Below are positions 1 to 64,000 of a stretch of DNA of 64,000 nucleotides, in pieces. The position numbers and the translations under genes are program-made. Position 1 is the stretch's first letter, and the number at the start of each line of letters is the position of its first letter. The stretch covers positions 1-64,000 of the forward strand of contig NZ_FNQZ01000010.1 of NCBI RefSeq assembly GCF_900107545.1. Direction: 5' to 3'. The stretch is from Pseudobutyrivibrio sp. ACV-2 (GTDB lineage Bacteria > Bacillota > Clostridia > Lachnospirales > Lachnospiraceae). Below the pieces are notes generated by a model, which was given only the letters and a program-made list of their open reading frames with translations, ran no database searches and was not told the origin of the DNA.

Positions 1-285
<285 letters not shown>

Positions 286-442
286 AAAAGTTTAATTCCG
301 AATCAGTATAAAACTGACTTGTTTACTAATAAAGGTTTGTATTGTTTCGTCTAGAAACTAAATGAATTTCAAGGATACATGTTTTAAAAACTTGTATTAA
401 TTCAAGGTTTGTTTCACTGTTCAGTTATCAATCTTCTTATTT

Positions 443-460
443 GTTGCTTTCAGCAGCAAC
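443..460 (-). other. hairpin at the start of the rRNA leader
   Basis: GTTGCT and AGCAAC form a perfect 6-bp stem around a 6-nt loop. The stem begins about 7 bases downstream of the -10 box at 467-472, so a transcript from that promoter would begin with or very near this hairpin. It may stabilise the leader or take part in rRNA processing; this is inference. The rest of the leader (286-442) is AT-rich and shows no gene. Confidence 0.5.
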
Positions 461-466
461 TCGTTT

Positions 467-495
467 ATATTACCACGATGCTAGCTGTTTGTCAA
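467..495 (-). promoter_or_regulatory. rRNA operon promoter P3 (closest to 16S)
   Basis: TTGACA (490-495 on the minus strand) and TAATAT (467-472) are separated by exactly 17 bases. This is a near-consensus sigma-A promoter pointing at the 16S gene. Confidence 0.85.
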
Positions 496-553
496 CAATT
501 TTATTTAACTTCTTTTGAAATCATTCTGCCAACCTAGAAGAGTTAGCTTGTAA

Positions 554-582
554 ATAGTATCATTTGCCCAACTTTTTGTCAA
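554..582 (-). promoter_or_regulatory. rRNA operon promoter P2
   Basis: TTGACA (577-582, minus strand) and TACTAT (554-559) with a 17-base spacer, pointing at the 16S gene. It is the middle of three tandem promoters. Confidence 0.85.
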
Positions 583-663
583 GCGCTTTTTCTATTTTGT
601 GCGTTTGTCATGAGATAACATAAACTTCACTTAAAGGCTTTAATCTCTCGCGACAGCTTGTTT

Positions 664-692
664 ATAATAGCATCCAGCTGATATCGTGTCAA
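664..692 (-). promoter_or_regulatory. rRNA operon promoter P1 (farthest from 16S)
   Basis: TTGACA (687-692, minus strand) and TATTAT (664-669) with a 17-base spacer. It starts about 28 bases after the stop codon of the aldolase-like gene. The stretch 286-720 holds no gene; it is the rRNA promoter and leader region. Confidence 0.85.
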
Positions 693-720
693 CAAGTTTT
701 TTAGATATTTTAAACATTTT

Positions 721-1743
721 TCACAGTATAGCCATAAGAGCCTCAACTGAATCGTCAGATGTAGCCCAGCTAGTAGCAATTCTGACTACAGTATGACTTT
801 CATCGTACTTCTCCCAGAACCCATATACAACTTTCTGACCAAATTCTTTGAGGGATTCATTATCCATCACTACAAATATTTGATTGGTTGGATTTTCCAT
901 GAACAGAGTATACCCTTTAGTTTTGAGACATTCTCTAATTTTATTAGCTTGTTCTATGGCATGACTTCCCATTTCCATATACAGGTCATCAGTAAACATT
1001 TCCGCAAACTGAACTCCAAGAAGTCGGCCTTTCGCTAATAGCGCACCGTGCTGTTTTATTTGAGTAATCATGTGTTTTGGTGTGTTTCCTTTAGTGAATA
1101 CCACCGCTTCTCCGAATAACGCACCTACTTTTGTTCCGCCAATATAGAACACATCTGCATACGATGCTATATCAGCCATTGAAAGATCATCCTGTGCAGC
1201 AAGACCATAAGCAAGGCGCGCACCATCTATAAACAGTGGGATGTTATACTGTGCACATACAGATGATACAGCCTCTAACTCTGTTCGTGAATAGAGTGTT
1301 CCGTATTCAGTAGGATATGAAATGTAAACCATGCCAGGATTTACCATGTGCTCAGAACTGTCATCAGCGTAATGGTCTACAAGCATTTGTTTAAGTTCAT
1401 CTGCGTCAAGCTTGCCCTGGTGAGCTGGTAATGTGATGACCTTATGGCCACTGTATTCTATAGCTCCTGCCTCATGAACAGCTACGTGTCCAGTGGCTGC
1501 AGCAACTACACCGTCATAATTAGATAACATTGAATCTATGACAACCTGATTAGTCTGTGTTCCACCTACGAGAAAATAAATATCGGCATTAGGACAATTA
1601 ATATATTCTTTTATTTTAGTTTTCGCTGCTCTGCAAAAATCATCCTCGCCGTAACCTGGTGTTGAAATCATATTTGAATCACTTAAAGCCTTCAAAACTC
1701 TAGAGTGACATCCCTCTGCATAATCACATGAAAAGTATAACAT
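721..1743 (-). CDS. threonine aldolase / beta-eliminating lyase family PLP enzyme
   Basis: A pyridoxal-phosphate enzyme of fold type I, family of low-specificity threonine aldolases, which cleave L-threonine or allo-threonine to glycine and acetaldehyde. The IDGARLAYG motif (Asp near residue 173) and YIGGTKVGA (Schiff-base Lys near residue 205) are visible, as is GGTQTNQ in the cofactor-binding region. An upstream reading frame reaches 1776, but the ATG at 1743 is preceded by GGAG at proper spacing and opens the conserved start (MLYFSCDYAEG), giving 340 residues. It lies between the terminator of tRNA-Ser and the rRNA promoters, with no clear terminator of its own, so it may read into the rRNA operon. 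Substrate specificity cannot be told from sequence; related members act on other beta-hydroxy amino acids. Confidence 0.85.
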   Translation of the reverse strand: MLYFSCDYAEGCHSRVLKALSDSNMISTPGYGEDDFCRAAKTKIKEYINCPNADIYFLVGGTQTNQVVIDSMLSNYDGVVAAATGHVAVHEAGAIEYSGHKVITLPAHQGKLDADELKQMLVDHYADDSSEHMVNPGMVYISYPTEYGTLYSRTELEAVSSVCAQYNIPLFIDGARLAYGLAAQDDLSMADIASYADVFYIGGTKVGALFGEAVVFTKGNTPKHMITQIKQHGALLAKGRLLGVQFAEMFTDDLYMEMGSHAIEQANKIRECLKTKGYTLFMENPTNQIFVVMDNESLKEFGQKVVYGFWEKYDESHTVVRIATSWATSDDSVEALMAIL

Positions 1744-1790
1744 CGCGGCAATCTCCATACATCTAAAGCTGTGCATTTCTATATACGTCT

Positions 1791-1821
1791 AAAACAAAAG
1801 GCAACCGCTTTCGCGATTGCC
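1791..1821 (-). terminator. intrinsic terminator after tRNA-Ser
   Basis: A stem GGCAATCGC / GCGGTTGCC with a GAAA loop is followed on the minus strand by TTTTGTTTT. It lies 10 bases after the tRNA 3' end. Confidence 0.9.
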
Positions 1822-1830
1822 TATACTTAA

Positions 1831-1916
1831 CGGAGAGGGTGGGATTCGAACCCACGCGCCCTTGCGGACAAACGGTTTTCAAGACCGCCTCGTTATGACC
1901 ACTTCGATACCTCTCC
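1831..1916 (-). tRNA. tRNA-Ser (anticodon UGA)
   Basis: The minus strand reads GGAGAGG at the 5' end and CCTCTCC plus discriminator G at the 3' end, making a 7-bp acceptor stem. The anticodon arm CGGTCTTGAAAACCG gives anticodon TGA. The T-arm has GGTTCGAATCC. A long variable arm (GTCCGCAAGGGCG region) and the 86-nt length are typical of class II tRNA-Ser. CCA is not encoded. It has its own promoter (1955-1983) and terminator. Confidence 0.96.
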
Positions 1917-1954
1917 ATGTGTTTTTGATTGTGTATCTCTCGAACACGATTAGA

Positions 1955-1983
1955 ATGATATCATCCGTTCAACCATATGTCAA
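1955..1983 (-). promoter_or_regulatory. promoter of tRNA-Ser
   Basis: TTGACA (1978-1983, minus strand) and TATCAT (1955-1960) with a 17-base spacer, about 39 bases upstream of the mature tRNA 5' end. Confidence 0.85.
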
Positions 1984-2036
1984 CATAATTTGAGAAGTTT
2001 TTTATTAAAATTTAAAATTCAGAAAATTACGACATT

Positions 2037-2738
2037 TTATGTCTTTTCTTGTCTTTTGAAGCTTAAAATAGCCTCTCCGAACGCCACATCTTCAGGTGTT
2101 GTAACTTTGATATTTGTGTAGGAGCCTTCTATCATGTGTACATCATGATTAGTTGCTTTTTCCACTATCATAGCATCATCAGTAATAGATGTATCTGCGT
2201 CAGCTATTACCTTATCGTAGGCAGATTTTATCAGCGTATACTCAAAACATTGGGGCGTTTGCACAATCCATACATTTTTTCTCTCTGGGGTATCCAGTAC
2301 TTTACGGCTGTCATCCGTGAGTTTTACTGTATCTTTTGTAGGCATTCCTACCACACATGATTCATATAGAGTTACTGCAGACATACATCTGTGGATAATA
2401 TCTGTAGTTACAAATGCTCTGGCACAATCGTGAATCAGAACATAACCATCATCTATAGCCTGAAGTCCTGAGTAAACAGAATTATATCGCTCTTCTCCTC
2501 CTTCAACTATAGCTATGCATTTATCAATGTGATATTTTTCAATTATTTCTGTACGACATTTTTCGATATCACCAGGAGCTACTACGAGAACAATCTGGGT
2601 ACATTTGCTCTGCTGAAAGGTACGAAGACAGTGAACCATTAATGGAACACCGCCTAGTTTCATATATTGTTTTGGAATGTCCTGTTCCATGCGTTTGCCA
2701 CTTCCGGCCGCAAGAACTATGGCTGTAAATTTGTTCAT
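2037..2738 (-). CDS. ispD: 2-C-methyl-D-erythritol 4-phosphate cytidylyltransferase
   Basis: Third step of the non-mevalonate isoprenoid pathway: MEP plus CTP gives CDP-methylerythritol and pyrophosphate. The 233-residue length is normal for IspD. The N-terminal nucleotide-binding motif LAAGSGKRM...PKQY (about residues 10-25), the DTVKLT segment and the TPQCF motif are visible. It sits 49 bases downstream of tsaD and is the last gene of the run before the tRNA-Ser promoter. The pathway partner ispF is not in the window, so this copy is separated from the usual ispDF pair. A cytidylyltransferase for wall polyol phosphates (TarI-like) is a close relative, but length and the DTVK motif suit IspD. 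Confidence 0.9.
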   Translation of the reverse strand: MNKFTAIVLAAGSGKRMEQDIPKQYMKLGGVPLMVHCLRTFQQSKCTQIVLVVAPGDIEKCRTEIIEKYHIDKCIAIVEGGEERYNSVYSGLQAIDDGYVLIHDCARAFVTTDIIHRCMSAVTLYESCVVGMPTKDTVKLTDDSRKVLDTPERKNVWIVQTPQCFEYTLIKSAYDKVIADADTSITDDAMIVEKATNHDVHMIEGSYTNIKVTTPEDVAFGEAILSFKRQEKT

Positions 2739-2787
2739 TTTATACCTCTTGAGTTACATACGGCGACATCCCGTCTATAAGTAAAGT

Positions 2788-3813
2788 CTAACGCTCCCCT
2801 AATTTAAGATTAGGGATAGCATTTAAATCCCAACCATCACGACGTCCTGCTAAAAACTCATAGTAAGCTGCTGCGCCAATCATAGCTGCATTATCTGTGC
2901 ACAGTATAGGTGAAGGATGATAAAATTCAACACCTTTTTCTTTGCACATCTGTACCATTGCTGCGCGAAGTGTTTGATTTGAGGCAACACCGCCTGCTAT
3001 GGCGAATTTGGTCATACCAAATTCATCGATAGCTAAAGCTGCATGCTCACAAAGAGTGTCAATTACCGTCTGTTGGAATGATGCTGCGACGTCCGCTTCG
3101 TTGATGGTCTCTCCCTTCATTTGGGCTCCGTTTATATAATTTAGAACCTGAGATTTAAGACCACTAAAGGAGAAATCGTAAACTCCATCAGTAACTTTTG
3201 GTCGTGTAAACTGAATGGCAAAAGGATCTCCCTCATGGGCCGCCTTTTCGATTTTAGGCCCGCCTGGGTACCCCAAGCCTATGGCACGAGCCACTTTGTC
3301 AAAAGCTTCTCCAGCCGCATCATCTCTGGTGCGACCTAATATTTCGTATTTACCATAGTCTGCAACCCTGACAAGATGGGTGTGACCACCTGAGACAACA
3401 AGGCACAGAAATGGTGGCTTTAATTCTTTATTTTCGATATAGTTTGCACTGATGTGGCCTTCGATGTGGTGAACACCAATAAGAGGCTTACCTGTTGCAA
3501 ATGCAATAGCCTTTGCTTCAGCTACGCCTACAAGAAGAGCTCCAACAAGGCCCGGTCCATAGGTGACTGCTATGGCATCCATGTCATCAAGCCCCATATC
3601 AGCATCATCGAGCGCTTGCTCGATAACTTGATTAATTCGTTCAATATGTTTGCGGGAAGCGATTTCAGGAACAACTCCTCCGTATAGTGTATGAAGTGGT
3701 ATCTGTGTGGATATCACATTACTTTTAACATCTCGTCCGTTGATAACTACCGCCGCCGCTGTTTCATCGCAGGAGCTTTCTATAGCGAGTATTTTTATTT
3801 CTTTAGTATCCAT
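2788..3813 (-). CDS. tsaD: tRNA N6-threonylcarbamoyladenosine transferase TsaD
   Basis: The ASKHA-fold subunit that transfers threonylcarbamoyl onto A37 of ANN-decoding tRNAs, acting with TsaB and TsaE, both encoded in this window at 5.9-7.1 kb. Visible are AIESSCDET near the N-terminus, the iron-binding HxxxH (His116 and His120 in HHIEGH), SGGHTHLV, and the C-terminal CTDNAAMIG. At 341 residues it is full length. Its start overlaps the end of the preceding small exported-protein gene by 11 bases, so the two are probably translationally coupled. Confidence 0.97.
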
Positions 3814-4387
3814 TTATTTCATCCTCTGTAGACAGTCTCCAGGTGAGAATCTTCCAGCGTCCTTTTGAATCTTTTCTTAGGCAGAAATCCTCATAGGTTC
3901 TGTCATAGGAACTGCCCTCTCTAATAAAATAATAGGCATGAACAAATGCGCACTCATATCCGTTGATAGTTTTGAATTGAACTTCCTTTGAATCACTGAC
4001 AGTGGAAGATACTATCGTTCTGGATCTATTATGATAATCCTCAATCTCCAGATTCAGAGATGCCACATAGGTATCCCTTGGATTGTATTGAAGAAGTTCA
4101 TCATCCATAAGAGTACGAGCCTGGTCTACCATTTGTTCTAGCTGATTTTGATTGAATTCTTCACCGTAGTAGGCTGTAATTATTCGATTGTACCATTTGA
4201 CAACTGCTCTAGGAGTGGCAGGATAATCCGTACTAAAGTTTTTGGAAATAATAGCTTGAACCTCGGAAAGTTCAACGTTTTCATCAGCACGGGCTGTATC
4301 ATTTCGATGTGACAGATAGGCATAGTAACCCACTATCAAAGAAACCATACAGATAACCGCTATTCCTATTCGCAGTACCTTTTTCAT
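3803..4387 (-). CDS. small exported or membrane-anchored protein of unknown function
   Basis: 194 residues: an N-terminal basic end (MKKVLR), one hydrophobic segment (about 6-27) and a hydrophilic remainder rich in acidic and aromatic residues that should lie outside the membrane. No catalytic motif is recognised. The C-terminal half ([13 protein letters not shown], then GRWKILTW) reads like a small beta-rich NTF2-like or substrate-binding domain, but this is a guess. It lies between rnz and tsaD, touching both (2 bases from rnz, 11-base overlap with tsaD), so it is part of that operon; it shows no sign of a tRNA-related role. Confidence 0.75.
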
Positions 4388-4389
4388 GC

Positions 4390-5301
4390 TTATTCCTCCG
4401 CAAAATCGAGCTCTAGAAACTTACCGTCCTCCCCAAGTTTTGCCTGTGGGAAAATATCACAAACCGCTTTCATGTATCTTTTATGACCTGTCATGGATGG
4501 CGAGAAGTGGGTGAGCCAAAGTTCGTTGACACCTGCCTCCTTTGCCACTTGGGCCGCTTCATAGAAAGTCATATGTTTATTCTGCTTTGCTTTTGCAAGC
4601 TTGTCCTCTTCGGCATACATACCTTCACATATCAAAAGATCTGAAGAGTCTGCTGCTTCTACTAAAGATTTTGTAGGTCTTGTATCAGTACAATATGTAA
4701 CTTTGATTCCCTTTCTGGCCTGACCCATCACCATGTCTGGGGTGTAGGTTTTACCTTCAAATTCTACGGAACTGCCTTTTTGAAGTGGGTTCCATAGAGT
4801 AACAGGCAAGCCTAGAGATCTGGCTGCTTCTACGTCAAAACGGCCTTTTCTAGGGATATCTATAGTGTAGCCGTAACACAGCACATTGTGGTTGACTTTA
4901 AAAGCATGTATGTGATAGCCAAGAATTTCAATACGTTCGTCTGGCTGTGTCAACTCGTGAAAATTAATTTCAAATGGTAATTCAGGTGCGATAACTCTAA
5001 GAGAATTTACCACACGCTCAAGCCCTTTAGGGCCAATGATTGTAATGGGCTCTGTTCTGTCTGAGTTGCCCATGGAAAGCAATAGGCCTGGTAAACCGCT
5101 GACATGGTCAGCATGATAATGAGTAAGGCATATTACTGAAATGGGGTTTGGGGAGAAGCCTGCCTCACGCAGGGCAACTTGAGTACCCTCGCCGCAATCT
5201 ATAAGAAGGCCTTCGCCGTTGAATCTGAATAAGCATGAGGTAAGCCACCTGTTTGGGAGAGGCATCATGCCGGCGGTGCCTAGTAAGCATATGTCTAGCA
5301 T
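4390..5301 (-). CDS. rnz: ribonuclease Z
   Basis: tRNA 3' endonuclease of the metallo-beta-lactamase fold, which trims the 3' trailer of tRNAs lacking an encoded CCA; the tRNA-Ser in this window is such a tRNA. The zinc motif THYHADH (His61, His63, Asp65, His66) is complete, and later metal ligands are plausible in NHNVLCYG, YCTDTRPT and LTHFSP. At 303 residues it is the usual bacterial RNase Z length. It precedes the small exported-protein gene by 2 bases. A GC-rich repeat (5376-5477) separates it from rimI. Confidence 0.93.
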   Translation of the reverse strand: MLDICLLGTAGMMPLPNRWLTSCLFRFNGEGLLIDCGEGTQVALREAGFSPNPISVICLTHYHADHVSGLPGLLLSMGNSDRTEPITIIGPKGLERVVNSLRVIAPELPFEINFHELTQPDERIEILGYHIHAFKVNHNVLCYGYTIDIPRKGRFDVEAARSLGLPVTLWNPLQKGSSVEFEGKTYTPDMVMGQARKGIKVTYCTDTRPTKSLVEAADSSDLLICEGMYAEEDKLAKAKQNKHMTFYEAAQVAKEAGVNELWLTHFSPSMTGHKRYMKAVCDIFPQAKLGEDGKFLELDFAEE

Positions 5302-5375
5302 TTTTTGTAGGGTCCTTTCTAAAAAGGGTGTTGGATGATTGGTAAAGATGGAAGTTTGTTTAAGGCGGTAGGTAC

Positions 5376-5477
5376 TCCCTCATCCGTCAGCTGGCGCTGA
5401 CACCTTCCCCCAGAGGGGGAAGGCTTTCCACCTCATCCGGCCCTGGCGGGCCACCTTCCCCTCTGAGGGGAAGGCTT
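5376..5477. repeat. GC-rich palindromic intergenic repeat, copy 1 (two units)
   Basis: Two adjacent units, each with CCTCATCCG or similar, a short hairpin (CAGCTGGCGCTG; GGCCCTGGCGGGCC) and then a CTTCCCC..GGGGAAGGC palindrome. Related text occurs at 18469-18593 and 42437-42515 and a degenerate piece at 11222-11277. It sits inside the tRNA-modification gene run, between rimI and rnz. The rest of the gap 5302-5485 shows no gene. Confidence 0.85.
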
Positions 5478-5485
5478 TAATATTT

Positions 5486-5926
5486 CTATATGTCTATGCG
5501 CATGCATAGGGCGTCTTCGGTTGGGTTGGAATAGAAGTATTTGCGGGTGCCGATGGATTCAAAGCCTAGGTGCTCGTAGAGTGCTCGGGCTGGGGCGTTT
5601 GAAACTCTTACCTCCAGGAAAATAGTTTCGATGGATTTTGCACGAAGTTCCTCAAAGCAATGGGTAAGCAGCATCCTGCCAAGGCCCTGGCCTCTGTATT
5701 CCTGTGAAACTACGATATCGGGAAGTTCTGACTCTGGTGGAGTCAAGTAAAAAACTGCAAAGCCCGCTATTTTCCCACCCTGCTCTGCCACCATGACAAA
5801 GGCATGGTCTGAACCTACAGCTTCCTGATAGGCATCTGCTTTCCATGGATTGCTCATGGAGGCAAGCTCTATAGCTGCAATACTTTCTATGTCATCTATC
5901 GTGGCATATCTAAAATCAAAAGCCAT
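5486..5926 (-). CDS. rimI: ribosomal protein alanine N-acetyltransferase RimI-like
   Basis: GNAT-family acetyltransferase, 146 residues, matching the usual RimI length. The acetyl-CoA loop appears as VSQEYRGQGLGRMLL (Q/R-x-x-G-x-G/A type), followed by FLEVRVSNAPARALYEHLGF, the typical RimI C-terminal signature. In E. coli RimI acetylates the N-terminus of ribosomal protein S18; relatives act on other N-termini. The start codon shares one base with the tsaB stop (TAATG), so tsaB and rimI are coupled, the common bacterial order. Confidence 0.9.
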   Translation of the reverse strand: MAFDFRYATIDDIESIAAIELASMSNPWKADAYQEAVGSDHAFVMVAEQGGKIAGFAVFYLTPPESELPDIVVSQEYRGQGLGRMLLTHCFEELRAKSIETIFLEVRVSNAPARALYEHLGFESIGTRKYFYSNPTEDALCMRIDI

Positions 5927-6636
5927 TAAGCTTTTCCTTCCTTTTCCATGCGTTCGCGCTCAGCCTGAGATAATCTAAGGTATTCAGGTCTATGGTCTGC
6001 TGCTGGTTCGCAGTCACCATTTTCGTAGTAAAGCTTTCCAAGAGTTGCTACAGAAGAAGCATGCTGACGATTAAGGTGAGCTGGTGCAAATCTGTAAGGA
6101 ACTGTGATAAGTTCTGATATTTTATCTGTGAAAACTGACACACCATCCCCAAGGAATGTGACTGGCTGCCCGGTTTTATTAATTTGGTCTGCTATTTCAG
6201 CGAAGTCCACTGCGCACTGTGGTTTAACAACTGTAAACTGGCCATCTGCCTCAAAACTGTATAGACCGGTGTAAACTTGTCCTCGTCTGGCATCCATGAT
6301 TGGGCAAATCAAAGTGTCACTGCCCCAAAGATTAAACGCTATGGCATCCACTGTGGGAACTGATACAATAGGGCATCCTAGTGAAAGACCTAATCCCTTG
6401 GCTGTGGCTGAAGCGATTCTAAGACCTGTAAATGAGCCTGGGCCTGCTGCAACAGCAATGGCATCAAGAGTGTTCAAATCAAGTTCTACCATCTTTGAAA
6501 GCTCATCCAGCATAGGAAGCAGCGTCTGAGAGTGAGTCTTTTTGTATCCTGTAGTGTACTCACCGATTAAATTGTCATCTTCTACAATGGCTACTGAGGC
6601 AACAAGGCCTGAGCCATCTATTCCTAATATTTTCAT
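5926..6636 (-). CDS. tsaB: tRNA threonylcarbamoyladenosine biosynthesis protein TsaB
   Basis: ASKHA-fold partner of TsaD; it is catalytically inactive in known systems and forms the TsaB-TsaD core used in t6A37 synthesis. ILGIDGSG at the N-terminus and VAAGPGSFTGLRIA (about residues 63-76) are diagnostic. It has 236 residues. The C-terminus ends in a basic and acidic tail (QAERERMEKEGKA). It starts 4 bases after tsaE and overlaps rimI by one base. Confidence 0.95.
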   Translation of the reverse strand: MKILGIDGSGLVASVAIVEDDNLIGEYTTGYKKTHSQTLLPMLDELSKMVELDLNTLDAIAVAAGPGSFTGLRIASATAKGLGLSLGCPIVSVPTVDAIAFNLWGSDTLICPIMDARRGQVYTGLYSFEADGQFTVVKPQCAVDFAEIADQINKTGQPVTFLGDGVSVFTDKISELITVPYRFAPAHLNRQHASSVATLGKLYYENGDCEPAADHRPEYLRLSQAERERMEKEGKA

Positions 6637-6640
6637 TGTT

Positions 6641-7072
6641 CTATATATGCTCTATCGTGATTTTACGATAGTCGAATCCTTTTTCTAGATTTTTCTCTAT
6701 TGTGATCTGGATGTAGTGCTCTGGAAGGATTTCCTGGATGAGGTTTGCCCATTCAATAAGACATACTCCATCTCCATAAACATAATCCTCGTAGCCGATT
6801 TCATCCATCTCCTCTACGTCACCGATGCGGTAAACATCGAAGTGATAGAAAGGAAGCCTGCCTGTGTCGTATTCCTGCACTATAGTGAAGGTTGGACTGC
6901 AAATGGCTTCATCGATATTGAGGCCTGTTGCAAAGCCTTGGGTGAATACTGTTTTACCAACGCCAAGGTCACCTATAAGGGTGAAAACCTGACCAGGAGT
7001 TGATTCTTCCGCAAGCTTACGGCCTACCTCTTCTGTTTCTTCTGGTGTATTTGTTTCAAAAACTTCTATCAT
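6641..7072 (-). CDS. tsaE: tRNA threonylcarbamoyladenosine biosynthesis ATPase TsaE
   Basis: P-loop ATPase of the t6A complex, 143 residues. The Walker A GDLGVGKT (about 34-41) is followed by SPTFTIVQEY and the YHFDVYRIGD segment typical of this family. It overlaps the preceding YcxB-like gene by 4 bases (ATGA) and is followed directly by tsaB and rimI. With tsaD further down the same run, three of the four t6A genes are present; tsaC/ywlC is not seen in the window. Confidence 0.95.
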   Translation of the reverse strand: MIEVFETNTPEETEEVGRKLAEESTPGQVFTLIGDLGVGKTVFTQGFATGLNIDEAICSPTFTIVQEYDTGRLPFYHFDVYRIGDVEEMDEIGYEDYVYGDGVCLIEWANLIQEILPEHYIQITIEKNLEKGFDYRKITIEHI

Positions 7073-7572
7073 TTTATCTGTAGTTTATAATCCTCTACGT
7101 GTTTTTTGATGTAATCGATTGTCGGGCTATACACATCCTTTATATCTTCCTTTGGGATGATGTATGCATTGACACGATTGCTGTAAATAAGCAGGTATTC
7201 TTTCCAGGTGGAAATCTTGTAGATGTATTCCCATGGAAGCTCTGCAGGATCCTCTGAAGCTGGTGAAGAAACCATAATGCCTGATTCTGTCAGCTCATAA
7301 GTAAGGGGATGCTTGAACACCTCCTGAGTCATTTGATTTTTAACCCTGAGCTTTAGACTGCCAGGGATGTAGACAAGAAATATGATGGCTACCAGAGGAT
7401 AAAACAGGCGATATATTGGAGAAAGCATTGAAAAACGCATAATCCAAACTGCTATTAAAAGAACAAATAGCACCACCGAAAGAATCCCTTGAGTGGAGGT
7501 ATATGTGTGAAATAAATTAAATCTGTATAAATCCTGCTCATTAATCCTAACGCTAAACTTGATGTTGTTCAT
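7069..7572 (-). CDS. YcxB-like membrane protein
   Basis: 167 residues from the ATG at 7572, which has GGGAG nine bases upstream; a frame extension to 7656 would run through a terminator-like hairpin and is not favoured. The protein has a short N-terminal cytoplasmic part (MNNIKFSVRI), two hydrophobic segments (about 30-50 and 55-72) and a soluble C-terminal domain with ELPWEYIYKI...YLLIYSNRVNAYIIPKEDI, the pattern of the YcxB-like C-terminal domain. Function is unknown in the family. The 4-base overlap with tsaE suggests it is the first gene of that operon. Confidence 0.75.
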   Translation of the reverse strand: MNNIKFSVRINEQDLYRFNLFHTYTSTQGILSVVLFVLLIAVWIMRFSMLSPIYRLFYPLVAIIFLVYIPGSLKLRVKNQMTQEVFKHPLTYELTESGIMVSSPASEDPAELPWEYIYKISTWKEYLLIYSNRVNAYIIPKEDIKDVYSPTIDYIKKHVEDYKLQIK

Positions 7573-7617
7573 AATCAGAATCTCCCTATTTTTTATTAGT
7601 TTACCATAAATGCCGTT

Positions 7618-7649
7618 AAAAAAATAGCAACCACAAAAAAGTTGCCATT
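7618..7649 (-). terminator. second hairpin with U-tract
   Basis: On the minus strand ATGGCAAC and GTTGCTAT pair (one G-U) around a U-rich loop, followed by seven T. It lies downstream of the terminator at 7668-7700 and 46 bases before the start of the YcxB-like gene. It may be a backup terminator or part of a regulated leader. Confidence 0.6.
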
Positions 7650-7667
7650 TGTCCAAATTTTATACAC

Positions 7668-7700
7668 AAAAAAAGTGAGCCGAAACCCCTAACGACTCAC
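7668..7700 (-). terminator. terminator of a short promoter-terminator unit
   Basis: Perfect stem GTGAGTCG / CGGCTCAC (one G-U) with a 10-nt loop, followed by seven T on the minus strand. Only about 46 bases separate it from the expected transcription start of the promoter at 7753-7781. Confidence 0.85.
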
Positions 7701-7746
7701 TCAAACCATATCTCCTAAAAAGCACACTCACTGTTACTTTTCTATA
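7673..7746 (-). ncRNA. candidate short RNA or attenuated leader
   Basis: A near-consensus promoter (7753-7781) and a strong terminator (7668-7700) enclose about 75-80 bases with no usable ORF; an AGGAGATATG followed by GTT and a stop would encode only two residues. An upstream GTGAG (about 7725-7729) could compete with the 5' arm of the terminator stem, so an attenuation switch for the YcxB-like/tsaE operon is possible. A free small RNA is the alternative. Inferred from layout only. Confidence 0.4.
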
Positions 7747-7752
7747 TTGAAA

Positions 7753-7781
7753 AGTATAGGTATTATGTCTAATAATGTCAA
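7753..7781 (-). promoter_or_regulatory. strong promoter of the short unit
   Basis: TTGACA (7776-7781, minus strand) and TATACT (7753-7758) with a 17-base spacer. It lies downstream of tex and upstream of two hairpins with U-tracts. A 7-bp palindrome at 7858-7873 just after the tex stop may act as a weak tex terminator. Confidence 0.8.
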
Positions 7782-7877
7782 CAGAAGCGGCCTTTTAGGG
7801 TATTATTTTGTAAAATTATAACAATTTTCAAACCAGAAAACTGTGTATGATTACAAGACTTAAACCTTTAAGTTTTC

Positions 7878-10037
7878 TTAGTTCTTCTTTTCTTTATTAA
7901 GCTTCATAGTCAGCGCTATACGTCCTTTTTTCTCATCAACTGACAAAACTTCTACATCTACAATGTCACCAACTGAAACAACCTCTAGTGGGTGCTTGAT
8001 ATAGCGGTCTGTCATCTGCGAAATGTGCACAAGACCATCCTGGTGTACACCGATGTCTATGAATGCACCAAAGTCGATTACATTTCTAACTGTACCTTTA
8101 AGCTGCATTCCAGGCTTAAGATCCTTCATTTCAAGGACGTCACTTTTTAGGATTGGCTTTGGCATGTCCTCACGTGGATCACGTCCCGGTTTTTCAAGTT
8201 CTTTAACGATATCCTCTAAAGTCATCTCACCAACACCAAGTTCTGTGGATAAAGCCTTGATATCAGAGATACTTTTGTGGATATCCTTAAGTGTACCTGC
8301 AGCTATATCTTTGGTGTTAAAGCCTAATTTTTCAAGAAGGGCTTTTGCAGCATCGTAGCTCTCTGGGTGTACCGCTGTGGCATCAAGAGGATTCTTTCCA
8401 CCGATGATGCGCATAAAGCCTGCGCACTGTTCGAAGGCTTTGGGTCCAAGCTTTGGTACCTTTTTAAGCTCCGCTCTTGAATTGAAACGGCCATTAGCTT
8501 CACGGTACTCTACGATATTTTTCGCAATGGTCTTATTGATACCAGACACATATTCTAAGAGAGATGCAGATGCTGTGTTAAGATCCACACCAACTGCGTT
8601 AACGCAATCCTCAACTACACCTGCTAATGTTTCGTCCAATTTCTTTTGATTCATGTCGTGCTGATATTGTCCTACACCAACTGACTTTGGATCGATTTTA
8701 ACAAGCTCTGCAAGTGGGTCCTGAAGACGGCGTGCCATTGATGTGGCACTACGCTGTCCTACATCGAAATTAGGAAATTCCTCCGTAGCAAGCTTGCTGG
8801 CTGAATATACAGATGCACCGGCTTCGTTAACGATGATATATTCTACCTTTTCAGGTATCTCTTTTAACATGTCTACAATAATCTGCTCTGACTCACGGCT
8901 GGCCGTTCCATTCCCCAGAGAAATAAGGGATACATTGTATTTTTTAATAAGGGCTTTGATAACTTTTTTAGTTTCTTCCACCTTATTCTGAGGAGCTGCT
9001 GGGTAAACAACAGTGGTATCCAACACCTTTCCTGTAGCATCGACTACTGCAATCTTGCAACCTGTTCTGAAGGCTGGATCCCAACCCAGTACATTTCGTC
9101 CTGCGATTGGAGGCTGCATAAGAAGCTGTGTAAGGTTTTTACCGAATACCTTGATAGCTCCATCCTCTGCAACCTCTGTAAGATTGTTTCTGATTTCATT
9201 TTCTATTGATGGCGCAATAAGTCTTGTGTAGGCATCTTCGATAGTAGTGATAAGAGCCTGATTCGTATTTACGTTATCCTTTGTGATAATCTTTTTTTCT
9301 AAATATCTAAGTATATCCTCTACTGGGGCTTCTATAGATACCTTTAGAATCTTTTCCTTTTCACCACGATTGAGAGCAAGGATACGATGTCCAGGAAGCT
9401 TTGCAATAGCTTCATCATAATCGTAGTAATTTTCGTAAACGGATTCTGCCTCTGCATCCTTTGCTTTAGATACGATGCGACCATTTTTAAAAGTCTTTTC
9501 GCGAATCCATGTACGATAATCTGCGTCATCTGAAATGCTTTCAGCAATGATGTCGCATGCTCCTGCGATAGCATCCTCTGCAGTGGTCACCTCTTTTTCC
9601 GGATTAATGAAGGCTTTAGCTTCTTCCTCAAGTGATTTATTTGTCATCTGGAGAATGATGATATTGGCAAGTGGCTCTAAGCCCTTTTCCTTTGCGATGG
9701 TTGCGCGGGTACGACGCTTTGGTCTGTATGGACGATATAAATCGTCAACTGCAACCTGAGTAGTTGCCTCTAAGATAGCTTTTTTAAGCTCCTCTGTGAG
9801 AAGTCCCTGTTCCTCAATTGAAGCAAGACAAGTAGCCTTTTTATCTTCAAGATTACGTAAATACGTAAGACGTTCTGAAAGGGCACGAAGTTGCTCGTCG
9901 TTTAAGCCCCCTGTTACTTCCTTACGATATCTTGAAATAAAAGGGACTGTGTTTCCTTCGTCCAAAAGCTGTACTGCTGCATCTACCTGAGCCTGTCTTA
10001 CCTGAAGCTCGGATGCTATTTGTTTAGTAATATCCAT
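7878..10037 (-). CDS. tex: Tex family RNA-binding transcription accessory protein
   Basis: 719 residues, full length for Tex. Order of parts: N-terminal helical Tex domain with SRYRKEVTGGLNDEQLR (about 35-51), a YqgF-like RNase H fold domain starting near LGWDPAFRTGCKIAVVD, a helix-hairpin-helix region (LNTASASLLEYVSGINKTIAKNIVEYRE...), and a C-terminal S1 RNA-binding domain (LKGTVRNVIDFGAFIDIGVHQDGLVH). Tex binds nucleic acid in the cytoplasm and is linked to transcription and RNA homeostasis; its exact reaction is not settled. It starts 23 bases after the acyltransferase stop, so the two may be co-transcribed. Confidence 0.95.
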   Translation of the reverse strand: MDITKQIASELQVRQAQVDAAVQLLDEGNTVPFISRYRKEVTGGLNDEQLRALSERLTYLRNLEDKKATCLASIEEQGLLTEELKKAILEATTQVAVDDLYRPYRPKRRTRATIAKEKGLEPLANIIILQMTNKSLEEEAKAFINPEKEVTTAEDAIAGACDIIAESISDDADYRTWIREKTFKNGRIVSKAKDAEAESVYENYYDYDEAIAKLPGHRILALNRGEKEKILKVSIEAPVEDILRYLEKKIITKDNVNTNQALITTIEDAYTRLIAPSIENEIRNNLTEVAEDGAIKVFGKNLTQLLMQPPIAGRNVLGWDPAFRTGCKIAVVDATGKVLDTTVVYPAAPQNKVEETKKVIKALIKKYNVSLISLGNGTASRESEQIIVDMLKEIPEKVEYIIVNEAGASVYSASKLATEEFPNFDVGQRSATSMARRLQDPLAELVKIDPKSVGVGQYQHDMNQKKLDETLAGVVEDCVNAVGVDLNTASASLLEYVSGINKTIAKNIVEYREANGRFNSRAELKKVPKLGPKAFEQCAGFMRIIGGKNPLDATAVHPESYDAAKALLEKLGFNTKDIAAGTLKDIHKSISDIKALSTELGVGEMTLEDIVKELEKPGRDPREDMPKPILKSDVLEMKDLKPGMQLKGTVRNVIDFGAFIDIGVHQDGLVHISQMTDRYIKHPLEVVSVGDIVDVEVLSVDEKKGRIALTMKLNKEKKN

Positions 10038-10060
10038 ACTTTAACTCTCTTTTCTATTAA

Positions 10061-11116
10061 TTATTTGTTAAACGCGTTTTTCTTTATCCAATTGGATGTA
10101 CGCATTACTATTTCTGCTGCAAGGGTGCTAAGTATAACGAAAAGCATAAACAGCACCACAAAGTCTTTATTACCATAGTCTGTCACGTCACGATAATAGA
10201 AGAATAATATCATGATTGCATGATGTGTAAGTATAACATACCAGCTGATTTTGGATATGTATGCTATCACTTTATAGAATGTTTTTTCTGGGGAAACATC
10301 AACATCCCTCAAGAGTACAAACAGTGTGATAGCCATGGCTGCATAGAATATTTCTTTGATTTCCAACGAAAAATCAACAGGCATCATTTGTGGCATATAG
10401 CCTGCAATCATAAAATAAACAAGTGCTGCTATGAATATAATCAGGCTGATAGTCCTGGCTGGAGGCGAGAATGTTTTGTCGCCAAAATATTTGTACAGGA
10501 ACATGCCAAGATAAAAATATACCACTACAAAAAGCGGATTTTTAAATACCTCAAGTGGGAATGGATTTCGTACGTAAAGGACAAATGCCGACCAGATAAC
10601 TAACGCTGCCAAAGTGATTTTATCAAACCTGTGAAGCAGTCTGGACAAAAGAGGGAACAGCAAATAGCATATGACAATGCAGGACATAAACCACTCTCCT
10701 ATCATGTAGAAATTGGAATGGAGCTGGTTCATAACACCATCAATACCCAGAATAGTATCTATAAATGTATAGGTTCTGGAATAGTAGCCAGGGGTCTTGT
10801 TATTCACAAAGAAATATAAGAAAAACATCATGAAATATGCTACATAAAAAGGTATGTAAATACCCTTGAAGCGCCTGATAAAATAATCCTTTAGAGGGAT
10901 GTTTTCCTCATGGTTGTGCATCAGGGCGTAGCCTGAAATCAGAAACAGAGAAATGCTGGCCGGTCTGGCCATGATATTGAAAAAATAATTCATGTCGGCC
11001 ATGATTTTCTCCTGGCCGCCTGCTGTAAGCAGATAGCTTATGGTGTAGTGATAGGCAAAAATAAACAATACCCCTATTACTCTAAGTATATCTAAACCGA
11101 ATATTCGCTTCTTCAT
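10061..11116 (-). CDS. acyltransferase family 3 membrane protein
   Basis: 351 residues from the ATG at 11116, which has AGGAG eight bases upstream. The longer frame to 11221 starts inside a terminator hairpin and is rejected. The protein has about ten hydrophobic segments and the family-3 opening GLDILRVIGVLFIFAYHYTISYL with the conserved His in the first helix; a TSxxLFLISGYAL-like segment follows near residue 60. Members O-acetylate or otherwise acylate sugars, peptidoglycan or lipids at the membrane. No glycan genes adjoin it here, so the substrate cannot be inferred. Confidence 0.8.
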   Translation of the reverse strand: MKKRIFGLDILRVIGVLFIFAYHYTISYLLTAGGQEKIMADMNYFFNIMARPASISLFLISGYALMHNHEENIPLKDYFIRRFKGIYIPFYVAYFMMFFLYFFVNNKTPGYYSRTYTFIDTILGIDGVMNQLHSNFYMIGEWFMSCIVICYLLFPLLSRLLHRFDKITLAALVIWSAFVLYVRNPFPLEVFKNPLFVVVYFYLGMFLYKYFGDKTFSPPARTISLIIFIAALVYFMIAGYMPQMMPVDFSLEIKEIFYAAMAITLFVLLRDVDVSPEKTFYKVIAYISKISWYVILTHHAIMILFFYYRDVTDYGNKDFVVLFMLFVILSTLAAEIVMRTSNWIKKNAFNK

Positions 11117-11163
11117 TAGGAAAGCTCCTTTAAAAAATTTCTTTAATAAGTATAGTAAAACAG

Positions 11164-11215
11164 GGCATAAAAAAGCAAGCAGAAACCAATACAGATGGTT
11201 TCTACTTGCTTTTAA
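11164..11215 (-). terminator. terminator after the glycerol-oxidation genes
   Basis: Long stem AAGCAAGTAGAAACCA / TGGTTTCTGCTTGCTT (one G-U or mismatch) with T-tract on the minus strand. It lies about 65 bases after the DUF1667 gene and before the acyltransferase start. A degenerate piece of the GC-rich repeat lies at 11222-11277. Confidence 0.85.
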
Positions 11216-11277
11216 TTGCATGATTCATCCGTCACCTAAAAGGCGACACTTTTCACTTATCGCTGAAGGCTAAATGG

Positions 11278-11643
11278 CTAGATGGTTTCTACGTTTCGTG
11301 TAGCTACTACATCTACCCCTGTTCCGCAGACATCTTTTACTACCACGTCTCCAATATGAATTGGAGCCTTCATAACTGCTGCATCAATCTCTTTCATTAC
11401 ATCAGCTATTTTGTCCTTTGGAATGTTGGACTTTGTTTTGACTGATACACGAGGCTTGTCGCCGCCTAGGATAACAGCTGTAGATGTAACTGTTCTCTCT
11501 GGATGAGTTACCTCGTTTTTAGCGTAATTCTCTCCACTTTTGCAGGTGTTACCTGTTACAGATGTAACCTCACCATTTTCTAATTCTACTGTAATCGCAC
11601 AACCCATTGGGCAGCCGATACATGTTAACTCTCTTTTTTCCAT
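11278..11643 (-). CDS. DUF1667 protein of the anaerobic glycerol-oxidation set
   Basis: 121 residues. It begins with a cysteine cluster CIGCPMGC (residues 8-15) and has a third conserved Cys in GNTCKSG, suggesting a small metal or Fe-S site; the rest matches the DUF1667 pattern (THPERTVTSTAVI...PKDKI). In Clostridia this gene regularly follows two flavoproteins, as here, and its C-terminus ends in a short hydrophilic tail. It probably serves the electron-transfer part of glycerol-3-phosphate oxidation, much as GlpC does elsewhere, but this is inference from context. It lies 19 bases after the second flavoprotein gene. Confidence 0.85.
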   Translation of the reverse strand: MEKRELTCIGCPMGCAITVELENGEVTSVTGNTCKSGENYAKNEVTHPERTVTSTAVILGGDKPRVSVKTKSNIPKDKIADVMKEIDAAVMKAPIHIGDVVVKDVCGTGVDVVATRNVETI

Positions 11644-11662
11644 TTTATCTTCTGCCTCCTAC

Positions 11663-12925
11663 TTACTCTGCTTCGATTTTAACTGTAATTTTCTTAAGCT
11701 CTGGTTTTGCTGAAAGCTTATCTTTAAGAAGAATAACCTGTTCCATTTCACCTGGAGCCATAATACGTTTTTTGTTGTGCATTACACGCTCATCATCAAA
11801 GTAAACGCTGACATATGAATCCTTGTATACTGCACCAACTCTGAAACGAACTGTGAGCTTGTCGTCCATTCTGTCTACATTGATTGTAGATGGAACTGTA
11901 TATCTGGCGCCATCTGTGGCAACGATTTCGATGTCTGCCGCGCCATCTGAGAGCTCACCTTTTACAAATTTTGCTGCGTTTTGGCCAGCTCTATCTGCTT
12001 CCTCGGAAACATAGTCAACAAGATCATGTACATGAAGGACATTTCCGCAGGCGAATACGCCAGGGATGTTGGTCTCAAGTGACTCATTTACGATAGGGCC
12101 GCTTGTGATAGGACTCATCTCTACACCAGCAGTTCTTGAAAGCTCATTTTCTGGAATAAGTCCGCAAGAAAGAAGCAGTGTATCACAGGTATATCTTTCC
12201 TCTGTGCCAGGAATTGGCTTGCCCTTATTATCAACTGCTGCAATTGTAACGGCTGTAAGGTGTTCCTTGCCTTCGATATCTACAACTGTGTGTGAAAGCT
12301 TAAGAGGAATACCAAAATCATCAAGACACTGAACTATATTTCTTTTTAAGCCGCCTGAATATGGCATAAGCTCAGCAACCACTTTAACCTTGGCGCCTTC
12401 GAGTGTCATACGACGAGCCATGATAAGTCCGATATCGCCTGAACCAAGGATTACTACCTCACGGCCTGGCATATATCCCTCAATATTCACAAGGCGCTGA
12501 GCTGTACCTGCAGAGAAAATACCTGCCGGTCTGTAGCCTGGAATATTTAAAGCTCCTCTTGGACGCTCTCTACATCCCATGGCAAGGATAACTGCACCAG
12601 CCTTAATCTGATACATTCCATCCTCACGGCTCATGGCAGTAACAACTCTGTCGCTTGAGATATCCATAACCATGGTGTTGAGCTTGTACTCAATTTTTGC
12701 ATCGAGAACCTTTTCAATAAAACGGTATGCATATTCAGGGCCTGTGAGCTCCTCTTTAAAAGTATGAAGTCCAAAACCATTGTGGATGCACTGGTTAAGG
12801 ATTCCACCCAACTCTTTATCACGTTCTAATATAAGAATTTTATCTACACCAGCGTTTCTGGCTGCAACAGCTGCTGCAAGTCCTGCTGGGCCACCGCCAA
12901 CAATAACAATATCATAATTCAACAT
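11663..12925 (-). CDS. FAD/NAD(P)-dependent oxidoreductase of the glycerol set
   Basis: 420 residues. An FAD-binding Rossmann motif IVGGGPAGLAAAVAA lies at the N-terminus and a second dinucleotide fold (EVVILGSGDIGLIMARRM) near residue 160; PGVFACGNVLHVHDLVD is the usual C-terminal FAD motif of this group. The fold is that of NADH oxidase or sarcosine-oxidase-alpha-like subunits. Placed between the GlpA-like enzyme and DUF1667 protein, it probably passes electrons from FADH2 to NAD(P) or another carrier, a role analogous to GlpB; the acceptor is not known. Its start overlaps the upstream gene's stop region by one base, implying coupling. Confidence 0.85.
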   Translation of the reverse strand: MLNYDIVIVGGGPAGLAAAVAARNAGVDKILILERDKELGGILNQCIHNGFGLHTFKEELTGPEYAYRFIEKVLDAKIEYKLNTMVMDISSDRVVTAMSREDGMYQIKAGAVILAMGCRERPRGALNIPGYRPAGIFSAGTAQRLVNIEGYMPGREVVILGSGDIGLIMARRMTLEGAKVKVVAELMPYSGGLKRNIVQCLDDFGIPLKLSHTVVDIEGKEHLTAVTIAAVDNKGKPIPGTEERYTCDTLLLSCGLIPENELSRTAGVEMSPITSGPIVNESLETNIPGVFACGNVLHVHDLVDYVSEEADRAGQNAAKFVKGELSDGAADIEIVATDGARYTVPSTINVDRMDDKLTVRFRVGAVYKDSYVSVYFDDERVMHNKKRIMAPGEMEQVILLKDKLSAKPELKKITVKIEAE

Positions 12926-14385
12926 TATTGCTCGCCTCCCTTCTGATTCTTGGTGCGCTCAATTACGATGTTTGAACGTCCACCGCTCTTTGTGATTTCT
13001 TCGTAGTTAAGGCCGAGCTCTCTATGAAGAATTTCCATTGTTTTAGGAGAACAGAAACCTGCCTGGCATCTTCCCATTCCAGCACGTGTTCTTCTCTTAA
13101 CTCCGTCTAATGAACGAGCGCCAAGTGGTCTGTGGATTGCATCAAGGATTTCTCCCTCAGATATAGATTCGCAACGACAAATAATATTGCCATATGCTGG
13201 ATTTTTCTTGATTAATTCGTTTCTTTCTTCAATTGTTAATTCTGATGGGTTCATGACATCTTTTCTGGTGCTAATCCAGTTTGCCTTTGGTGTAAGTCCC
13301 ATCATATCCTTTAACATATTTCCTACCATCTCGCCTATAGCTGGGCTTGATGTAAGACCTGGGGATTCAATTGCAGCTACATCGATAAAGTGTGGTGCAC
13401 CATCTACTTCGCCTATGATAAACTCGTGGCGTGCCTCGTGGGCACGAAGACCAGCAAAGGATGTGATAACCTTTCTCATTGGAAGGTTCTTTACATGGTC
13501 ATTTGCCTTTGCAATAAGATCATTGATACCAGCTGCTGTAGTATTTGTTCCCTCTTTATCCTCGATATCGATGGCAGTAGGGCCAACGATAAGATTTCCA
13601 TGAACAGTAGGTGAAACCAAAACACCTTTACCAAGATTGGTAGGCTGTGGGAAGATAGTATGAGAAACATGTGTACCTACTTCCTTGTCTAATAGACAAT
13701 AGTCACCACGTCTTGGGATGATTTCGATTTTATCATCTGGTTTACTTACCATGTTGTGGATTACACCAGAATGAACACCTGCTGCATTTACAACATATTT
13801 TGAAACATACTCACCGTTGTTGGTGCGAATGTGCCATAGTCCATCTTCATCTTTTTTAATATCTTCTACCTTTGTATTAAATCTAAAGTCTACTCCATTT
13901 ACATTTGCATTTTCTGCCATTGCAATACATAGCTTGAATGGGCAGATAATACCGCCAGTTGGTGCATATAATGCTCCTTCTACATTGTCAGAAAGGTTTG
14001 GCTCCATCTCAAGGGCTTCCTCACGGGTGAGAATTTTAAGGCCCTTAACCCCATTTTTAACGCCCCTATCATAGAGGTCCTGTAGGCCTGGAAGAGCCTC
14101 CTTGTGGATACAAACAACCATAGAACCGTTTCTTTTGAACGGAATGTCCAAATCACGGCAGAGGTCGTCCATCATCTCATTTCCGCGTACGTTTAATTTT
14201 GCCATCAGTGAACCGGCTGCAGCATCAAAGCCTGCGTGCACAATTGCAGAATTTGCTTTCGATGTACCCTCACAAACATCTTCACACTTTTCAAGAACAC
14301 AGACGCCCACTTCAAAACGTGAGAGTTCTCTTGCAATTGCGCTACCAGAAACGCCTGCGCCTATGATTATGACATCATACAACAT
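12925..14385 (-). CDS. FAD-dependent glycerol-3-phosphate dehydrogenase-like protein with BFD-type [2Fe-2S] domain
   Basis: 486 residues. The N-terminal FAD motif IIGAGVSGSAIARELSRF is followed by a DAO-type oxidoreductase domain, and residues about 400-460 form a BFD-like domain with cysteines in NIICRCE and MGRCQAGFC, able to bind a [2Fe-2S] cluster. This matches the anaerobic GlpA type, oxidising sn-glycerol-3-phosphate to dihydroxyacetone phosphate. The gene has AGGAG before its ATG. It follows glpF, but a clear terminator (14416-14468) intervenes, so it is expressed by read-through or from a promoter in the 14469-14540 gap. Confidence 0.88.
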   Translation of the reverse strand: MLYDVIIIGAGVSGSAIARELSRFEVGVCVLEKCEDVCEGTSKANSAIVHAGFDAAAGSLMAKLNVRGNEMMDDLCRDLDIPFKRNGSMVVCIHKEALPGLQDLYDRGVKNGVKGLKILTREEALEMEPNLSDNVEGALYAPTGGIICPFKLCIAMAENANVNGVDFRFNTKVEDIKKDEDGLWHIRTNNGEYVSKYVVNAAGVHSGVIHNMVSKPDDKIEIIPRRGDYCLLDKEVGTHVSHTIFPQPTNLGKGVLVSPTVHGNLIVGPTAIDIEDKEGTNTTAAGINDLIAKANDHVKNLPMRKVITSFAGLRAHEARHEFIIGEVDGAPHFIDVAAIESPGLTSSPAIGEMVGNMLKDMMGLTPKANWISTRKDVMNPSELTIEERNELIKKNPAYGNIICRCESISEGEILDAIHRPLGARSLDGVKRRTRAGMGRCQAGFCSPKTMEILHRELGLNYEEITKSGGRSNIVIERTKNQKGGEQ

Positions 14386-14415
14386 ATTATCTTCTCCTAT
14401 TTTCTAATTTTTTTG

Positions 14416-14468
14416 AAAAAAGGAGTCGGTGATTAAACGCACGTACAAATGCGTTCAATACCGACTCC
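14416..14468 (-). terminator. terminator between glpF and the oxidation genes
   Basis: On the minus strand GGAGTCGGT and ACCGACTCC pair perfectly, with an inner stem (AACGCA/TGCGTT), followed by TTTTTT. It splits the glycerol locus into an uptake/phosphorylation part and an oxidation part. Confidence 0.88.
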
Positions 14469-14540
14469 AATCCTCAGCGTATCAATAATTTAGTTATAAA
14501 TGGCTTCAGTATTGACTACTGAAATTCTTATATGTTTATT

Positions 14541-15263
14541 CTAGCCGAACATCTGGGCAGCTGCAAGTACATTATAAAGAAGAGATGCAACAACACCACC
14601 ACAGATAGGAGCTACTAGAGGAATCCAACCATATCCCCAGTTAGCGTTCTTCTTGCCAAAGCTTGGAGCAAGGAGCTGATAAGCTAAACGAGGAGCTGAA
14701 TCTCTTGCTGCATTCATAGCGTATCCTGTAAGGCCACCAAATGAAGCACCACAAGCAACGATTACACCGTATACAAGTACCCAAACAACACGGTCAGCGC
14801 CTGCTGGAATAAGAGCAAGTGTGAATACAAGTACGAATGTAGCTACAAACTCTGAAAGGAAATTAAGTACTGTGTTTGGTATAGAAGGTCCAGTACAGAA
14901 GCATCCTCTAACTACATCATCATTAGCTGTTGCTCTGATGTGATCACCATAGAGGCAAATAAGGATAGCTGCGCCAACGAAACCACCAAGCATCTGTGCA
15001 ACAATCTGTCCTGGAACTGTGCTCCAGTCACCGCTTCTGATAGCGATGCCGATTGTAACTGCAGGGTTGAATGCTGATGGACATCCTGTAAAGTTGCTCA
15101 TTGCAAATGCAGGAACCATAACTGCCATTCCCCAACCGATGAGGATGTGAACTACTCCGCCACCCTTGAAGCCTGATTTCTCAAGTGATGTGTTACAGCA
15201 AACACCATCGCCTAGTAAAACCAGCAAGATAGTACCAATAAACTCACCTACGTAAACTGACAT
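14541..15263 (-). CDS. glpF: glycerol facilitator (aquaglyceroporin, MIP family)
   Basis: 240 residues with six predicted membrane helices and two half-helices. The first channel motif is intact (CPSAFNPAVTIGIA). The second reads GYAMNAARDSAPRL, i.e. NAA rather than the usual NPA, while the following Arg-Asp of glycerol facilitators (ARD) is kept. It moves glycerol across the inner membrane by facilitated diffusion. It lies 25 bases downstream of glpK and is followed by a terminator. A glycerol rather than water channel is supported by the RD residues and the neighbours. Confidence 0.93.
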   Translation of the reverse strand: MSVYVGEFIGTILLVLLGDGVCCNTSLEKSGFKGGGVVHILIGWGMAVMVPAFAMSNFTGCPSAFNPAVTIGIAIRSGDWSTVPGQIVAQMLGGFVGAAILICLYGDHIRATANDDVVRGCFCTGPSIPNTVLNFLSEFVATFVLVFTLALIPAGADRVVWVLVYGVIVACGASFGGLTGYAMNAARDSAPRLAYQLLAPSFGKKNANWGYGWIPLVAPICGGVVASLLYNVLAAAQMFG

Positions 15264-15288
15264 AATAATTTCCCCCTTTATTTAATTT

Positions 15289-17435
<2,147 letters not shown>

Positions 17436-17472
17436 TATTTACACTCCATACTACCCTCATGCATTTAGGCAC

Positions 17473-17529
17473 AAAAAAAGAACATGCCTAATGATGCAAG
17501 AGCTCATCTCTTGAAACAGCCACATTCTC
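17473..17529 (-). promoter_or_regulatory. GlpP-dependent leader terminator (antitermination site)
   Basis: On the minus strand GAATGTGGC pairs with GGCATGTTC (two G-U pairs and one mismatch), directly followed by seven T; inside it CAAGAG and CTCTTG form a smaller hairpin. The segment is much like the leaders of other Firmicute glp operons, where GlpP with glycerol-3-phosphate prevents termination. Preceding conserved text (GTGAGAGATGAGA, 17525-17537) may be part of the recognition site. It lies 38 bases upstream of glpP. Confidence 0.75.
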
Positions 17530-17564
17530 ATCTCTCACGGGCATTTATTAACTTTTATAAGTTA

Positions 17565-17593
17565 ATGATACACGACAGCAGGGTAAAATTCAA
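17565..17593 (-). promoter_or_regulatory. promoter of the glp operon
   Basis: TTGAAT (17588-17593, minus strand) and TATCAT (17565-17570) with a 17-base spacer, placing the start about 30 bases before the leader terminator region. The region 17594-17750 upstream is AT-rich with no gene; it holds a near-palindrome TGTACAATTGGTACA around 17730-17744. Confidence 0.7.
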
Positions 17594-17753
17594 CATAATT
17601 TTTTCACGATTTCTACATTAATTGTACATAATTGATAAATATTGCTATTGTATACAGTGATTTAAGAAGTAAATATAGATAATTAGAAGATTATATTGTC
17701 TGTTTTCATTAGAGATATTAGCTATTATATGTACAATTGGTACATTTAAGGGC

Positions 17754-17794
17754 AAAACAAAAGCAAGTTTTGATAACAAAACTTGCTTTTAAAT
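17754..17794 (-). terminator. terminator after thrH
   Basis: AAGCAAGTTTTG / CAAAACTTGCTT perfect 12-bp stem with a 4-nt loop and T-runs on both strands; it lies 5 bases after the thrH stop. Confidence 0.88.
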
Positions 17795-17798
17795 CCTT

Positions 17799-18401
17799 TT
17801 AGTTTTGTGCCTTTACTATGGCATCATATAAATCATCGTACTCTTCAAATGCTGGATATTGCGGATAATCCTTTTTAATAGCATCTGTGGTACGGAATAA
17901 AAAGCCTGCTTTTGATGTTTCAATCATGGCAAGATCATTGAAGCTATCACCACTGGCAATGGTCTCAAAACCACATGACTGTAATGCTCTTACAGTAGTA
18001 AGCTTACTCTTATCGCAGCGCATCTTGTAGCCTGTAATTTCACCATTATCTGCAACAATAAGTTCATTACAGAAAATAGTAGGCATACCAAGTTTTTCCA
18101 TAAGAGGCCCTGCAAACTGTGAAAATGTATCACTGATAATAATAACCTGTCCCTGTGCTCTGAGCTTGTCTAAGAATTCTTTGGCACCTGGTAGTGGATC
18201 GATAGTTGCAATGGTTTCCTGGATTTCTTTTAAACCAAGGCTATGCTCCTTTAGGATTGCAATTCTGTAATTCATAAGCTTGTCGTAGTCTGGCTCGTCG
18301 CGAGTAGTTTTCTTAAGCTCTGGGATACCTGATGCTTCTGCAAATGCAATCCAAATTTCTGGGACTAAAACACCTTCTAAATCTAAACATGTAACGTACA
18401 T
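17799..18401 (-). CDS. thrH: phosphoserine phosphatase / homoserine phosphotransferase ThrH
   Basis: 200-residue HAD-superfamily enzyme. The opening CLDLEGVLVPEIW has the ThrH-type D-x-E nucleophile motif (Asp7, Glu9), distinct from classic SerB (DxD). VIISDTFSQFA and ASGDSFNDLAM supply motif II and the C-terminal Asp pair. Known ThrH enzymes dephosphorylate phosphoserine and can move the phosphate to homoserine, giving O-phosphohomoserine. Here it lies next to homoserine dehydrogenase, which fits a threonine-route role in place of ThrB. AGGAG precedes its ATG. A GC-rich repeat lies between it and hom. Confidence 0.92.
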   Translation of the reverse strand: MYVTCLDLEGVLVPEIWIAFAEASGIPELKKTTRDEPDYDKLMNYRIAILKEHSLGLKEIQETIATIDPLPGAKEFLDKLRAQGQVIIISDTFSQFAGPLMEKLGMPTIFCNELIVADNGEITGYKMRCDKSKLTTVRALQSCGFETIASGDSFNDLAMIETSKAGFLFRTTDAIKKDYPQYPAFEEYDDLYDAIVKAQN

Positions 18402-18468
18402 AGCATATTCTCCTAATGTGGTAAGATTCTAAATAAGAAGATTACATTCAATAATTTACACACTGACA

Positions 18469-18593
18469 CCTCATCCGCCCCTCGCCGGGGTGGCAGATAA
18501 TGCTAAAGCATTATCTCTTCCCTTCGGGCACCTTCCCACTCGCCGTGGTGGCAGATAACGCTAAAGCATTATCTCTTCCCTCAAGGGGAAGGC
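18469..18593. repeat. GC-rich palindromic intergenic repeat, copy 2 (tandem units)
   Basis: Contains two nearly identical direct units of about 41 bases (18482-18522 and 18540-18580), each with a GCAGATAATGCTAAAGCATTATCT-type palindrome (one unit has AACGC), framed by CCTCATCCGCCC and CTTCCC / CCTCAAGGGGAAGG pieces. It belongs to the family seen at 5376-5477 and 42437-42515. It lies between hom and thrH and its last hairpin may end hom transcription. Confidence 0.88.
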
Positions 18594-18596
18594 ATA

Positions 18597-19805
18597 TTAA
18601 TACAAACGAATTACCGAAATAATTCCACCTAATGCTGCTTTGCGCTCTGCAAATTCAGCCTCGGTCATTTCTGCTGTGACGAAGCCTACTTCTTCGTCTA
18701 AATCTAATGTAGAGTACTCTACCTCTTCGAATTCGTTTTCAATATTTGACTGAAGTGCAGATGTTCTGACAAAGAATCTATGCTTTTCTTCGTTTGTATT
18801 TGCAAGAGAAAGCTTTTCATCTGTCCAGCCGATTTTAACGTGCTTATCTGTATTTCTGGCAAGGAATACCATATCTCCAACTACTGCTGATGCTGTAGGA
18901 AGCGCGCCTGCTCCTGCACCATAGTACATTGACTCGCCAAGCATATTTCCTTTTACTGATACAGCATTCATAACTCCTGCCACATGGTGAAGCATGTTAT
19001 CAGGTTTTACCAAAAATGGAGCAACACGGCAGCAATATGTATTTCCCACCTTTTCACTGTGAGCGATAAGCTTGATGCTTCTTCCCATAGCCTTAGCGTA
19101 TTTGAAATCTGTTGATGAGATTTTGCTGATACCTTCTGTTGGGATATCGTTGAAATCAACATTTTTGCCTGAAATCAAAGATGTCAAAATAGCTATCTTG
19201 CGACAGCTGTCATATCCTTCAACGTCTGCTGTTGGATCCTTTTCTGCATAACCAAGGCGCTGTGCTTCAGCAAGGATTTCAGCGTAGTCGCTTCCAAACT
19301 GCTCCATGTTGGTGAGCATGTAGTTAGTAGTTCCGTTGCAGATAGCAGATATTTCCTCAATCACATCACCTGTAAGGCATGCAGTAAGAGTACGGATAAT
19401 AGGAATACCGCCACCTACTGCTGCTTCGAAAACAAAGTTTGTATTGTTCTCTTCAGCGATTTTCATGAGCTCTGCACCCTTGTCTGCTACAAGGGCTTTA
19501 TTTGAAGTCGCAACAGACTTTCCTGACTCAAGCATTGCCTTAACAAATGTGAAGGCTGGCTCAACTCCACCCATGGTCTCGACAACGATTTTTACCTCTT
19601 TATCTTTTGCGATTTCCTTGTAATCCTTTACAAAACAATCTGCATGAGGATCATCCGGAAACTCTCTGAGATCAAGAATGTATTTAAGCTCGATAGACTC
19701 GCCCAGGCGCTTTTCTATCACGTCTTTATTAGTGTCTAAAACTTTTGCTACTCCGGAACCTATTGTTCCGTAACCCATAATTGCTGCTTTCATCTTGTCT
19801 GTCAC
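18597..19805 (-). CDS. hom: homoserine dehydrogenase
   Basis: Reduces aspartate semialdehyde to homoserine with NAD(P)H. 402 residues: N-terminal Rossmann motif GYGTIGSGVAKVL (about 11-23), ATSNKALVADKG, the catalytic domain with VGGGIPIIRTLTACLTGD and GTTNYMLTNM, and VEGYDSCRKIAILTSL. The C-terminal tail after about residue 345 is shorter than the ACT domain of longer homologues, while a separate ACT protein gene overlaps its start by 4 bases; the two may work together in feedback control (inference). It is followed by thrH. Confidence 0.95.
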   Translation of the reverse strand: MTDKMKAAIMGYGTIGSGVAKVLDTNKDVIEKRLGESIELKYILDLREFPDDPHADCFVKDYKEIAKDKEVKIVVETMGGVEPAFTFVKAMLESGKSVATSNKALVADKGAELMKIAEENNTNFVFEAAVGGGIPIIRTLTACLTGDVIEEISAICNGTTNYMLTNMEQFGSDYAEILAEAQRLGYAEKDPTADVEGYDSCRKIAILTSLISGKNVDFNDIPTEGISKISSTDFKYAKAMGRSIKLIAHSEKVGNTYCCRVAPFLVKPDNMLHHVAGVMNAVSVKGNMLGESMYYGAGAGALPTASAVVGDMVFLARNTDKHVKIGWTDEKLSLANTNEEKHRFFVRTSALQSNIENEFEEVEYSTLDLDEEVGFVTAEMTEAEFAERKAALGGIISVIRLY

Positions 19806-20245
19806 TCCCTTGCTAATATTTTTACATAGTGAACTCCGCTAACGTTTTCAATAGCACTGACAAGATCTGAAAAATCTCCAGAATCCTCCAGCACGTCCAC
19901 CGAGATGGTAAGTGTAGCGAAGCCGTTGACTGGAATACTTTGATGGATGGTTAATATGTTTACGTGGAAATGAGCTATTTCTTCCAAAACACTGGATAGA
20001 ATTCCAGGCTCATCCTCAAGTTGGATAACCATATTTATCGTCTTTCCTTTTGTATCCTCATGAAATGGGAAAATATCGTCTTTGTATTTGTAGAAAGAAC
20101 TGCGGCTGATTCCGACCTGCTCTGTAGCTTCCTGAACAGAATCGCATTTGCCTGTATCAATGAGCTTTTTAGCGGCAACAACTTTAAGTAATACCTCTGG
20201 CACCGCTTTTTCCTTTAAAACAAAATAGGTAGTCTTCTCTGCCAT
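19802..20245 (-). CDS. pheB: ACT domain protein, PheB/UPF0735 type
   Basis: 147 residues from the ATG at 20245, which has GGAGGAG directly before it; the extension to 20287 covers an inverted repeat and is not favoured. Residues about 25-60 look helix-turn-helix-like (EATEQVGISRSSFYKYKD), followed by a C-terminal ACT domain (MVIQLEDEPGILSSVLEEIAHF). Length and layout match B. subtilis PheB, which is next to pheA; here the partner is hom. A role as an amino-acid sensor, binding DNA or the dehydrogenase, is likely but unproven. Stop and the hom start overlap by 4 bases. Confidence 0.85.
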   Translation of the reverse strand: MAEKTTYFVLKEKAVPEVLLKVVAAKKLIDTGKCDSVQEATEQVGISRSSFYKYKDDIFPFHEDTKGKTINMVIQLEDEPGILSSVLEEIAHFHVNILTIHQSIPVNGFATLTISVDVLEDSGDFSDLVSAIENVSGVHYVKILARE

Positions 20246-20266
20246 ATCTCCTCCATGAGTGTCTTT

Positions 20267-20286
20267 TGTACAAAAACATTTGTACA
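20267..20286. promoter_or_regulatory. inverted repeat upstream of the ACT protein gene
   Basis: Perfect TGTACAAA / TTTGTACA with a 4-base centre, inside a longer imperfect stem (GAGCGTG...GACACTC). It lies between the likely promoter (20297-20326) and the start codon, so it could be an operator for the HTH-like ACT protein or an RNA hairpin. Confidence 0.55.
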
Positions 20287-20296
20287 CGCTCAGAAG

Positions 20297-20326
20297 ATAA
20301 TAACATTAAATACTACCTAAAATCAA
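20297..20326 (-). promoter_or_regulatory. promoter of the ACT-hom unit
   Basis: TTGATT (20321-20326, minus strand) and TATTAT (20297-20302) with an 18-base spacer. Confidence 0.6.
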
Positions 20327-20406
20327 GCACTTTATCGTAATAAAGTAAATTGTCTATGTTAAATTTTTGTGTTTCTGATTTTTATGACTTTTTTTGATAT
20401 TATTTA

Positions 20407-21222
20407 TCAATTATCAGCCTTATGAAGCTTGATGAGAACGCACTCTCTAGGATTATTCCATCTAGGTATTCTAGCGTCTCCAAGACCAGAGCTTGCAATC
20501 ATAGTGGAGTTCTTTTCATGAAATTCTCCATAGTCGTATTTAGGAAATAGAGAATAATCAGTTCCAATGAGACCACCTAAAAAAGGAAGTCTTATCAATC
20601 CACCATGACCATGTCCACTAAGCACCAGGTCATATCCATATTCAGATAAAAATTCAAATTTGGATGAATCGTGATATAGAAGAAGGTTGAAATAGCTGGC
20701 ATCTGCATAGCCCACTTTATCCTTCATATTGTATGTGGATGACACAAAATCTAATCCAGAAATAAGAATTTTCTCACCATCTTTTTTTATTTCTGTCGTC
20801 TCGTTAACCAGCTGCTCAACTCCATATTTATCACAATAGTATCTAAAATCCTGATATGGAGCACCCTCTACAAATTCATGATTGCCAGTAACGTAATATA
20901 CTGGAGCGATTTTAGTCAGTCCCTCCAAAAGATAAACCGCATTGTCTATGGGATGTTTCTCATCAACAATATCACCAGTGAGAACTATGATATCAGGCTT
21001 TGCCTTTTTTACCATATTGATAAGGGGTTCTTCCTGATAACCAAATTCTTTGCAATGAAAATCTGTAATCTGTAATATTTTATAACCGTCAAAAGCTTCA
21101 GGTAAATTACTGTATGTTAAATTGTATTTCACCATTCTAAGAGGACTAGCAAAAGCAATTAAGATAAATGCTATAATTAAAAGAAGCACCTTTGCAATTA
21201 GCCTCCTCTTGTTTATTTTCAT
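20407..21222 (-). CDS. membrane-anchored metallophosphoesterase
   Basis: 271 residues of the calcineurin-like family. An N-terminal basic end and one hydrophobic segment (about 10-28) suggest a membrane anchor with the enzyme outside. Metal-binding blocks are in order: TDFHCKEF (D-x-H), LTGDIVDE (GD), VTGNHEF (GNHE), LLYHDSSKF and LSGHGHGG. This order matches the YkuE/YaeI group, some of which act on lipid A precursors or cyclic phosphodiesters; the substrate here is unknown. It lies 14 bases downstream of the DUF4422 glycosyltransferase. Confidence 0.88.
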   Translation of the reverse strand: MKINKRRLIAKVLLLIIAFILIAFASPLRMVKYNLTYSNLPEAFDGYKILQITDFHCKEFGYQEEPLINMVKKAKPDIIVLTGDIVDEKHPIDNAVYLLEGLTKIAPVYYVTGNHEFVEGAPYQDFRYYCDKYGVEQLVNETTEIKKDGEKILISGLDFVSSTYNMKDKVGYADASYFNLLLYHDSSKFEFLSEYGYDLVLSGHGHGGLIRLPFLGGLIGTDYSLFPKYDYGEFHEKNSTMIASSGLGDARIPRWNNPRECVLIKLHKADN

Positions 21223-21236
21223 AGATATAACCTTTT

Positions 21237-22064
21237 CTAAGCACTCTTTGTATATTTCTTGCCCAAGAATTTTGCTTCAAGGAACCAAAAGCCCTTCTTG
21301 AACCAGTTGATTTTTTCAGAGTACGCTGCTGTTACTTCCGTAACCTTAACACCTTCAGATTGGATTTTAAGGAGCCAAACGTTCATGAGTATTTCACTTA
21401 CACGCCCAAAAAGTCGGGCCTGGAAGTCGGAAAGCCCTGACACATCAACCCTTTCTTCAACTCCAGCAAGTAAAGTGAATAGCCACTCGCTGTATTTATC
21501 GAATAGTTCCTTTTTCATGATGCACATGTTGTACATACTTCCATTGGTTCTGGAATAAATGGCATCCATGTATTTGAGGTCTTCAGGATAAGCTTCAGCC
21601 ATAACCTCACGAGCCACATCTAAATGCATTCCATCCATAGTATGGGAATAGTGGCTATAAAGGGTTTCGATAAAATACTTGTTTCGTTTTGGAACTACTA
21701 CATCCGAATTCAACATTATATTTTGGATTTCGTCTTCGGTCAATACATTCTTAAATGGCTGTTCCTCGTCTCCTAAACCCTTTTTATTTGTGAAGAAACG
21801 TCTGTAGTGACATAATCCAACTACGTCTGCAGTGACATTTTTCCAGATATAATATGTGGCTGTAAGCTCACAGTAGTATGGATTTTTTGCTGAAATATTA
21901 TCACCACTATCATCTCGGATAATATTTCCAGATCTATCATTTATTCCAAGAACGCTGTATGCAATTGAGTCCTTGCCGGCGGAGCCTACCTGTATGGGTA
22001 CATAGCAGCTCTGGGTCGGCAATTGGCATGGCTTATGGGTTGCCACAAATATTTTGATATCCAA
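21237..22064 (-). CDS. DUF4422 glycosyltransferase
   Basis: 275 residues; start is TTG at 22064 with GGAG eight bases upstream. The opening IKIFVATHKP, the YCELTATYYIWKN segment and VGLCHYRRFF are the DUF4422 hallmarks; this family lies in exopolysaccharide and capsule loci and adopts a glycosyltransferase fold. The DxD-like acceptor motif is not obvious. The C-terminal tail ends LGKKYTKSA. It lies with the phosphoesterase, away from the main polysaccharide cluster, and a terminator separates it from the upstream microprotein gene. Confidence 0.85.
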   Translation of the reverse strand: MDIKIFVATHKPCQLPTQSCYVPIQVGSAGKDSIAYSVLGINDRSGNIIRDDSGDNISAKNPYYCELTATYYIWKNVTADVVGLCHYRRFFTNKKGLGDEEQPFKNVLTEDEIQNIMLNSDVVVPKRNKYFIETLYSHYSHTMDGMHLDVAREVMAEAYPEDLKYMDAIYSRTNGSMYNMCIMKKELFDKYSEWLFTLLAGVEERVDVSGLSDFQARLFGRVSEILMNVWLLKIQSEGVKVTEVTAAYSEKINWFKKGFWFLEAKFLGKKYTKSA

Positions 22065-22078
22065 ACTCTAGTCTCCAT

Positions 22079-22110
22079 AAAAAGAGACGTCTATGTATAA
22101 TAGACGCCTC
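22079..22110 (-). terminator. terminator after the 45-residue membrane ORF
   Basis: On the minus strand GAGGCGTCTAT / ATAGACGTCTC pair (one G-U) with a 5-nt loop, followed by TTTTT. It ends the short transcript of the ORF at 22135-22272. Confidence 0.88.
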
Positions 22111-22134
22111 AAGTAATCATGATTTCAGGATTTG

Positions 22135-22272
22135 CTAATCCTCTTCGCCGTCTTCTTCGTCAACAATTGCTGCTGTGGCGCCTGAAACTGCAGACACTAC
22201 TGCAATAACTGCAACAATGACAACTAGTAATATTAATGCAAAAAAGAAAATTAAAAAACCGCCTTCAGTCAT
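22135..22272 (-). CDS. small single-pass membrane protein, 45 residues
   Basis: The frame reads M-T-E-G-G then one long hydrophobic helix (about 6-36) and an acidic end (DEEDGEED). AAGGAGGG lies six bases before the ATG, a promoter (22299-22327) and a terminator (22079-22110) enclose the gene exactly, so expression as an independent small gene is well supported. No family is recognised. The acidic C-terminus probably lies outside or at the membrane face. Too short for most gene callers. Confidence 0.8.
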   Translation of the reverse strand: MTEGGFLIFFFALILLVVIVAVIAVVSAVSGATAAIVDEEDGEED

Positions 22273-22298
22273 ATTAAACCCTCCTTCTCACGTAATCT

Positions 22299-22327
22299 AT
22301 TATATATCTTTCCCATTGTAAAAGCAA
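22299..22327 (-). promoter_or_regulatory. promoter of the small membrane protein gene
   Basis: TTGCTT (22322-22327, minus strand) and TATAAT (22299-22304) with a 17-base spacer; the ATG lies 27 bases past the -10. Confidence 0.7.
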
Positions 22328-22334
22328 ATCTGTA

Positions 22335-22575
22335 TTGTGGCTCGATACAGACTTTAGGTTGTGGCTTGCCTGTTACAGAAATCTAGGTTGCGGCTCGCTG
22401 GTTACGGTTACAATCATTACCCCTATTTTTCTCATCGTTTTCACTATACTCTCGAAAAATAGGGGTAATAATTGTTACCTACCAGCTATCTATAGGTTGT
22501 GCTCATATGCAACAGCGCTACACTCTCAAAAGATAAAGATAATTATTGATACCTACCAGCTATCTATAGTCTATA
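22335..22575. repeat. structured non-coding region with inverted and direct repeats
   Basis: Contains a long inverted repeat of 26-base arms (22405-22430 and 22453-22478) that match at 24 of 26 positions around a 22-base loop, and a direct repeat of about 54 bases (22441-22495 against 22516-22569) whose last 18-20 bases are identical (ACCTACCAGCTATCTATAG). Shorter repeats TAGGTTGNGGCTNGC are at 22354-22368 and 22384-22398. No convincing gene is present; this is the 22273-22614 gap. Confidence 0.75.
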
Positions 22576-22614
22576 AATAGAAGTCCGTTTTATTGTGACG
22601 CATAAAAATGGGCG

Positions 22615-23703
22615 TTAGCGGATTTGTTTAGCGCGGTTGAATACGGCTGGGAAATGTTGGCGGGTGTATTTCATCAGGCGGGCCCGGTGGAGAGCTGTGC
22701 CAAACATTCCATCTGCGATTGGCTTGTAGAGTAATTTTATTGTGCGGGAATTATCTGGTAAGTATTTGCGTAATTCCTGAAAAGCCTCTGTTTCTGCTTC
22801 GTTTTTGCACCAGGATAGTATTTCATCTGTTTTAAGACCTGTTTCAAGCTGGCGTACCATGGCGGATTGAAAGCTTCTAAAGTATATTTTGGCTAGTATA
22901 CCCAGCGCTTCGAAATCGCAGGTCTTCCAGCTCTGTTGCTGGTCATAAATACGTTTTACACGCTTCTTTTGTAGTTCAAAGTAATCATCTATATCGCCAC
23001 CTGTCAGGCGCACCTGTCCCTGATTGCGATAGTGATAGAGTACATCATTAAGGATAGTAAGTGAATTAGTATAATCCAGGAAATCGCAATTGAAAAGTAT
23101 GTCCTCAACATGTTTAATCTTTTGAAAACGAAGATTATTTTCCTTAATCAAGCTAGTCTTGTAGCATTTATTCCATGGATAACCAAGCATGGTGATTTCT
23201 TCCATCTGCATGGCCAGCTTATGGATGATAACAGGATCATTTGTGGAAAGTATATCATCATCAAAATCCATCTGCTCCAGATTGATACGCTTTGTGTATT
23301 CGATTTTGCCTGACTGGTTGTTGCGGTAGTCTTCTGTGAAGCTGTACACCAGCAAATCTACAGGATTCCGCTCAAGTGTGGCTGCACATACCCTTAATAG
23401 ATTTCTCTCGTATAGATCGTCCGGGTCTAAGAATAAAATGTAGTCACCTGTGGCGTGCTCGATACCGGTATTTCTCGCTGCAGAAACGCCCTGATTAATT
23501 TCGTGCTTATAATAGAAAAATCTATCATCCCTGCTAACATAGCTTCGAGCTATATCTCCTGAATTATCAGGAGAACAATCATCCACTATGATAACCTCAA
23601 AATTATCATAGGTCTGAGTCATTAAACCACCTAAAGCATCACCTATATAGTCACCCACTCCGTATGTGGGAATTATTACGGAAAATTTTATTATCTCACT
23701 CAT
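22615..23703 (-). CDS. glycosyltransferase family 2
   Basis: 362 residues. Canonical GT-A opening VIIPTYGVGDYIGDALGGLMTQTYDNFEVIIVDDCSPDNS, then AARNTGIEHATGDYILFLDPDD with the DxD-like metal motif (about residue 92). The C-terminal half (about 220-360) is basic and helical. Enzymes of this kind add single sugars to surface glycans or lipids. It lies apart from other genes of the class, after a structured repeat region; FeoB-associated gene and its terminator precede it. Substrate unknown. Confidence 0.88.
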   Translation of the reverse strand: MSEIIKFSVIIPTYGVGDYIGDALGGLMTQTYDNFEVIIVDDCSPDNSGDIARSYVSRDDRFFYYKHEINQGVSAARNTGIEHATGDYILFLDPDDLYERNLLRVCAATLERNPVDLLVYSFTEDYRNNQSGKIEYTKRINLEQMDFDDDILSTNDPVIIHKLAMQMEEITMLGYPWNKCYKTSLIKENNLRFQKIKHVEDILFNCDFLDYTNSLTILNDVLYHYRNQGQVRLTGGDIDDYFELQKKRVKRIYDQQQSWKTCDFEALGILAKIYFRSFQSAMVRQLETGLKTDEILSWCKNEAETEAFQELRKYLPDNSRTIKLLYKPIADGMFGTALHRARLMKYTRQHFPAVFNRAKQIR

Positions 23704-23718
23704 AATCTCATAATATAC

Positions 23719-23750
23719 AAAAAGCCTTGGACTGTCAAAAGTCTAAGGCT
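23719..23750 (-). terminator. terminator of the feo operon
   Basis: AGCCTTAGACT / AGTCCAAGGCT (one mismatch) with a 6-nt loop and TTTTT on the minus strand, 28 bases after the FeoB-associated gene. Confidence 0.85.
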
Positions 23751-23777
23751 CTTTTAATTAATGAATTATAAAATGTA

Positions 23778-23921
23778 TTACACAGAATGAGAACAATGTC
23801 CACAGCTGCCACAGTCACCGCCACATCCAGGATGCTCTCCGCGCTTATGTGCTTTTACAATTGAACGTATAATCGCTGCCACGATTGCAGCTAAGATTAA
23901 AACAACTATTAATGTTCCCAT
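23778..23921 (-). CDS. FeoB-associated Cys-rich membrane protein
   Basis: 47 residues: GTLIVVLILAAIVAAIIRSIVK is one membrane helix, then a Cys/Gly/His-rich tail with GCGGDCGSCGHC. This is the standard pattern of the FeoB-associated Cys-rich family, which lies right after feoB in many Firmicutes and may help receive or pass ferrous iron. The ATG has GAGGG seven bases upstream. It begins 25 bases after the feoB stop. Too short for common ORF thresholds but well supported. Confidence 0.9.
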   Translation of the reverse strand: MGTLIVVLILAAIVAAIIRSIVKAHKRGEHPGCGGDCGSCGHCSHSV

Positions 23922-23946
23922 ATTATTGCCCTCATTCTACTAACAA

Positions 23947-26322
23947 TTACTTATTATATTTATCCTTACGAATGATACCATATACAAGGCAGCAGATTGC
24001 TGCGATGCCAAATATAGTACCGATTCCGAAGCCTTCGCCTGTGAATACACGACCTACCTGATAGATGATAAGACCGATTACCCATGCAAAACCGCACTGA
24101 TATCCGATTGCAGTCCAGAACCACTTAGTGTTGTTCATCTCACGCTTGATTGCACCCATAGCTGCGAAGCAAGGAGCGCAAAGAAGGTTGAATGCAAGGA
24201 ATGCCATACCTGATGCATCTGTAAATGCTGCACGCATTGTCTCGTAAACATCACCAGAAGCGCCATAGATGATAGCAAGTGTACCAACGATGTTTTCCTT
24301 AGCAACAAGACCTGTGATTGAAGCAACTGTTGCTTCCCAATCGCCAAAGCCAAGTGGAAGGAAGATCCATGCGAGGCACTTACCAAGACCAGCGAGGATT
24401 GAATGATCAATCTGGTCTTCCTCAAGCATTGTAAATGCACCATCAACAAAACCAAAGAATGTTGCAAACCAAACAATGATTGTTGAAAGAAGGATGATAG
24501 TACCAGCCTTTTTAATGAATGACCAGCCTCGCTCCCACATGCTGCGAAGAACGTTTGAAGCTGTTGGCCAGTGGTATGCTGGAAGTTCCATAACGAATGG
24601 TGCTGGATCGCCTGCGAAGAGCTTTGTCTTCTTGAGCATGATACCTGAAACAATGATTGAGAAAATTCCGAGGAAGTAAGCTGTTGGTGCAACCCAAGCT
24701 GCACCACCGAAGATAGCGCCTGCTACCATTGCGATGAATGGAAGCTTAGCTCCACAAGGAATAAATGTTGTAGTCATGATTGTCATCTTGCGATCTCTAT
24801 CATTTTCGATAGTACGTGATGCCATGATACCAGGAACACCACAACCTGTACCGATAAGCATTGGAATGAATGACTTACCTGAAAGACCAAACTTTCTGAA
24901 GATACGGTCCATGATGAAGGCAACACGTGCCATGTAACCGCAAGCCTCAAGGAATGCAAGGAAGATGAAAAGTACAAGCATCTGTGGTACGAAACCAAGA
25001 ACTGCACCAACACCAGCTACGATACCGTCAAGGATAAGTCCTTTAACAACATCGTTACAATTGATAGCATCAAGACCAGCCTCAACGAATACTGGAACAC
25101 CAGGAATCCAGATACCATAATCTGCCGGGTCTGGCTCCTCATTAGCCTCTACGTAAGCTGCAGCTGCTTCGTAGTCAACAAGAGTAGCTGTTTCGTATTC
25201 AACAGCAGCTGTTTCCTCATCCTCTACAGGATATTCGAAATCGCCTGTAGGCTCTGAGCCGTTTTCTTCGACATATAAATCATATCCATCTACGATAAGC
25301 TGATTAGCTGTGAACTCCTCAGCTGCGTCGTTGTATTGGCTTGAACCTATTGCAAATAAATGCCATCCATCTCCGAACACACCATCATTTGCCCAATCTG
25401 TAGCCCATGTACCTACTGTTGTAACTGAAACAAAGTAAACAAGGAACATAACTACCGCGAAAATAGGAAGGGCAAGGAAACGGTTTGTAACCACCTGATC
25501 GATCTTGTCAGATGTAGTCATGCCTCTGCTGGCTTTCTTTACACAGCCGTTGATGATAGTTCCGATATAGTTATATCTTTCACCTGTGATGATTGATTCT
25601 GAATCATCATCAAGCTCCTTCTCACATGAAACAATGTCCTTTTCAATATGAGAGATAACATCCTCTGAAAGGCCAAGCTTTTCCTGGATTTTCTCATCGC
25701 GCTCAAAGAGTTTGATTGAGTACCATCTCTGAACATTTTCATCGTCAATACTGTGAAGGCAAAGCTCTTCGATGTGAGCAAGTGCATGCTCAACAGAGCC
25801 CTCAAATCTATGCTTAGGAGACTGTGGTTTAGCTTCCTTAGCAGCCTTAACTGCCGCTTCAACAATATCCTTGAGACCTCTGTTTTTAAGAGCGGAAATC
25901 TCGATGGCTGGAACGCCAATCTCCTCTGAAAGCTTCTTTGTGTTAATCTTATCGCCGTTTTTCTCAACAACATCCATCATGTTGATAGCGATAACAACTG
26001 GAATACCAAGCTCAACAATCTGAGTGGTAAGATAAAGGTTTCTTTCAAGGTTTGTACCATCGATAACATTGATGATTGCCTCTGGCTTTTCATCAATAAG
26101 ATAGTTACGAGATACTACCTCTTCTAATGTGTATGGAGAAAGTGAGTAAATACCTGGAAGGTCAACTATGGTAACTTCCTTATCTCCTTTGAATTTACCT
26201 TCCTTGTACTCTACAGTAACACCTGGCCAGTTTCCTACGAACTGGTTAGAACCTGTAAGAGCATTGAATAATGTAGTCTTTCCGCAGTTTGGATTACCTG
26301 CTAACGCAATACGAATTCCCAT
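23947..26322 (-). CDS. feoB: ferrous iron transporter FeoB
   Basis: 791-residue inner-membrane Fe(II) transporter. N-terminal GTPase domain: G1 GNPNCGKTTLFN (9-20), G2/G3 region PGVTVEYKEG and DLPGIYSLSPYT, NMMD (G4, about 114-117), then a helical linker domain and a two-gate membrane part with VFIMDRIF-like, SGKSFIPMLIGTGCGVPG and KENIVGTLAIIYG motifs. Between the first and second membrane helices (about residues 321-405) there is a long, strongly acidic and repetitive extracytoplasmic insertion (e.g. YPVEDEETAAVEYETATL). It follows two feoA genes and precedes the Cys-rich protein gene. Confidence 0.97.
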   Translation of the reverse strand: MGIRIALAGNPNCGKTTLFNALTGSNQFVGNWPGVTVEYKEGKFKGDKEVTIVDLPGIYSLSPYTLEEVVSRNYLIDEKPEAIINVIDGTNLERNLYLTTQIVELGIPVVIAINMMDVVEKNGDKINTKKLSEEIGVPAIEISALKNRGLKDIVEAAVKAAKEAKPQSPKHRFEGSVEHALAHIEELCLHSIDDENVQRWYSIKLFERDEKIQEKLGLSEDVISHIEKDIVSCEKELDDDSESIITGERYNYIGTIINGCVKKASRGMTTSDKIDQVVTNRFLALPIFAVVMFLVYFVSVTTVGTWATDWANDGVFGDGWHLFAIGSSQYNDAAEEFTANQLIVDGYDLYVEENGSEPTGDFEYPVEDEETAAVEYETATLVDYEAAAAYVEANEEPDPADYGIWIPGVPVFVEAGLDAINCNDVVKGLILDGIVAGVGAVLGFVPQMLVLFIFLAFLEACGYMARVAFIMDRIFRKFGLSGKSFIPMLIGTGCGVPGIMASRTIENDRDRKMTIMTTTFIPCGAKLPFIAMVAGAIFGGAAWVAPTAYFLGIFSIIVSGIMLKKTKLFAGDPAPFVMELPAYHWPTASNVLRSMWERGWSFIKKAGTIILLSTIIVWFATFFGFVDGAFTMLEEDQIDHSILAGLGKCLAWIFLPLGFGDWEATVASITGLVAKENIVGTLAIIYGASGDVYETMRAAFTDASGMAFLAFNLLCAPCFAAMGAIKREMNNTKWFWTAIGYQCGFAWVIGLIIYQVGRVFTGEGFGIGTIFGIAAICCLVYGIIRKDKYNK

Positions 26323-26331
26323 GATTTTCTC

Positions 26332-26553
26332 CTATTCTTCAACTAAGATCATCTCAGCATCAGCCTTACGCACTGAGAGCTCATAGCCTCTTACTGTAAT
26401 TTCTACCGGGTCTCCAAGTGGAGCAATCTTGCGAACGTAAACTTCTACGCCCTTTGTGATTCCCATATCCATTATTCTGCGCTTAACCGCGCCTTCGCCA
26501 TCGATTTTTTTTACCTTGGCAGTCTGACCAACCTGTACGTCTCTAAGTGTCAT
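26332..26553 (-). CDS. feoA: FeoA domain protein (second copy)
   Basis: 73 residues with the SH3-like FeoA fold pattern: VGQTAKVKKIDGEGAVKRRIMDMGITKGVEVYVRKIAPLGDPVEITVRGYELSVRKADAEMI is the family signature. FeoA proteins bind FeoB in the cytoplasm and assist iron transport. It starts 24 bases after the upstream feoA and is 9 bases from feoB. The ATG has AAAGGAGAGAG before it. Confidence 0.93.
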   Translation of the reverse strand: MTLRDVQVGQTAKVKKIDGEGAVKRRIMDMGITKGVEVYVRKIAPLGDPVEITVRGYELSVRKADAEMILVEE

Positions 26554-26577
26554 GGTTACTCTCTCCTTTTACTTTGT

Positions 26578-26790
26578 TTAAACAAATATTTTTTGAGCCA
26601 AAGACTTATCTACAGCCACCCTTGACTCCTTGACATTGACAATAAGATTACCGCCAATCTCATTGACAACTGTAATATATCCGCCAGGCACAAAACCCAG
26701 CTCCTGCAAATGGCGCTTAACTTCCTCGTTACCGCCAATTCGCTTAATCATTTGTTCCTCGCCTGTTGGCGCTACTAATAGTGGCATCAT
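26578..26790 (-). CDS. feoA: FeoA domain protein (first copy)
   Basis: 70 residues, FeoA-type: MIKRIGGNEEVKRHLQELGFVPGGYITVVNEIGGNLIVNVKESRVAVD. It diverges from the other copy, so the two are not a recent duplication. First gene of the feo operon. An AAGGAAGG ribosome site precedes the ATG. A likely metal-regulator site lies about 107 bases upstream. Confidence 0.92.
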   Translation of the reverse strand: MMPLLVAPTGEEQMIKRIGGNEEVKRHLQELGFVPGGYITVVNEIGGNLIVNVKESRVAVDKSLAQKIFV

Positions 26791-26896
26791 ATTTCCTTCC
26801 TTTTACATGTAAAATGAATTGTTACCAATTTAAGCAACAAGTTTTTAGACAATTCTAACAAAATACGCAAATTGTAAGTTATATTTGTATAATCAT

Positions 26897-26914
26897 TGTT
26901 AGCCTCATCTAACA
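26897..26914. promoter_or_regulatory. candidate DtxR-family (IdeR/MntR-like) operator of the feo operon
   Basis: TGTTAG-N6-CTAACA is a perfect inverted repeat of 6-base arms, close to the TTAG..CTAA pattern of DtxR-family iron or manganese repressors. It lies upstream of the first feoA gene, next to a TATACAAAT stretch that may be the -10. The regulator gene is not in this window. Confidence 0.55.
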
Positions 26915-26983
26915 GCCGTAGTAAATATAGCATTTTTATAGGATGGTTTCAAGTGACTAACTAAAGTTTTTATTAAAAAATCA

Positions 26984-27013
26984 CAAAAAAAAAGCAGCGT
27001 ATGAACGCTGCTT
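26984..27013 (-). terminator. terminator after carbamate kinase
   Basis: AAGCAGCGT / ACGCTGCTT perfect 9-bp stem with a 4-nt loop and nine T on the minus strand, beginning 9 bases after the arcC stop. Confidence 0.93.
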
Positions 27014-27021
27014 AAAAAATA

Positions 27022-27954
27022 TTATTTACCTATCATAGTACCGGTCTGGCCACCTACGGCATTTCCGGCATCAGATAATTTTGTGATTAAAACCTTGCGT
27101 ATTGCAGAATCACCAATGTAGTCGATAGCTGCCTGAATCTTTGGTGCCATATCTGTTGCGCCAAACTCGCCAGCTTCAAGCATCTTTTTGGCATCTGATA
27201 CTGAAATGTAATCAAGTGGCTCTTCGTCAGGTGTACCGAAGTTCTTGCATACCTTTGTTACTGATGTAAGGATGACAAGCATATCAGCGTCAACCTCTGC
27301 TGCAAGAAGACCTGCTGCTATATCCTTTTCAACTACAGCAGATGCACCCTTTAATTTGTTATCCTGAGTGAGAACAGGAATACCGCCACCGCCACATGCG
27401 ATAACTACCTGATCAGCCTCGCAAAGAGCTTTAACTGCATCTATTTCAACAATCTCCATTGGCTTTGGAGCTGCAACGATTCTGCGATAGCCGCCTTCTA
27501 CCTCAACTGTATGATTGCCCTTTGCTTCCTCAGCCTCAGCATCTTCTGCTGTCATTACACGACCGATGATTTTGGTTGGCTTATAAAAGGCCTCATCGTA
27601 AGGGTCTACTGTAACCTGTGTAAGGATAGTAGATACTGGCTTGTAAATGCCTCGGCCTACAAGCTCTGAGCGAATAGCCTGCTGCAAGTCATATCCAATA
27701 TATCCCTGGCTCATTGCGGAGCAAACTGACATAGGAGTAGGTGTGTAATCTGGATGATTCTGATAGAACTCTGATAAAGCTGTGTGAATCATGCCTACCT
27801 GAGGACCATTACTGTGAGTGATAACCACCTGATAATCCTGCTGTATAAACTCTGCCACAGCAACAGCTGTGCGCTTTGTAGCGTCCCATTGTTCCTGCAC
27901 TGTTGTGCCAAGTGCGTCGTGTCCAAGTGCGATAACTATTCTTTTTTTGCCCAT
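27022..27954 (-). CDS. arcC: carbamate kinase
   Basis: 310 residues, full length for ArcC, which makes ATP from carbamoyl phosphate and ADP. Amino-acid-kinase fold: IVIALGHDALG, THSNGPQVGMI, VIACGGGGIPV, GASAVVEKDIAAGLLAAEVDADMLVILT and the basic EFGATDMAPKIQAAIDYI end. The normally conserved start has GHDALG where GGNAL is usual, which is a variation of the nucleotide-adjacent loop. No arcA, argF-like or purine-degradation gene adjoins it, so its carbamoyl phosphate source is unknown. GGGAGG precedes its ATG. Confidence 0.93.
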   Translation of the reverse strand: MGKKRIVIALGHDALGTTVQEQWDATKRTAVAVAEFIQQDYQVVITHSNGPQVGMIHTALSEFYQNHPDYTPTPMSVCSAMSQGYIGYDLQQAIRSELVGRGIYKPVSTILTQVTVDPYDEAFYKPTKIIGRVMTAEDAEAEEAKGNHTVEVEGGYRRIVAAPKPMEIVEIDAVKALCEADQVVIACGGGGIPVLTQDNKLKGASAVVEKDIAAGLLAAEVDADMLVILTSVTKVCKNFGTPDEEPLDYISVSDAKKMLEAGEFGATDMAPKIQAAIDYIGDSAIRKVLITKLSDAGNAVGGQTGTMIGK

Positions 27955-28033
27955 ACGATGCCTCCCTTATTAGCATTCACATTTAAGATAGAATTATTCT
28001 ACCATAATGAAACTGTCCATGATAGCACTTTAA

Positions 28034-28483
28034 TTAGTAATTCCTGCCATGGGCGCGGCCCTTATTATTAACAATTGCAAGAATAACTAATATCCCTAAA
28101 CATACACCTGCAAAGTCAATCCACATATCGCTAACCTGGCCTGAGCGTCCTTCGACAAATAGCTGAATTGTTTCATCCACAAATGAAACTGCCAGACCTG
28201 CAAAGGCGGGATGGAAAAATCTATTGACAAATCCACGAACATAAAGAATTGCATTTCCTGTCAGAAGAGCACCCAAAACTGTATATTCTGTAAAATGAGC
28301 AGCCTTTCTGATAATGAACATTCCGTCTTCAGCATTTTTTAAGGCCGGAATGAACTTTGAGAAAAATTCCAAAAAAACTCCACTTTCTCCATCGGATACT
28401 ACTGCCGGTTGGAGGCTGTGTCCCCATATGAAGCAAAGCCAAGCTACGATGAGAATACCTAAGATGATTTTTTTCTTGTTCAT
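28034..28483 (-). CDS. VanZ-like membrane protein
   Basis: 149 residues, about four hydrophobic segments (5-20, 60-85, 95-115 and 125-145) with the VanZ signature: WGHSLQPAVVS, a conserved RKAAHFTEYTVLGALL and FVDETIQLFVEGRSGQVSDMWIDFAGVCLG. VanZ relatives can raise glycopeptide tolerance in some species, but most chromosomal copies have no known function. It follows HtrA, with HtrA's terminator between them. GGAAGG lies before the ATG. Confidence 0.9.
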   Translation of the reverse strand: MNKKKIILGILIVAWLCFIWGHSLQPAVVSDGESGVFLEFFSKFIPALKNAEDGMFIIRKAAHFTEYTVLGALLTGNAILYVRGFVNRFFHPAFAGLAVSFVDETIQLFVEGRSGQVSDMWIDFAGVCLGILVILAIVNNKGRAHGRNY

Positions 28484-28527
28484 TTTAATAACACCTTCCC
28501 AAAATAAATCAGATGCTATTGTAACAC

Positions 28528-28557
28528 AAAAATACCCCTAGGATAAACCTAGGGGTA
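28528..28557 (-). terminator. terminator after htrA
   Basis: TACCCCTAGG / CCTAGGGGTA perfect stem with a 5-nt loop, TTTTT on the minus strand, 29 bases after the htrA stop. T-rich text on the other side allows termination from the plus strand as well. Confidence 0.92.
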
Positions 28558-28585
28558 AAAATATCAGATAGAAAATCCACCTATT

Positions 28586-29950
28586 TTATTGAACTTTTTC
28601 GATACGACGTGTAAGAGTTACTTTAAGTGTTTCCTCTTCGTAGTTTTTGTCGTGACGGGCTACAGTGATATCTACTGTGGTACCTGCTTTGATGTACTGC
28701 ATGATGTTATTCAATGTGTTTACTGATGTGACTTTACGTCCATTAAAGGAAGTAATAACATCTTCTACCTCGATACCAGCTGCTTCTGCGCCTGAGCCTT
28801 CAACTACCTGGGCTACATAAACACCAACTGGGATGTTGTACTGCTCTGACATAGATGCTGTGATGTCCTTGCCTGCGATGCCGATGTATGAAGCATCAAG
28901 CTCAGATACAACATCATTATCAATCATCTGCTGAATTATGTTCCAAGCGTATGAGATAGGGATAGCATAGCCCATACCCTCTACCTCCTCATTGGAAAGT
29001 TTTGCTGAAACAATACCGATCACTTCACCCTTGGCATTTAAAAGTGCTCCGCCTGAGTTACCAGGGTTGACTGCTGCATTTGTCTGAAGAAGTGAATTGG
29101 TAACTGTATTTCCGTCATCATCCTGAATAGAGACCTCGCGGTCCTTTGCTGAGATGATACCGTTTGTTACTGATGTACCATATCCCATGGCATTACCGAT
29201 AACGATAGCAGCCTCGCCTACTACTGTAGAATCTGAATCGCCTAAGGTAGCAACCTTGATTTCTGATAGTGTGTCTTCCTTAATGTCCTTGACTGCTACA
29301 GCTACTACTGCCAAATCACATGATGAATCAGTGCCTTTAATTGTACCTTCTACTGCCTCGCCATCGTTGAATGTGATAGTAAGAGTCTCAGCGCCACTAA
29401 CAACGTGGTTGTTGGATGCAATGTAGATATACTCATCATCCTGTGAAACTATGATACCTGAACCTGCTGATGTGCTCTGCTGCTGCATTGTTCCAAAGAA
29501 GGTCTGGTATTCTCTGATTCCTACATTTGTAACTTGAACTATTGCCGGAAGAACATTTTCTGCTATCTCAGATACGTCTGTTGTGATCTGTGTGCTGGCT
29601 GTTGTGCCGGTCGCTGTCTTAGTGGAATTAATCTCACTATTTGATGAGGATTTAGTCTGTTCCTCTGTGACAGTTTTTTCTGTTGCCGTATTATTTGTGA
29701 TTAATTTGTTTGATACTACAACTACTGACTGGAAGGCAAGACCTGCAACAAGTCCAAAAACAAGTGCTATGGCTGCTGCATTGCCCAGTTTCTTGCCAAG
29801 AGAGCTTTTCTTTTTATTGCGGGCTCTGTTACCATCATCGTAAGGTGTCCATTGATAATAGGACTCGCCCTGATTTATTTCATCTCTTTTGTATGAGTAT
29901 GTAGTTTGTTCTTTTGAATCGTTATTGTCATTGTTAAAAAAATCGCTCAT
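28586..29950 (-). CDS. htrA: HtrA-type membrane-anchored serine protease
   Basis: 454 residues: a charged cytoplasmic N-terminus (1-57), one membrane helix (about 58-79), a Ser/Thr-rich linker (85-125), a trypsin-like domain with His182 (SNNHVV), Asp212 (SCDLAVV) and Ser299 (NPGNSGGAL), and one PDZ domain (about 345-445). HtrA proteases degrade or refold misfolded exported proteins at the cell surface. The GNSGGA loop and catalytic triad are intact. GGAGG lies ten bases before the ATG. Confidence 0.95.
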   Translation of the reverse strand: MSDFFNNDNNDSKEQTTYSYKRDEINQGESYYQWTPYDDGNRARNKKKSSLGKKLGNAAAIALVFGLVAGLAFQSVVVVSNKLITNNTATEKTVTEEQTKSSSNSEINSTKTATGTTASTQITTDVSEIAENVLPAIVQVTNVGIREYQTFFGTMQQQSTSAGSGIIVSQDDEYIYIASNNHVVSGAETLTITFNDGEAVEGTIKGTDSSCDLAVVAVAVKDIKEDTLSEIKVATLGDSDSTVVGEAAIVIGNAMGYGTSVTNGIISAKDREVSIQDDDGNTVTNSLLQTNAAVNPGNSGGALLNAKGEVIGIVSAKLSNEEVEGMGYAIPISYAWNIIQQMIDNDVVSELDASYIGIAGKDITASMSEQYNIPVGVYVAQVVEGSGAEAAGIEVEDVITSFNGRKVTSVNTLNNIMQYIKAGTTVDITVARHDKNYEEETLKVTLTRRIEKVQ

Positions 29951-30007
29951 AAACTCGCCTCCATTTCTTGATTACATTCAGTAGTGTAAAACCCTAATGT
30001 GATGACT

Positions 30008-30053
30008 AAGTGAAAGGTACTTGATTTCCATGAGAAAACAAGTACCTTTTTGA
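30008..30053 (-). terminator. hairpin after glmS
   Basis: AAAGGTACTTG / CAAGTACCTTT perfect 11-bp stem with a 15-nt loop, starting 12 bases after the glmS stop. The T-run that follows on the minus strand is poor (TTTCACTT), so termination efficiency is uncertain; the htrA promoter should lie just beyond. Confidence 0.6.
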
Positions 30054-30060
30054 AAATCTT

Positions 30061-31893
30061 TTATTCTACTGTAACGGATTTAGCTAAGTTTCTTGGATGA
30101 TCTACATCATAGCCTTTTCCGACTGATACATAGTAACCAAAAAGCTGGAGTGGGATGATAGCAAGTGAGTTAGTGAAGTATTTGTTAGTCTTTGGAATGT
30201 ACATAACGTAATCTGCTATATCCTCAATATCCTCATGACCTACTGTTGTAACAGCAAGAATGAATGCTCCACGTGTCTTGCATTCAACTACATTAGAAAC
30301 GGTCTTTGCATAGATGTTTTCCTGTGTAGCAACTGCAGCTACAAGTGTACCATCCTCAATAAGGGAAATAGTACCATGCTTAAGCTCTCCAGCTGCGTAT
30401 GCTTCTGAGTGAATGTAAGAGATTTCCTTAAGCTTAAGGGATCCTTCAAGTGCGATAGCGTAATCGATGCCACGTCCGATGAAGAATACATCCTTTGCAG
30501 CAACAAATCGATTAGCGAATTTCTGGATGCGCTCTTTGTTGCCAAGAAGCATTTCAATCTGCTCTGGAAGCATCTTAAGGTCAGTGATAAGTTCTTTCTG
30601 TTCCTCTGCTGTAAGAAGTCCTCGTACATCTGCAAACTTCATAGCAAGAAGGTAAAGGGCGATAAGCTGTGCTGAATACGCCTTTGTTGTAGCAACTGAA
30701 ATCTCAGGGCCTGCCCATGTGTACATAACCTTTTCTGATTCGCGGGCGATAGATGAACCTACTACGTTTACGATAGCAAGAGTCATGTTGCCCATAGCGC
30801 GAGCCATTCGAACAGCTTCCTTAGTGTCAGCTGTTTCACCAGACTGGCTGATAGCAATAACAAGCTCGTTGTCCTGAAGGATAGGATTGCGATATCTAAA
30901 CTCTGAGGCGATATCCACCTCTACAGGGATACGAGCCATCTCCTCGAAAACGTATTTAGCTGTAACGCCAGTGTGATAAGCAGAACCGCAGGCGACGATG
31001 CGGATGCGGGAGATTGTTTTAATCTCTTCATCTGTCATGCCAAGCTCTTCTATTTCTACTTTGTTATTTTTGATACGTGGATTAAGAGTATCACGAACAG
31101 TCTTTGGCTCCTCGTGGATTTCCTTAATCATGAAGTGATCATAACCACCCTTTTCTGCTGCATCAACATCCCAATCGATTGTCTTTGACTTTTTCTCGAT
31201 TGGCTGACCATCTACGTCGTAGAATTCAATAGCTTCACATGTAAGCTTTGCGATTTCCTCGTTTTCGATGAAGTAAACTTCGCGAGTGTACTTAAGAACT
31301 GCTGGTACATCAGATGCGATGAGATTTCCATCCTTGCCCTTTCCAACAATAAGTGGGCTGTCCTTACGAACTGAATAAATCTCATCTGGATAATCAGCAA
31401 AGATGATACCAAGAGCATATGCGCCCTCTACACGGTGCATAACCTTTGTAACACAGGTAAGTGGGTCATTGCCCTGATTGTAATAATAATCAAGAAGGTG
31501 AGCTACAACCTCTGTGTCTGTCTCTGACTTGAATGAATAGCCACGTCCAATAAGCTTTTCCTTAAGCTTTGCGTAGTTTTCAATAATACCATTGTGAACT
31601 ACAGCAATAGTTTCTGACTCATTGAGATGTGGATGAGCATTTGCTTCGCTAGGCTCACCGTGTGTAGCCCAACGTGTATGACCGATACCGATTGTACCCT
31701 GCATGCTCTCTCCATCGTGAGTCTTTTCTGAAAGAAGGCGAAGTCGTCCCTTTGCCTTTTCAAATTCTATCTTCTGTCCATCATAAACAGCCATACCTGC
31801 TGAATCGTATCCGCGGTATTCAAGCTTGCTAAGTCCATCAAGCAAGATTGGAGCTGCTTGTGATTTACCTACATATCCAACTATTCCACACAT
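30061..31893 (-). CDS. glmS: glutamine-fructose-6-phosphate aminotransferase (isomerising)
   Basis: 610 residues. Makes glucosamine-6-phosphate from fructose-6-phosphate and glutamine, the entry to amino-sugar and wall precursors. MCGIVGYVGK gives the Cys2 nucleophile of the class II amidotransferase domain; then GHTRWATHGEPSE, and two SIS domains starting near residue 285 (IRIVACGSAYHTG and IFFIGRG-type) with the C-terminal NLAKSVTVE. No glmS ribozyme fits in the short upstream gap, so control is by other means. Confidence 0.97.
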   Translation of the reverse strand: MCGIVGYVGKSQAAPILLDGLSKLEYRGYDSAGMAVYDGQKIEFEKAKGRLRLLSEKTHDGESMQGTIGIGHTRWATHGEPSEANAHPHLNESETIAVVHNGIIENYAKLKEKLIGRGYSFKSETDTEVVAHLLDYYYNQGNDPLTCVTKVMHRVEGAYALGIIFADYPDEIYSVRKDSPLIVGKGKDGNLIASDVPAVLKYTREVYFIENEEIAKLTCEAIEFYDVDGQPIEKKSKTIDWDVDAAEKGGYDHFMIKEIHEEPKTVRDTLNPRIKNNKVEIEELGMTDEEIKTISRIRIVACGSAYHTGVTAKYVFEEMARIPVEVDIASEFRYRNPILQDNELVIAISQSGETADTKEAVRMARAMGNMTLAIVNVVGSSIARESEKVMYTWAGPEISVATTKAYSAQLIALYLLAMKFADVRGLLTAEEQKELITDLKMLPEQIEMLLGNKERIQKFANRFVAAKDVFFIGRGIDYAIALEGSLKLKEISYIHSEAYAAGELKHGTISLIEDGTLVAAVATQENIYAKTVSNVVECKTRGAFILAVTTVGHEDIEDIADYVMYIPKTNKYFTNSLAIIPLQLFGYYVSVGKGYDVDHPRNLAKSVTVE

Positions 31894-31984
31894 AAAAATG
31901 TTCCTTTCTTGTGCCGTTTCTTATAACAAAATACTGTGAAATTTGCTACAGATGCCTAATTTTACCACTAAACAATTAAAATGT

Positions 31985-32018
31985 AAAACTAGAGCTCTTA
32001 TCCGAAGATAAGAGCTCT
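31985..32018 (-). terminator. terminator after the LCP gene
   Basis: AGAGCTCTTATC / GATAAGAGCTCT perfect 12-bp stem closed by a TTCG tetraloop, followed by AGTTTT on the minus strand, 15 bases after the LCP stop. Confidence 0.93.
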
Positions 32019-32033
32019 GAATATTTTATGAAA

Positions 32034-33530
32034 TTACTGAGCCTGTTGAGTGATTTCCGCACTGGATTCGCTGTAACCAGTTTCAGATTTGATGTGGTCG
32101 CTGATAACATCAACCATATCGTCTGTAGGGTCGTAATCCTGTTGATCAAATAGGAAGCTATGAAGCTGAACTACATTTGATGTAAGTGTACATGGTACTA
32201 CGACGCTACCTGTCTTTTTGCTGACTGTAGTAGTCTTAAGTGCAAATGGGAAGCCTGAAGACTCTGCCATGTTGTAATCACCTACAGATGCTGCCATGGA
32301 GATGCACTGTGAAAGTGAAAGGCTGGTAGAAATCTTAGGGAATACATCATCAGCAATTTTGTTGAGCTGTGATACATTTGCGCTCTTTGCTTTTTCAACA
32401 ATAAGCTTTACAACCTTACGCTGATTATCTGCACGACCATAGTCGTTATTAACTGCATATCTGTTTCGACAGTAGCCAACTACCTGGGCACCGTTTAGGT
32501 GATATGTGCCTGGCTTGTCGAAATAGCAATCGCTCATCTTCCATCCATCTTTTTCATCTGGATAGTAGTTGAGGACGTTTTCTACCTCTGCGATATAGCC
32601 TGCCAAAGCGTTCTGACCAGTCTCTGGGTTGTTAGTGTCGATCATCTTTTGAGTGATGTCTAGGTCAAGTCCACCAAGGTCATCTACGATTTTAGCAAGC
32701 GCGTAGAAGTCAACTGATACATAGCCATCAATCTTTAAGTCAAGGTTAGTATTGAGCATCTCAAGTGCTTTTTCAACACCACCGTGGTTGTATGCGTAGT
32801 TACATTTACGATAAAGGTCCTTGTCAACTCGGAGATATGTATCACGCTGAACTGATACCATCTTGACATCCTTGGTGTCGTTGTTGATAGAAACAAGGAT
32901 GATAGCGTCAGAGTTACCACTGTCAAGATTTCCATTGGAACGGTTATCAACACCGAATAAAGCAAGTGTGGTGTAGTTGCTAAGGACTTCTGTTGTGCCC
33001 TCATCAAGATTATTGACTTCGATTTCGTCCATCTGGATGTTGTCCCAGTTAACCTTGCCGAATTTGCTCCAGAGGAAGAATACCAAGGCAAGTATGATTA
33101 CGATTACTATCTCAACCACAAGTATGGTGCGGCGTGCCTGCTTTTTCTTTTGAGCCTTGCTGCTTCGTCTAGGCCCTGATGATGGGCGGCGGTGCTGTGA
33201 AGACGACCTAGAGCTTGAAGGGCGCTGGCCTGATGGTCTGGAGCCCGATGGTCTTGAGCTGCCGGATCTGGATCCTGAAGGTCTTGAACCTGCTGGTCTT
33301 GAGGTTGAACGTCTTCTAGGTGGTTCATCTGAAGAACGTCTCCTAGGTGCGTAGTCCTCCTCGTCGTCGTAATAGCGGCCTCTCGGCATGTCATCTAAAT
33401 CGTAGAACTCAACGTTTAACTCTGAGCCTCTGCTATTATAGTTTCGGCTATTGCTATGGCCACTGCGTGTATTACGACCACTTCCAGTGCCACGAGTACC
33501 GCGGCTACCGCGATTTCTATATTCATCCAT
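32034..33530 (-). CDS. LytR-CpsA-Psr (LCP) family cell-wall glycopolymer ligase
   Basis: 498 residues. Residues 1-130 are disordered and very rich in Arg, Ser, Gly and Pro (repeats of SRPSG and RRSS), followed by one membrane helix (about 135-157) and the extracytoplasmic LCP domain from about 190: FGVDNRSNGNLDSGNSDAIILVSI, MVSVQRDTYLRV, a DQRKVV-type RADNQRKVVKL segment with the Arg residues that bind the polyprenyl phosphate. LCP enzymes attach teichoic acids or capsules to peptidoglycan. It is immediately beside the polysaccharide cluster and probably serves its product. Confidence 0.93.
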   Translation of the reverse strand: MDEYRNRGSRGTRGTGSGRNTRSGHSNSRNYNSRGSELNVEFYDLDDMPRGRYYDDEEDYAPRRRSSDEPPRRRSTSRPAGSRPSGSRSGSSRPSGSRPSGQRPSSSRSSSQHRRPSSGPRRSSKAQKKKQARRTILVVEIVIVIILALVFFLWSKFGKVNWDNIQMDEIEVNNLDEGTTEVLSNYTTLALFGVDNRSNGNLDSGNSDAIILVSINNDTKDVKMVSVQRDTYLRVDKDLYRKCNYAYNHGGVEKALEMLNTNLDLKIDGYVSVDFYALAKIVDDLGGLDLDITQKMIDTNNPETGQNALAGYIAEVENVLNYYPDEKDGWKMSDCYFDKPGTYHLNGAQVVGYCRNRYAVNNDYGRADNQRKVVKLIVEKAKSANVSQLNKIADDVFPKISTSLSLSQCISMAASVGDYNMAESSGFPFALKTTTVSKKTGSVVVPCTLTSNVVQLHSFLFDQQDYDPTDDMVDVISDHIKSETGYSESSAEITQQAQ

Positions 33531-33556
33531 TATTAATATTACTCCATTCTCAAAGT

Positions 33557-33586
33557 AAAATTATTGCCTTAAAGGTTTTAGGCAAT
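33557..33586 (-). terminator. weak terminator after the sugar-transferase/GT pair
   Basis: ATTGCCT / AGGCAAT 7-bp stem with a 10-nt loop, followed by AATTTTA on the minus strand, about 90 bases after the 464-residue glycosyltransferase gene and upstream of the LCP start. Confidence 0.5.
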
Positions 33587-33677
33587 AGCTAGTGATTAGT
33601 CTACTCTAAGGGTTCTATAATTGTCAAGAAATCGTAAAAATTTCTTCATATATTTTTTACAATTTCATGACTGAAAA

Positions 33678-35072
33678 TCAACTATCACTTTCCGTTCCTG
33701 GCAGGATATAGTTTTCATTTCCCATAGGAAGATTTCTATTATAAAAACCATCACCTTTTTTTATTATTGCACCATGTTTTTCCAAGAGAGTATTGTTAGC
33801 TGATACTTGCTCTTCTTCATTTTCTGCATTTGCTGTTGGTCCATTTCTATCTATAGCTATACATTGAGGCAGCACAACTGTGCGATAACCTCTTTTTCTG
33901 GCTCGAATGCAAAAGTCAAACATGGCGTCATTACCAGATAGTCTTGTATCAAATCCGTGAAGTATCCTATAAACCTTTGCATCAATCATGCAGCATCCTG
34001 CGTCAACAAAAGCCACATCTCTTGGCATACTTCCAAGCCCCTCATAGGTATCTCTGAAAATTCTCTGACCATGAAATGCCGGGTAGGTGTTACCATTTTC
34101 ATCAAAAATATATCCTGCGTTATCATAGGTGAAGCCACGTCCTAAAAAGCGTACACCAACTACCGCAACATCAGGCTGACTTAGGACAGCATACATTTTC
34201 TTTGCATTGTTTCTGGTGAAAAGTCGCACCTTTTCATCTCTCAAGAACATGTAGTCACCACCGAAGCGTCGGAAAGAACTTTCATCATAATCAATGTGCC
34301 ATTTTTTCAGAGACTGATCCACTCGTCCCTCGCAAATTACACCTGATTGTCTCAGGTAATGAATTGCAAGCGCGAGATGTTCCTTACATGAAAAATTGGC
34401 TGCTGCGCGCTGCTCCTTATTCATAGGTTTATCTATCACACGCTTATGATATAAAAGTGATGGAATATGATAGATTTTTTCCTTTTTAAACGCCGCGCGC
34501 AGAATATATTCATAAATGTATGCATTCTGAGCTTTTTCCTGAAATGTTCCAAGTCTTTTGTATAAAGATTTGCTAATGCAAATAAAATCTCCTATGTAGT
34601 TTGTCTGTAGGAACAATTCTTTATTAAAGTCAGGTTTAAAGTGAGGATTACGCCTATCAAGACCAATAAGCTCATCGTGGTCTGAATAAATAATGCAAGA
34701 TGCTTCTTCACTATCCCCATTTTCTTCTTGAATTTCCGTCAGCTTATCATTCAGCGCACTAAGGGTACTGAAGCTTAGACGATCATGCTGTCCTACATAT
34801 ACCAGCTGATTTCCTTCTGCAAAATGGGCGCCGATATTGTAGGCGTAGGCTGCTCCCTGTTTCTTTTTTAACCTGCGATAGTGAACCTTATCCACAATAT
34901 CAGGGAAAAATTCTTTTATTACCACCTGGATATCATTGGTTGGATTGTTGTCTAAAATATATAACTCAAAGTCGCGATATTCCTGCTCGTCAATGGACTC
35001 AAGCATATCCTTGAACTGATCCATGTCAGTGTCAATAGCCCAGACAATCAGGGTAAAATAAGCCTGTCCCAT
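33678..35072 (-). CDS. glycosyltransferase family 2-like, 464 residues
   Basis: GT-A type enzyme. Opening segment YFTLIVWAIDTDMDQFKDMLESIDEQEYRDFELYILDNNPTND, then a ribonucleotide-binding SDHDELIGLDRR with metal DxD-like DHDE (about 148-151). The middle has a second acceptor-like segment near 340 (VDAGCCMIDAKVYRI). It is longer than single-domain GT2 enzymes, with a C-terminal extension. Its ATG abuts the stop of the sugar-transferase gene (TAAATG), so the two are coupled: the initiating transferase and an early extending enzyme. The sugar transferred cannot be told. Confidence 0.85.
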   Translation of the reverse strand: MGQAYFTLIVWAIDTDMDQFKDMLESIDEQEYRDFELYILDNNPTNDIQVVIKEFFPDIVDKVHYRRLKKKQGAAYAYNIGAHFAEGNQLVYVGQHDRLSFSTLSALNDKLTEIQEENGDSEEASCIIYSDHDELIGLDRRNPHFKPDFNKELFLQTNYIGDFICISKSLYKRLGTFQEKAQNAYIYEYILRAAFKKEKIYHIPSLLYHKRVIDKPMNKEQRAAANFSCKEHLALAIHYLRQSGVICEGRVDQSLKKWHIDYDESSFRRFGGDYMFLRDEKVRLFTRNNAKKMYAVLSQPDVAVVGVRFLGRGFTYDNAGYIFDENGNTYPAFHGQRIFRDTYEGLGSMPRDVAFVDAGCCMIDAKVYRILHGFDTRLSGNDAMFDFCIRARKRGYRTVVLPQCIAIDRNGPTANAENEEEQVSANNTLLEKHGAIIKKGDGFYNRNLPMGNENYILPGTESDS

Positions 35073-36497
35073 TTATTTCGACCCCTTTCCGCCAAAAACT
35101 ACAGCAACCGTTTTCAGAAGAATCTTTAGATCCAATAAAAGTGACCAGTCCTGAATATACTCTGTGTCGAGTGCAACAACATCCTCAAAATCGGTTATAT
35201 CACTGCGACCACTGACCTGCCACATGCCGGTAAGCCCTGGTTTGATTGAAAGTCTGGCCTTATGATGAAGTGCATAATTTTCATATTCGTCAGGTAAAGG
35301 TGGGCGGGTACCAACAAGTGACATATCCCCCTTCAACACGTTCCAGAACTGAGGAAGCTCATCAATGGAATATTTTCTAAGGAAGTGACCAATAGGAATA
35401 ATTCTTGGGTCGTTTTCCATTTTGAACATATTTCCTTTGATTTCATTTTGAGCCATAAGTTCTTTCTTACGCTCTTCTGCATCAATGTACATAGTTCTGA
35501 ACTTATAGAACTTGAACTCTCTACCGTTTCTACCAATCCTGGTTTGGCTGAAAAAAACCGGTCCCTTGGACTGCATTTTGATAATTGGCGCAAAAATAAT
35601 AAATGCAATGAATGCTATTACAAGCCCTACGATAGAGCCAATGATATCTATTACTCTTTTGATGAAGGCCTGGCGGTTGCTGGCGATATGCATACTTGTA
35701 GTAAGAACGATATAGCGGCCGTAAGTCTCCATTATTCTGTTTGGCATGAGATTGTCTGTGTGAATTAGGGATACATGAACTGTAAGCCCCTGCTCGACCA
35801 GTCGCCCTGCTAAAGTTTCCTCGCTGGCTCTGGTATTGCCATCGAGAAATACTTCATCAACAACGTTGGTTCTAAGATATTCAAATAAAGTATCAGAAGA
35901 AGCCACTACAGGAACTCCGCCTATCTCCTGGCCTGTCATATCCACATCTACCACACAAACGCCCTTAACCTTGAATTCCATGTAAGGGCTATGTGCAATT
36001 TCAGAAAGGCAGGTCTCAACAGTGCCTGATTCAGCCACAACAATAAGGGATGTCTTATTGACATCCTTAAGCATTCTTTGACGAATAACCCTCTTCCATC
36101 CACATCTGATTATGTAGGATACAACTACCATGAAAAATGCAAACAGACCAATGGCAAGTCTTGAATAGAGGAATGAAGTCCTCATTAAATACATGTAAAT
36201 CAAGACTCCCAAAAAATTCAAAAGGGAATGCCAAATGGTAGCAGGTATCTCCTGATATTTTGTTCTTCGTAAAATACCCGTGTAGGTTTCTGTAAAAAGT
36301 ACACCAGTTAAATCCAGAAATGGCAAAATAAATGCTAAATTCTGATATAGAGTGTAATGCTCAAATCTGCTGATGAAAATGATGGCTCCTTCATATCTGA
36401 CAAAGATAGCCAAAAAGAGTGCCAGCTCTGCTGCAAGCATATCAAGCAGAATAAAATCAAGGTGCTTTACCCACGAGCGTTTCTTCTTCTTGTACAA
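35073..36497 (-). CDS. initiating sugar-phosphate transferase to undecaprenyl phosphate
   Basis: 474 residues; TTG start at 36497 with GGGAG seven bases upstream. The protein has four N-terminal membrane helices, a CoA-binding-like central region (about 130-260), and a C-terminal bacterial sugar-transferase domain with RVIDIIGSIVGLVI, FFSQTRIGRNGREFKFYKFRTM, PIGHFLRKYSIDELPQFWNVLKGDMSLVGTRPPLP and the final SGRSDITDFEDVV. This is the WbaP/CpsE type, moving a sugar-1-phosphate (often galactose or glucose) from a nucleotide sugar to undecaprenyl phosphate, the first step of the cell-surface glycan. It is coupled to the next gene. Confidence 0.94.
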   Translation of the reverse strand: MYKKKKRSWVKHLDFILLDMLAAELALFLAIFVRYEGAIIFISRFEHYTLYQNLAFILPFLDLTGVLFTETYTGILRRTKYQEIPATIWHSLLNFLGVLIYMYLMRTSFLYSRLAIGLFAFFMVVVSYIIRCGWKRVIRQRMLKDVNKTSLIVVAESGTVETCLSEIAHSPYMEFKVKGVCVVDVDMTGQEIGGVPVVASSDTLFEYLRTNVVDEVFLDGNTRASEETLAGRLVEQGLTVHVSLIHTDNLMPNRIMETYGRYIVLTTSMHIASNRQAFIKRVIDIIGSIVGLVIAFIAFIIFAPIIKMQSKGPVFFSQTRIGRNGREFKFYKFRTMYIDAEERKKELMAQNEIKGNMFKMENDPRIIPIGHFLRKYSIDELPQFWNVLKGDMSLVGTRPPLPDEYENYALHHKARLSIKPGLTGMWQVSGRSDITDFEDVVALDTEYIQDWSLLLDLKILLKTVAVVFGGKGSK

Positions 36498-36602
36498 CTG
36501 GATTCTCCCTATACATTATATAGTGTGTATTTACTCTATTATAAATTACTTTTGTTTCATTTGCTATGGATAAAACTGACCTCAATGTTCTTGAAACAAA
36601 TA

Positions 36603-38450
36603 TTATTCCCTTCCAAAACTGTAATCAAATTTCTTCAGTGAGAGATTAGGATTGTAATATGGGTCGCCTGCCTCATAATAATCCTTCCATTTAGACATAA
36701 AATATTCTGTCTCTTCATCCATTCTGCGTTTTTTTGATGGATCCTCGTGGTCAAGTCCACGGCTTTTTGACTCCAAATGATACCACTCTGAAAATGGAGT
36801 ATACACCACTAGCTTGTCCTTGCTTCTAAGCTTGAGACAATAATCCACATCGTTAAAAGCCACAGCAAGCTGTTCATCAAAGCCTCCCACTTCATCCCAT
36901 ACTGATTTTTTGGTGAGTAGGCAGGCTCCGGTAACTGCCGACAAATCCTGAACACAGGTGCTACGATAAAAATATCCCACCTGCTCACGGCCACTGCCAA
37001 GGAACTGAGAATTGGCTACTCCTCCTAAACCTATGATGAGGCCTGCATGTTGAACAGTGTTGTTTCCATAGTAGAGTCTGGCCCCGACTGCGCCAACATC
37101 TTCTCTTCGAATAAAGCCCATCATCTCTGTGATAGCTTTGTCGTTAATCATTCTGGTATCGTTGTTGAGAAGAAGGATATACTCTCCCTTTGCCTGGCTC
37201 ACTCCATAATTTACCAGCGCTGAAAAGTTGAAGCTGCCCTTAGACTCTGGAAACGCTTTTGTGAAATCAACAATGCGAACATTGATATCATTTCTTAATT
37301 CAAGCTCTCTGTAGTAATCAAATAAAGCCTTGTCCGTTGAATTATTTTCTACAATAACAAATTCTAAATTCGTATATACGTTTATATCTGTGATGCTGTC
37401 GATGCAATCTCTTATATCCGATAAATGATTCATATTTGGAATTACAACAGATAAAAGTGGAGTGTCTGGCCACTCATATACTGTGCGGTAATATCCCAAA
37501 TGTGTATCAAGTTCAACTCTGGCTGGTATACCGATTCTCCTGTAGTGCTCCTCAACAGCTCGACGACCGTTTTCGTATGCGTACATCTTTGCCTCTGGAT
37601 GATCTGCAGTAGATGCAGGGTGTGTGCGCCAATGATAGAGTACTCTTGGAATATGGTAAATATTGGTGCACTGCTCTAATATTCTTAAGTCAAAGTCGTG
37701 ATCCTGTGCCCCGTCGAATTCAGATTTGATTCCACCTGAAGCCTTTACCAAATCTGCTCTTGCCACAAAAAGGTGTGTGATGTAATTGTGAGAACAAAGT
37801 AAATCTATATTAAAATCTGACTTGAAATGAGGTAGAAAATATTCTTTGGAGTCCATGTCAATTTTATCCTCGTCAGAGTACAGCGCCTCGATGGTGTTGT
37901 CCTCATTTAAGGCCTTTGCTATGTAGAACATGGCATCCTCAGTGATTAAGTCATCATGGTCTGTGAAGCCGATAAAATCACCTGTTGCAAGTTTCATTGC
38001 CTCATTAGTGTTGCCTGCAATGCCTGTGTTTCCTTCAAGCTTTTTATAGACGATTCTGTCATCCCATTTTCCATCTGTGGCATTCAGGATAATGTCCTTT
38101 AAACCTTCCTTAGGACTGCCATCACCAAGGCAAAGCTGCCAGTGAGTATAAGTCTGTTTCTCGAAGGACTGAATCAGCTCTGTCAAAAAACGTTCAGGTG
38201 TATTGTACAAGGGAATAACTATGCTTATGACAGGATTGTACGTAAATACGGTATGACGCTGCTTATCTAATTCCTCTGCTGTAGTAGGATGTGCCTTAAG
38301 GAATTTGCGATAACTGTAGTGCTCTTGGTCATGGCCGATGGCTTTTCTGAAGGATTTGGCAACAGTCTGCTTAATTCCGTAATGCTGCAGGTACATAAGA
38401 CCCTTTTCTATTTTATTGGTAGGTTCTTTATATTCTTTGATTTCGCTCAT
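36603..38450 (-). CDS. two-domain glycosyltransferase, 615 residues
   Basis: Two GT2 domains: the first from about residue 65 (SIVIPLYNTPERFL, FTDHDDLI and YSDEDKI), the second from about 335 (SVVIPNMNHLSDI, LLNNDTRMI near 440). Between them is a linker with the segment AQDHDFDLRILEQC. Bimodular enzymes of this sort can add two different sugars or alternate linkages. It is a paralogue of the 821-residue enzyme at 42.5-45.0 kb, with the same domain order but without its N-terminal extension. The ATG has GGAG six bases upstream. Confidence 0.9.
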   Translation of the reverse strand: MSEIKEYKEPTNKIEKGLMYLQHYGIKQTVAKSFRKAIGHDQEHYSYRKFLKAHPTTAEELDKQRHTVFTYNPVISIVIPLYNTPERFLTELIQSFEKQTYTHWQLCLGDGSPKEGLKDIILNATDGKWDDRIVYKKLEGNTGIAGNTNEAMKLATGDFIGFTDHDDLITEDAMFYIAKALNEDNTIEALYSDEDKIDMDSKEYFLPHFKSDFNIDLLCSHNYITHLFVARADLVKASGGIKSEFDGAQDHDFDLRILEQCTNIYHIPRVLYHWRTHPASTADHPEAKMYAYENGRRAVEEHYRRIGIPARVELDTHLGYYRTVYEWPDTPLLSVVIPNMNHLSDIRDCIDSITDINVYTNLEFVIVENNSTDKALFDYYRELELRNDINVRIVDFTKAFPESKGSFNFSALVNYGVSQAKGEYILLLNNDTRMINDKAITEMMGFIRREDVGAVGARLYYGNNTVQHAGLIIGLGGVANSQFLGSGREQVGYFYRSTCVQDLSAVTGACLLTKKSVWDEVGGFDEQLAVAFNDVDYCLKLRSKDKLVVYTPFSEWYHLESKSRGLDHEDPSKKRRMDEETEYFMSKWKDYYEAGDPYYNPNLSLKKFDYSFGRE

Positions 38451-38468
38451 TTTTACTCCGCCTGGAAA

Positions 38469-39542
38469 TTATTTTAATTTAAGTATATGCTTTTCAAAGC
38501 AATGCCAGCTGATAAATGCAAGTGGTATAACTATCGCTGTGGAAATAATAAAGTTGATGTAGGAGTTCATATTTGGTGCCCGATATCCGTAAGGCACAAC
38601 GCCAAGCCAATCAAGCACAAGCTGCTGCACCAAAAATGAAAGGACGTAAACTCCATAAGAAATATCCCCCACTTTGTTGTAAAGCCTTGATGCTCCGTAA
38701 TAATTGAAGCCCAGATACAAAACTATATAGGAACCAAAGGCAGCAAAGGCTATTTCATAATCAATAAAATAGGATGCTGCAACAATCCCAATAACCGCTG
38801 CAGAAAACCATTTCCAGGACAATATAATTTTGTCTCTGAATATATAAAACAGGATACCCATCTCAAATTGTAAGGAGAGGCGTCCTAAATTTACCAAAAT
38901 AATTGTAGATAAAATGAAAAATCTTTCCTCTGTCCATGCGTATGTGAAAAACAAATAAACCGCTGCAGATAAGGCTATTAGCGGAAAAATCATTTTTTTA
39001 TATTTTCTGAGAATTGGAACCAAAAAAAGTACCAATATGTAACACAGAACTTCGTATTGTAATGTCCATATACTTCCGTTTACGCTGTGATTGATATGAT
39101 GTTCAAAAACCCCTGGAAGTGTGGTGTTGTTATGGTAAAAAACAAGGTTTAAAAGATACCCTTTTATATCCTGTGAAAAATATTCTTTAGGTGAAAGTGT
39201 GCTTATGGCAGGTCCGATTACAAAGGCTGTCGATAAGATGAACAATGCCAAAAGTGGCCAGATTCTAAGGAATCGCGCTCTAAGATATTTTCCTATATTA
39301 TTGCTTCTGTCATAGCTTCTATAAATCAAAAATCCACTTATAACAAAAAAAATGTCCACCCCTACCTGGCCTGATAATGCCTTGTGGAAAGTCAGGGTGT
39401 ACATCAAATCCGACTCAAGCTTGCCCTCGCATAATGCAAATGAATGCATATAGACAACCATCAATGCTGCGAATAATCTCACCAGATTAAGATTGTTGTC
39501 CTTCCCCTGTGACATGAAGTCCAACGTATTTTTATTCTCCAT
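38469..39542 (-). CDS. acyltransferase family 3 membrane protein
   Basis: 357 residues, about ten hydrophobic segments. The N-terminus reads NLNLVRLFAALMVVYMHSFAL with the conserved His of the family; DIFFVISGFLIYRSYDRS follows at about 60-76. OafA-type members acetylate O-antigen or peptidoglycan. It lies just upstream of the 615-residue glycosyltransferase and divergent from the LTA-synthase-like gene, so it probably modifies the glycan of this cluster. The ATG follows a promoter with an extended -10 (39580-39608). Confidence 0.85.
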   Translation of the reverse strand: MENKNTLDFMSQGKDNNLNLVRLFAALMVVYMHSFALCEGKLESDLMYTLTFHKALSGQVGVDIFFVISGFLIYRSYDRSNNIGKYLRARFLRIWPLLALFILSTAFVIGPAISTLSPKEYFSQDIKGYLLNLVFYHNNTTLPGVFEHHINHSVNGSIWTLQYEVLCYILVLFLVPILRKYKKMIFPLIALSAAVYLFFTYAWTEERFFILSTIILVNLGRLSLQFEMGILFYIFRDKIILSWKWFSAAVIGIVAASYFIDYEIAFAAFGSYIVLYLGFNYYGASRLYNKVGDISYGVYVLSFLVQQLVLDWLGVVPYGYRAPNMNSYINFIISTAIVIPLAFISWHCFEKHILKLK

Positions 39543-39579
39543 TTATCAATGTCCTTATATATCAAGTATTAACGGTGTA

Positions 39580-39608
39580 ATTTTAACATATCCCCATAAC
39601 ACATACAA
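39580..39608 (-). promoter_or_regulatory. promoter of the acyltransferase-glycosyltransferase unit
   Basis: TTGTAT (39603-39608, minus strand) and TAAAAT (39580-39585) with a 17-base spacer and a TG one base before the -10. It faces the acyltransferase at 39542. The 130-base gap to the divergent gene also holds a plus-strand TATAAT (39616-39621) without a good -35. Confidence 0.65.
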
Positions 39609-39672
39609 ATTAATGTATAATTCGAGGTTTTATGTTAATATAGTCACTATGATTTAAAAAGGAGTAGTAATA

Positions 39673-41289
39673 TTGAGTTCTAAAATAAAGGATAAATCCT
39701 TCAGATATATGATTTACACCATTATAAAATTTGTGCTGGCAGCTGTTATCACTGTATTGACATACTCTACCACTAAAAATGGCACCTACATAACAGTTGG
39801 ACTTATAGAGCTATTAAGTGTTTTTCTAATATATAATTTTCTGGTTGATAAAAATAAACCTCTTGGTATTGTCAGCAACATTCTTTACTTTATCTATACC
39901 GGGCAGATGACTGTGCTTTACTTTGGTAACAGCTTTACCACATTAACGATGCTAAAAAATGTTAAATTCCTGGCTGATTTGGGTGGCAAAGCTATCACTT
40001 ATGCTTTAGGCAGCTTCATTGTTCTTGCTGTAGTATTTCTCCCTGGATGTAACATGATAAAAAAGGTAAATAAAAAATATTTATTTGCAGTTTTAGCTCT
40101 TCTATTTATCTCAGAAATTTTTATTTACAGAGATTACAAGCGTTTTAGTCCAGTTCAAAGCTTTGCTACTATTTTTGCAGATGAAATCAGATATCAACAG
40201 GTTAAGCGTGCAGCTGATAATCCAGAAGTAGCACTCTCCGCCTTTTACCAGGATGAGTTATCCGATGGGTTTTCAAAAGCTGACGCATTACCTGAAAATC
40301 CAAATATCATTTTGATTTTTACAGAAGGGCTTTCCTACAACATCATCAGTGATGAAAGAAAAGTGATGTCAAACCTTCAGGAATTTGAAAAAGAATGTAT
40401 ATCCTTTGATAATTATTACAACCACACATTCCCAACCCTTCGTGGTGTGCAGGGTCAGCTTTTCAGTGGATTTAAACTCAATGACGATGCTCAGGGGAAT
40501 AATCTGGTTTCCCTTCATGGTACTCTCAAAGAACATGGATATTCTACAAACTTCATTAATGTAGAGCCTTTCAACGATGATTTCGTTGCTTATTGCGATA
40601 ATTTGGGTTTTGATCAGGTTATTATGGATAAAGACCATGTATCTGGTTTTGCTGAAGGCATGACTGATGTGGAAGCCTACGACCTTTTGATGGATTCAGC
40701 CAATAATCTTCATGAACAGGAATCACCATTTTTGCTTTGCATCTACACCTTTGGCACTCACGTATCCTTTGACTCTACTGATGATGTGTTTGGTGACGGT
40801 TCTGACCAGGAGCTGAACAAATTTTATAATCTTGATAGACAGTTTGGTGAATTTTTAAAGGAATTTAAGGCGTCACCGATGGCTGAGGATACAATCCTTA
40901 TTTTCACCACTGACCATGCCACTTACGCAGATCAGGATTTTACAGACGCTTTTCCTAATCACAAAAGAGAATGTACAGATTTGGATGCTATTCCACTTTT
41001 CATTTACTATGATGGAATTGAAGCTGAAAAAATCGATGCAAACGGTCGCAATTCCCTTTGCATGACACCTACACTTCTTGATTTTTTAGATATTAACACT
41101 GAAAACTATTTCCTCGGAAGCAGTCTTTTTGATAAAGATGCATCCACAGAATATGATAACATTTTTTATGATGCTTCTTATTTGATAAGCACAGAGGATG
41201 GTGAAATAAGATATCTTGAGGATTTAGAAATAGATTCATTTTTAAGTTCTGTTTTATCTTACTTTAGTGCTCTGGAAGCACAGCGTTAA
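39673..41289 (+). CDS. LTA-synthase-like sulfatase-family membrane enzyme
   Basis: 538 residues; TTG start at 39673 with AGGAG eight bases upstream. Four membrane segments (about 12-155) precede an extracytoplasmic sulfatase-fold domain. Glu218 (FTEGLS), Thr255 (FPTLRG, the expected nucleophile), Asp414 and His415 (TTDHATY) correspond to the Mn-binding and catalytic set of LtaS; GTHVSF lies near residue 361. LtaS enzymes polymerise glycerol phosphate; relatives transfer phosphoglycerol or phosphoethanolamine onto glycans. It is the first plus-strand gene in the window and is followed by a polytopic membrane protein. Confidence 0.85.
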   Translation: MSSKIKDKSFRYMIYTIIKFVLAAVITVLTYSTTKNGTYITVGLIELLSVFLIYNFLVDKNKPLGIVSNILYFIYTGQMTVLYFGNSFTTLTMLKNVKFLADLGGKAITYALGSFIVLAVVFLPGCNMIKKVNKKYLFAVLALLFISEIFIYRDYKRFSPVQSFATIFADEIRYQQVKRAADNPEVALSAFYQDELSDGFSKADALPENPNIILIFTEGLSYNIISDERKVMSNLQEFEKECISFDNYYNHTFPTLRGVQGQLFSGFKLNDDAQGNNLVSLHGTLKEHGYSTNFINVEPFNDDFVAYCDNLGFDQVIMDKDHVSGFAEGMTDVEAYDLLMDSANNLHEQESPFLLCIYTFGTHVSFDSTDDVFGDGSDQELNKFYNLDRQFGEFLKEFKASPMAEDTILIFTTDHATYADQDFTDAFPNHKRECTDLDAIPLFIYYDGIEAEKIDANGRNSLCMTPTLLDFLDINTENYFLGSSLFDKDASTEYDNIFYDASYLISTEDGEIRYLEDLEIDSFLSSVLSYFSALEAQR

Positions 41290-41324
41290 GCAAAAGAATA
41301 TTAACGTACGAGGGATTTTGAGTT

Positions 41325-42434
41325 ATGCAGCATTTAGGATTAGTGTTAATTTTGTGTTTTATTGCTTTGGCAATTATCACATTCTATTTTGGGATACACA
41401 TAAAGGGGCGTCTTACATATATAAACGTCCTTTATGTAGTCTCCCTTATATACTCAATATTTGTCAGTGCGCTTTTCATATCTCACACTTCTGATTTACA
41501 GGTCTCTCTTCCCGAAGCCTATTTTAATATGTCCATCTATCTATTAGGGCTAATAGTCATGCAATACATGGGCTGGTCCAGAATCACTAAACTAAGGCCT
41601 TGGTTGCACCTTTTGTATCTTGCTTCTCTCACTGGTTTTCCCCTTATTACATACACATTGTCCATTCAAAGGACTGAATCTATTGCAGCATTTTCAAGCA
41701 CAATTGTATTTCTGAGCCTGGCAAGATATTGTGAAGGTAAAAGAGATATTCTAACTTTTATACTACTGGCAATTGGCATCACTGGCACCATAATGACAAA
41801 GCCTACTTCAGCCATTATGTGTGTTAGTATGTTTTTGATTATACTGATTTCCACAATTATAAAGGAACAATCAGTAAAATCCGCCATTCCAAAACAATTC
41901 ATCGTTTCCCTTCCTATTTATATTTTAGCAGTTTATTTTGCCCCACATCATACACTGCAACATTCTGTAGAACTCTTAAATGCTGAGCTAGTTGAACATA
42001 TGACAATCACAATTGTAGCTTTTGAAATACTATGGTGCGTACCAGTATTGTTTATTTTCCCTTCGGTCAGAAAGTTTGCCAAATCATTGGCTTTACATAC
42101 TGTCGCTGGATGGATGGCAGTTTGTATAGCATTCATCTATCAAATGACCAACGGAATAGATATACATTTAGTCACATTACATTTTGGTCTTTTTATTGCA
42201 GGTCATTACATACCATTCATCGCTGTATTTAGCTTTGCTGCTGTCAATGTATCCGAAGGACTTATTACTGAAGCAGGATTTAATCCTGAAAATGGCGAAA
42301 TAACAATCAAATATGACTTAGCTACCTATGGACGCAGACTTATTTATAATCAGCTGATATATTTAATAGTACTTTCTTTTTCATTCGTATTGTTCTTTAG
42401 TAATTTTCCGTTTTACTTATTACGGATTTCATAA
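41325..42434 (+). CDS. polytopic membrane protein of unknown function
   Basis: 369 residues with about ten hydrophobic segments and few charged loops. The C-terminal hydrophilic stretch NPENGEITIKYDLATYGRRLIYNQ lies between the last two segments. No catalytic motif is recognised. It follows the LTA-synthase-like gene by 35 bases on the same strand, suggesting a shared task in the same polymer, for instance as lipid or precursor handling, but this is context only. GAGGG lies ten bases before the ATG. Confidence 0.75.
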   Translation: MQHLGLVLILCFIALAIITFYFGIHIKGRLTYINVLYVVSLIYSIFVSALFISHTSDLQVSLPEAYFNMSIYLLGLIVMQYMGWSRITKLRPWLHLLYLASLTGFPLITYTLSIQRTESIAAFSSTIVFLSLARYCEGKRDILTFILLAIGITGTIMTKPTSAIMCVSMFLIILISTIIKEQSVKSAIPKQFIVSLPIYILAVYFAPHHTLQHSVELLNAELVEHMTITIVAFEILWCVPVLFIFPSVRKFAKSLALHTVAGWMAVCIAFIYQMTNGIDIHLVTLHFGLFIAGHYIPFIAVFSFAAVNVSEGLITEAGFNPENGEITIKYDLATYGRRLIYNQLIYLIVLSFSFVLFFSNFPFYLLRIS

Positions 42435-42436
42435 AA

Positions 42437-42515
42437 ATATCCTTCCCCGATTCGGGGAAGGATACACCTCATCAGTCACCTCTACGGTGACAGCTTCCCC
42501 TCAAGGGGAAGCCCT
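42437..42515. repeat. GC-rich palindromic intergenic repeat, copy 3; also terminates both flanking genes
   Basis: Three hairpins in order: ATCCTTCCCCG / CGGGGAAGGAT, GTCACC / GGTGAC, and GCTTCCCC / GGGGAAGC followed by CCTTTT. Same family as 5376-5477 and 18469-18593 (CCTCATC, CTTCCCCTCAAGGGGAAG text). It lies between two convergent genes and fills the gap, so it probably ends transcription in both directions. Confidence 0.88.
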
Positions 42516-42516
42516 T

Positions 42517-44982
42517 TTATTCTTCTTTTAGTCTGTACCAACCATCAAGAATTGATAGGTTTGGATTGTAGTATGGATCACCTTTTTCTAAAATATCTGG
42601 CCATCTCTTTTCAAGCTTTTCTACTTCGGAATTGAAGCGAGCTACCTTTTCTCCTGTGTCCTCATAGCCACGGGATTTGGACTCGTAATGGTAAAGCTCT
42701 GCGTGTGGATTGTAGACTATAAGGTAGCCTGCATCGCGAACCTTCATGCAGAAATCTACATCGTTGAAGGCTACTGCCAGGTCTTCTGTAAGACCACCCA
42801 CCTGCTCAAATACGTCTTTACGAACCATGAGACATGCTGCTGTAACGGCAGATAAATCCTGAGTGGTAACAGCTCTGAACATGTAGCCTGGTTCACTGCG
42901 CTCAAGACCAACAAAGGTATGACCTGCGATACCACCGATTCCCATTACAACACCTGCATGCTGCACTGTGTTGTCTGGATAATAGAGAAGTGCTCCACAG
43001 ATACCTACTTCTGGACGTAGGCACACATCCACTAATTCCTTGATACAGTCCTCGTTGATGATTTCTGTATCATTGTTAAGTAGAAGGAACATATCACCTG
43101 TAGCATATTTTGCTCCAAGGTTGTTAATGGCTGAGAAGTTAAAGCCTGGGGTCTCATATCTTACAATCTTTACATCCTCACGGCCTTCGATTGATTTGTA
43201 GTACTCAAAAGTTTCTGGCTCTGTTGAATTGTTTTCAACGATAACAAACTCAATATTTTTATAGGATGATTTGGTGTCTATTGATTTAATACATTTATCC
43301 AAATCATCTGTGTGATCCTTGTTAGGGATGATGATGGAGACCTTTGGCTGTTTGCCCCAATTATAAATGGTGCGGTAACAACCATAGAAAGTGTCCTGCT
43401 CAACCTTTGCAGGGATGCCAAGTCTGTCATAATGTGCCTGAACTGCACGAGCTCCTGCATCAAATGCATAGAGCTTGCTTTCTGCTGACATGGCAGTTGA
43501 AGCAGCATGGCTTCTCCAGTGATATAAAGCCTTTGGTACATGATACACATTGCCTGCAGCCTCGCAGCAGCGAAGAATGAAATCATGATCCTGGGCTCCG
43601 TCGTATTCTTTGTTGAAGGCACCTACCTTTTCGTAGATGTCTCTTCTGAATATGAAAAGATGACAGATATAGTTAACTGAACAAAGTAAGTCTAAGTTGT
43701 AATCTGGCTTGAATACTGGCTCAAAGTATTCCTTTGAGTCCATGGAAATCTTGTCCTCGTCAGTATAGATAACATCTATGCTGCGGTCCTTATTTATAGC
43801 AGCAACACACTCGTACATAGCGTTTGGTGCGAGAGTGTCATCATGGTCTGAAAGAACTATGAAATCACCTTTGGCTAATGCTATTGCAGCGTTGGTGTTA
43901 TCTGAAATACCAAGGTTAGCCTCAAGATGAGTATATTTCACACGACTATCATTTCCATATTTATTTAAAATGAATGTACCAAGGCTGTCATCAGGGCTAC
44001 CATCTGCAAGACAAAGCTCCCAGTTGGTGTAGGTCTGAGCGATGATAGAATCAATAAGCTCAACAAGGAATTTCTCAGGAGTCTGATACATTGGAACTAC
44101 TATACTCATGAGAGGATTGTAGTCGAACTGCTCATCCCTCTGACGCTGTAGCTCTACCTCTGTAGGACCAAAGCTGGTGAGGAAGTCCATGTAGGTGTAC
44201 TTTGGTGCTTCTGAATCCTTTAGCTTGTCGATGGCATGCTTGATAGTTGAGCTAAGTCCGTTGTCCTGTCTGTAAAGCTCGATACGCTCCCACAGGCTCT
44301 TCTTAGGAAGAAGATTTCCACCTGTAAGCACATGGGCTGTATCTACCTTGCAGTCGTAGGTCTGACCTTCTGCTGTGATAGTAAGTCTGAGCTTTTTGTA
44401 GTTTCCTTTAGGGAAAACAATCTCAAGTCCTGAATCACATTTTTCTGTAAGTTCTGGATAAACTCCATATACGTCTTTACGGAACATACGCTTTACAGTA
44501 ATAGGGATTTCGGTATTGCCATCGTAAAGGTGAAATTCCTCCGGCACATTGCCTATAGCCCAGCCTAAAATCTGAATCTTGTCGTCAGATACTGCTGCAC
44601 GCTCAAGGTTGTACTCGTATTCCTTTTTAAGCTTCTGAAGGTCTTTACCTGATGCTTTGTATACTACTGAGCGCACCTGATTTGAAGTACCATTTTCGCC
44701 TAAGACACAGATAAGCTTTAGGCTTTTAACCTTTGATAAATCTGTTGGTAAATCTATCTCACCAACATATTCTTTTGAAACACTTTTGTGGGCTGCGATA
44801 TATCTGCGTCGAACCTCATTGCCTTCATTGATGGTGATGCGCATATCATAAGGCTGACCGTTTAATTCTGCTACAAGTTCGTAGCCTTTTGGGTTATCAA
44901 AGGGATAGAATCCCTGGAACAAAAGCGTATTTTTTTTAGTTAGATGGTATCGAATGAATACCACATTAAATGTATCTCTCAA
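42517..44982 (-). CDS. two-domain glycosyltransferase with N-terminal extension, 821 residues
   Basis: TTG start at 44982, one base after the preceding stop (TAGTTTG), with GGAAGG upstream. Residues 1-250 form a beta-rich region of no known family (FNVVFIRYHLTKKNTLLFQGFYPF at the start). Two GT2 domains follow: the first from about 290 (SIVVPMYQTPEKF, LSDHDDTLA, YTDEDKI), the second from about 548 (SIIIPNKDHTDDL, LLNNDTEII). It closely parallels the 615-residue enzyme at 36.6 kb. As last gene of the operon, it probably extends the same polymer; the N-terminal region may bind glycan or the ABC substrate complex (inference). Confidence 0.88.
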   Translation of the reverse strand: MRDTFNVVFIRYHLTKKNTLLFQGFYPFDNPKGYELVAELNGQPYDMRITINEGNEVRRRYIAAHKSVSKEYVGEIDLPTDLSKVKSLKLICVLGENGTSNQVRSVVYKASGKDLQKLKKEYEYNLERAAVSDDKIQILGWAIGNVPEEFHLYDGNTEIPITVKRMFRKDVYGVYPELTEKCDSGLEIVFPKGNYKKLRLTITAEGQTYDCKVDTAHVLTGGNLLPKKSLWERIELYRQDNGLSSTIKHAIDKLKDSEAPKYTYMDFLTSFGPTEVELQRQRDEQFDYNPLMSIVVPMYQTPEKFLVELIDSIIAQTYTNWELCLADGSPDDSLGTFILNKYGNDSRVKYTHLEANLGISDNTNAAIALAKGDFIVLSDHDDTLAPNAMYECVAAINKDRSIDVIYTDEDKISMDSKEYFEPVFKPDYNLDLLCSVNYICHLFIFRRDIYEKVGAFNKEYDGAQDHDFILRCCEAAGNVYHVPKALYHWRSHAASTAMSAESKLYAFDAGARAVQAHYDRLGIPAKVEQDTFYGCYRTIYNWGKQPKVSIIIPNKDHTDDLDKCIKSIDTKSSYKNIEFVIVENNSTEPETFEYYKSIEGREDVKIVRYETPGFNFSAINNLGAKYATGDMFLLLNNDTEIINEDCIKELVDVCLRPEVGICGALLYYPDNTVQHAGVVMGIGGIAGHTFVGLERSEPGYMFRAVTTQDLSAVTAACLMVRKDVFEQVGGLTEDLAVAFNDVDFCMKVRDAGYLIVYNPHAELYHYESKSRGYEDTGEKVARFNSEVEKLEKRWPDILEKGDPYYNPNLSILDGWYRLKEE

Positions 44983-44983
44983 A

Positions 44984-47900
44984 CTAATCTACCTTCCATG
45001 TACCGGTTGTAATATCAAATTTCTGAACGCCGTCTCGGCAGTAACTATCCTCAACTACAAGAGCAGTAGCGATGTCCTCTGTCAAAGTGTGATTTGCAAT
45101 GATGTCGTGGAATATATCTTCCACAACCACTGGCTCCACACGAACATCATCACTAAGATATTTTGATACACTGGCATAATGAGCTGTGTAGTCAAGAATT
45201 CCTCGCTGGAGACGTTTGACATCATCGCTGAGGTAATCGTCATCCTTGAAGTGTGGCATTGGCTTACCATCCTCCATGGTGAAGTGTGTCAGCTGTCCGT
45301 AAGGCGCTGCCAACGCATTTTCAAGGAACAACTGATATTTTAAAATCTTGCTCTTTGGAATAAGAGTAGGATCTGTAATTTCAAAAATGGCATCTGCCTT
45401 ACCGCCGATTCTAACCGGCTTGTTGGAATGAAGGGCAAGGTAATGACCCTCGATGTCACGGCCTGTGAGCTTCATAAGGAAATACTGAATGGTTCCAGAG
45501 AAACCTACATCTACAACAGCTACATCGCTGGCACCAACTAAAGCTTCACGGATGTAAACCATGTATGCATTCTTTTCCTGCTTTGCACGGGCTAGAATCT
45601 CGTCCTTGTATTCTAAGAGCTTTTCAAAGAACTCTTCTGGAAGATCATCATAATCCAAGTGGATGTCCTCATCGTTTGGATGAAGGGCTACGCCAAAACG
45701 CTCACTTAGAAAATTGCTGAAGGTTCCGCGGTATTTCTGTGATGCAAGCTCCCTGATATCCTCTTCATTTTCAAGAGCTGCCACGGTGCAGGCACGGCGT
45801 GAGGTAAGGAAGTAAACCATATCCGGCTCTTGTATTTCCATCCCTGCACAGTAGGTCTTGATAAGCTTTTCAAGCATGTAGCCTTCTCTTGCAAGAAGTA
45901 AAAGTCTCTGGTGATTCTTTTTGTTTTCATCCACAATCCACTCGGTAAATCTGGTAAGAAGTGGACCCAGCACTGTGTAGCCAAAATCGTAAATATTTCT
46001 GAAGGTCAGACTGCTATCCTCTTTGAAGGCAAATGGTGTATTGAAAAGTGCACCAGATAAAGCCTGTCCAATCATTATAGAATTGGCTAAGGATTTGCCT
46101 GCCTCCTGCTTGAAGTAAGGGAAATCTGAAAGCTCAAGCAATGTATTGGCATTTAAAATAATGTGGTTTGGTATGTATCTTTCCATTGGAAGCTGTGAAT
46201 CGCTTCGGAAATTGTCTCCCACGTGGATGAAGGTGTTAGGGTTATATTTGGTCATGAGCATATCCCACATCGAACCATCATCCTTGCGAAGTCCAACCTC
46301 GCAGGAAATAAGGAGCTCGTCATAGCCGGAAATACCGCATTTACGAAGTAAGCCAACAATCTGAACTCGGTTGAGATACATATCACTGACAAGGATAATA
46401 CGCTTGCCCATGGCCTTAAGCTGATTGTAGACATCTACCATATCCTGTCTAGGGATGCAAAGTGCTGTCTCTAAATCGCCCTCAAGCTTTTTGATGTCCT
46501 GAGCGAAATCTCCGATAAGCTTATCATTGGAGATTTCAACATAAATCTTGTCAATAGTTGTCAAAGCACCGTATTTAGCAAAGGCTGCAGCCTCAGCATC
46601 CTTACGAAGCTGTAAGAAATCAACTGATACATTGTACTTTGATTTAATAATATCGCCCATCATGGTAAATACATCATCTGGATTGAAGATGGTACGGGCA
46701 ATAAGTGTGTCAAATATATCAAAGGAAATGGTCTCATAGGTACCAAGCATCGGGATAATATTTTCCTTATCAAAATGAATGGTATTCATGAACGGCATAA
46801 GACTCTTGTTCTTGAAGGTCTGGCCTCCATCAGCATTTAAAATAAATGAATCAAAGCCCTGCTTTTTAGCGATGAAAGGAACTATTCTTTCGAGAGCATG
46901 GGCAAGAGTTCCATCTGTCTGACCAGCTTCCTCAGGAAAATCCTCGTAGGTGTAGCCGTGTTCAAAGAGTGGGCTAAAGGCCTTGGTTGAAGCCCAGAAG
47001 AATGAACCTGCAGGATAATTAAATACTGTAGGCATATCTCCTAAATCGTATTGCTTGAACAGCTCTCTTCCCTGGGCTGTATTTGCAAGCCATGAATAGG
47101 CAATATCCGGAATCTCCACATAGTAGTCAGGGTAAATAAGACCTGCATTTTGATTTTCAAACAAATCAAAGATGTAGTTCACCTGCTCCTCTGAACCTGT
47201 CAAAAGATTAAGGCAATACTGTCTCCACCCCATCTTTTCAGAGCCTGAATATAAAGACTTTTTAGTGTGAACATGAAGGAAATAATCATGCTTCATAATC
47301 TCTGAAGCAAACTCCACATAAAGAGGTGCCAGGTCGCGTCCTCTGTTTTGAAGCTTTCTCACATCAACAACATCCACCTGCTTAAGCTCGCGAACCTTTG
47401 CCTTTACTGCGGCAACATCTGTAGTCTCAGTAGTAGAGATATATAAATCAAATTTGTATGGAATATGTGAAAAGTATTCAACAAACTCATCCAGCAAATC
47501 CATGTAAAACAGGTGCAAATGAACGGCAACCTTTGGGCCCTCGTCATTTGCTGCAAGCTTTCTTTGCTTTGCTGCAAGCTTAGCCTCTTTGATAGCCTCC
47601 TTGCGGGCACGCCTGGCTTGGCGTACAGGAGTATCCTCGCCCTTTAAGAAAGACCTGAAGGCTCTAAAATCCTCGATTGCCTTGTAAGCCTTGGAATTAA
47701 CGATTTCATCGTATTTTGCTGTCTGCATAGCATTTAAAGCTTCGATATTTCGGATATGAACATCCTTTTTTGCCACCAGCTCCTCAAGCTTTTGGATTTG
47801 GTAATCACGGCTTGCGATAGTAAAATCAGCGGCAGTTTTATTATTTTTTGCCACATGAGCCTGTAGCTCACTTAAGTTTTTAACGCCCTTATAGCAATAT

Positions 47901-48508
47901 TTGCTTTGGAAGTGCTCTTCCATCTGCTGGTAAACCTGCTCTTCCTCGTAAGGAACTTTTGCAAAAGATGCTACCATTCCGCCAAAGATTCTGGCTCTGT
48001 AGAGCAGATAGTTGATAGGGATTGGGAAATCGAAGGTCCACTCGTAGTCGATAATCTCCCAGCCCTTATTTGTTTTGATGATATTTTCAAAAATAAGATC
48101 AATGTCGATGTATTTTGCTGCAAGAACTCCCTGTGGAAGGCTTACCTCGCCAAATACTTCTACAAATTCTGGAGTGCACTCAAACTGCATAGCATGAGGC
48201 ATGTAGGCTTTGCGGATTGCCTCGGCATATTCTGCTGAATCCTTGCTTGTAAGGCAGTCTCCCTGAATGAATTCGCACTCGATGGTATCCCCTACAAGTT
48301 TTGTCTCATTTACGCAAAAATCAGAGCCCTGCAATGTTTCCTGCAAGCCCCTGTAGTTGTCGTAGGTCTTATGAATATGTGCTGTGGCCTCTGAGCTGTA
48401 TGGTCTTTTGATGACCACCTTTGTGCCGTCCCGGTCCACAATATCTGTGATTATGTTAAAGCGCGGATTGCGCTGATTAGAAAGCTTTTCGTATAATAAT
48501 CTATCCAT
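44984..48508 (-). CDS. multidomain polysaccharide protein: kinase-like, rhamnan-synthesis-F and HAD-like parts
   Basis: 1174 residues. Residues 1-210 resemble a small-molecule kinase fold (VVIKRPYSSEATAH, then DIDLIFENII and WEIIDYEW as possible catalytic and metal segments). Residues 225-320 are a charged helical, probably coiled-coil, part. Residues about 325-590 match the rhamnan synthesis F (RgpF) family: VAVHLHLFYMDLLDEF, NRGRDLAPL, FLHVHTKKS and YPAGSFFWA. From about 598 comes a HAD-like domain (SFDIFDTLIART, ILVSDMYL, FIHVGDNFRSD), then a 400-residue C-terminal region. The parts suggest combined glycan transfer and phosphate chemistry in one protein, the precise reactions unknown. Confidence 0.85.
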   Translation of the reverse strand: MDRLLYEKLSNQRNPRFNIITDIVDRDGTKVVIKRPYSSEATAHIHKTYDNYRGLQETLQGSDFCVNETKLVGDTIECEFIQGDCLTSKDSAEYAEAIRKAYMPHAMQFECTPEFVEVFGEVSLPQGVLAAKYIDIDLIFENIIKTNKGWEIIDYEWTFDFPIPINYLLYRARIFGGMVASFAKVPYEEEQVYQQMEEHFQSKYCYKGVKNLSELQAHVAKNNKTAADFTIASRDYQIQKLEELVAKKDVHIRNIEALNAMQTAKYDEIVNSKAYKAIEDFRAFRSFLKGEDTPVRQARRARKEAIKEAKLAAKQRKLAANDEGPKVAVHLHLFYMDLLDEFVEYFSHIPYKFDLYISTTETTDVAAVKAKVRELKQVDVVDVRKLQNRGRDLAPLYVEFASEIMKHDYFLHVHTKKSLYSGSEKMGWRQYCLNLLTGSEEQVNYIFDLFENQNAGLIYPDYYVEIPDIAYSWLANTAQGRELFKQYDLGDMPTVFNYPAGSFFWASTKAFSPLFEHGYTYEDFPEEAGQTDGTLAHALERIVPFIAKKQGFDSFILNADGGQTFKNKSLMPFMNTIHFDKENIIPMLGTYETISFDIFDTLIARTIFNPDDVFTMMGDIIKSKYNVSVDFLQLRKDAEAAAFAKYGALTTIDKIYVEISNDKLIGDFAQDIKKLEGDLETALCIPRQDMVDVYNQLKAMGKRIILVSDMYLNRVQIVGLLRKCGISGYDELLISCEVGLRKDDGSMWDMLMTKYNPNTFIHVGDNFRSDSQLPMERYIPNHIILNANTLLELSDFPYFKQEAGKSLANSIMIGQALSGALFNTPFAFKEDSSLTFRNIYDFGYTVLGPLLTRFTEWIVDENKKNHQRLLLLAREGYMLEKLIKTYCAGMEIQEPDMVYFLTSRRACTVAALENEEDIRELASQKYRGTFSNFLSERFGVALHPNDEDIHLDYDDLPEEFFEKLLEYKDEILARAKQEKNAYMVYIREALVGASDVAVVDVGFSGTIQYFLMKLTGRDIEGHYLALHSNKPVRIGGKADAIFEITDPTLIPKSKILKYQLFLENALAAPYGQLTHFTMEDGKPMPHFKDDDYLSDDVKRLQRGILDYTAHYASVSKYLSDDVRVEPVVVEDIFHDIIANHTLTEDIATALVVEDSYCRDGVQKFDITTGTWKVD

Positions 48509-48514
48509 TATCTG

Positions 48515-49063
48515 TTATCTTGCTATGAGCAGGTAATCACCTGCGCCTCCTCCTATATAGTCCTCTGCGTAAATCTCTGTAGTGTACAGATAATCAGGGT
48601 GGAGTCTAAATGTTTTGATATCTTTAAACCCTGCTTCATCAAGAAGTTTTTTAGCAAATGAAGAAAGACGCTCCTTTTCAGAAAGGGCATAAACCAGGCG
48701 TCCATCCTCAGCCAAAAGCTTTTTAAGGGTAGCCGGAGTCTCTGAAAGATTTCCAATGTTTAAAATAATGTTAAAGGTCTTTTTGATTTCCTCTATGGCC
48801 TTTTTTTCTACTGATTCTGGCAATAGAGACACGATGTTTTCCATGCTGTTTTTGTAGGAATCTGTCAAAAGCACAGTGGTATCACTAGCCTGTTCATCGA
48901 CCCACTCAACCAGTGAAACACTGTCTGGATCAACCACAAGCACCTTGTCATTTGATGTAATATTGACCGGTGAAAGAGCATTACTTCTGAGATGCGAATA
49001 TAATTGAATCGCTTCTGCAGTTCCTTCATCGAAAATTCGATTGTTATACTTTTCCTGTATCAT
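48515..49063 (-). CDS. methyltransferase-like protein, possibly catalytically degenerate
   Basis: 182 residues. The pattern KVLVVDPDSVSLVEW, FNIILNIGNLSETPATLKKLLAEDGRLVYAL, and GFKDIKTFRL looks like a Rossmann SAM-dependent methyltransferase fold, but the usual G-x-G-x-G glycine loop is not there. It may be a scaffold, or a very divergent enzyme. GGAGGGG precedes the ATG. Six bases separate it from the 1174-residue gene, whose N-terminal kinase-like part often accompanies methyltransferases in glycan loci. Confidence 0.65.
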   Translation of the reverse strand: MIQEKYNNRIFDEGTAEAIQLYSHLRSNALSPVNITSNDKVLVVDPDSVSLVEWVDEQASDTTVLLTDSYKNSMENIVSLLPESVEKKAIEEIKKTFNIILNIGNLSETPATLKKLLAEDGRLVYALSEKERLSSFAKKLLDEAGFKDIKTFRLHPDYLYTTEIYAEDYIGGGAGDYLLIAR

Positions 49064-49077
49064 CTGCCCCTCCGTTA

Positions 49078-50376
49078 TTATTTAACTCGCTCTACACTGA
49101 CCTGTGAATTCATATCATAAAAACCTACGGTGTTCTTCGAGCTGACCACCGTAATATTCATTATATCGTAAAGCCTGTTGTAGGCCACAAAATCAACTCC
49201 ATCATAGCCAGTGCAGCTAATTGACATAAGATATTCGCCGCCCTGCATATCCATCTTTTGTGTAAAGGTAGCAACGTATTCCTCGCCCTCTTTACACAGA
49301 CCAACATCACATTTTTCGTACATGGTATTAGTGCCCGTGACATCGATACCTTTGATGGTCTTGAAAGTAAGTGTGAATATCGGGTTGTTAATGTCTGTGT
49401 TAAAATGCACCTTTGATTTAACTGTAAAGGTGCTACCCTTTAAAATGGCGTTTGTGTAGTTACCATTTTCATCTATTATGGCAAAATCTACGATTTTGGC
49501 TCTGCCATCACCGTATTCATTGACATTTGGATTCAGCTGATAATGGGACTTCCAAAGAGTGCCATCATCTGAAGGCTGCGCCGCAGACTTTACAGACTGC
49601 TCATTAGCTTCCATTGCCTGGCTAGCCTTGCTGCCAAGATGTGGCTCCTGGCCAACTAAAATCTTTTTATAGATATCAATCATATCCTTTGGAGTGCCTT
49701 CGGCTACTTTATCACCCTTATTAATAAGGATGGCTCTATCGCAATACTTGCTGATAGCACCAAGGTCGTGGGAAACGAAAAGAATGGTCTTTCCTGCTTC
49801 CTTGAACTCCTCGAATTTTTTGTAGCACTTTGCCTGGAAGAATACGTCACCTACAGAAAGGGCCTCGTCAACAATTAAAATCTCAGGGTCGATATTGATT
49901 GCCACTGCAAATGCAAGTCTGACAAACATACCTGAAGAATAAGTCTTGACCGGTTGAAAGACGAAATCTCCAATATCTGCAAAAGCTAGAATCTCGTCAA
50001 GCTTTTCGTCTATTTCCTCGTTGGAATAACCTAACATGGTACCGTTTAAGTATATATTTTCGATGCCGGTGTACTCCATATTGAAACCAGCTCCAAGCTC
50101 TAGAAGAGCTGATATTCTGCCATCTACTGTGACTTCACCATGGGTAGGTGAAAGAACACCTGTGATAATCTTTAATATAGTGGACTTTCCAGAGCCATTG
50201 GTACCGATAAGTCCTACGCATTCACCTTTTTTAACATCAAAGGACATGTCCTTCAGTGCAAAATGCTCCTTGTAATGCTTCTTTTTGGTGAGACCCAAAG
50301 TATCAGCTACTCTGGCCTTATTACTATCAAAAAGCTTGTAGACTTTGTCCACATGCTTTACTTCTATAACACTCAT
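49078..50376 (-). CDS. wzt: ABC transporter ATP-binding protein with Wzt-type C-terminal domain (second ATPase)
   Basis: 432 residues from the ATG at 50376 with GGAG five bases upstream; the frame extension to 50424 is not needed. Nucleotide-binding domain: Walker A GTNGSGKST (about 57-65), YSSGMFVRLAFA signature, ILIVDEALSVGD Walker B and SHDL switch. A linker rich in Ala and Gln precedes a beta-rich C-terminal domain (about 295-430) like the substrate-recognition domain of Wzt. It lies in its own operon without a permease gene. Its partner would be the permease at 53.9-54.7 kb; the second ATPase at 50.6 kb is a paralogue. Confidence 0.9.
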   Translation of the reverse strand: MSVIEVKHVDKVYKLFDSNKARVADTLGLTKKKHYKEHFALKDMSFDVKKGECVGLIGTNGSGKSTILKIITGVLSPTHGEVTVDGRISALLELGAGFNMEYTGIENIYLNGTMLGYSNEEIDEKLDEILAFADIGDFVFQPVKTYSSGMFVRLAFAVAINIDPEILIVDEALSVGDVFFQAKCYKKFEEFKEAGKTILFVSHDLGAISKYCDRAILINKGDKVAEGTPKDMIDIYKKILVGQEPHLGSKASQAMEANEQSVKSAAQPSDDGTLWKSHYQLNPNVNEYGDGRAKIVDFAIIDENGNYTNAILKGSTFTVKSKVHFNTDINNPIFTLTFKTIKGIDVTGTNTMYEKCDVGLCKEGEEYVATFTQKMDMQGGEYLMSISCTGYDGVDFVAYNRLYDIMNITVVSSKNTVGFYDMNSQVSVERVK

Positions 50377-50392
50377 AAATTCTCCTAATGAC

Positions 50393-50457
50393 CAAATTAG
50401 TCCTATTCTGAAACATTTTACCATATTTGCTTATAAAATGAAAATCTGACTAATTTG
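50393..50457 (-). promoter_or_regulatory. promoter-like segment flanked by 10-bp inverted repeats
   Basis: CAAATTAGTC (50393-50402) and GACTAATTTG (50448-50457) are perfect inverted repeats enclosing 45 bases. Inside, reading toward the ATPase gene, lie TTCATT (50437-50442) and TAAAAT (50415-50420) with a 16-base spacer. It starts 17 bases upstream of the ATG. It could be an operator, a leader hairpin, or a site for DNA inversion. Confidence 0.5.
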
Positions 50458-50472
50458 TATCGAATTACTATT

Positions 50473-50527
50473 AAAAAGAGAGTTTTGTCATCTATAAGCA
50501 TACGCTATAAATGACAAAACTCTCTTT
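50473..50527 (-). terminator. strong terminator of the exporter operon
   Basis: A very long stem (AAAGAGAGTTTTGTCAT / ATGACAAAACTCTCTTT with further pairs) with a short loop, followed by TTTTAA on the minus strand, about 31 bases after the first Wzt-type ATPase gene. It splits the cluster into two operons. Confidence 0.93.
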
Positions 50528-50557
50528 AATTTTTCTAAACTCGCTTGAAAACCAAAA

Positions 50558-51784
50558 TCACAACTTAATGCTTCCCCAAGAGTTTGCTCGCCACTTAAGC
50601 TCTCCAGGAATATGATTACGTTCTATTGTAAGTTCAAGACCTCGTACACAATCCAAATCCACACCTTCATCATAAGGATTGAGAACGTATACTGTGTAGA
50701 AGGTTTTATAGGTTCCCGGCTGAATCATTGATAAATCCACAGTTACTTCAAATTCGCCTTCCTCTCCTGCAATTCCACCTATTACATTTTCAAAAATCTG
50801 TGTTGCAAATGGGTGGTCACTGTCAGACATAAACTCAACTCGTATACCTGCATTTTGAACATTGTTTATATTTTTATATTTAAATAATAGACGCATCTTA
50901 TCATCAGAAAATACGTTATTATCCTTGTCAATATATTCAGCCCAAGTAAGTCTCACATCATCTCTTTGAAGCCAACCTGGTCTCATATATTTAGTGTAAT
51001 CTGAGGTGGTTTCTGTTTTGTACTTTACACCATTATACAGTTTAACAGCTTCATCTACTGAACCGTCAAATGCAAGTCTGCCATGCTGCAAAACTATACA
51101 TCTATCACAAAGATTATGTACTGTATCCATATTGTGGCTGACGTACAGGATTGTTCTTCCCTCGGTCTTTGCTATTTCACGCATTTTGTCTAAGCATTTA
51201 TGCTGAAACTTGATATCTCCAACTGCCAGTACCTCATCCATTATCATAATATCGGAGTCAAGATGAGCCGCCACCGAAAAAGCCAGTTTTACATACATTC
51301 CAGATGAATATCTTTTAACAGGAGTATCAATGAATTCAATGCACTCAGAAAAATCGATAATAGAAGCAAGTTTTTCATCTATTTCCTGTCGACGCATTCC
51401 CAAAATTGATCCGTTGAGATAAATGTTTTCTCTTCCGGTCAGTTCGGGATGAAAACCGGTTCCAACCTCTAGCATACTTGATACTTTTCCATCGATATAT
51501 ATATTTCCTCTTGTTGGAGATGTGATACGTGATATTAACTTTAACAGTGTAGATTTACCAGCGCCATTTGAACCGATGATTCCTACACATTCACCACGAT
51601 GTATTTCCAGTGAAACATCATCCAGCGCAGTAAACACTTTATTATGTCCCTGTAATGTATCATCAACACCTTTGCTTTTTAATTTTCGCCGGCGCAGAGC
51701 ATCCTTAAATGTTTCTCCAGTAACAGTTCCTAAAATATAGTCTTTACCTACATTTTCTATTTTTAAAACTACATCATTGTTCAT
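50558..51784 (-). CDS. wzt: ABC transporter ATP-binding protein with Wzt-type C-terminal domain (first ATPase)
   Basis: 408 residues from the ATG at 51784, which overlaps the stop of the previous glycosyltransferase by 11 bases (coupled translation); the extension to 51829 would start inside that gene and is not favoured. Walker A GSNGAGKST, signature YSSGMYVKLAFS and Walker B IMIMDEVLAVGD are intact. From about 265 a Wzt-like C-terminal domain follows. Wzt ATPases with Wzm permeases export undecaprenyl-linked polysaccharide. It is in the same operon as the permease (53.9 kb). Confidence 0.93.
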   Translation of the reverse strand: MNNDVVLKIENVGKDYILGTVTGETFKDALRRRKLKSKGVDDTLQGHNKVFTALDDVSLEIHRGECVGIIGSNGAGKSTLLKLISRITSPTRGNIYIDGKVSSMLEVGTGFHPELTGRENIYLNGSILGMRRQEIDEKLASIIDFSECIEFIDTPVKRYSSGMYVKLAFSVAAHLDSDIMIMDEVLAVGDIKFQHKCLDKMREIAKTEGRTILYVSHNMDTVHNLCDRCIVLQHGRLAFDGSVDEAVKLYNGVKYKTETTSDYTKYMRPGWLQRDDVRLTWAEYIDKDNNVFSDDKMRLLFKYKNINNVQNAGIRVEFMSDSDHPFATQIFENVIGGIAGEEGEFEVTVDLSMIQPGTYKTFYTVYVLNPYDEGVDLDCVRGLELTIERNHIPGELKWRANSWGSIKL

Positions 51785-52709
51785 CAAAATCGTTTCCTCT
51801 AATTCCAATATCGGCCCACTTTTTGGCATACTTGGTGTTTCTCAAGTAATCCAACTGCTTACCTAAATCCTCTGCACTTAAATCTCTAAGCTTATATTCG
51901 ATATGAAATCCTATGAGATTGCTAAAAAATACCTTGAAATCTTTTACCAATGGCTTGTTATAGGATTTGCATTTTTCATAGAAATACTCGCTCAATTTAT
52001 ACAATTTTATCAACATAGTATCCAACGACGCTTTGTTGACTAGTGATCCAGGTGTAATTCTATAAAAATAAAGCATATTGCATAGCTTGAATATGGTCTT
52101 AACATGAAGCAAATATTCAAGAGTAAAGCATAAATCTTCTGCAAAAATTATCTTAGTATCTACAAAACGAATATTATATTCATCAATAATGCTTTTCTTA
52201 TATATTCTTCCACAAGCTTCCCAACCATCTCTATACAAACTTAAATGATTACAAATATAGTCACTCAAATCTTTATCCTTTGGAAAGCTTTGTCCGTGAT
52301 TTTCAACAGAATAAATTACCTTATCACCTATATTTCCTTCTACATCAACTCGTCTAAAGTTGTATGTATACATTTGCGCATCACATTCACTTTTAGCATC
52401 CTCAAGCAAAGTAAAAAAATCCTCTGAAATCATATCATCGCTATCTACAAAGACAATCCATTTTCCCTTAGCAACTTCAAGCCCTGCGTTTCTTGCAGAA
52501 GAAAGGCCACCGTTTTCTTTATGAATAACCCTGCACCCTCCCTCATACTCTGCTGCAAATTCATCGCATATTTTTCCTGAATTATCAGTACTTCCATCAT
52601 CAACTAAGATGATTTCATAATCCCTAAAATTCTGTTTTGAAACAGAGCTTAGACAAGCTTTCAAATAAGATTCTGTATTATAAACCGGAATTATAACACT
52701 ATATTCCAT
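51774..52709 (-). CDS. glycosyltransferase family 2
   Basis: 311 residues. Very typical GT-A opening VIIPVYNTESYLKACLSSVSKQNFRDYEIILVDDGSTDNSGKIC and ARNAGLEVAKGKWIVFVDSDDMIS with DxD at about 94-96. A helical C-terminal region follows. Its stop overlaps the first ATPase start. It lies between the GT4 gene and the exporter ATPase, so it belongs to the exporter operon. Sugar unknown. Confidence 0.92.
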   Translation of the reverse strand: MEYSVIIPVYNTESYLKACLSSVSKQNFRDYEIILVDDGSTDNSGKICDEFAAEYEGGCRVIHKENGGLSSARNAGLEVAKGKWIVFVDSDDMISEDFFTLLEDAKSECDAQMYTYNFRRVDVEGNIGDKVIYSVENHGQSFPKDKDLSDYICNHLSLYRDGWEACGRIYKKSIIDEYNIRFVDTKIIFAEDLCFTLEYLLHVKTIFKLCNMLYFYRITPGSLVNKASLDTMLIKLYKLSEYFYEKCKSYNKPLVKDFKVFFSNLIGFHIEYKLRDLSAEDLGKQLDYLRNTKYAKKWADIGIRGNDFDEQ

Positions 52710-52727
52710 TAACTCACTCTCTTTAAA

Positions 52728-53867
52728 CTAATTAAAAAGCTTTTCAATTTCTGAGACTCTCTTATCAAAATCTATAATCTTTTTTCTCTCAGAAATTTTT
52801 TCTTTGTAGTAACTATGAAGTTCTGGGTTATCCAGTACTCTTTTCATATTTTGGTAAATTCCGTCCACCCCTATCGGCATAACAATACCGTATTCGCTGT
52901 CACCTAAAAGTTCTCTAGCACCAGAGCAGTCAGTTAAAAGCATAGGCACATCTAGAATTGCAGCTTCTTGACTTACCAACGAATACCCTTCGAATATAGA
53001 GCTTGAGATAAACCAATCCGCGATAGCCATGTATTTATATGGATTTTTTCTTCCACCTATAAATTTACAGCTCTTCGCACCTGTTTCTCTAAGGGTCTTC
53101 TGAATTCTTTCATATTCATCTCCACCCCATTTCCCTTTAGAGCCAATAACTATAATTTCAAAGTTATAACCCTCATCTTCAAGCATTTTAGCCGCCTGTA
53201 TAAGAAGAGTGTATCCTTTCTGCTCATTCAATCTACCTACAGAAATAAATCTTACCGGACGCTTTTCTTCAGGAAGATTCATTGAGTCAATATCTGTTAC
53301 CAGTTCCTTGGATCTTTTTATTATATGATCCACATTTATTGGATTATATCTAACAATAAGATTTCCAGGGTTACCTATCACATCACTGACACCCTTTTTA
53401 ACATCCTTGGCCACGCAGACAATATTGTCGTACTTCTGCATAACCTTAACTTCGTTTTCTTCATTTCCAAATATATATTTTGAATCATAATGACTATTGT
53501 AATCAGTATGATTCCATGCAAATTTTTTAGGGATATTGTATCTGGTACCTCTCCAAAGAGGCCAACCATCCTTCATGCACAGCAGGACATCAAATCCCAT
53601 GACATTTACCATATGCTCAACTATGGCTCTGTATGGTTTTCTCAACCAAAACCAAAAACCTTTCTCAGCGTCAGGATCTTTTATCCATTTTGAAAGACTT
53701 AGGTACGCTACATCACTAGGATAATAATCATAAAAACGTTTATCATAATCAAAGGTCATAATGGTAATATCATACTTTTTATGCCATGCCCACACTAAAT
53801 CGTACATGAGCTTTTCTACCCCTCCGCCCACGACAATATCATTTGTAAACAGAATTTTTTTCTTCAT
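52728..53867 (-). CDS. glycosyltransferase family 4 (copy B)
   Basis: 379 residues with two Rossmann lobes (GT-B). Family-4 features: FTNDIVVGGGVEKLMYDLVWAWHKKY at the N-terminus, FISVGRLNEQKGYTLLIQAAKML (about 212-234), SSSIFEGYSLVSQEAAILDVPMLLTDCSGARELL (EX7E region, about 295-330). It is strongly similar all along to the 384-residue protein at 54.7-55.9 kb (both share GVEKLMYDLVWAWH and the segment beginning ILTDCSG), so the two are tandem duplicates separated by the permease gene. AGGAG lies before the ATG. Confidence 0.93.
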   Translation of the reverse strand: MKKKILFTNDIVVGGGVEKLMYDLVWAWHKKYDITIMTFDYDKRFYDYYPSDVAYLSLSKWIKDPDAEKGFWFWLRKPYRAIVEHMVNVMGFDVLLCMKDGWPLWRGTRYNIPKKFAWNHTDYNSHYDSKYIFGNEENEVKVMQKYDNIVCVAKDVKKGVSDVIGNPGNLIVRYNPINVDHIIKRSKELVTDIDSMNLPEEKRPVRFISVGRLNEQKGYTLLIQAAKMLEDEGYNFEIIVIGSKGKWGGDEYERIQKTLRETGAKSCKFIGGRKNPYKYMAIADWFISSSIFEGYSLVSQEAAILDVPMLLTDCSGARELLGDSEYGIVMPIGVDGIYQNMKRVLDNPELHSYYKEKISERKKIIDFDKRVSEIEKLFN

Positions 53868-53890
53868 AGCACTCCTTATTTTTTATACTC

Positions 53891-54733
53891 CTAGATAATA
53901 TCTATGAAATCCTTTTCAGTCTGATTAAACAATACTACTGCTGCCATTGTTAGCACCAATGTAAAAATAGTACTGTACAACAGAGCCAACACATTAATCT
54001 CTCCTGTACCTAACACGCAATAACGAAATGCCTCTACAAAAGACGAAATTGGATTAATATATACCACTCCCTGAATAAATTCTGGCAACTGACTAGAAGA
54101 ATATATAACAGGTGAAACATACATCATCACTGTAGTAAGTAACCCCACCATATGCGAAAAATCTCTATATTTTATAGTTATACATGAAACAATCAGTCCC
54201 ATCGCTGTTCCCATCATGGACATTAAAAATGCTATAGGTATAACAAACAGGATTTTTGCTCCTATCATCTGAGCATCTCCAGCCAAATAAAAGAATAGCC
54301 ATGCAACCATAGTCACTATAAACTTGATTCCTACTCTTATAGCATTAAATAGGATATTTGCGATTGGCATTATAAGTCTTGGGAAATATACCTTGCCAAA
54401 AAGATAACTGTTTTCCAGCAGAACTCCTGTATTGCTTCCAAAACAGCTAATAAAGAAATCCCATACCACACTTCCCGTCATGTAAAAAAGAAAATACGGT
54501 GTTCCATCCGATGAAAATTTACCTACATATCCAAATACAAAGGAAAAAATTCCTGAATTGATAATTAAACTAAAAATCAACCATAATGGACCTAATATTG
54601 TCTGTTTATACTGAACCTCATAGTTTCTTTTAACTAAAGTCCACACTAATTCTCTGTATTTAATAATTTCCTTTACCGGCACCCTAAACAATGGAACCTT
54701 TGGCTCTATAACCGTTGTCCAATTCTTATTCAT
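53891..54733 (-). CDS. wzm: ABC-2 type polysaccharide export permease
   Basis: 280 residues, six membrane helices. It starts with KEIIKYRELVWTLVKRNYEVQYKQTILGPLWLIF, the standard cytoplasmic and first-helix text of Wzm/TagG permeases, and ends with VVLFNQTEKDFIDII. The ATG at 54733 follows GAGG; codons further upstream (TTG 54745, ATG 54739) lie in the same frame inside the preceding gene, so the exact start is uncertain. It overlaps the end of the GT4 gene. It forms the channel for the two Wzt-type ATPases. Confidence 0.93.
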   Translation of the reverse strand: MNKNWTTVIEPKVPLFRVPVKEIIKYRELVWTLVKRNYEVQYKQTILGPLWLIFSLIINSGIFSFVFGYVGKFSSDGTPYFLFYMTGSVVWDFFISCFGSNTGVLLENSYLFGKVYFPRLIMPIANILFNAIRVGIKFIVTMVAWLFFYLAGDAQMIGAKILFVIPIAFLMSMMGTAMGLIVSCITIKYRDFSHMVGLLTTVMMYVSPVIYSSSQLPEFIQGVVYINPISSFVEAFRYCVLGTGEINVLALLYSTIFTLVLTMAAVVLFNQTEKDFIDII

Positions 54734-55880
54734 TTTCATCCTCAATCAACTTTTCAATTTCTCTAATACGTTCCTGATAAGTAATGATTTTCTTTCGCTC
54801 CATAATCTTGTTTTTGTAATATTCATGAAGACTCGGGTCATCCATTACTCTCTTCATAGCTTTATAGATTCCTACAACATGTATTGGAGTAACAATTCCA
54901 TACTCGCTGTCACCAAGCAGCTCTCTAACTCCTGAGCAGTCTGTAAGAATCATTGGAATATCAAGCAGTGCTGCTTCCTGGCTCACAAGAGAATATCCCT
55001 CATAAATAGAACTTGAAATAAACCAATCTGCAGCTGCAATATATTTGTATGAGTTTTGACGTGGTCCTATAAACTTACAACTGGTAACACCTGTTTTATA
55101 TAATCTTTCCTGAATCTTCTCATATTCATTGCCCCATGGTTCTCTTCCACCAATAACAATTACTTCGAAATTGTATCCTTCATCTTCCAGTGCTCTACAA
55201 GCTTCAATCAAAAGAGGATACCCCTTTTGATCATTAATTCTGCCTACACTGACAAATCTAAATGGTTGTTTATCCTTTGGTAATTCCAACGAATCAATAT
55301 CCACTACCGGTTCCTTGGCCTTTTTTAATACATTCTCAATATTGATTGGATTGTATTTAACAATAAGATTCCCTGGGTCACCTATAACATCACATACACC
55401 TTTTTTTATATCCTGGGACACACATATTATATTTTTAAACTGCTGCATGGCTTTGACTTCATTTTCTTTACTGCCAAAAATGTGCTCAGTGTAATAATGA
55501 TTATTGTAATCTGTATGGTTCCATGCATATTTCAAAGGAATATCGTATTTTAATGCACTTAATAGCGTTCCACCATCTTTCATACAAAGCAAAACATCAA
55601 AATTCATCTTTTTGATTTTGCCCATAAAAGTACGCTCATATATTTTACGATTGATATAGCTATAGACATGAACAACGAAATTTGATTTATACTCCTTTGG
55701 AACGCTTTCAGAGATATATCTAACATCCGTAGGATACTGGTCGTAGAATGACTCATCATATTTATAGGTCATGACAGTGATGTCGTATTTTTCGTGCCAT
55801 GCCCATACTAAATCATACATAAGTTTTTCCACGCCACCACCATAGGCTAAATCATTCATTATAAGAATTCTCTTTTTCAT
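54726..55880 (-). CDS. glycosyltransferase family 4 (copy A)
   Basis: 384 residues, GT-B fold. It has IMNDLAYGGGVEKLMYDLVWAWHEKY at the N-terminus, FVSVGRINDQKGYPLLIEACRAL, IGPRQNSYKYIAAADWF, and SSSIYEGYSLVSQEAALLDIPMILTDCSGVRELL. It is a near twin of the 379-residue protein at 52.7 kb. It ends overlapping the permease gene. The upstream gene is the acyl carrier protein, so this is where the decoration cassette joins the exporter operon. Confidence 0.93.
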   Translation of the reverse strand: MKKRILIMNDLAYGGGVEKLMYDLVWAWHEKYDITVMTYKYDESFYDQYPTDVRYISESVPKEYKSNFVVHVYSYINRKIYERTFMGKIKKMNFDVLLCMKDGGTLLSALKYDIPLKYAWNHTDYNNHYYTEHIFGSKENEVKAMQQFKNIICVSQDIKKGVCDVIGDPGNLIVKYNPINIENVLKKAKEPVVDIDSLELPKDKQPFRFVSVGRINDQKGYPLLIEACRALEDEGYNFEVIVIGGREPWGNEYEKIQERLYKTGVTSCKFIGPRQNSYKYIAAADWFISSSIYEGYSLVSQEAALLDIPMILTDCSGVRELLGDSEYGIVTPIHVVGIYKAMKRVMDDPSLHEYYKNKIMERKKIITYQERIREIEKLIEDENE

Positions 55881-55913
55881 TGATGGTTCCTTCTTTTATT
55901 CCTATAAAAATAA

Positions 55914-56150
55914 CTAATCCATTTTGCTCTCAGTTGTTTGAATGAGATCAGCAATGTTTCTTATTTTTGATAAATCATCAGACGAAAACTTAATTCCGTA
56001 TTTCGCTTCAATATCTCCAATGATCGTCATTATCTCAATCGATGAAAGACACAAGTCGTCTATCATCGCACTATCTAATGTAACTTCATCCTCTGGTATA
56101 TCTGCTATATCAATTATTATTCCCTTAATTGATTCAAATAATTCATTCAT
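55914..56150 (-). CDS. acyl carrier protein
   Basis: 78 residues. The four-helix carrier pattern is clear, with the phosphopantetheine site at Ser37 in DDLCLSSIEIM, where the common D-S-L is replaced by S-S-I. Acidic as usual. GGAGG lies nine bases before the ATG. It is preceded by the acyl ligase gene (24 bases apart) and followed by a glycosyltransferase, not by fatty-acid genes, so it is a dedicated carrier for the ligase. Confidence 0.92.
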   Translation of the reverse strand: MNELFESIKGIIIDIADIPEDEVTLDSAMIDDLCLSSIEIMTIIGDIEAKYGIKFSSDDLSKIRNIADLIQTTESKMD

Positions 56151-56174
56151 TTTCTAATTCCTCCAACTATATAA

Positions 56175-57593
56175 CTATCGTTTAATCTTTCCACTTGCTG
56201 TTTTTTCGAACTCCGTTTCTCTAAATTCTATAAAGTATATCTTTCTATATGCAGGCTGAGTTTGATTGAGGTTACTTATGTATTCCCTAATGTTCTGCTC
56301 ATCCTGGTTATTTGCATACACCTCAATAGCAATTCGATCTTTTTTTTCGAAAACTTTACACTCTTTCACTAAAGGATTTTCGTATACCTTAGACTCGATT
56401 TCTTCTGGACTGACATTTTCCCCGCCAGAAAGAATGATTAAATTCTTTTTTCTTCCAGTAAGGTAAACATACCCATCCTCATCGATATAGCCCAAATCAC
56501 CAGTATAAATTACTCCATCATTCAAACAGGCTTTTGTCTCTTTAGGGTTATTATAATACCCCAACATGTTGCTCTGTGATTTAACACATATTTCACCATC
56601 TATACAAAATATTTCTGTTCCATCTACTGCTTTGCCTATTGAATCAACATGTTTTCCCATATCATAATTTATTGCTGAAGCATTACCGCTTTCCGTCATA
56701 CCATAAAATTGGCAAACCGTAATATCGTTTTCCTTAAAAAGCTTCACGATATGTGGATCTATGCTTGCGCCACCTGAGCCAATATGTTTCGGGTTACCAA
56801 TACGTTTTTTTTGTCCTCGTTTGATAAAATTAGCCCACATTTTCATCATGGCGGGTGTTATAGTTGCATAATCCACTGTAATATTTTCTAAATCTGCTAA
56901 AATATGTTTAACATCTTTGCTCATGCACATTGTGCAACCATACGAAGTCCAACTAAGCCAAAAACTAAGTCCCCCAATGTGGTATAGAGGGAAATTAGTA
57001 TATGCCTTCAAATTCACCTCATTTCCTGCATTATTCACATATTCAAAAGGTAACAATGTTCTTATGCTTCCAAACAAGCTCATGGCTGATAGTGCTACAC
57101 CTTTCGAAAAACTAGTTGTACCAGATGTAAACAGTATAAGAGAAAGTTTTTCACCCTCGTCATCTACAAAATCATGTAATTCTTTTTCAGCAACAGAGTC
57201 AAAAATGTCATCAAATAACTGCTCTTCAATAATAATAGGCAAGTCTCTAAACGCTTTTTTCTCAGCCTGTTCTGAACAAATTACCAAATCACCATCAGCC
57301 TTTTTTACTGCGAACTTCAAATTTTCAGAGTTTTCATAATTATTCAAAGGAACAGCCACGGCACGAGAAAAAATAATCGCACTAAGAAGAACTATATATC
57401 TATAATCGCTATCTGCTAAAAGGCATATATGTTTTCCTTCAATACGGCCAAGCTTTTCCTCTAACTGATATGCACATCTTCTAATGTCACGAAGATAATC
57501 TGAATATGTCCAATTGTCCACATTCGAGCCATCTAGCATCTTTACGGCTGTTACATCGTTATGGTTTTCTAGTAATTTTAAATATTGAAGCAC
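56175..57593 (-). CDS. AMP-forming acyl ligase, copy 2
   Basis: 472 residues from the GTG at 57593, which has GGGGG eight bases upstream and gives the same length as its paralogue; a GTG at 57602 lies in the same frame. ANL superfamily: FTSGTTSFSKGVALS (P-loop), YGMTESGNASAI, YTGDLGYIDEDGYVYLTGRKKNLIILSGGENVSPEEIE and a C-terminal TASGKIKR lysine motif. These activate a carboxylic acid with ATP and load it on a thiol, here probably the carrier protein directly downstream. The substrate is not evident. It is highly similar to copy 1 at 58.2-59.6 kb, most of all in its last 110 residues. Confidence 0.92.
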   Translation of the reverse strand: MLQYLKLLENHNDVTAVKMLDGSNVDNWTYSDYLRDIRRCAYQLEEKLGRIEGKHICLLADSDYRYIVLLSAIIFSRAVAVPLNNYENSENLKFAVKKADGDLVICSEQAEKKAFRDLPIIIEEQLFDDIFDSVAEKELHDFVDDEGEKLSLILFTSGTTSFSKGVALSAMSLFGSIRTLLPFEYVNNAGNEVNLKAYTNFPLYHIGGLSFWLSWTSYGCTMCMSKDVKHILADLENITVDYATITPAMMKMWANFIKRGQKKRIGNPKHIGSGGASIDPHIVKLFKENDITVCQFYGMTESGNASAINYDMGKHVDSIGKAVDGTEIFCIDGEICVKSQSNMLGYYNNPKETKACLNDGVIYTGDLGYIDEDGYVYLTGRKKNLIILSGGENVSPEEIESKVYENPLVKECKVFEKKDRIAIEVYANNQDEQNIREYISNLNQTQPAYRKIYFIEFRETEFEKTASGKIKR

Positions 57594-57599
57594 TCCTAT

Positions 57600-58080
57600 C
57601 ACCCCCCCTTCTGCCTATTCGGCTTTTATATATTTCTATAAATTTTATCAACATCCTCAAAGCTATTGCTATCATTTCTACTGTGTGAATACACATAAAA
57701 TATAGTGAATATCGTCCTAAATATCTTATTGTGTTTGATATTTTTCCGCTAACTGACTTATCAACTCGCAAAAAAACATATGCCACACCTATTCCTAATA
57801 GACCATTTACCATAAAACTAATTGGTCCTAAAGAATAGCCATCATATCCTATTCCTGCCTTTATCCCTAAAATAGCTTGAATTGTATTAGGAATTGCCAC
57901 TAGAAGTGCATATATACATATAGATTCCTACTGTGCTCTGAAGTTAGCACTTTATTTTTTCTGATGTAGTAACCCATATAAACATCCAAAACTCCAACCA
58001 ATCCCCGCGACAACCCAAAAGGAGTGAAACCTATAGCAAACAAGAGACTACCAATAATCACTAATCCCTTATAAATTACT
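57600..58080 (-). pseudogene. decayed acyltransferase family 3, second copy
   Basis: Translations on the minus strand match the C-terminal half of the intact acyltransferase at 59.6-60.8 kb: FTPFGLSRGLVGVLDVYMGYY (near 57990-58050), then, after a stop and frame change near 57915, ILGIKAGIGYDGYSLGPISFMVNGLLGIG and RYLGRYSLYFMCIHTVEMIAI. The N-terminal half is missing. At the 3' end, one missing base before the ligase start (GGGGGTGATAG against GGGGGTCGATAG in the intact copy) removes the stop frame. It marks an old duplication of acyltransferase-ligase-carrier. Confidence 0.8.
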
Positions 58081-58089
58081 TAATTACTT

Positions 58090-58140
58090 AATTAGTTTTC
58101 CCTTTAATAGACTCAATGAGTTCACCTATATTTCATTCAT
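58090..58140 (-). pseudogene. decayed acyl carrier protein, first copy
   Basis: The minus strand begins ATGAATGAA like the intact carrier gene, with an AGAGGACA site upstream, but then breaks; a fragment translates as E-L-I-E-S-I-K-G-K, close to ELFESIKGI of the intact protein, before stops. It lies right after the copy 1 ligase, in the place of a carrier gene. Confidence 0.7.
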
Positions 58141-58162
58141 TCTCTATGTCCTCTTTTGATTG

Positions 58163-59581
58163 CTAGCGTTTAATTTTTCCACTTGCCGTTTTATCAAATT
58201 CAGTATCCCTAAATTCTACAAAGTATATCTTTTTATACGCTGGCTGCGTTTGATTGAGGTCGCTTATGTACTCCCTAATGCTCTGCTCATCCTGGTTATT
58301 GGCATACACTTCAATAGCAATTCGATCTTTTTTCTCAAAAACTTTACACTCTTTAACTAGAGGGTTTTCATATACCTTAGATTCAATTTCCTCTGGACTA
58401 ACATTTTCTCCTCCAGAGAGAATGATTAAATTCTTTTTTCTTCCAGTAAGGTACACGTAACCAGCTTCATCTATGTAACCCAAATCGCCAGTGGAGATTA
58501 CTCCGTCTTTCAGACAATCCTTAGTTTCTTCGGGGTTATTATAATAGCCAATCATGTTACTCCAAGATTTAATACATAATTCCCCATCAACAAAATTGAT
58601 ATCTACACCATCCATAGCTTTTCCTATTGAGTCAATGTGGTTTTCCATGTCATAATTTACCGTGACAAGATTACCAAGTTCAGTCATTCCATAACATTGA
58701 GCAACAGTGATATTATTATCCATAAAGAATTTACTGAGAGTAGGCTCAATCAACGCTCCACCAGATACCACATGTTTTGGATTACCTATACGTTTTTTTT
58801 GACCTCTCTTAATACAATTTACCCACATTTTTAATATGGCAGGTGTCACAACTGCGTAATCAATGGTTATATTCTCTAAATCTGAAAGCATATGCTTAGG
58901 ATCTTTACTCATACAAATTGTGCAACCATTTTGAGTCCAACTGAGCCAAGCGAGAATTCCTCCAAGATGATACATAGGGAAATTAGTATACCCTATTGAA
59001 TTTAAGGCATCTTCTGTACCATTCATATACACAAGTGGAAGGAACTTTCTTTTATTTCCAAACAAGCTGAAAACTGATAATTCAACTCCCTTTGAAAGAC
59101 TTGTGGTTCCAGAGGTAAATAAAATAAGTGCTAATTTATTTGCCTCTTCATCTTTAAAATCAAATAATTCTTTTTCAAGTGGCGACACTGCCATACCATC
59201 AAATAGCGTCTCTTCGCTAACCAATAGCAAATCCTTAAATGTGCTTTTCTCTGCATATTCTGAAAGAATTAAAATATCAGATTCAACTTGATTAACAGCA
59301 AATAATAAATTTTCAACGGTTTCTAAATTATTCAATGGAACAGCCACAGCGCGAGAAAAAATAATTGCACCAAGAAGAACCATGTATCGATAATCGGTAT
59401 TGGCTAAGATACATATATGCCTCCCTTCAATAGGACCAAACTTTGCCTCCAGCTGATATGCACATCTTTTCATATCATGAAGATAATCTGAATAGGTCCA
59501 ACTATCTACATTAGGACCATCTAACATCTTCACAGCATATGCATCTTTATGGTTTTCAAGTGTTTTTAAATACTCTAGCAT
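58163..59581 (-). CDS. AMP-forming acyl ligase, copy 1
   Basis: 472 residues, ANL superfamily: LILFTSGTTSLSKGVELSV, GMTELGNLVTVNYDM, STGDLGYIDEAGYVYLTGRKKNLIILSGG and the C-terminal TASGKIKR motif. Activates an acid as the acyl-adenylate for transfer to a carrier thiol. Its own carrier gene is reduced to a fragment, so it may use the intact carrier encoded downstream. It follows the acyltransferase by 2 bases. The TESGN of copy 2 is TELGN here; both have the C-terminal lysine, so neither looks inactive by motif. Confidence 0.92.
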   Translation of the reverse strand: MLEYLKTLENHKDAYAVKMLDGPNVDSWTYSDYLHDMKRCAYQLEAKFGPIEGRHICILANTDYRYMVLLGAIIFSRAVAVPLNNLETVENLLFAVNQVESDILILSEYAEKSTFKDLLLVSEETLFDGMAVSPLEKELFDFKDEEANKLALILFTSGTTSLSKGVELSVFSLFGNKRKFLPLVYMNGTEDALNSIGYTNFPMYHLGGILAWLSWTQNGCTICMSKDPKHMLSDLENITIDYAVVTPAILKMWVNCIKRGQKKRIGNPKHVVSGGALIEPTLSKFFMDNNITVAQCYGMTELGNLVTVNYDMENHIDSIGKAMDGVDINFVDGELCIKSWSNMIGYYNNPEETKDCLKDGVISTGDLGYIDEAGYVYLTGRKKNLIILSGGENVSPEEIESKVYENPLVKECKVFEKKDRIAIEVYANNQDEQSIREYISDLNQTQPAYKKIYFVEFRDTEFDKTASGKIKR

Positions 59582-59583
59582 TC

Positions 59584-60750
59584 CTATCGACCCCCGCTTC
59601 TATACATATGACTTTTATAGATTTCTATAAATTTAACCAAAATCTTCAAAGCAATTACTATTATTATCAATCTGAAAATGTATAAAATTACAAAACCTAA
59701 AACTGGCTGATTAATCAACTTTTCAGCAATGACATACCAAGGAACAGCTATCATTTCTACAGTATGGATACACATAAAATATAATGAATATACTCCTAAA
59801 TATCTCAAAGCGTTTGCTATCTTCCCATTAAACAGCTTATTAATTCTTAGAAAGACATATAACACACCTATTCCTAATAGGCCACTTTCTATATATGTTA
59901 CTGGTCCTAAAGAATAAACATTATCTGACATTTCGGTTATCATTCCCAATGCAACTAGAATAATATTAGGTATTATTACAAATGAAGTATAATTAAAGAG
60001 GTTTTTTCTACTATGCTGTGATGTCAGCGCTTTATTTTTCCTAATGTAATACCCCATATAAACATACAAAACTCCAACTAATCCTTGAGACAAGCAAAAA
60101 GGTGTGAAGTCCGTATAACTCAATAGCCACCCTATGATTGATAAACCTAAAGCATAATATTTAATTTTTGCTTCATCGACAACACTTAATAAGATATTAA
60201 AAATGCCCAATGCCCAGAATAACGCTAAAATAAACCAAACAGGCCCATTAGCAAAGATGATAATGTTTTCAAATTGAACAGTTTGCGAAAATCCTAATAA
60301 CATTCCAGCAAGTACTTTTAAACTTTCTTGAAAAGCACCAGGTAAGTACCTAAAGAAACAAAAATGAATAATAATGTTAAATAACACAGTAACAATAGTG
60401 GTCCATAAATAAGGCTTAATCAGCTCCTTCATCTCTAAAGAAAAATTCTTTAAAATTGGTCTTTTTCGAACACTATATCCTGACAAAATAAACATTGCTG
60501 GCATCAAAGAAGCTAATACAGCACCTAAAACTGAAATACATATTCCAGCAATAATAGATTTTTCAAAAACAAATGGTATGTTTTTTAAAGTGCCTGATTC
60601 ACTATACTTTGTGATAATATCAATCATCAACATAGGAAAATTTGATCTGTTGTGCATTAGCACAATCAGCACCATTGCTATTCCTTTAAATAAGTCAAAC
60701 ATTCCAATGGATGTTGTAACCGGACTATTCAACTTTCTGAATATTTTCAT
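59584..60750 (-). CDS. acyltransferase family 3 membrane protein of the decoration cassette
   Basis: 388 residues, about ten hydrophobic segments. FDLFKGIAMVLIVLMHNRSNFP with the conserved His near residue 33 is the family-3 opening; AMFILSGYSVRKRP follows at about 85. The ligase start is only 2 bases from its stop. Paired with an AMP ligase and carrier protein, it probably accepts an acyl group from the carrier or a lipid and puts it on the exported glycan, a job analogous to DltB but in an unrelated family. GAGG lies eight bases before the ATG. It is the first gene of the exporter operon. Confidence 0.88.
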   Translation of the reverse strand: MKIFRKLNSPVTTSIGMFDLFKGIAMVLIVLMHNRSNFPMLMIDIITKYSESGTLKNIPFVFEKSIIAGICISVLGAVLASLMPAMFILSGYSVRKRPILKNFSLEMKELIKPYLWTTIVTVLFNIIIHFCFFRYLPGAFQESLKVLAGMLLGFSQTVQFENIIIFANGPVWFILALFWALGIFNILLSVVDEAKIKYYALGLSIIGWLLSYTDFTPFCLSQGLVGVLYVYMGYYIRKNKALTSQHSRKNLFNYTSFVIIPNIILVALGMITEMSDNVYSLGPVTYIESGLLGIGVLYVFLRINKLFNGKIANALRYLGVYSLYFMCIHTVEMIAVPWYVIAEKLINQPVLGFVILYIFRLIIIVIALKILVKFIEIYKSHMYRSGGR

Positions 60751-60816
60751 ATATTAAACCTCAGCTATCTTTAATTCGTTGTATTGTCACATAATGTAGC
60801 GTAATAAGCGTCGAAT

Positions 60817-60845
60817 AGTATACCATATTATTTTCATTTACATAA
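60817..60845 (-). promoter_or_regulatory. promoter of the exporter operon
   Basis: TTATGT (60840-60845, minus strand) and TATACT (60817-60822) with a 17-base spacer and TGG before the -10 (extended -10). Transcription would start near 60810, about 60 bases before the acyltransferase. The -35 is poor. Confidence 0.55.
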
Positions 60846-60939
60846 TCGTAATAATGCACACATTTTATAACTCTGCAATTATTCTTTTATTCACCTTGTT
60901 ATAATCTACTTACTTGCTAGGCAACGATATAATTAAGTC

Positions 60940-60984
60940 AAAAAATACACCCCAAAACTGCAATTATATTGCTGTATTGGGGTG
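60940..60984 (-). terminator. terminator after the 587-residue membrane protein
   Basis: CACCCCAA / TTGGGGTG stem with an inner GCAAT / ATTGC stem and six T on the minus strand; 6 bases after the stop. Confidence 0.9.
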
Positions 60985-60989
60985 ATATT

Positions 60990-62753
60990 TTATAATATCC
61001 TGTCTCTAAATAGTTCTTCATGATGAGGGTATATTTCATCAAAATGCTTGGCTATAAGCTCCAAATCATTTATAGAATAATCCGATACTCTTTCATATAT
61101 TTTAATCGTTAATCCACCATCAATATCGTAAGACTCAATTAGATTGTAATGTTTTCCAATATGTGATTCAGTGTTAATTATTTCAGTATTAATGTATCTA
61201 AGTATCTCTTCACCGTTGTTATAAGTACAACTAGGTGAGTTACACGCTAAAACATAATGAGCACTTAAGAAACTACTTGGAAAACCATCTCTTAAGTCCA
61301 CATCAGACACAAACGAAGCACTCGGGGTGGCATTTATTATTTCAGGCAATCTTACATTTCTTATAGTATCCGAATTAAACAATTGCTCACCAACAGCAAC
61401 ATAGGTATCATTTTTTTCTTGGGTACGAGAATTAATTGAATCCACTATTTTATTAACATTTACTATATCTTCTCTAACAAGAGGAAAATGCATATAGGAC
61501 GCTTCTTTATATTCTCCTTCTTTCATTATAAAATGTCCAAATCCAACAATTATAAAATCTACTACTAATAGTACAGTGAGTATATTTATCCGTACTTTTA
61601 TCTTTTTCGATTCATTATAAAAATCAAATATTAATATCTGTAGAATAAAGAATCCAGTGGCCCAAATTAAGCCATGTTGAATACCTGGTGTTTGGACATT
61701 CAAAAACGAACAAAAAGTAGAAATAGTTAATATTAATATAATTACTAATTGATTTAAATACTTTCTATTTACAATACATATATATACTGAAACACAAAGA
61801 AGCACAACATGCATAACACTTTGGTATACCATAAGCGAAAGAAATGATACTATAAATGGTAATTTATAGGCTGTAAAAGCTTCACCATTTGACATAATAG
61901 TATTTAATAAAAAGTCTTTAAAAAATATAAGTAGAACGCATAAACTAATCCCACCTATTTCCAAGAAATTAAAAACAGTAGTCTTTATAATCACATTAGA
62001 CTTTTTCTCTTGCTTTATATAATCATATATAGCTTTATAAATCATTGTAACGACATATCCCACTACGAAAAACAAAGCATATCTTCTGGATATCCAAGCT
62101 AAAAGTAGCAGTAAACTAACAAAGACATTTCTAACATGATCAATTTTAGAAAAATCAAATTCTAGTAAATAAAAAATTGCTAATGAAATAGGTATAAGAA
62201 TCGCTACATCTATCATTCCTCTAAGAAGTGCTCTATAGAATGTGCAATATATCACTCCTAGAAAAATAGATAGGCAAAATACAGAACTGGCATTTTTATT
62301 TGATAATAATCGAACAGCTAATAAACCATGCAAAATAAGCGCTGGTGTCAAGAAAAAAAATGCTACTACTGTAACATAATTAACAAATCCAGCTCCGGTA
62401 AAATGCAAAGGCAACGCTATTACAGAAGGTAAATACGTGTTATAGTCATCAAAGTTAATAGAATACCAAAGTGATTTTAAACCATCCATAAAATTAACAC
62501 TAAATAGCAGATTTGTCCTATCGATAGAGTTCTTCCAGTATCCTGCCCAATCCCAAGTGTATATAGTATTATCTTGACTAACTGTAAATCGTACAAAGAA
62601 AATACAATATAATAGCAATCCAATAACAATAAATACTTTTTTTATATCAATCGTATTGACAACCTTTTTTACTGCAACTTTAGCTGGTGAATGCCAAGTC
62701 ACAATCGCTATGAATATATAAAAGGTTAGAAAATAAAAAATACTACTTATCAT
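60990..62753 (-). CDS. large polytopic membrane protein, probably GT-C type glycosyltransferase-like
   Basis: 587 residues from the ATG at 62753, which has AGGAG nine bases upstream; the extension to 62804 begins near the predicted transcription start and is rejected. About eleven membrane helices end near residue 425, followed by a soluble extracytoplasmic domain of about 160 residues (SASFVSDVDLRDGFPSSFL...). TWDWAGYW after the first helices resembles the acidic first loop of GT-C enzymes (the D/E residues there could be catalytic). The AT content is higher than neighbours, hinting at transfer. No exact family is recognised. It has its own promoter and terminator. Confidence 0.65.
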   Translation of the reverse strand: MISSIFYFLTFYIFIAIVTWHSPAKVAVKKVVNTIDIKKVFIVIGLLLYCIFFVRFTVSQDNTIYTWDWAGYWKNSIDRTNLLFSVNFMDGLKSLWYSINFDDYNTYLPSVIALPLHFTGAGFVNYVTVVAFFFLTPALILHGLLAVRLLSNKNASSVFCLSIFLGVIYCTFYRALLRGMIDVAILIPISLAIFYLLEFDFSKIDHVRNVFVSLLLLLAWISRRYALFFVVGYVVTMIYKAIYDYIKQEKKSNVIIKTTVFNFLEIGGISLCVLLIFFKDFLLNTIMSNGEAFTAYKLPFIVSFLSLMVYQSVMHVVLLCVSVYICIVNRKYLNQLVIILILTISTFCSFLNVQTPGIQHGLIWATGFFILQILIFDFYNESKKIKVRINILTVLLVVDFIIVGFGHFIMKEGEYKEASYMHFPLVREDIVNVNKIVDSINSRTQEKNDTYVAVGEQLFNSDTIRNVRLPEIINATPSASFVSDVDLRDGFPSSFLSAHYVLACNSPSCTYNNGEEILRYINTEIINTESHIGKHYNLIESYDIDGGLTIKIYERVSDYSINDLELIAKHFDEIYPHHEELFRDRIL

Positions 62754-62806
62754 TAAGCCGATCTCCTTATACCTGCCATACATAATATGCAACGAAATGC
62801 CCATGT

Positions 62807-62812
62807 ATTATA
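62807..62812 (-). promoter_or_regulatory. extended -10 promoter of the 587-residue membrane protein gene
   Basis: TATAAT (62807-62812, minus strand) preceded by TGA, giving an extended -10 (TGnTATAAT). It places the start near 62800. No good -35. Confidence 0.55.
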
Positions 62813-62992
62813 TCAGCATCTTTCAATTGTATAAGGGATAATTTTCCAGTTAATTGAAATAGTAATTTGTAAAATTTATATAAATATAAGCCAGTATTCG
62901 CCCAACTAGCAGCCACACTTTTTAAACTGTGTCAGATATTTATCACATAACAAAAAGTGCCTGCACCGAAGATGCATTGATTTATTTACGTC

Positions 62993-63026
62993 AAAAAAAG
63001 ACACCGCATTCGCGGTGTCTTTTTGG
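62993..63026 (-). terminator. terminator after the phosphodiesterase gene
   Basis: GACACCGC / GCGGTGTC perfect stem with a 4-nt loop and seven T on the minus strand, 41 bases after the stop. The remaining text of the 62.8-63.0 kb gap is AT-rich without a supported gene. Confidence 0.92.
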
Positions 63027-63066
63027 TACTTCAGGCAACCCCATACCTGAAGTGGGTGAAATATGT

Positions 63067-63888
63067 TTACAACGCCCCCATGTCTACATAGTCAGTGATT
63101 ACGCCATCCACACCTAAACGCTGCAGAGATAGCATCTGACCTTTTGTATCAGGAGTGTAGGAATAAACCTTTGATCCTGCTTCGTGAATTGCACGAACTG
63201 TCTTTGGTGTTAATGTCTTCATGTTTACGCCGTAGTACTCTGCCGGATATTTCGTTGGCAGAGTGGACTTACCGAATGAGGCAAGTTTCATGATTGGCTG
63301 TTCTGGATTAATTTGTTTTATTGTGGCAAGATAATCATAATTAAATGATAGAAATACTACTTTGTCTAAAAGTCCATATTGAACGAACTTGTTATAAACT
63401 GATGCAACAAAATCCGGATCATTGCCTATGTCTTTGAGCTCACAAAACAAGCGCATATTTGTTGAACCAAGCAAATCCAAAGTTTGGTCTAAGGTTGGGA
63501 TTCGCTCTAATCTGAACTCCCTGCCGTACCATTCGCCAGCATCTAATTGCAGAAGTTCATCGTATGTATAATCAGCGATGGAGTTTTCTGTGCCGTCAAG
63601 TTTCTGTAAGGTGTCATCGTGGTATATAACCAGCTCTCCATCTTTTGTTTTTCTAACATCAAACTCAACGGTTTTTGCTCCGTTGGCATACGCTCCGGCA
63701 AAAGCGCTAAGCGTATTTTCAGGATATGCCCCAGAATATCCTCTGTGGGCTACTATTTGAACCACTATATCCTCATCAGCATTAGCAGGTAAATAGTTGA
63801 AGGTGTTCATGAGTATGCAAGAACCAATCAGGGCAACCATGCTGACTGTGACTGTCCTTCTCAGCTTCGAAAGTAACTTACCCTTCAT
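63067..63888 (-). CDS. glycerophosphodiester phosphodiesterase, exported
   Basis: 273 residues. An N-terminal basic end and a hydrophobic segment (about 12-32, ending at a possible signal-peptidase site near ANADE) suggest secretion. The GDPD signature is complete: VAHRGYSGAYPENTLSAF (HR and E-N), TVEFDVRKTKDGELVIYHDD, and FCELKD, LSFNYDYL and GVDGVITDYVD at the end. It hydrolyses glycerophosphodiesters to glycerol-3-phosphate and an alcohol, feeding glycerol use or degrading teichoic-type polymers. GGGGG precedes the ATG. It lies at the right edge, upstream of the cluster. Confidence 0.93.
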   Translation of the reverse strand: MKGKLLSKLRRTVTVSMVALIGSCILMNTFNYLPANADEDIVVQIVAHRGYSGAYPENTLSAFAGAYANGAKTVEFDVRKTKDGELVIYHDDTLQKLDGTENSIADYTYDELLQLDAGEWYGREFRLERIPTLDQTLDLLGSTNMRLFCELKDIGNDPDFVASVYNKFVQYGLLDKVVFLSFNYDYLATIKQINPEQPIMKLASFGKSTLPTKYPAEYYGVNMKTLTPKTVRAIHEAGSKVYSYTPDTKGQMLSLQRLGVDGVITDYVDMGAL

Positions 63889-64000
63889 AATATCAGGCCC
63901 CCTTTAATCTAGCTATATTTAATTTTAGCACAAGGTATTATTTTATGTTGTCTTTTAAAGATAAAATATTATCCGAAAACTTTCACAAATTTTAGTACAA

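Follow-up and report, generated by a model that had tools for sequence, protein, structure and literature searches.

How does a membrane acyltransferase of family 3 (AT3) obtain its acyl groups when it is encoded beside an AMP-forming acyl ligase and an acyl carrier protein (ACP)? The question is raised by a locus of the rumen-type bacterium Pseudobutyrivibrio sp. ACV-2 (GCF_900107545.1, NZ_FNQZ01000010.1:1-64,000; this whole stretch of 64,000 nucleotides is referred to as the window). On its minus strand, an AT3 gene is followed by a first ligase gene, the remnants of a second AT3 along with a short ACP-start relic, a second ligase gene and the ACP gene. The answer favoured here, with moderate confidence, is a carrier-fed machine for transmembrane glycan acylation, in which a ligase would load the ACP and the AT3 would pass the acyl group from the carrier to an exported glycan.

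The AT3 (388 aa, 59584..60750, minus strand) matches PF01757 with 47.5 bits at a cut-off of 31. Its alignment reveals the catalytic K22-X10-H33; among the cassette AT3s, the R/K-X10-H motif of TMH1 has the histidine in 26/26, with lysine in 23 and arginine in 3 at the basic position. The AlphaFold model (pLDDT 87.1, pTM 0.87) finds HGSNAT (8jkv) as its best PDB fold by Foldseek, with a probability of 1.00, though with an E-value of 0.016 and a TM-score of 0.42. The two positions of the RXXR motif are occupied by E106 and E109. Judged by profile and catalytic motif, the protein is a PF01757 member, but a divergent one in which RXXR is missing. It is plausibly encoded by the first gene of the operon, because a terminator-like hairpin with a U run (60925..61000, minus strand; dG -23.6, z -4.9) separates it from the upstream gene of a 604-aa protein (60990-62804), for which Pfam and NCBIfam gave no match. 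The hairpin was found by folding and is absent from the list of a simple scan.

Ligase 1 (472 aa, 58163..59581, minus strand; PF00501, 141 bits) starts 2 bp after the AT3 gene. Ligase 2 (471 aa, 56175..57590, minus strand; PF00501, 140.5 bits) lies in an open frame listed from 57602, and its start was taken to be the GTG at 57590. Both are intact and 72% identical. The 572 bp between them harbour a pseudogene flagged as repeat D6 (57591..58153, minus strand), which opens with 26 nt (58128-58153) similar to the beginning of the ACP gene and continues with parts of a second AT3 that carry an internal deletion and stops. By blastn, the relic is 74% identical to the intact AT3 over 366 columns (E 1e-64), a second stretch (79% over 115 columns) runs into the start of ligase 2, and the 5' part agrees with the ACP start at 85% over 26 nt (E 7e-4). 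The trio has probably been duplicated in tandem and has since decayed to a single AT3, a pair of ligases and a single carrier; the AT3-ligase part of this duplication is firm, and the ACP part, which rests on the 26 nt, is probable. In the remaining ACP (78 aa, 55914..56150, minus strand; PF00550, 40 bits), the serine at position 37 falls on the phosphopantetheine serine of the alignment, and 17/17 cassette ACPs have Ser there. Ser37 is the predicted phosphopantetheine attachment site of a dedicated carrier, and three matches to the PPTase family occur in the genome. The preliminary description had proposed a head-to-tail trio of AT3, ligase and ACP with the motifs FTSGTT, Ser37 and the family-3 histidine; genes and motifs are borne out, but the second intact ligase and the duplication relic had been missed.

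A close familiar arrangement is the DltABCD system, where an AMP ligase loads a dedicated carrier and the group then reaches teichoic acids on the outside through a membrane acyltransferase. The cassette shares the AMP ligase, the dedicated carrier with its Ser37, the membrane acyltransferase and, in principle, the order of chemistry, and DltA (3e7w) stands at rank 31 among the Foldseek matches of the ligase model. The cassette could be read as a Dlt-system member that adds D-alanine, but the acyltransferase belongs to family 3, where Dlt has the MBOAT protein DltB. No DltD was recognised by Pfam or NCBIfam between 49078 and 62804, and no DltA model is among the best 25 NCBIfam matches of either ligase. 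Asp205 of the genome's own DltA-like enzyme served as the reference for the column whose residue presumably holds the substrate amino group. In the 26 clade ligases, this column is filled by Ile (13), Val (6), Ala (5) or Leu (2), and no Asp or Glu lies within 3 residues of it in any of them, which argues against an alpha-amino acid as the ligase substrate. The same genome also possesses a separate DltA-DltC-DltB-SGNH-like operon (L166) on another contig. Membership in the Dlt system was rejected, and D-alanylation by this cassette is the least probable of the readings weighed here. The Dlt-like logic with an AT3 in place of an MBOAT protein and with no DltD in view, as first described, is strengthened by the recurrence of the gene set and by the absence of RXXR, both treated below.

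The ligases themselves carry the motifs of the ANL family: among the 26 clade members, the P-loop TSGTT is found in 26/26, the A5 motif YGxTE in 24/26 and the A8 motif GRKK in 26/26. The model of ligase 1 (pLDDT 90.3) has MenE as its best PDB folds, and the ligases resemble the CoA ligases MenE and FadD13 at about 18-24% identity. A reading as fatty-acyl-AMP ligases was set aside, given a length of only 472 aa and best solved relatives among MenE, FadD13, MatB and feruloyl-CoA enzymes. A search for the ligase in plasmids gave no match at 1e-40. As to the acid, butyroyl lipids are a feature of Butyrivibrio; among the matches listed, no title or abstract start had a bearing on butyrate, which is not claimed as the substrate. 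An FkbH-domain protein is encoded just beyond the window (L044:906-2681), and loading of a glyceryl group was considered; no relative of this protein was found among the open frames of the other loci compared.

Pairs of ligases with a common carrier diverge in their cores and agree in their C-terminal domains. In the window, the pair is 66% identical over residues 1-372 and 93% over residues 373-472, with the border picked after inspection of this very pair; the pair at L049, which likewise shares one carrier, has values of 66% for the core and 86% for the C-terminal domain. In the ligase tree, from which frames of more than 620 aa were excluded and in which two pairs of rows stem from single loci (L069/L086 and L074/L202), AT3-partnered ligases sit on several branches and those partnered with a condensation domain nearly on one. 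As the tree is unrooted, we do not infer which partner replaced the other.

These condensation-partnered ligases belong to triplets of Clostridia in which related ligases and carriers occur with a PF00668 protein instead of an AT3. They lend some plausibility to the idea of a small starter module for a natural product or lipopeptide, placed beside the exporter by chance. However, PKS or NRPS genes were not noticed in the trio loci inspected, and the AT3, a membrane protein, comes from an enzyme family with a known role in surface acylation, so a starter module is considered highly improbable. Two further systems deserve comparison. The tetronate genes wbeK-wbeO of Vibrio cholerae O1 include a dedicated ACP, a ligase and an acyltransferase that decorate an O-antigen sugar. 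All three components are common to both systems, but the Vibrio transferase is soluble and acts on a nucleotide sugar, whereas that of the window is a membrane AT3. The exosortase-A-associated acyl ligase TIGR03098 is likewise encoded near exopolysaccharide genes; we know of no AT3 partner for it, and it is not among the best 25 NCBIfam matches of the window ligases. Among the matches listed from the open-licence literature, no title or abstract start pointed to an AT3 coupled to a dedicated ACP and ligase.

Whether the carrier or CoA feeds the AT3 is the central issue. A carrier arm lacks the 3'-phosphate of CoA. Published work describes RXXR as highly conserved in AT3s, with arginines that are essential where tested, and OafB simulations in which R14 and R74 hold the CoA 3'-phosphate (PMC9833829; PMC12423673). 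At the TMH3 positions of RXXR, none of the 31 AT3s adjoining a ligase or carrier has a basic residue at either position, while 53/55 other AT3s have one at one or both. The window AT3 resembles the OafB/OatA type (PF01757/TmAT) in its profile match and R/K-X10-H motif, with HGSNAT as the nearest solved fold at the scores given above, but differs in the missing RXXR and in the ligase and carrier genes nearby. Thirty of the controls, one for each genome and one extra, were picked for the highest PF01757 scores, which biases them towards the canonical motif. The 16 PF01757 matches of the window's own genome comprise two cassette AT3s, two existing controls, nine proteins that joined the controls and three partial sequences (L163-L165) that went unused; all nine added proteins, scoring down to 47 bits, are basic at one or other of the RXXR places. 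Left out of both tree and count were fragments (L188, L194), partial or misaligned rows (L184, L192) and duplicates (L167-L172).

AT3s that adjoin a ligase or carrier gene group with L174 in a single clade (SH-aLRT 100). RXXR columns were kept in this first tree; a repeat tree omitted them along with the long rows L177 and L179, and in it 2 changes suffice to explain the adjacency label across 86 rows, compared with a shuffled mean of 25.6. L174, whose 14.9-kb contig piece contains neither ligase nor ACP, was labelled as a cassette member in the first tree, despite having none within 1.5 kb, and as non-adjacent in the RXXR count and the repeat tree. L189 has a gap or Ser at the RXXR positions, and L206, an AT3 outside the clade and without a carrier, also has no basic residues there. 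Because RXXR absence and carrier coupling share one clade, their correlation represents a single evolutionary event on the tree. The clade AT3s might simply bind CoA in another way, since the TMH1 K/R is kept and the TMH2-TMH3 loop is still basic, with a mean net charge of 5.4 versus 3.7 in the others. The proposition that this clade switched its donor from acyl-CoA to a dedicated ACP, and so became a counterpart of DltA-DltC-DltB on an unrelated fold in which interchangeable ligases would bring different acids to one carrier, could as readily be wrong as right.

The main competitor is that the ligases make acyl-CoA and that the AT3 uses it, with the ACP only storing or channelling the acid or serving another enzyme. 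Published AT3 donors are acyl-CoAs (PMC9558356; PMC9833829), and a review gives acyl-CoA as the demonstrated donor and argues against ACP (PMC9558356). The closest solved relatives of the ligases are mostly CoA ligases, and seven of the 24 ligase loci in the genus lack both ACP and AT3. Against this stand the RXXR positions devoid of basic residues in 31/31 cassette AT3s, the steady proximity of a carrier with its invariant Ser37, and the duplicated stretch in the window, which opens with the ACP-start relic. On balance, acyl-CoA as the donor is possible but unlikely.

The acceptor is suggested by what follows the ACP. After 33 bp, the same operon continues, by Pfam and NCBIfam matches, with genes for a GT4 glycosyltransferase (54726..55880; PF00534, 81.7 bits), a Wzm-type ABC-2 permease (53891..54745; PF01061, 75.9 bits), a second GT4-type glycosyltransferase (52728..53867; NCBIfam GT4-type matches under cut-off), a GT2-type glycosyltransferase (51774..52709; NCBIfam glycosyltransferase matches under cut-off), a Wzt/TagH-like ATPase (50558..51829; PF00005, and PRK13545 with 194.6 bits, under its cut-off) and a Wzt-like ATPase with a Wzt_C domain (49078..50424; PF14524, 140.4 bits), all on the minus strand. 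Intergenic gaps in this series range from -56 to +33 bp, followed by 133 bp before the second ATPase. An ABC-2 permease and a Wzt-type ATPase thus adjoin glycosyltransferases, as in ABC (Wzm/Wzt) polysaccharide export, and the continuation of the operon reported earlier is confirmed.

In the mechanism that we infer, either ligase would adenylate a carboxylic acid, probably not an alpha-amino acid, and load it onto the phosphopantetheine arm that Ser37 of the ACP carries. The acyl-ACP would then dock on the cytosolic face of the AT3, where the carrier arm, not CoA, would enter the pore. Finally, the acyl group would pass through the membrane and be attached to a hydroxyl on the glycan built and exported by the GT4, GT2, Wzm and Wzt products.

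The distribution of the gene set bears on this acceptor. Within the genus, AT3, ligase and carrier occur within a few kb at 16/24 ligase loci, in several gene orders; the ligase stands without AT3 and ACP at 7/24, and 1/24 is cut by a contig end. The trio is not a chance assembly, because the same genes recur together across many genomes. Nine of the 16 trio loci adjoin glycan genes. The other seven, which include the second trio of the same genome (L046), have, on inspection of the loci, nucleoside-uptake or Fe-S genes as neighbours and no glycan genes, and L114 is likewise without glycan genes beside it; for that reason, the trio need not accompany an exporter. Such loci would suit a trio that acylates a general envelope component (a lipid, a teichoic-like polymer or an undecaprenyl-linked intermediate), with Wzm/Wzt proximity being incidental. 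This reading is rather improbable: the window ACP lies immediately before the first glycosyltransferase gene, in the close relative L047, the trio has retained GT4-ABC2-GT4-GT2-Wzt as its neighbours, and related sets of other Lachnospiraceae genera lie in polysaccharide loci. The order there is AT3-ligase-ACP in L115, L116 and L117 and ligase-ACP-AT3 in L201, L197 has AT3-ligase up to the contig end, and L199 has AT3-ACP inside a Wzm/Wzt locus. The surface-polysaccharide modification proposed in the preliminary description is plausible for the window, but a link to the exporter does not hold for the seven loci without glycan genes. Outside the family, a survey of 381 genomes from the class and 388 from the phylum, which scored up to five first-look candidates per genome and may have missed members, turned up at least three matches to the AT3 clade at E <= 1e-20 (L206, L207 and L210); all three lack a ligase and an ACP within 1.5 kb.

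AT3s are widespread surface-acylating enzymes, for which a review favours acyl-CoA over ACP as the donor (PMC9558356). A clade that sits beside a ligase and a carrier and lacks the CoA-binding arginines makes this donor question directly testable. If the carrier-fed reading is true, acyl transfer from a carrier to the membrane would have arisen on both the MBOAT and the AT3 folds, and the trio would represent a novel mode of cell-surface decoration, fed by a carrier where the studied AT3 relatives draw on CoA. It would also offer a handle on the acyl groups of Lachnospiraceae surface polysaccharides, as genomes can be screened for these genes and the acid used by the ligase can be sought by assay.

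The cassette, which comprises an acyltransferase-3 protein (AT3), an AMP-forming ligase and an acyl carrier protein (ACP), is real and recurrent. Read downward from position 60750 on the minus strand, it begins with the AT3 (59584-60750), ahead of which lies a terminator-like hairpin, and continues with ligase 1 (58163-59581), a relic (about 58153-57591), ligase 2 (56175-57590) and the ACP (55914-56150). Genes for a GT4, an ABC-2 permease, a GT4, a GT2 and two Wzt-type ATPases follow in that order on the same strand. The two ligases are 72% identical, and direct repeats spaced about 1990-2080 bp apart extend over ligase and AT3 sequence as well as the start of the ACP. The relic contains 26 nt resembling the ACP start and then AT3 pieces at 74% and 79% identity, which carry a deletion and stops. 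The simplest history would be a tandem duplication of AT3-ligase-ACP in which one ACP copy (the first) and one AT3 copy (the second) later decayed; the presumed share of the ACP is based on the 26 nt.

Upstream of the cassette, a 604-aa membrane-type protein (60990-62804) matches no Pfam or NCBIfam family. GC content is 0.30-0.36 and GC skew -0.18 to -0.32 across 50001-62000; the preceding 2-kb steps have values of 0.36-0.45 and -0.14 to +0.01. Two other AT3 proteins of the window (10061-11221 and 38469-39542) adjoin neither a ligase nor an ACP, and the latter has a canonical R-F-L-R motif.

The preliminary description had placed the trio beside export genes and proposed searching genomes for it. 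Its recurrence is confirmed at 16 of 24 genus loci (window, L046-L068) and at other Lachnospiraceae loci. The ligase clade is present in 15 of 29 genomes of the genus (E <= 1e-90; counted from match rows), and at the 16 loci all three genes fall inside about 4 kb, counting L049, where four genes separate the ACP from the ligases, and L067, where the ligase is broken. The L067 ligase (L067:8988-10384) lies in two open frames, with one TGA in the ligase search; the adjoining ACP and AT3 look intact. Seven loci have a ligase without AT3 and ACP (L050, L051, L054-L057, L066), of which L055 is a 4.9-kb contig whose far side is beyond the sequence, and one (L068) is cut by a contig end. By reading, glycan genes adjoin nine of the trio loci (window, L047, L052, L053, L058-L062) but none of the other seven (L046, L048, L049, L063-L065, L067). 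By reading, the sets of L048, L049, L063, L064, L065 and L067 sit downstream of nucleoside-uptake and HD-GYP-type genes.

The closest named record, Pseudobutyrivibrio xylanivorans DSM 14809 (L009, the same stretch as L047), has a 73% identical ligase and the order ligase-ACP-AT3-GT4-ABC2-GT4-GT2-Wzt. A third clade ligase of the window's own genome, on contig C38 (L046), has its own ACP and AT3 and, by reading, Fe-S and Met-transport-type neighbours. Two AT3s each occur at L058-L062 and L114, and two ligases with one intact AT3 at the window, L048, L049 and L113.

Across the family, where up to four candidates were scored per genome, at least 18 of 397 genomes have a ligase match (E <= 1e-80), and loci outside the genus were drawn from these and from AT3 matches. 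Butyrivibrio sp. AC2005 also has the trio (L010). Genes in the order AT3-ligase-ACP occur at L115, a capsule-type locus that encodes a CpsD-like protein, at L117 next to a flippase and at L116 next to what reads as a polymerase-like membrane protein; L201 combines ligase-ACP-AT3 with a flippase, L197 has AT3-ligase up to the contig end beside a flippase-like protein (by reading), and at L113 the set comes after an ABC exporter. At L199, from another genus, AT3-ACP comes right after the Wzt-type ATPase, and the 18 kb of this locus contain no ligase; at L202 AT3-ACP adjoins a flippase, with a ligase about 9 kb off. Reading of L114 recognised no glycan genes, and L200 is too short for its surroundings to be judged.

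The AT3s of these loci form one clade. In a quick-method tree of 86 AT3s, the 31 adjoining a ligase or carrier group together with L174 (SH-aLRT 100), and support is still 100 after removal of the long rows L177 and L179. On a tree built without the RXXR stretch, the label "beside ligase or carrier" requires two changes, one for the clade and one for L174; shuffled labels require 25.6 on average. At the RXXR positions of TMH3 (E106 and E109 in the window), none of the 31 cassette AT3s has a basic residue at either, and 24 have Gln at the first. In the remaining 55 AT3s, a basic residue occupies the first position in 46 cases and the second in 38; 53 have at least one, all but L174, of the same clade, and L189, whose reading is ambiguous. 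Three further carrier-less AT3s include two with a basic residue and one without (L206). The TMH1 His is kept in 26/26 clade AT3s, Lys replaces the TMH1 Arg in 23/26 versus 5/40 controls, and the TMH2-TMH3 loop is still basic.

The arm of a carrier has no 3'-phosphate. In published work, the RXXR arginines are essential where tested, OafB simulations show the CoA 3'-phosphate contacted by Arg14 and Arg74 (PMC9833829; PMC12423673), and acyl-CoA is favoured over ACP as the AT3 donor (PMC9558356). The clade AT3s may bind CoA in another way, and the absence of RXXR, since it goes together with a single clade, counts as one event. We interpret the missing arginines as the signature of a switch in donor; the clade is probably carrier-fed.

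The ligases of the clade share TSGTT (26/26), YGxTE (24/26) and GRKK (26/26). In DltA, an Asp (Asp205 in the genome's own DltA-like enzyme) holds the substrate amino group. Clade ligases have Ile, Val, Ala or Leu in this column and His one column ahead (26/26), and none of the 26 has an acidic residue (Asp or Glu) within three positions of it, which makes an alpha-amino acid an unlikely substrate. The AlphaFold model (pLDDT 90.3) best matches MenE, with DltA at rank 31.

Ligases 1 and 2 are 66% identical over residues 1-372 and 93% over 373-472, a border picked after inspection of this pair; for the tandem pair of L049 the values are 66% and 86%. Among 47 clade pairs with core identity 0.55-0.75, the difference between C-terminal and core identity is greatest for the window pair (mean of the 47, only 0.08), and 46 pairs in this range from ligases partnered with condensation-domain proteins span -0.13 to 0.16. 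Pairs from unlike kinds of locus differ little (for example 63% and 65% for L048/L050). In the C-terminal stretch of the window pair, identity at third codon positions is only 69%, so the C-terminal likeness is more than fresh gene conversion. The C-terminal domain would thus be kept fitted to a shared carrier, and the core would vary with the acid. Ser37 of the carrier is Ser in 17/17 ACPs, and the genome has three PPTase-family matches.

The same genome encodes a separate Dlt-like operon (contig C26, L166:3307-7903) with DltA-like (299.8 bits, PRK04813), DltC-like (37.3, PRK05087) and DltB-like (149.9, TIGR04091) proteins, all below the NCBIfam cut-off, and, by reading, an SGNH-type protein without an NCBIfam match. 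Just past the window is an FkbH-domain protein (L044:906-2681; G000:C25:64906-66681; TIGR01686, 248 bits, above cut-off), with a second ABC-2 permease after it. Enzymes of the FkbH type load glyceryl groups onto ACPs, and the nearest ACP among those seen is that of the cassette.

Further Clostridial ligases (49 rows) adjoin a condensation-domain protein in 28 cases (own profile; PF00668 confirmed in 2/2 tested), an AT3 in nine and neither within the available stretch in 12. Triplets of condensation-domain protein, ACP and a ligase related to the cassette's occur in Clostridia at L071, L072, L075, L083, L088-L095 and others. The working scheme of the cassette, as judged from its genes, resembles that of Dlt, but the cassette itself stands outside Dlt. 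Since many of the nearest ligase-ACP pairs adjoin a condensation-domain protein, the carrier-ligase module appears to pair with, and thus serve, differing transfer enzymes.
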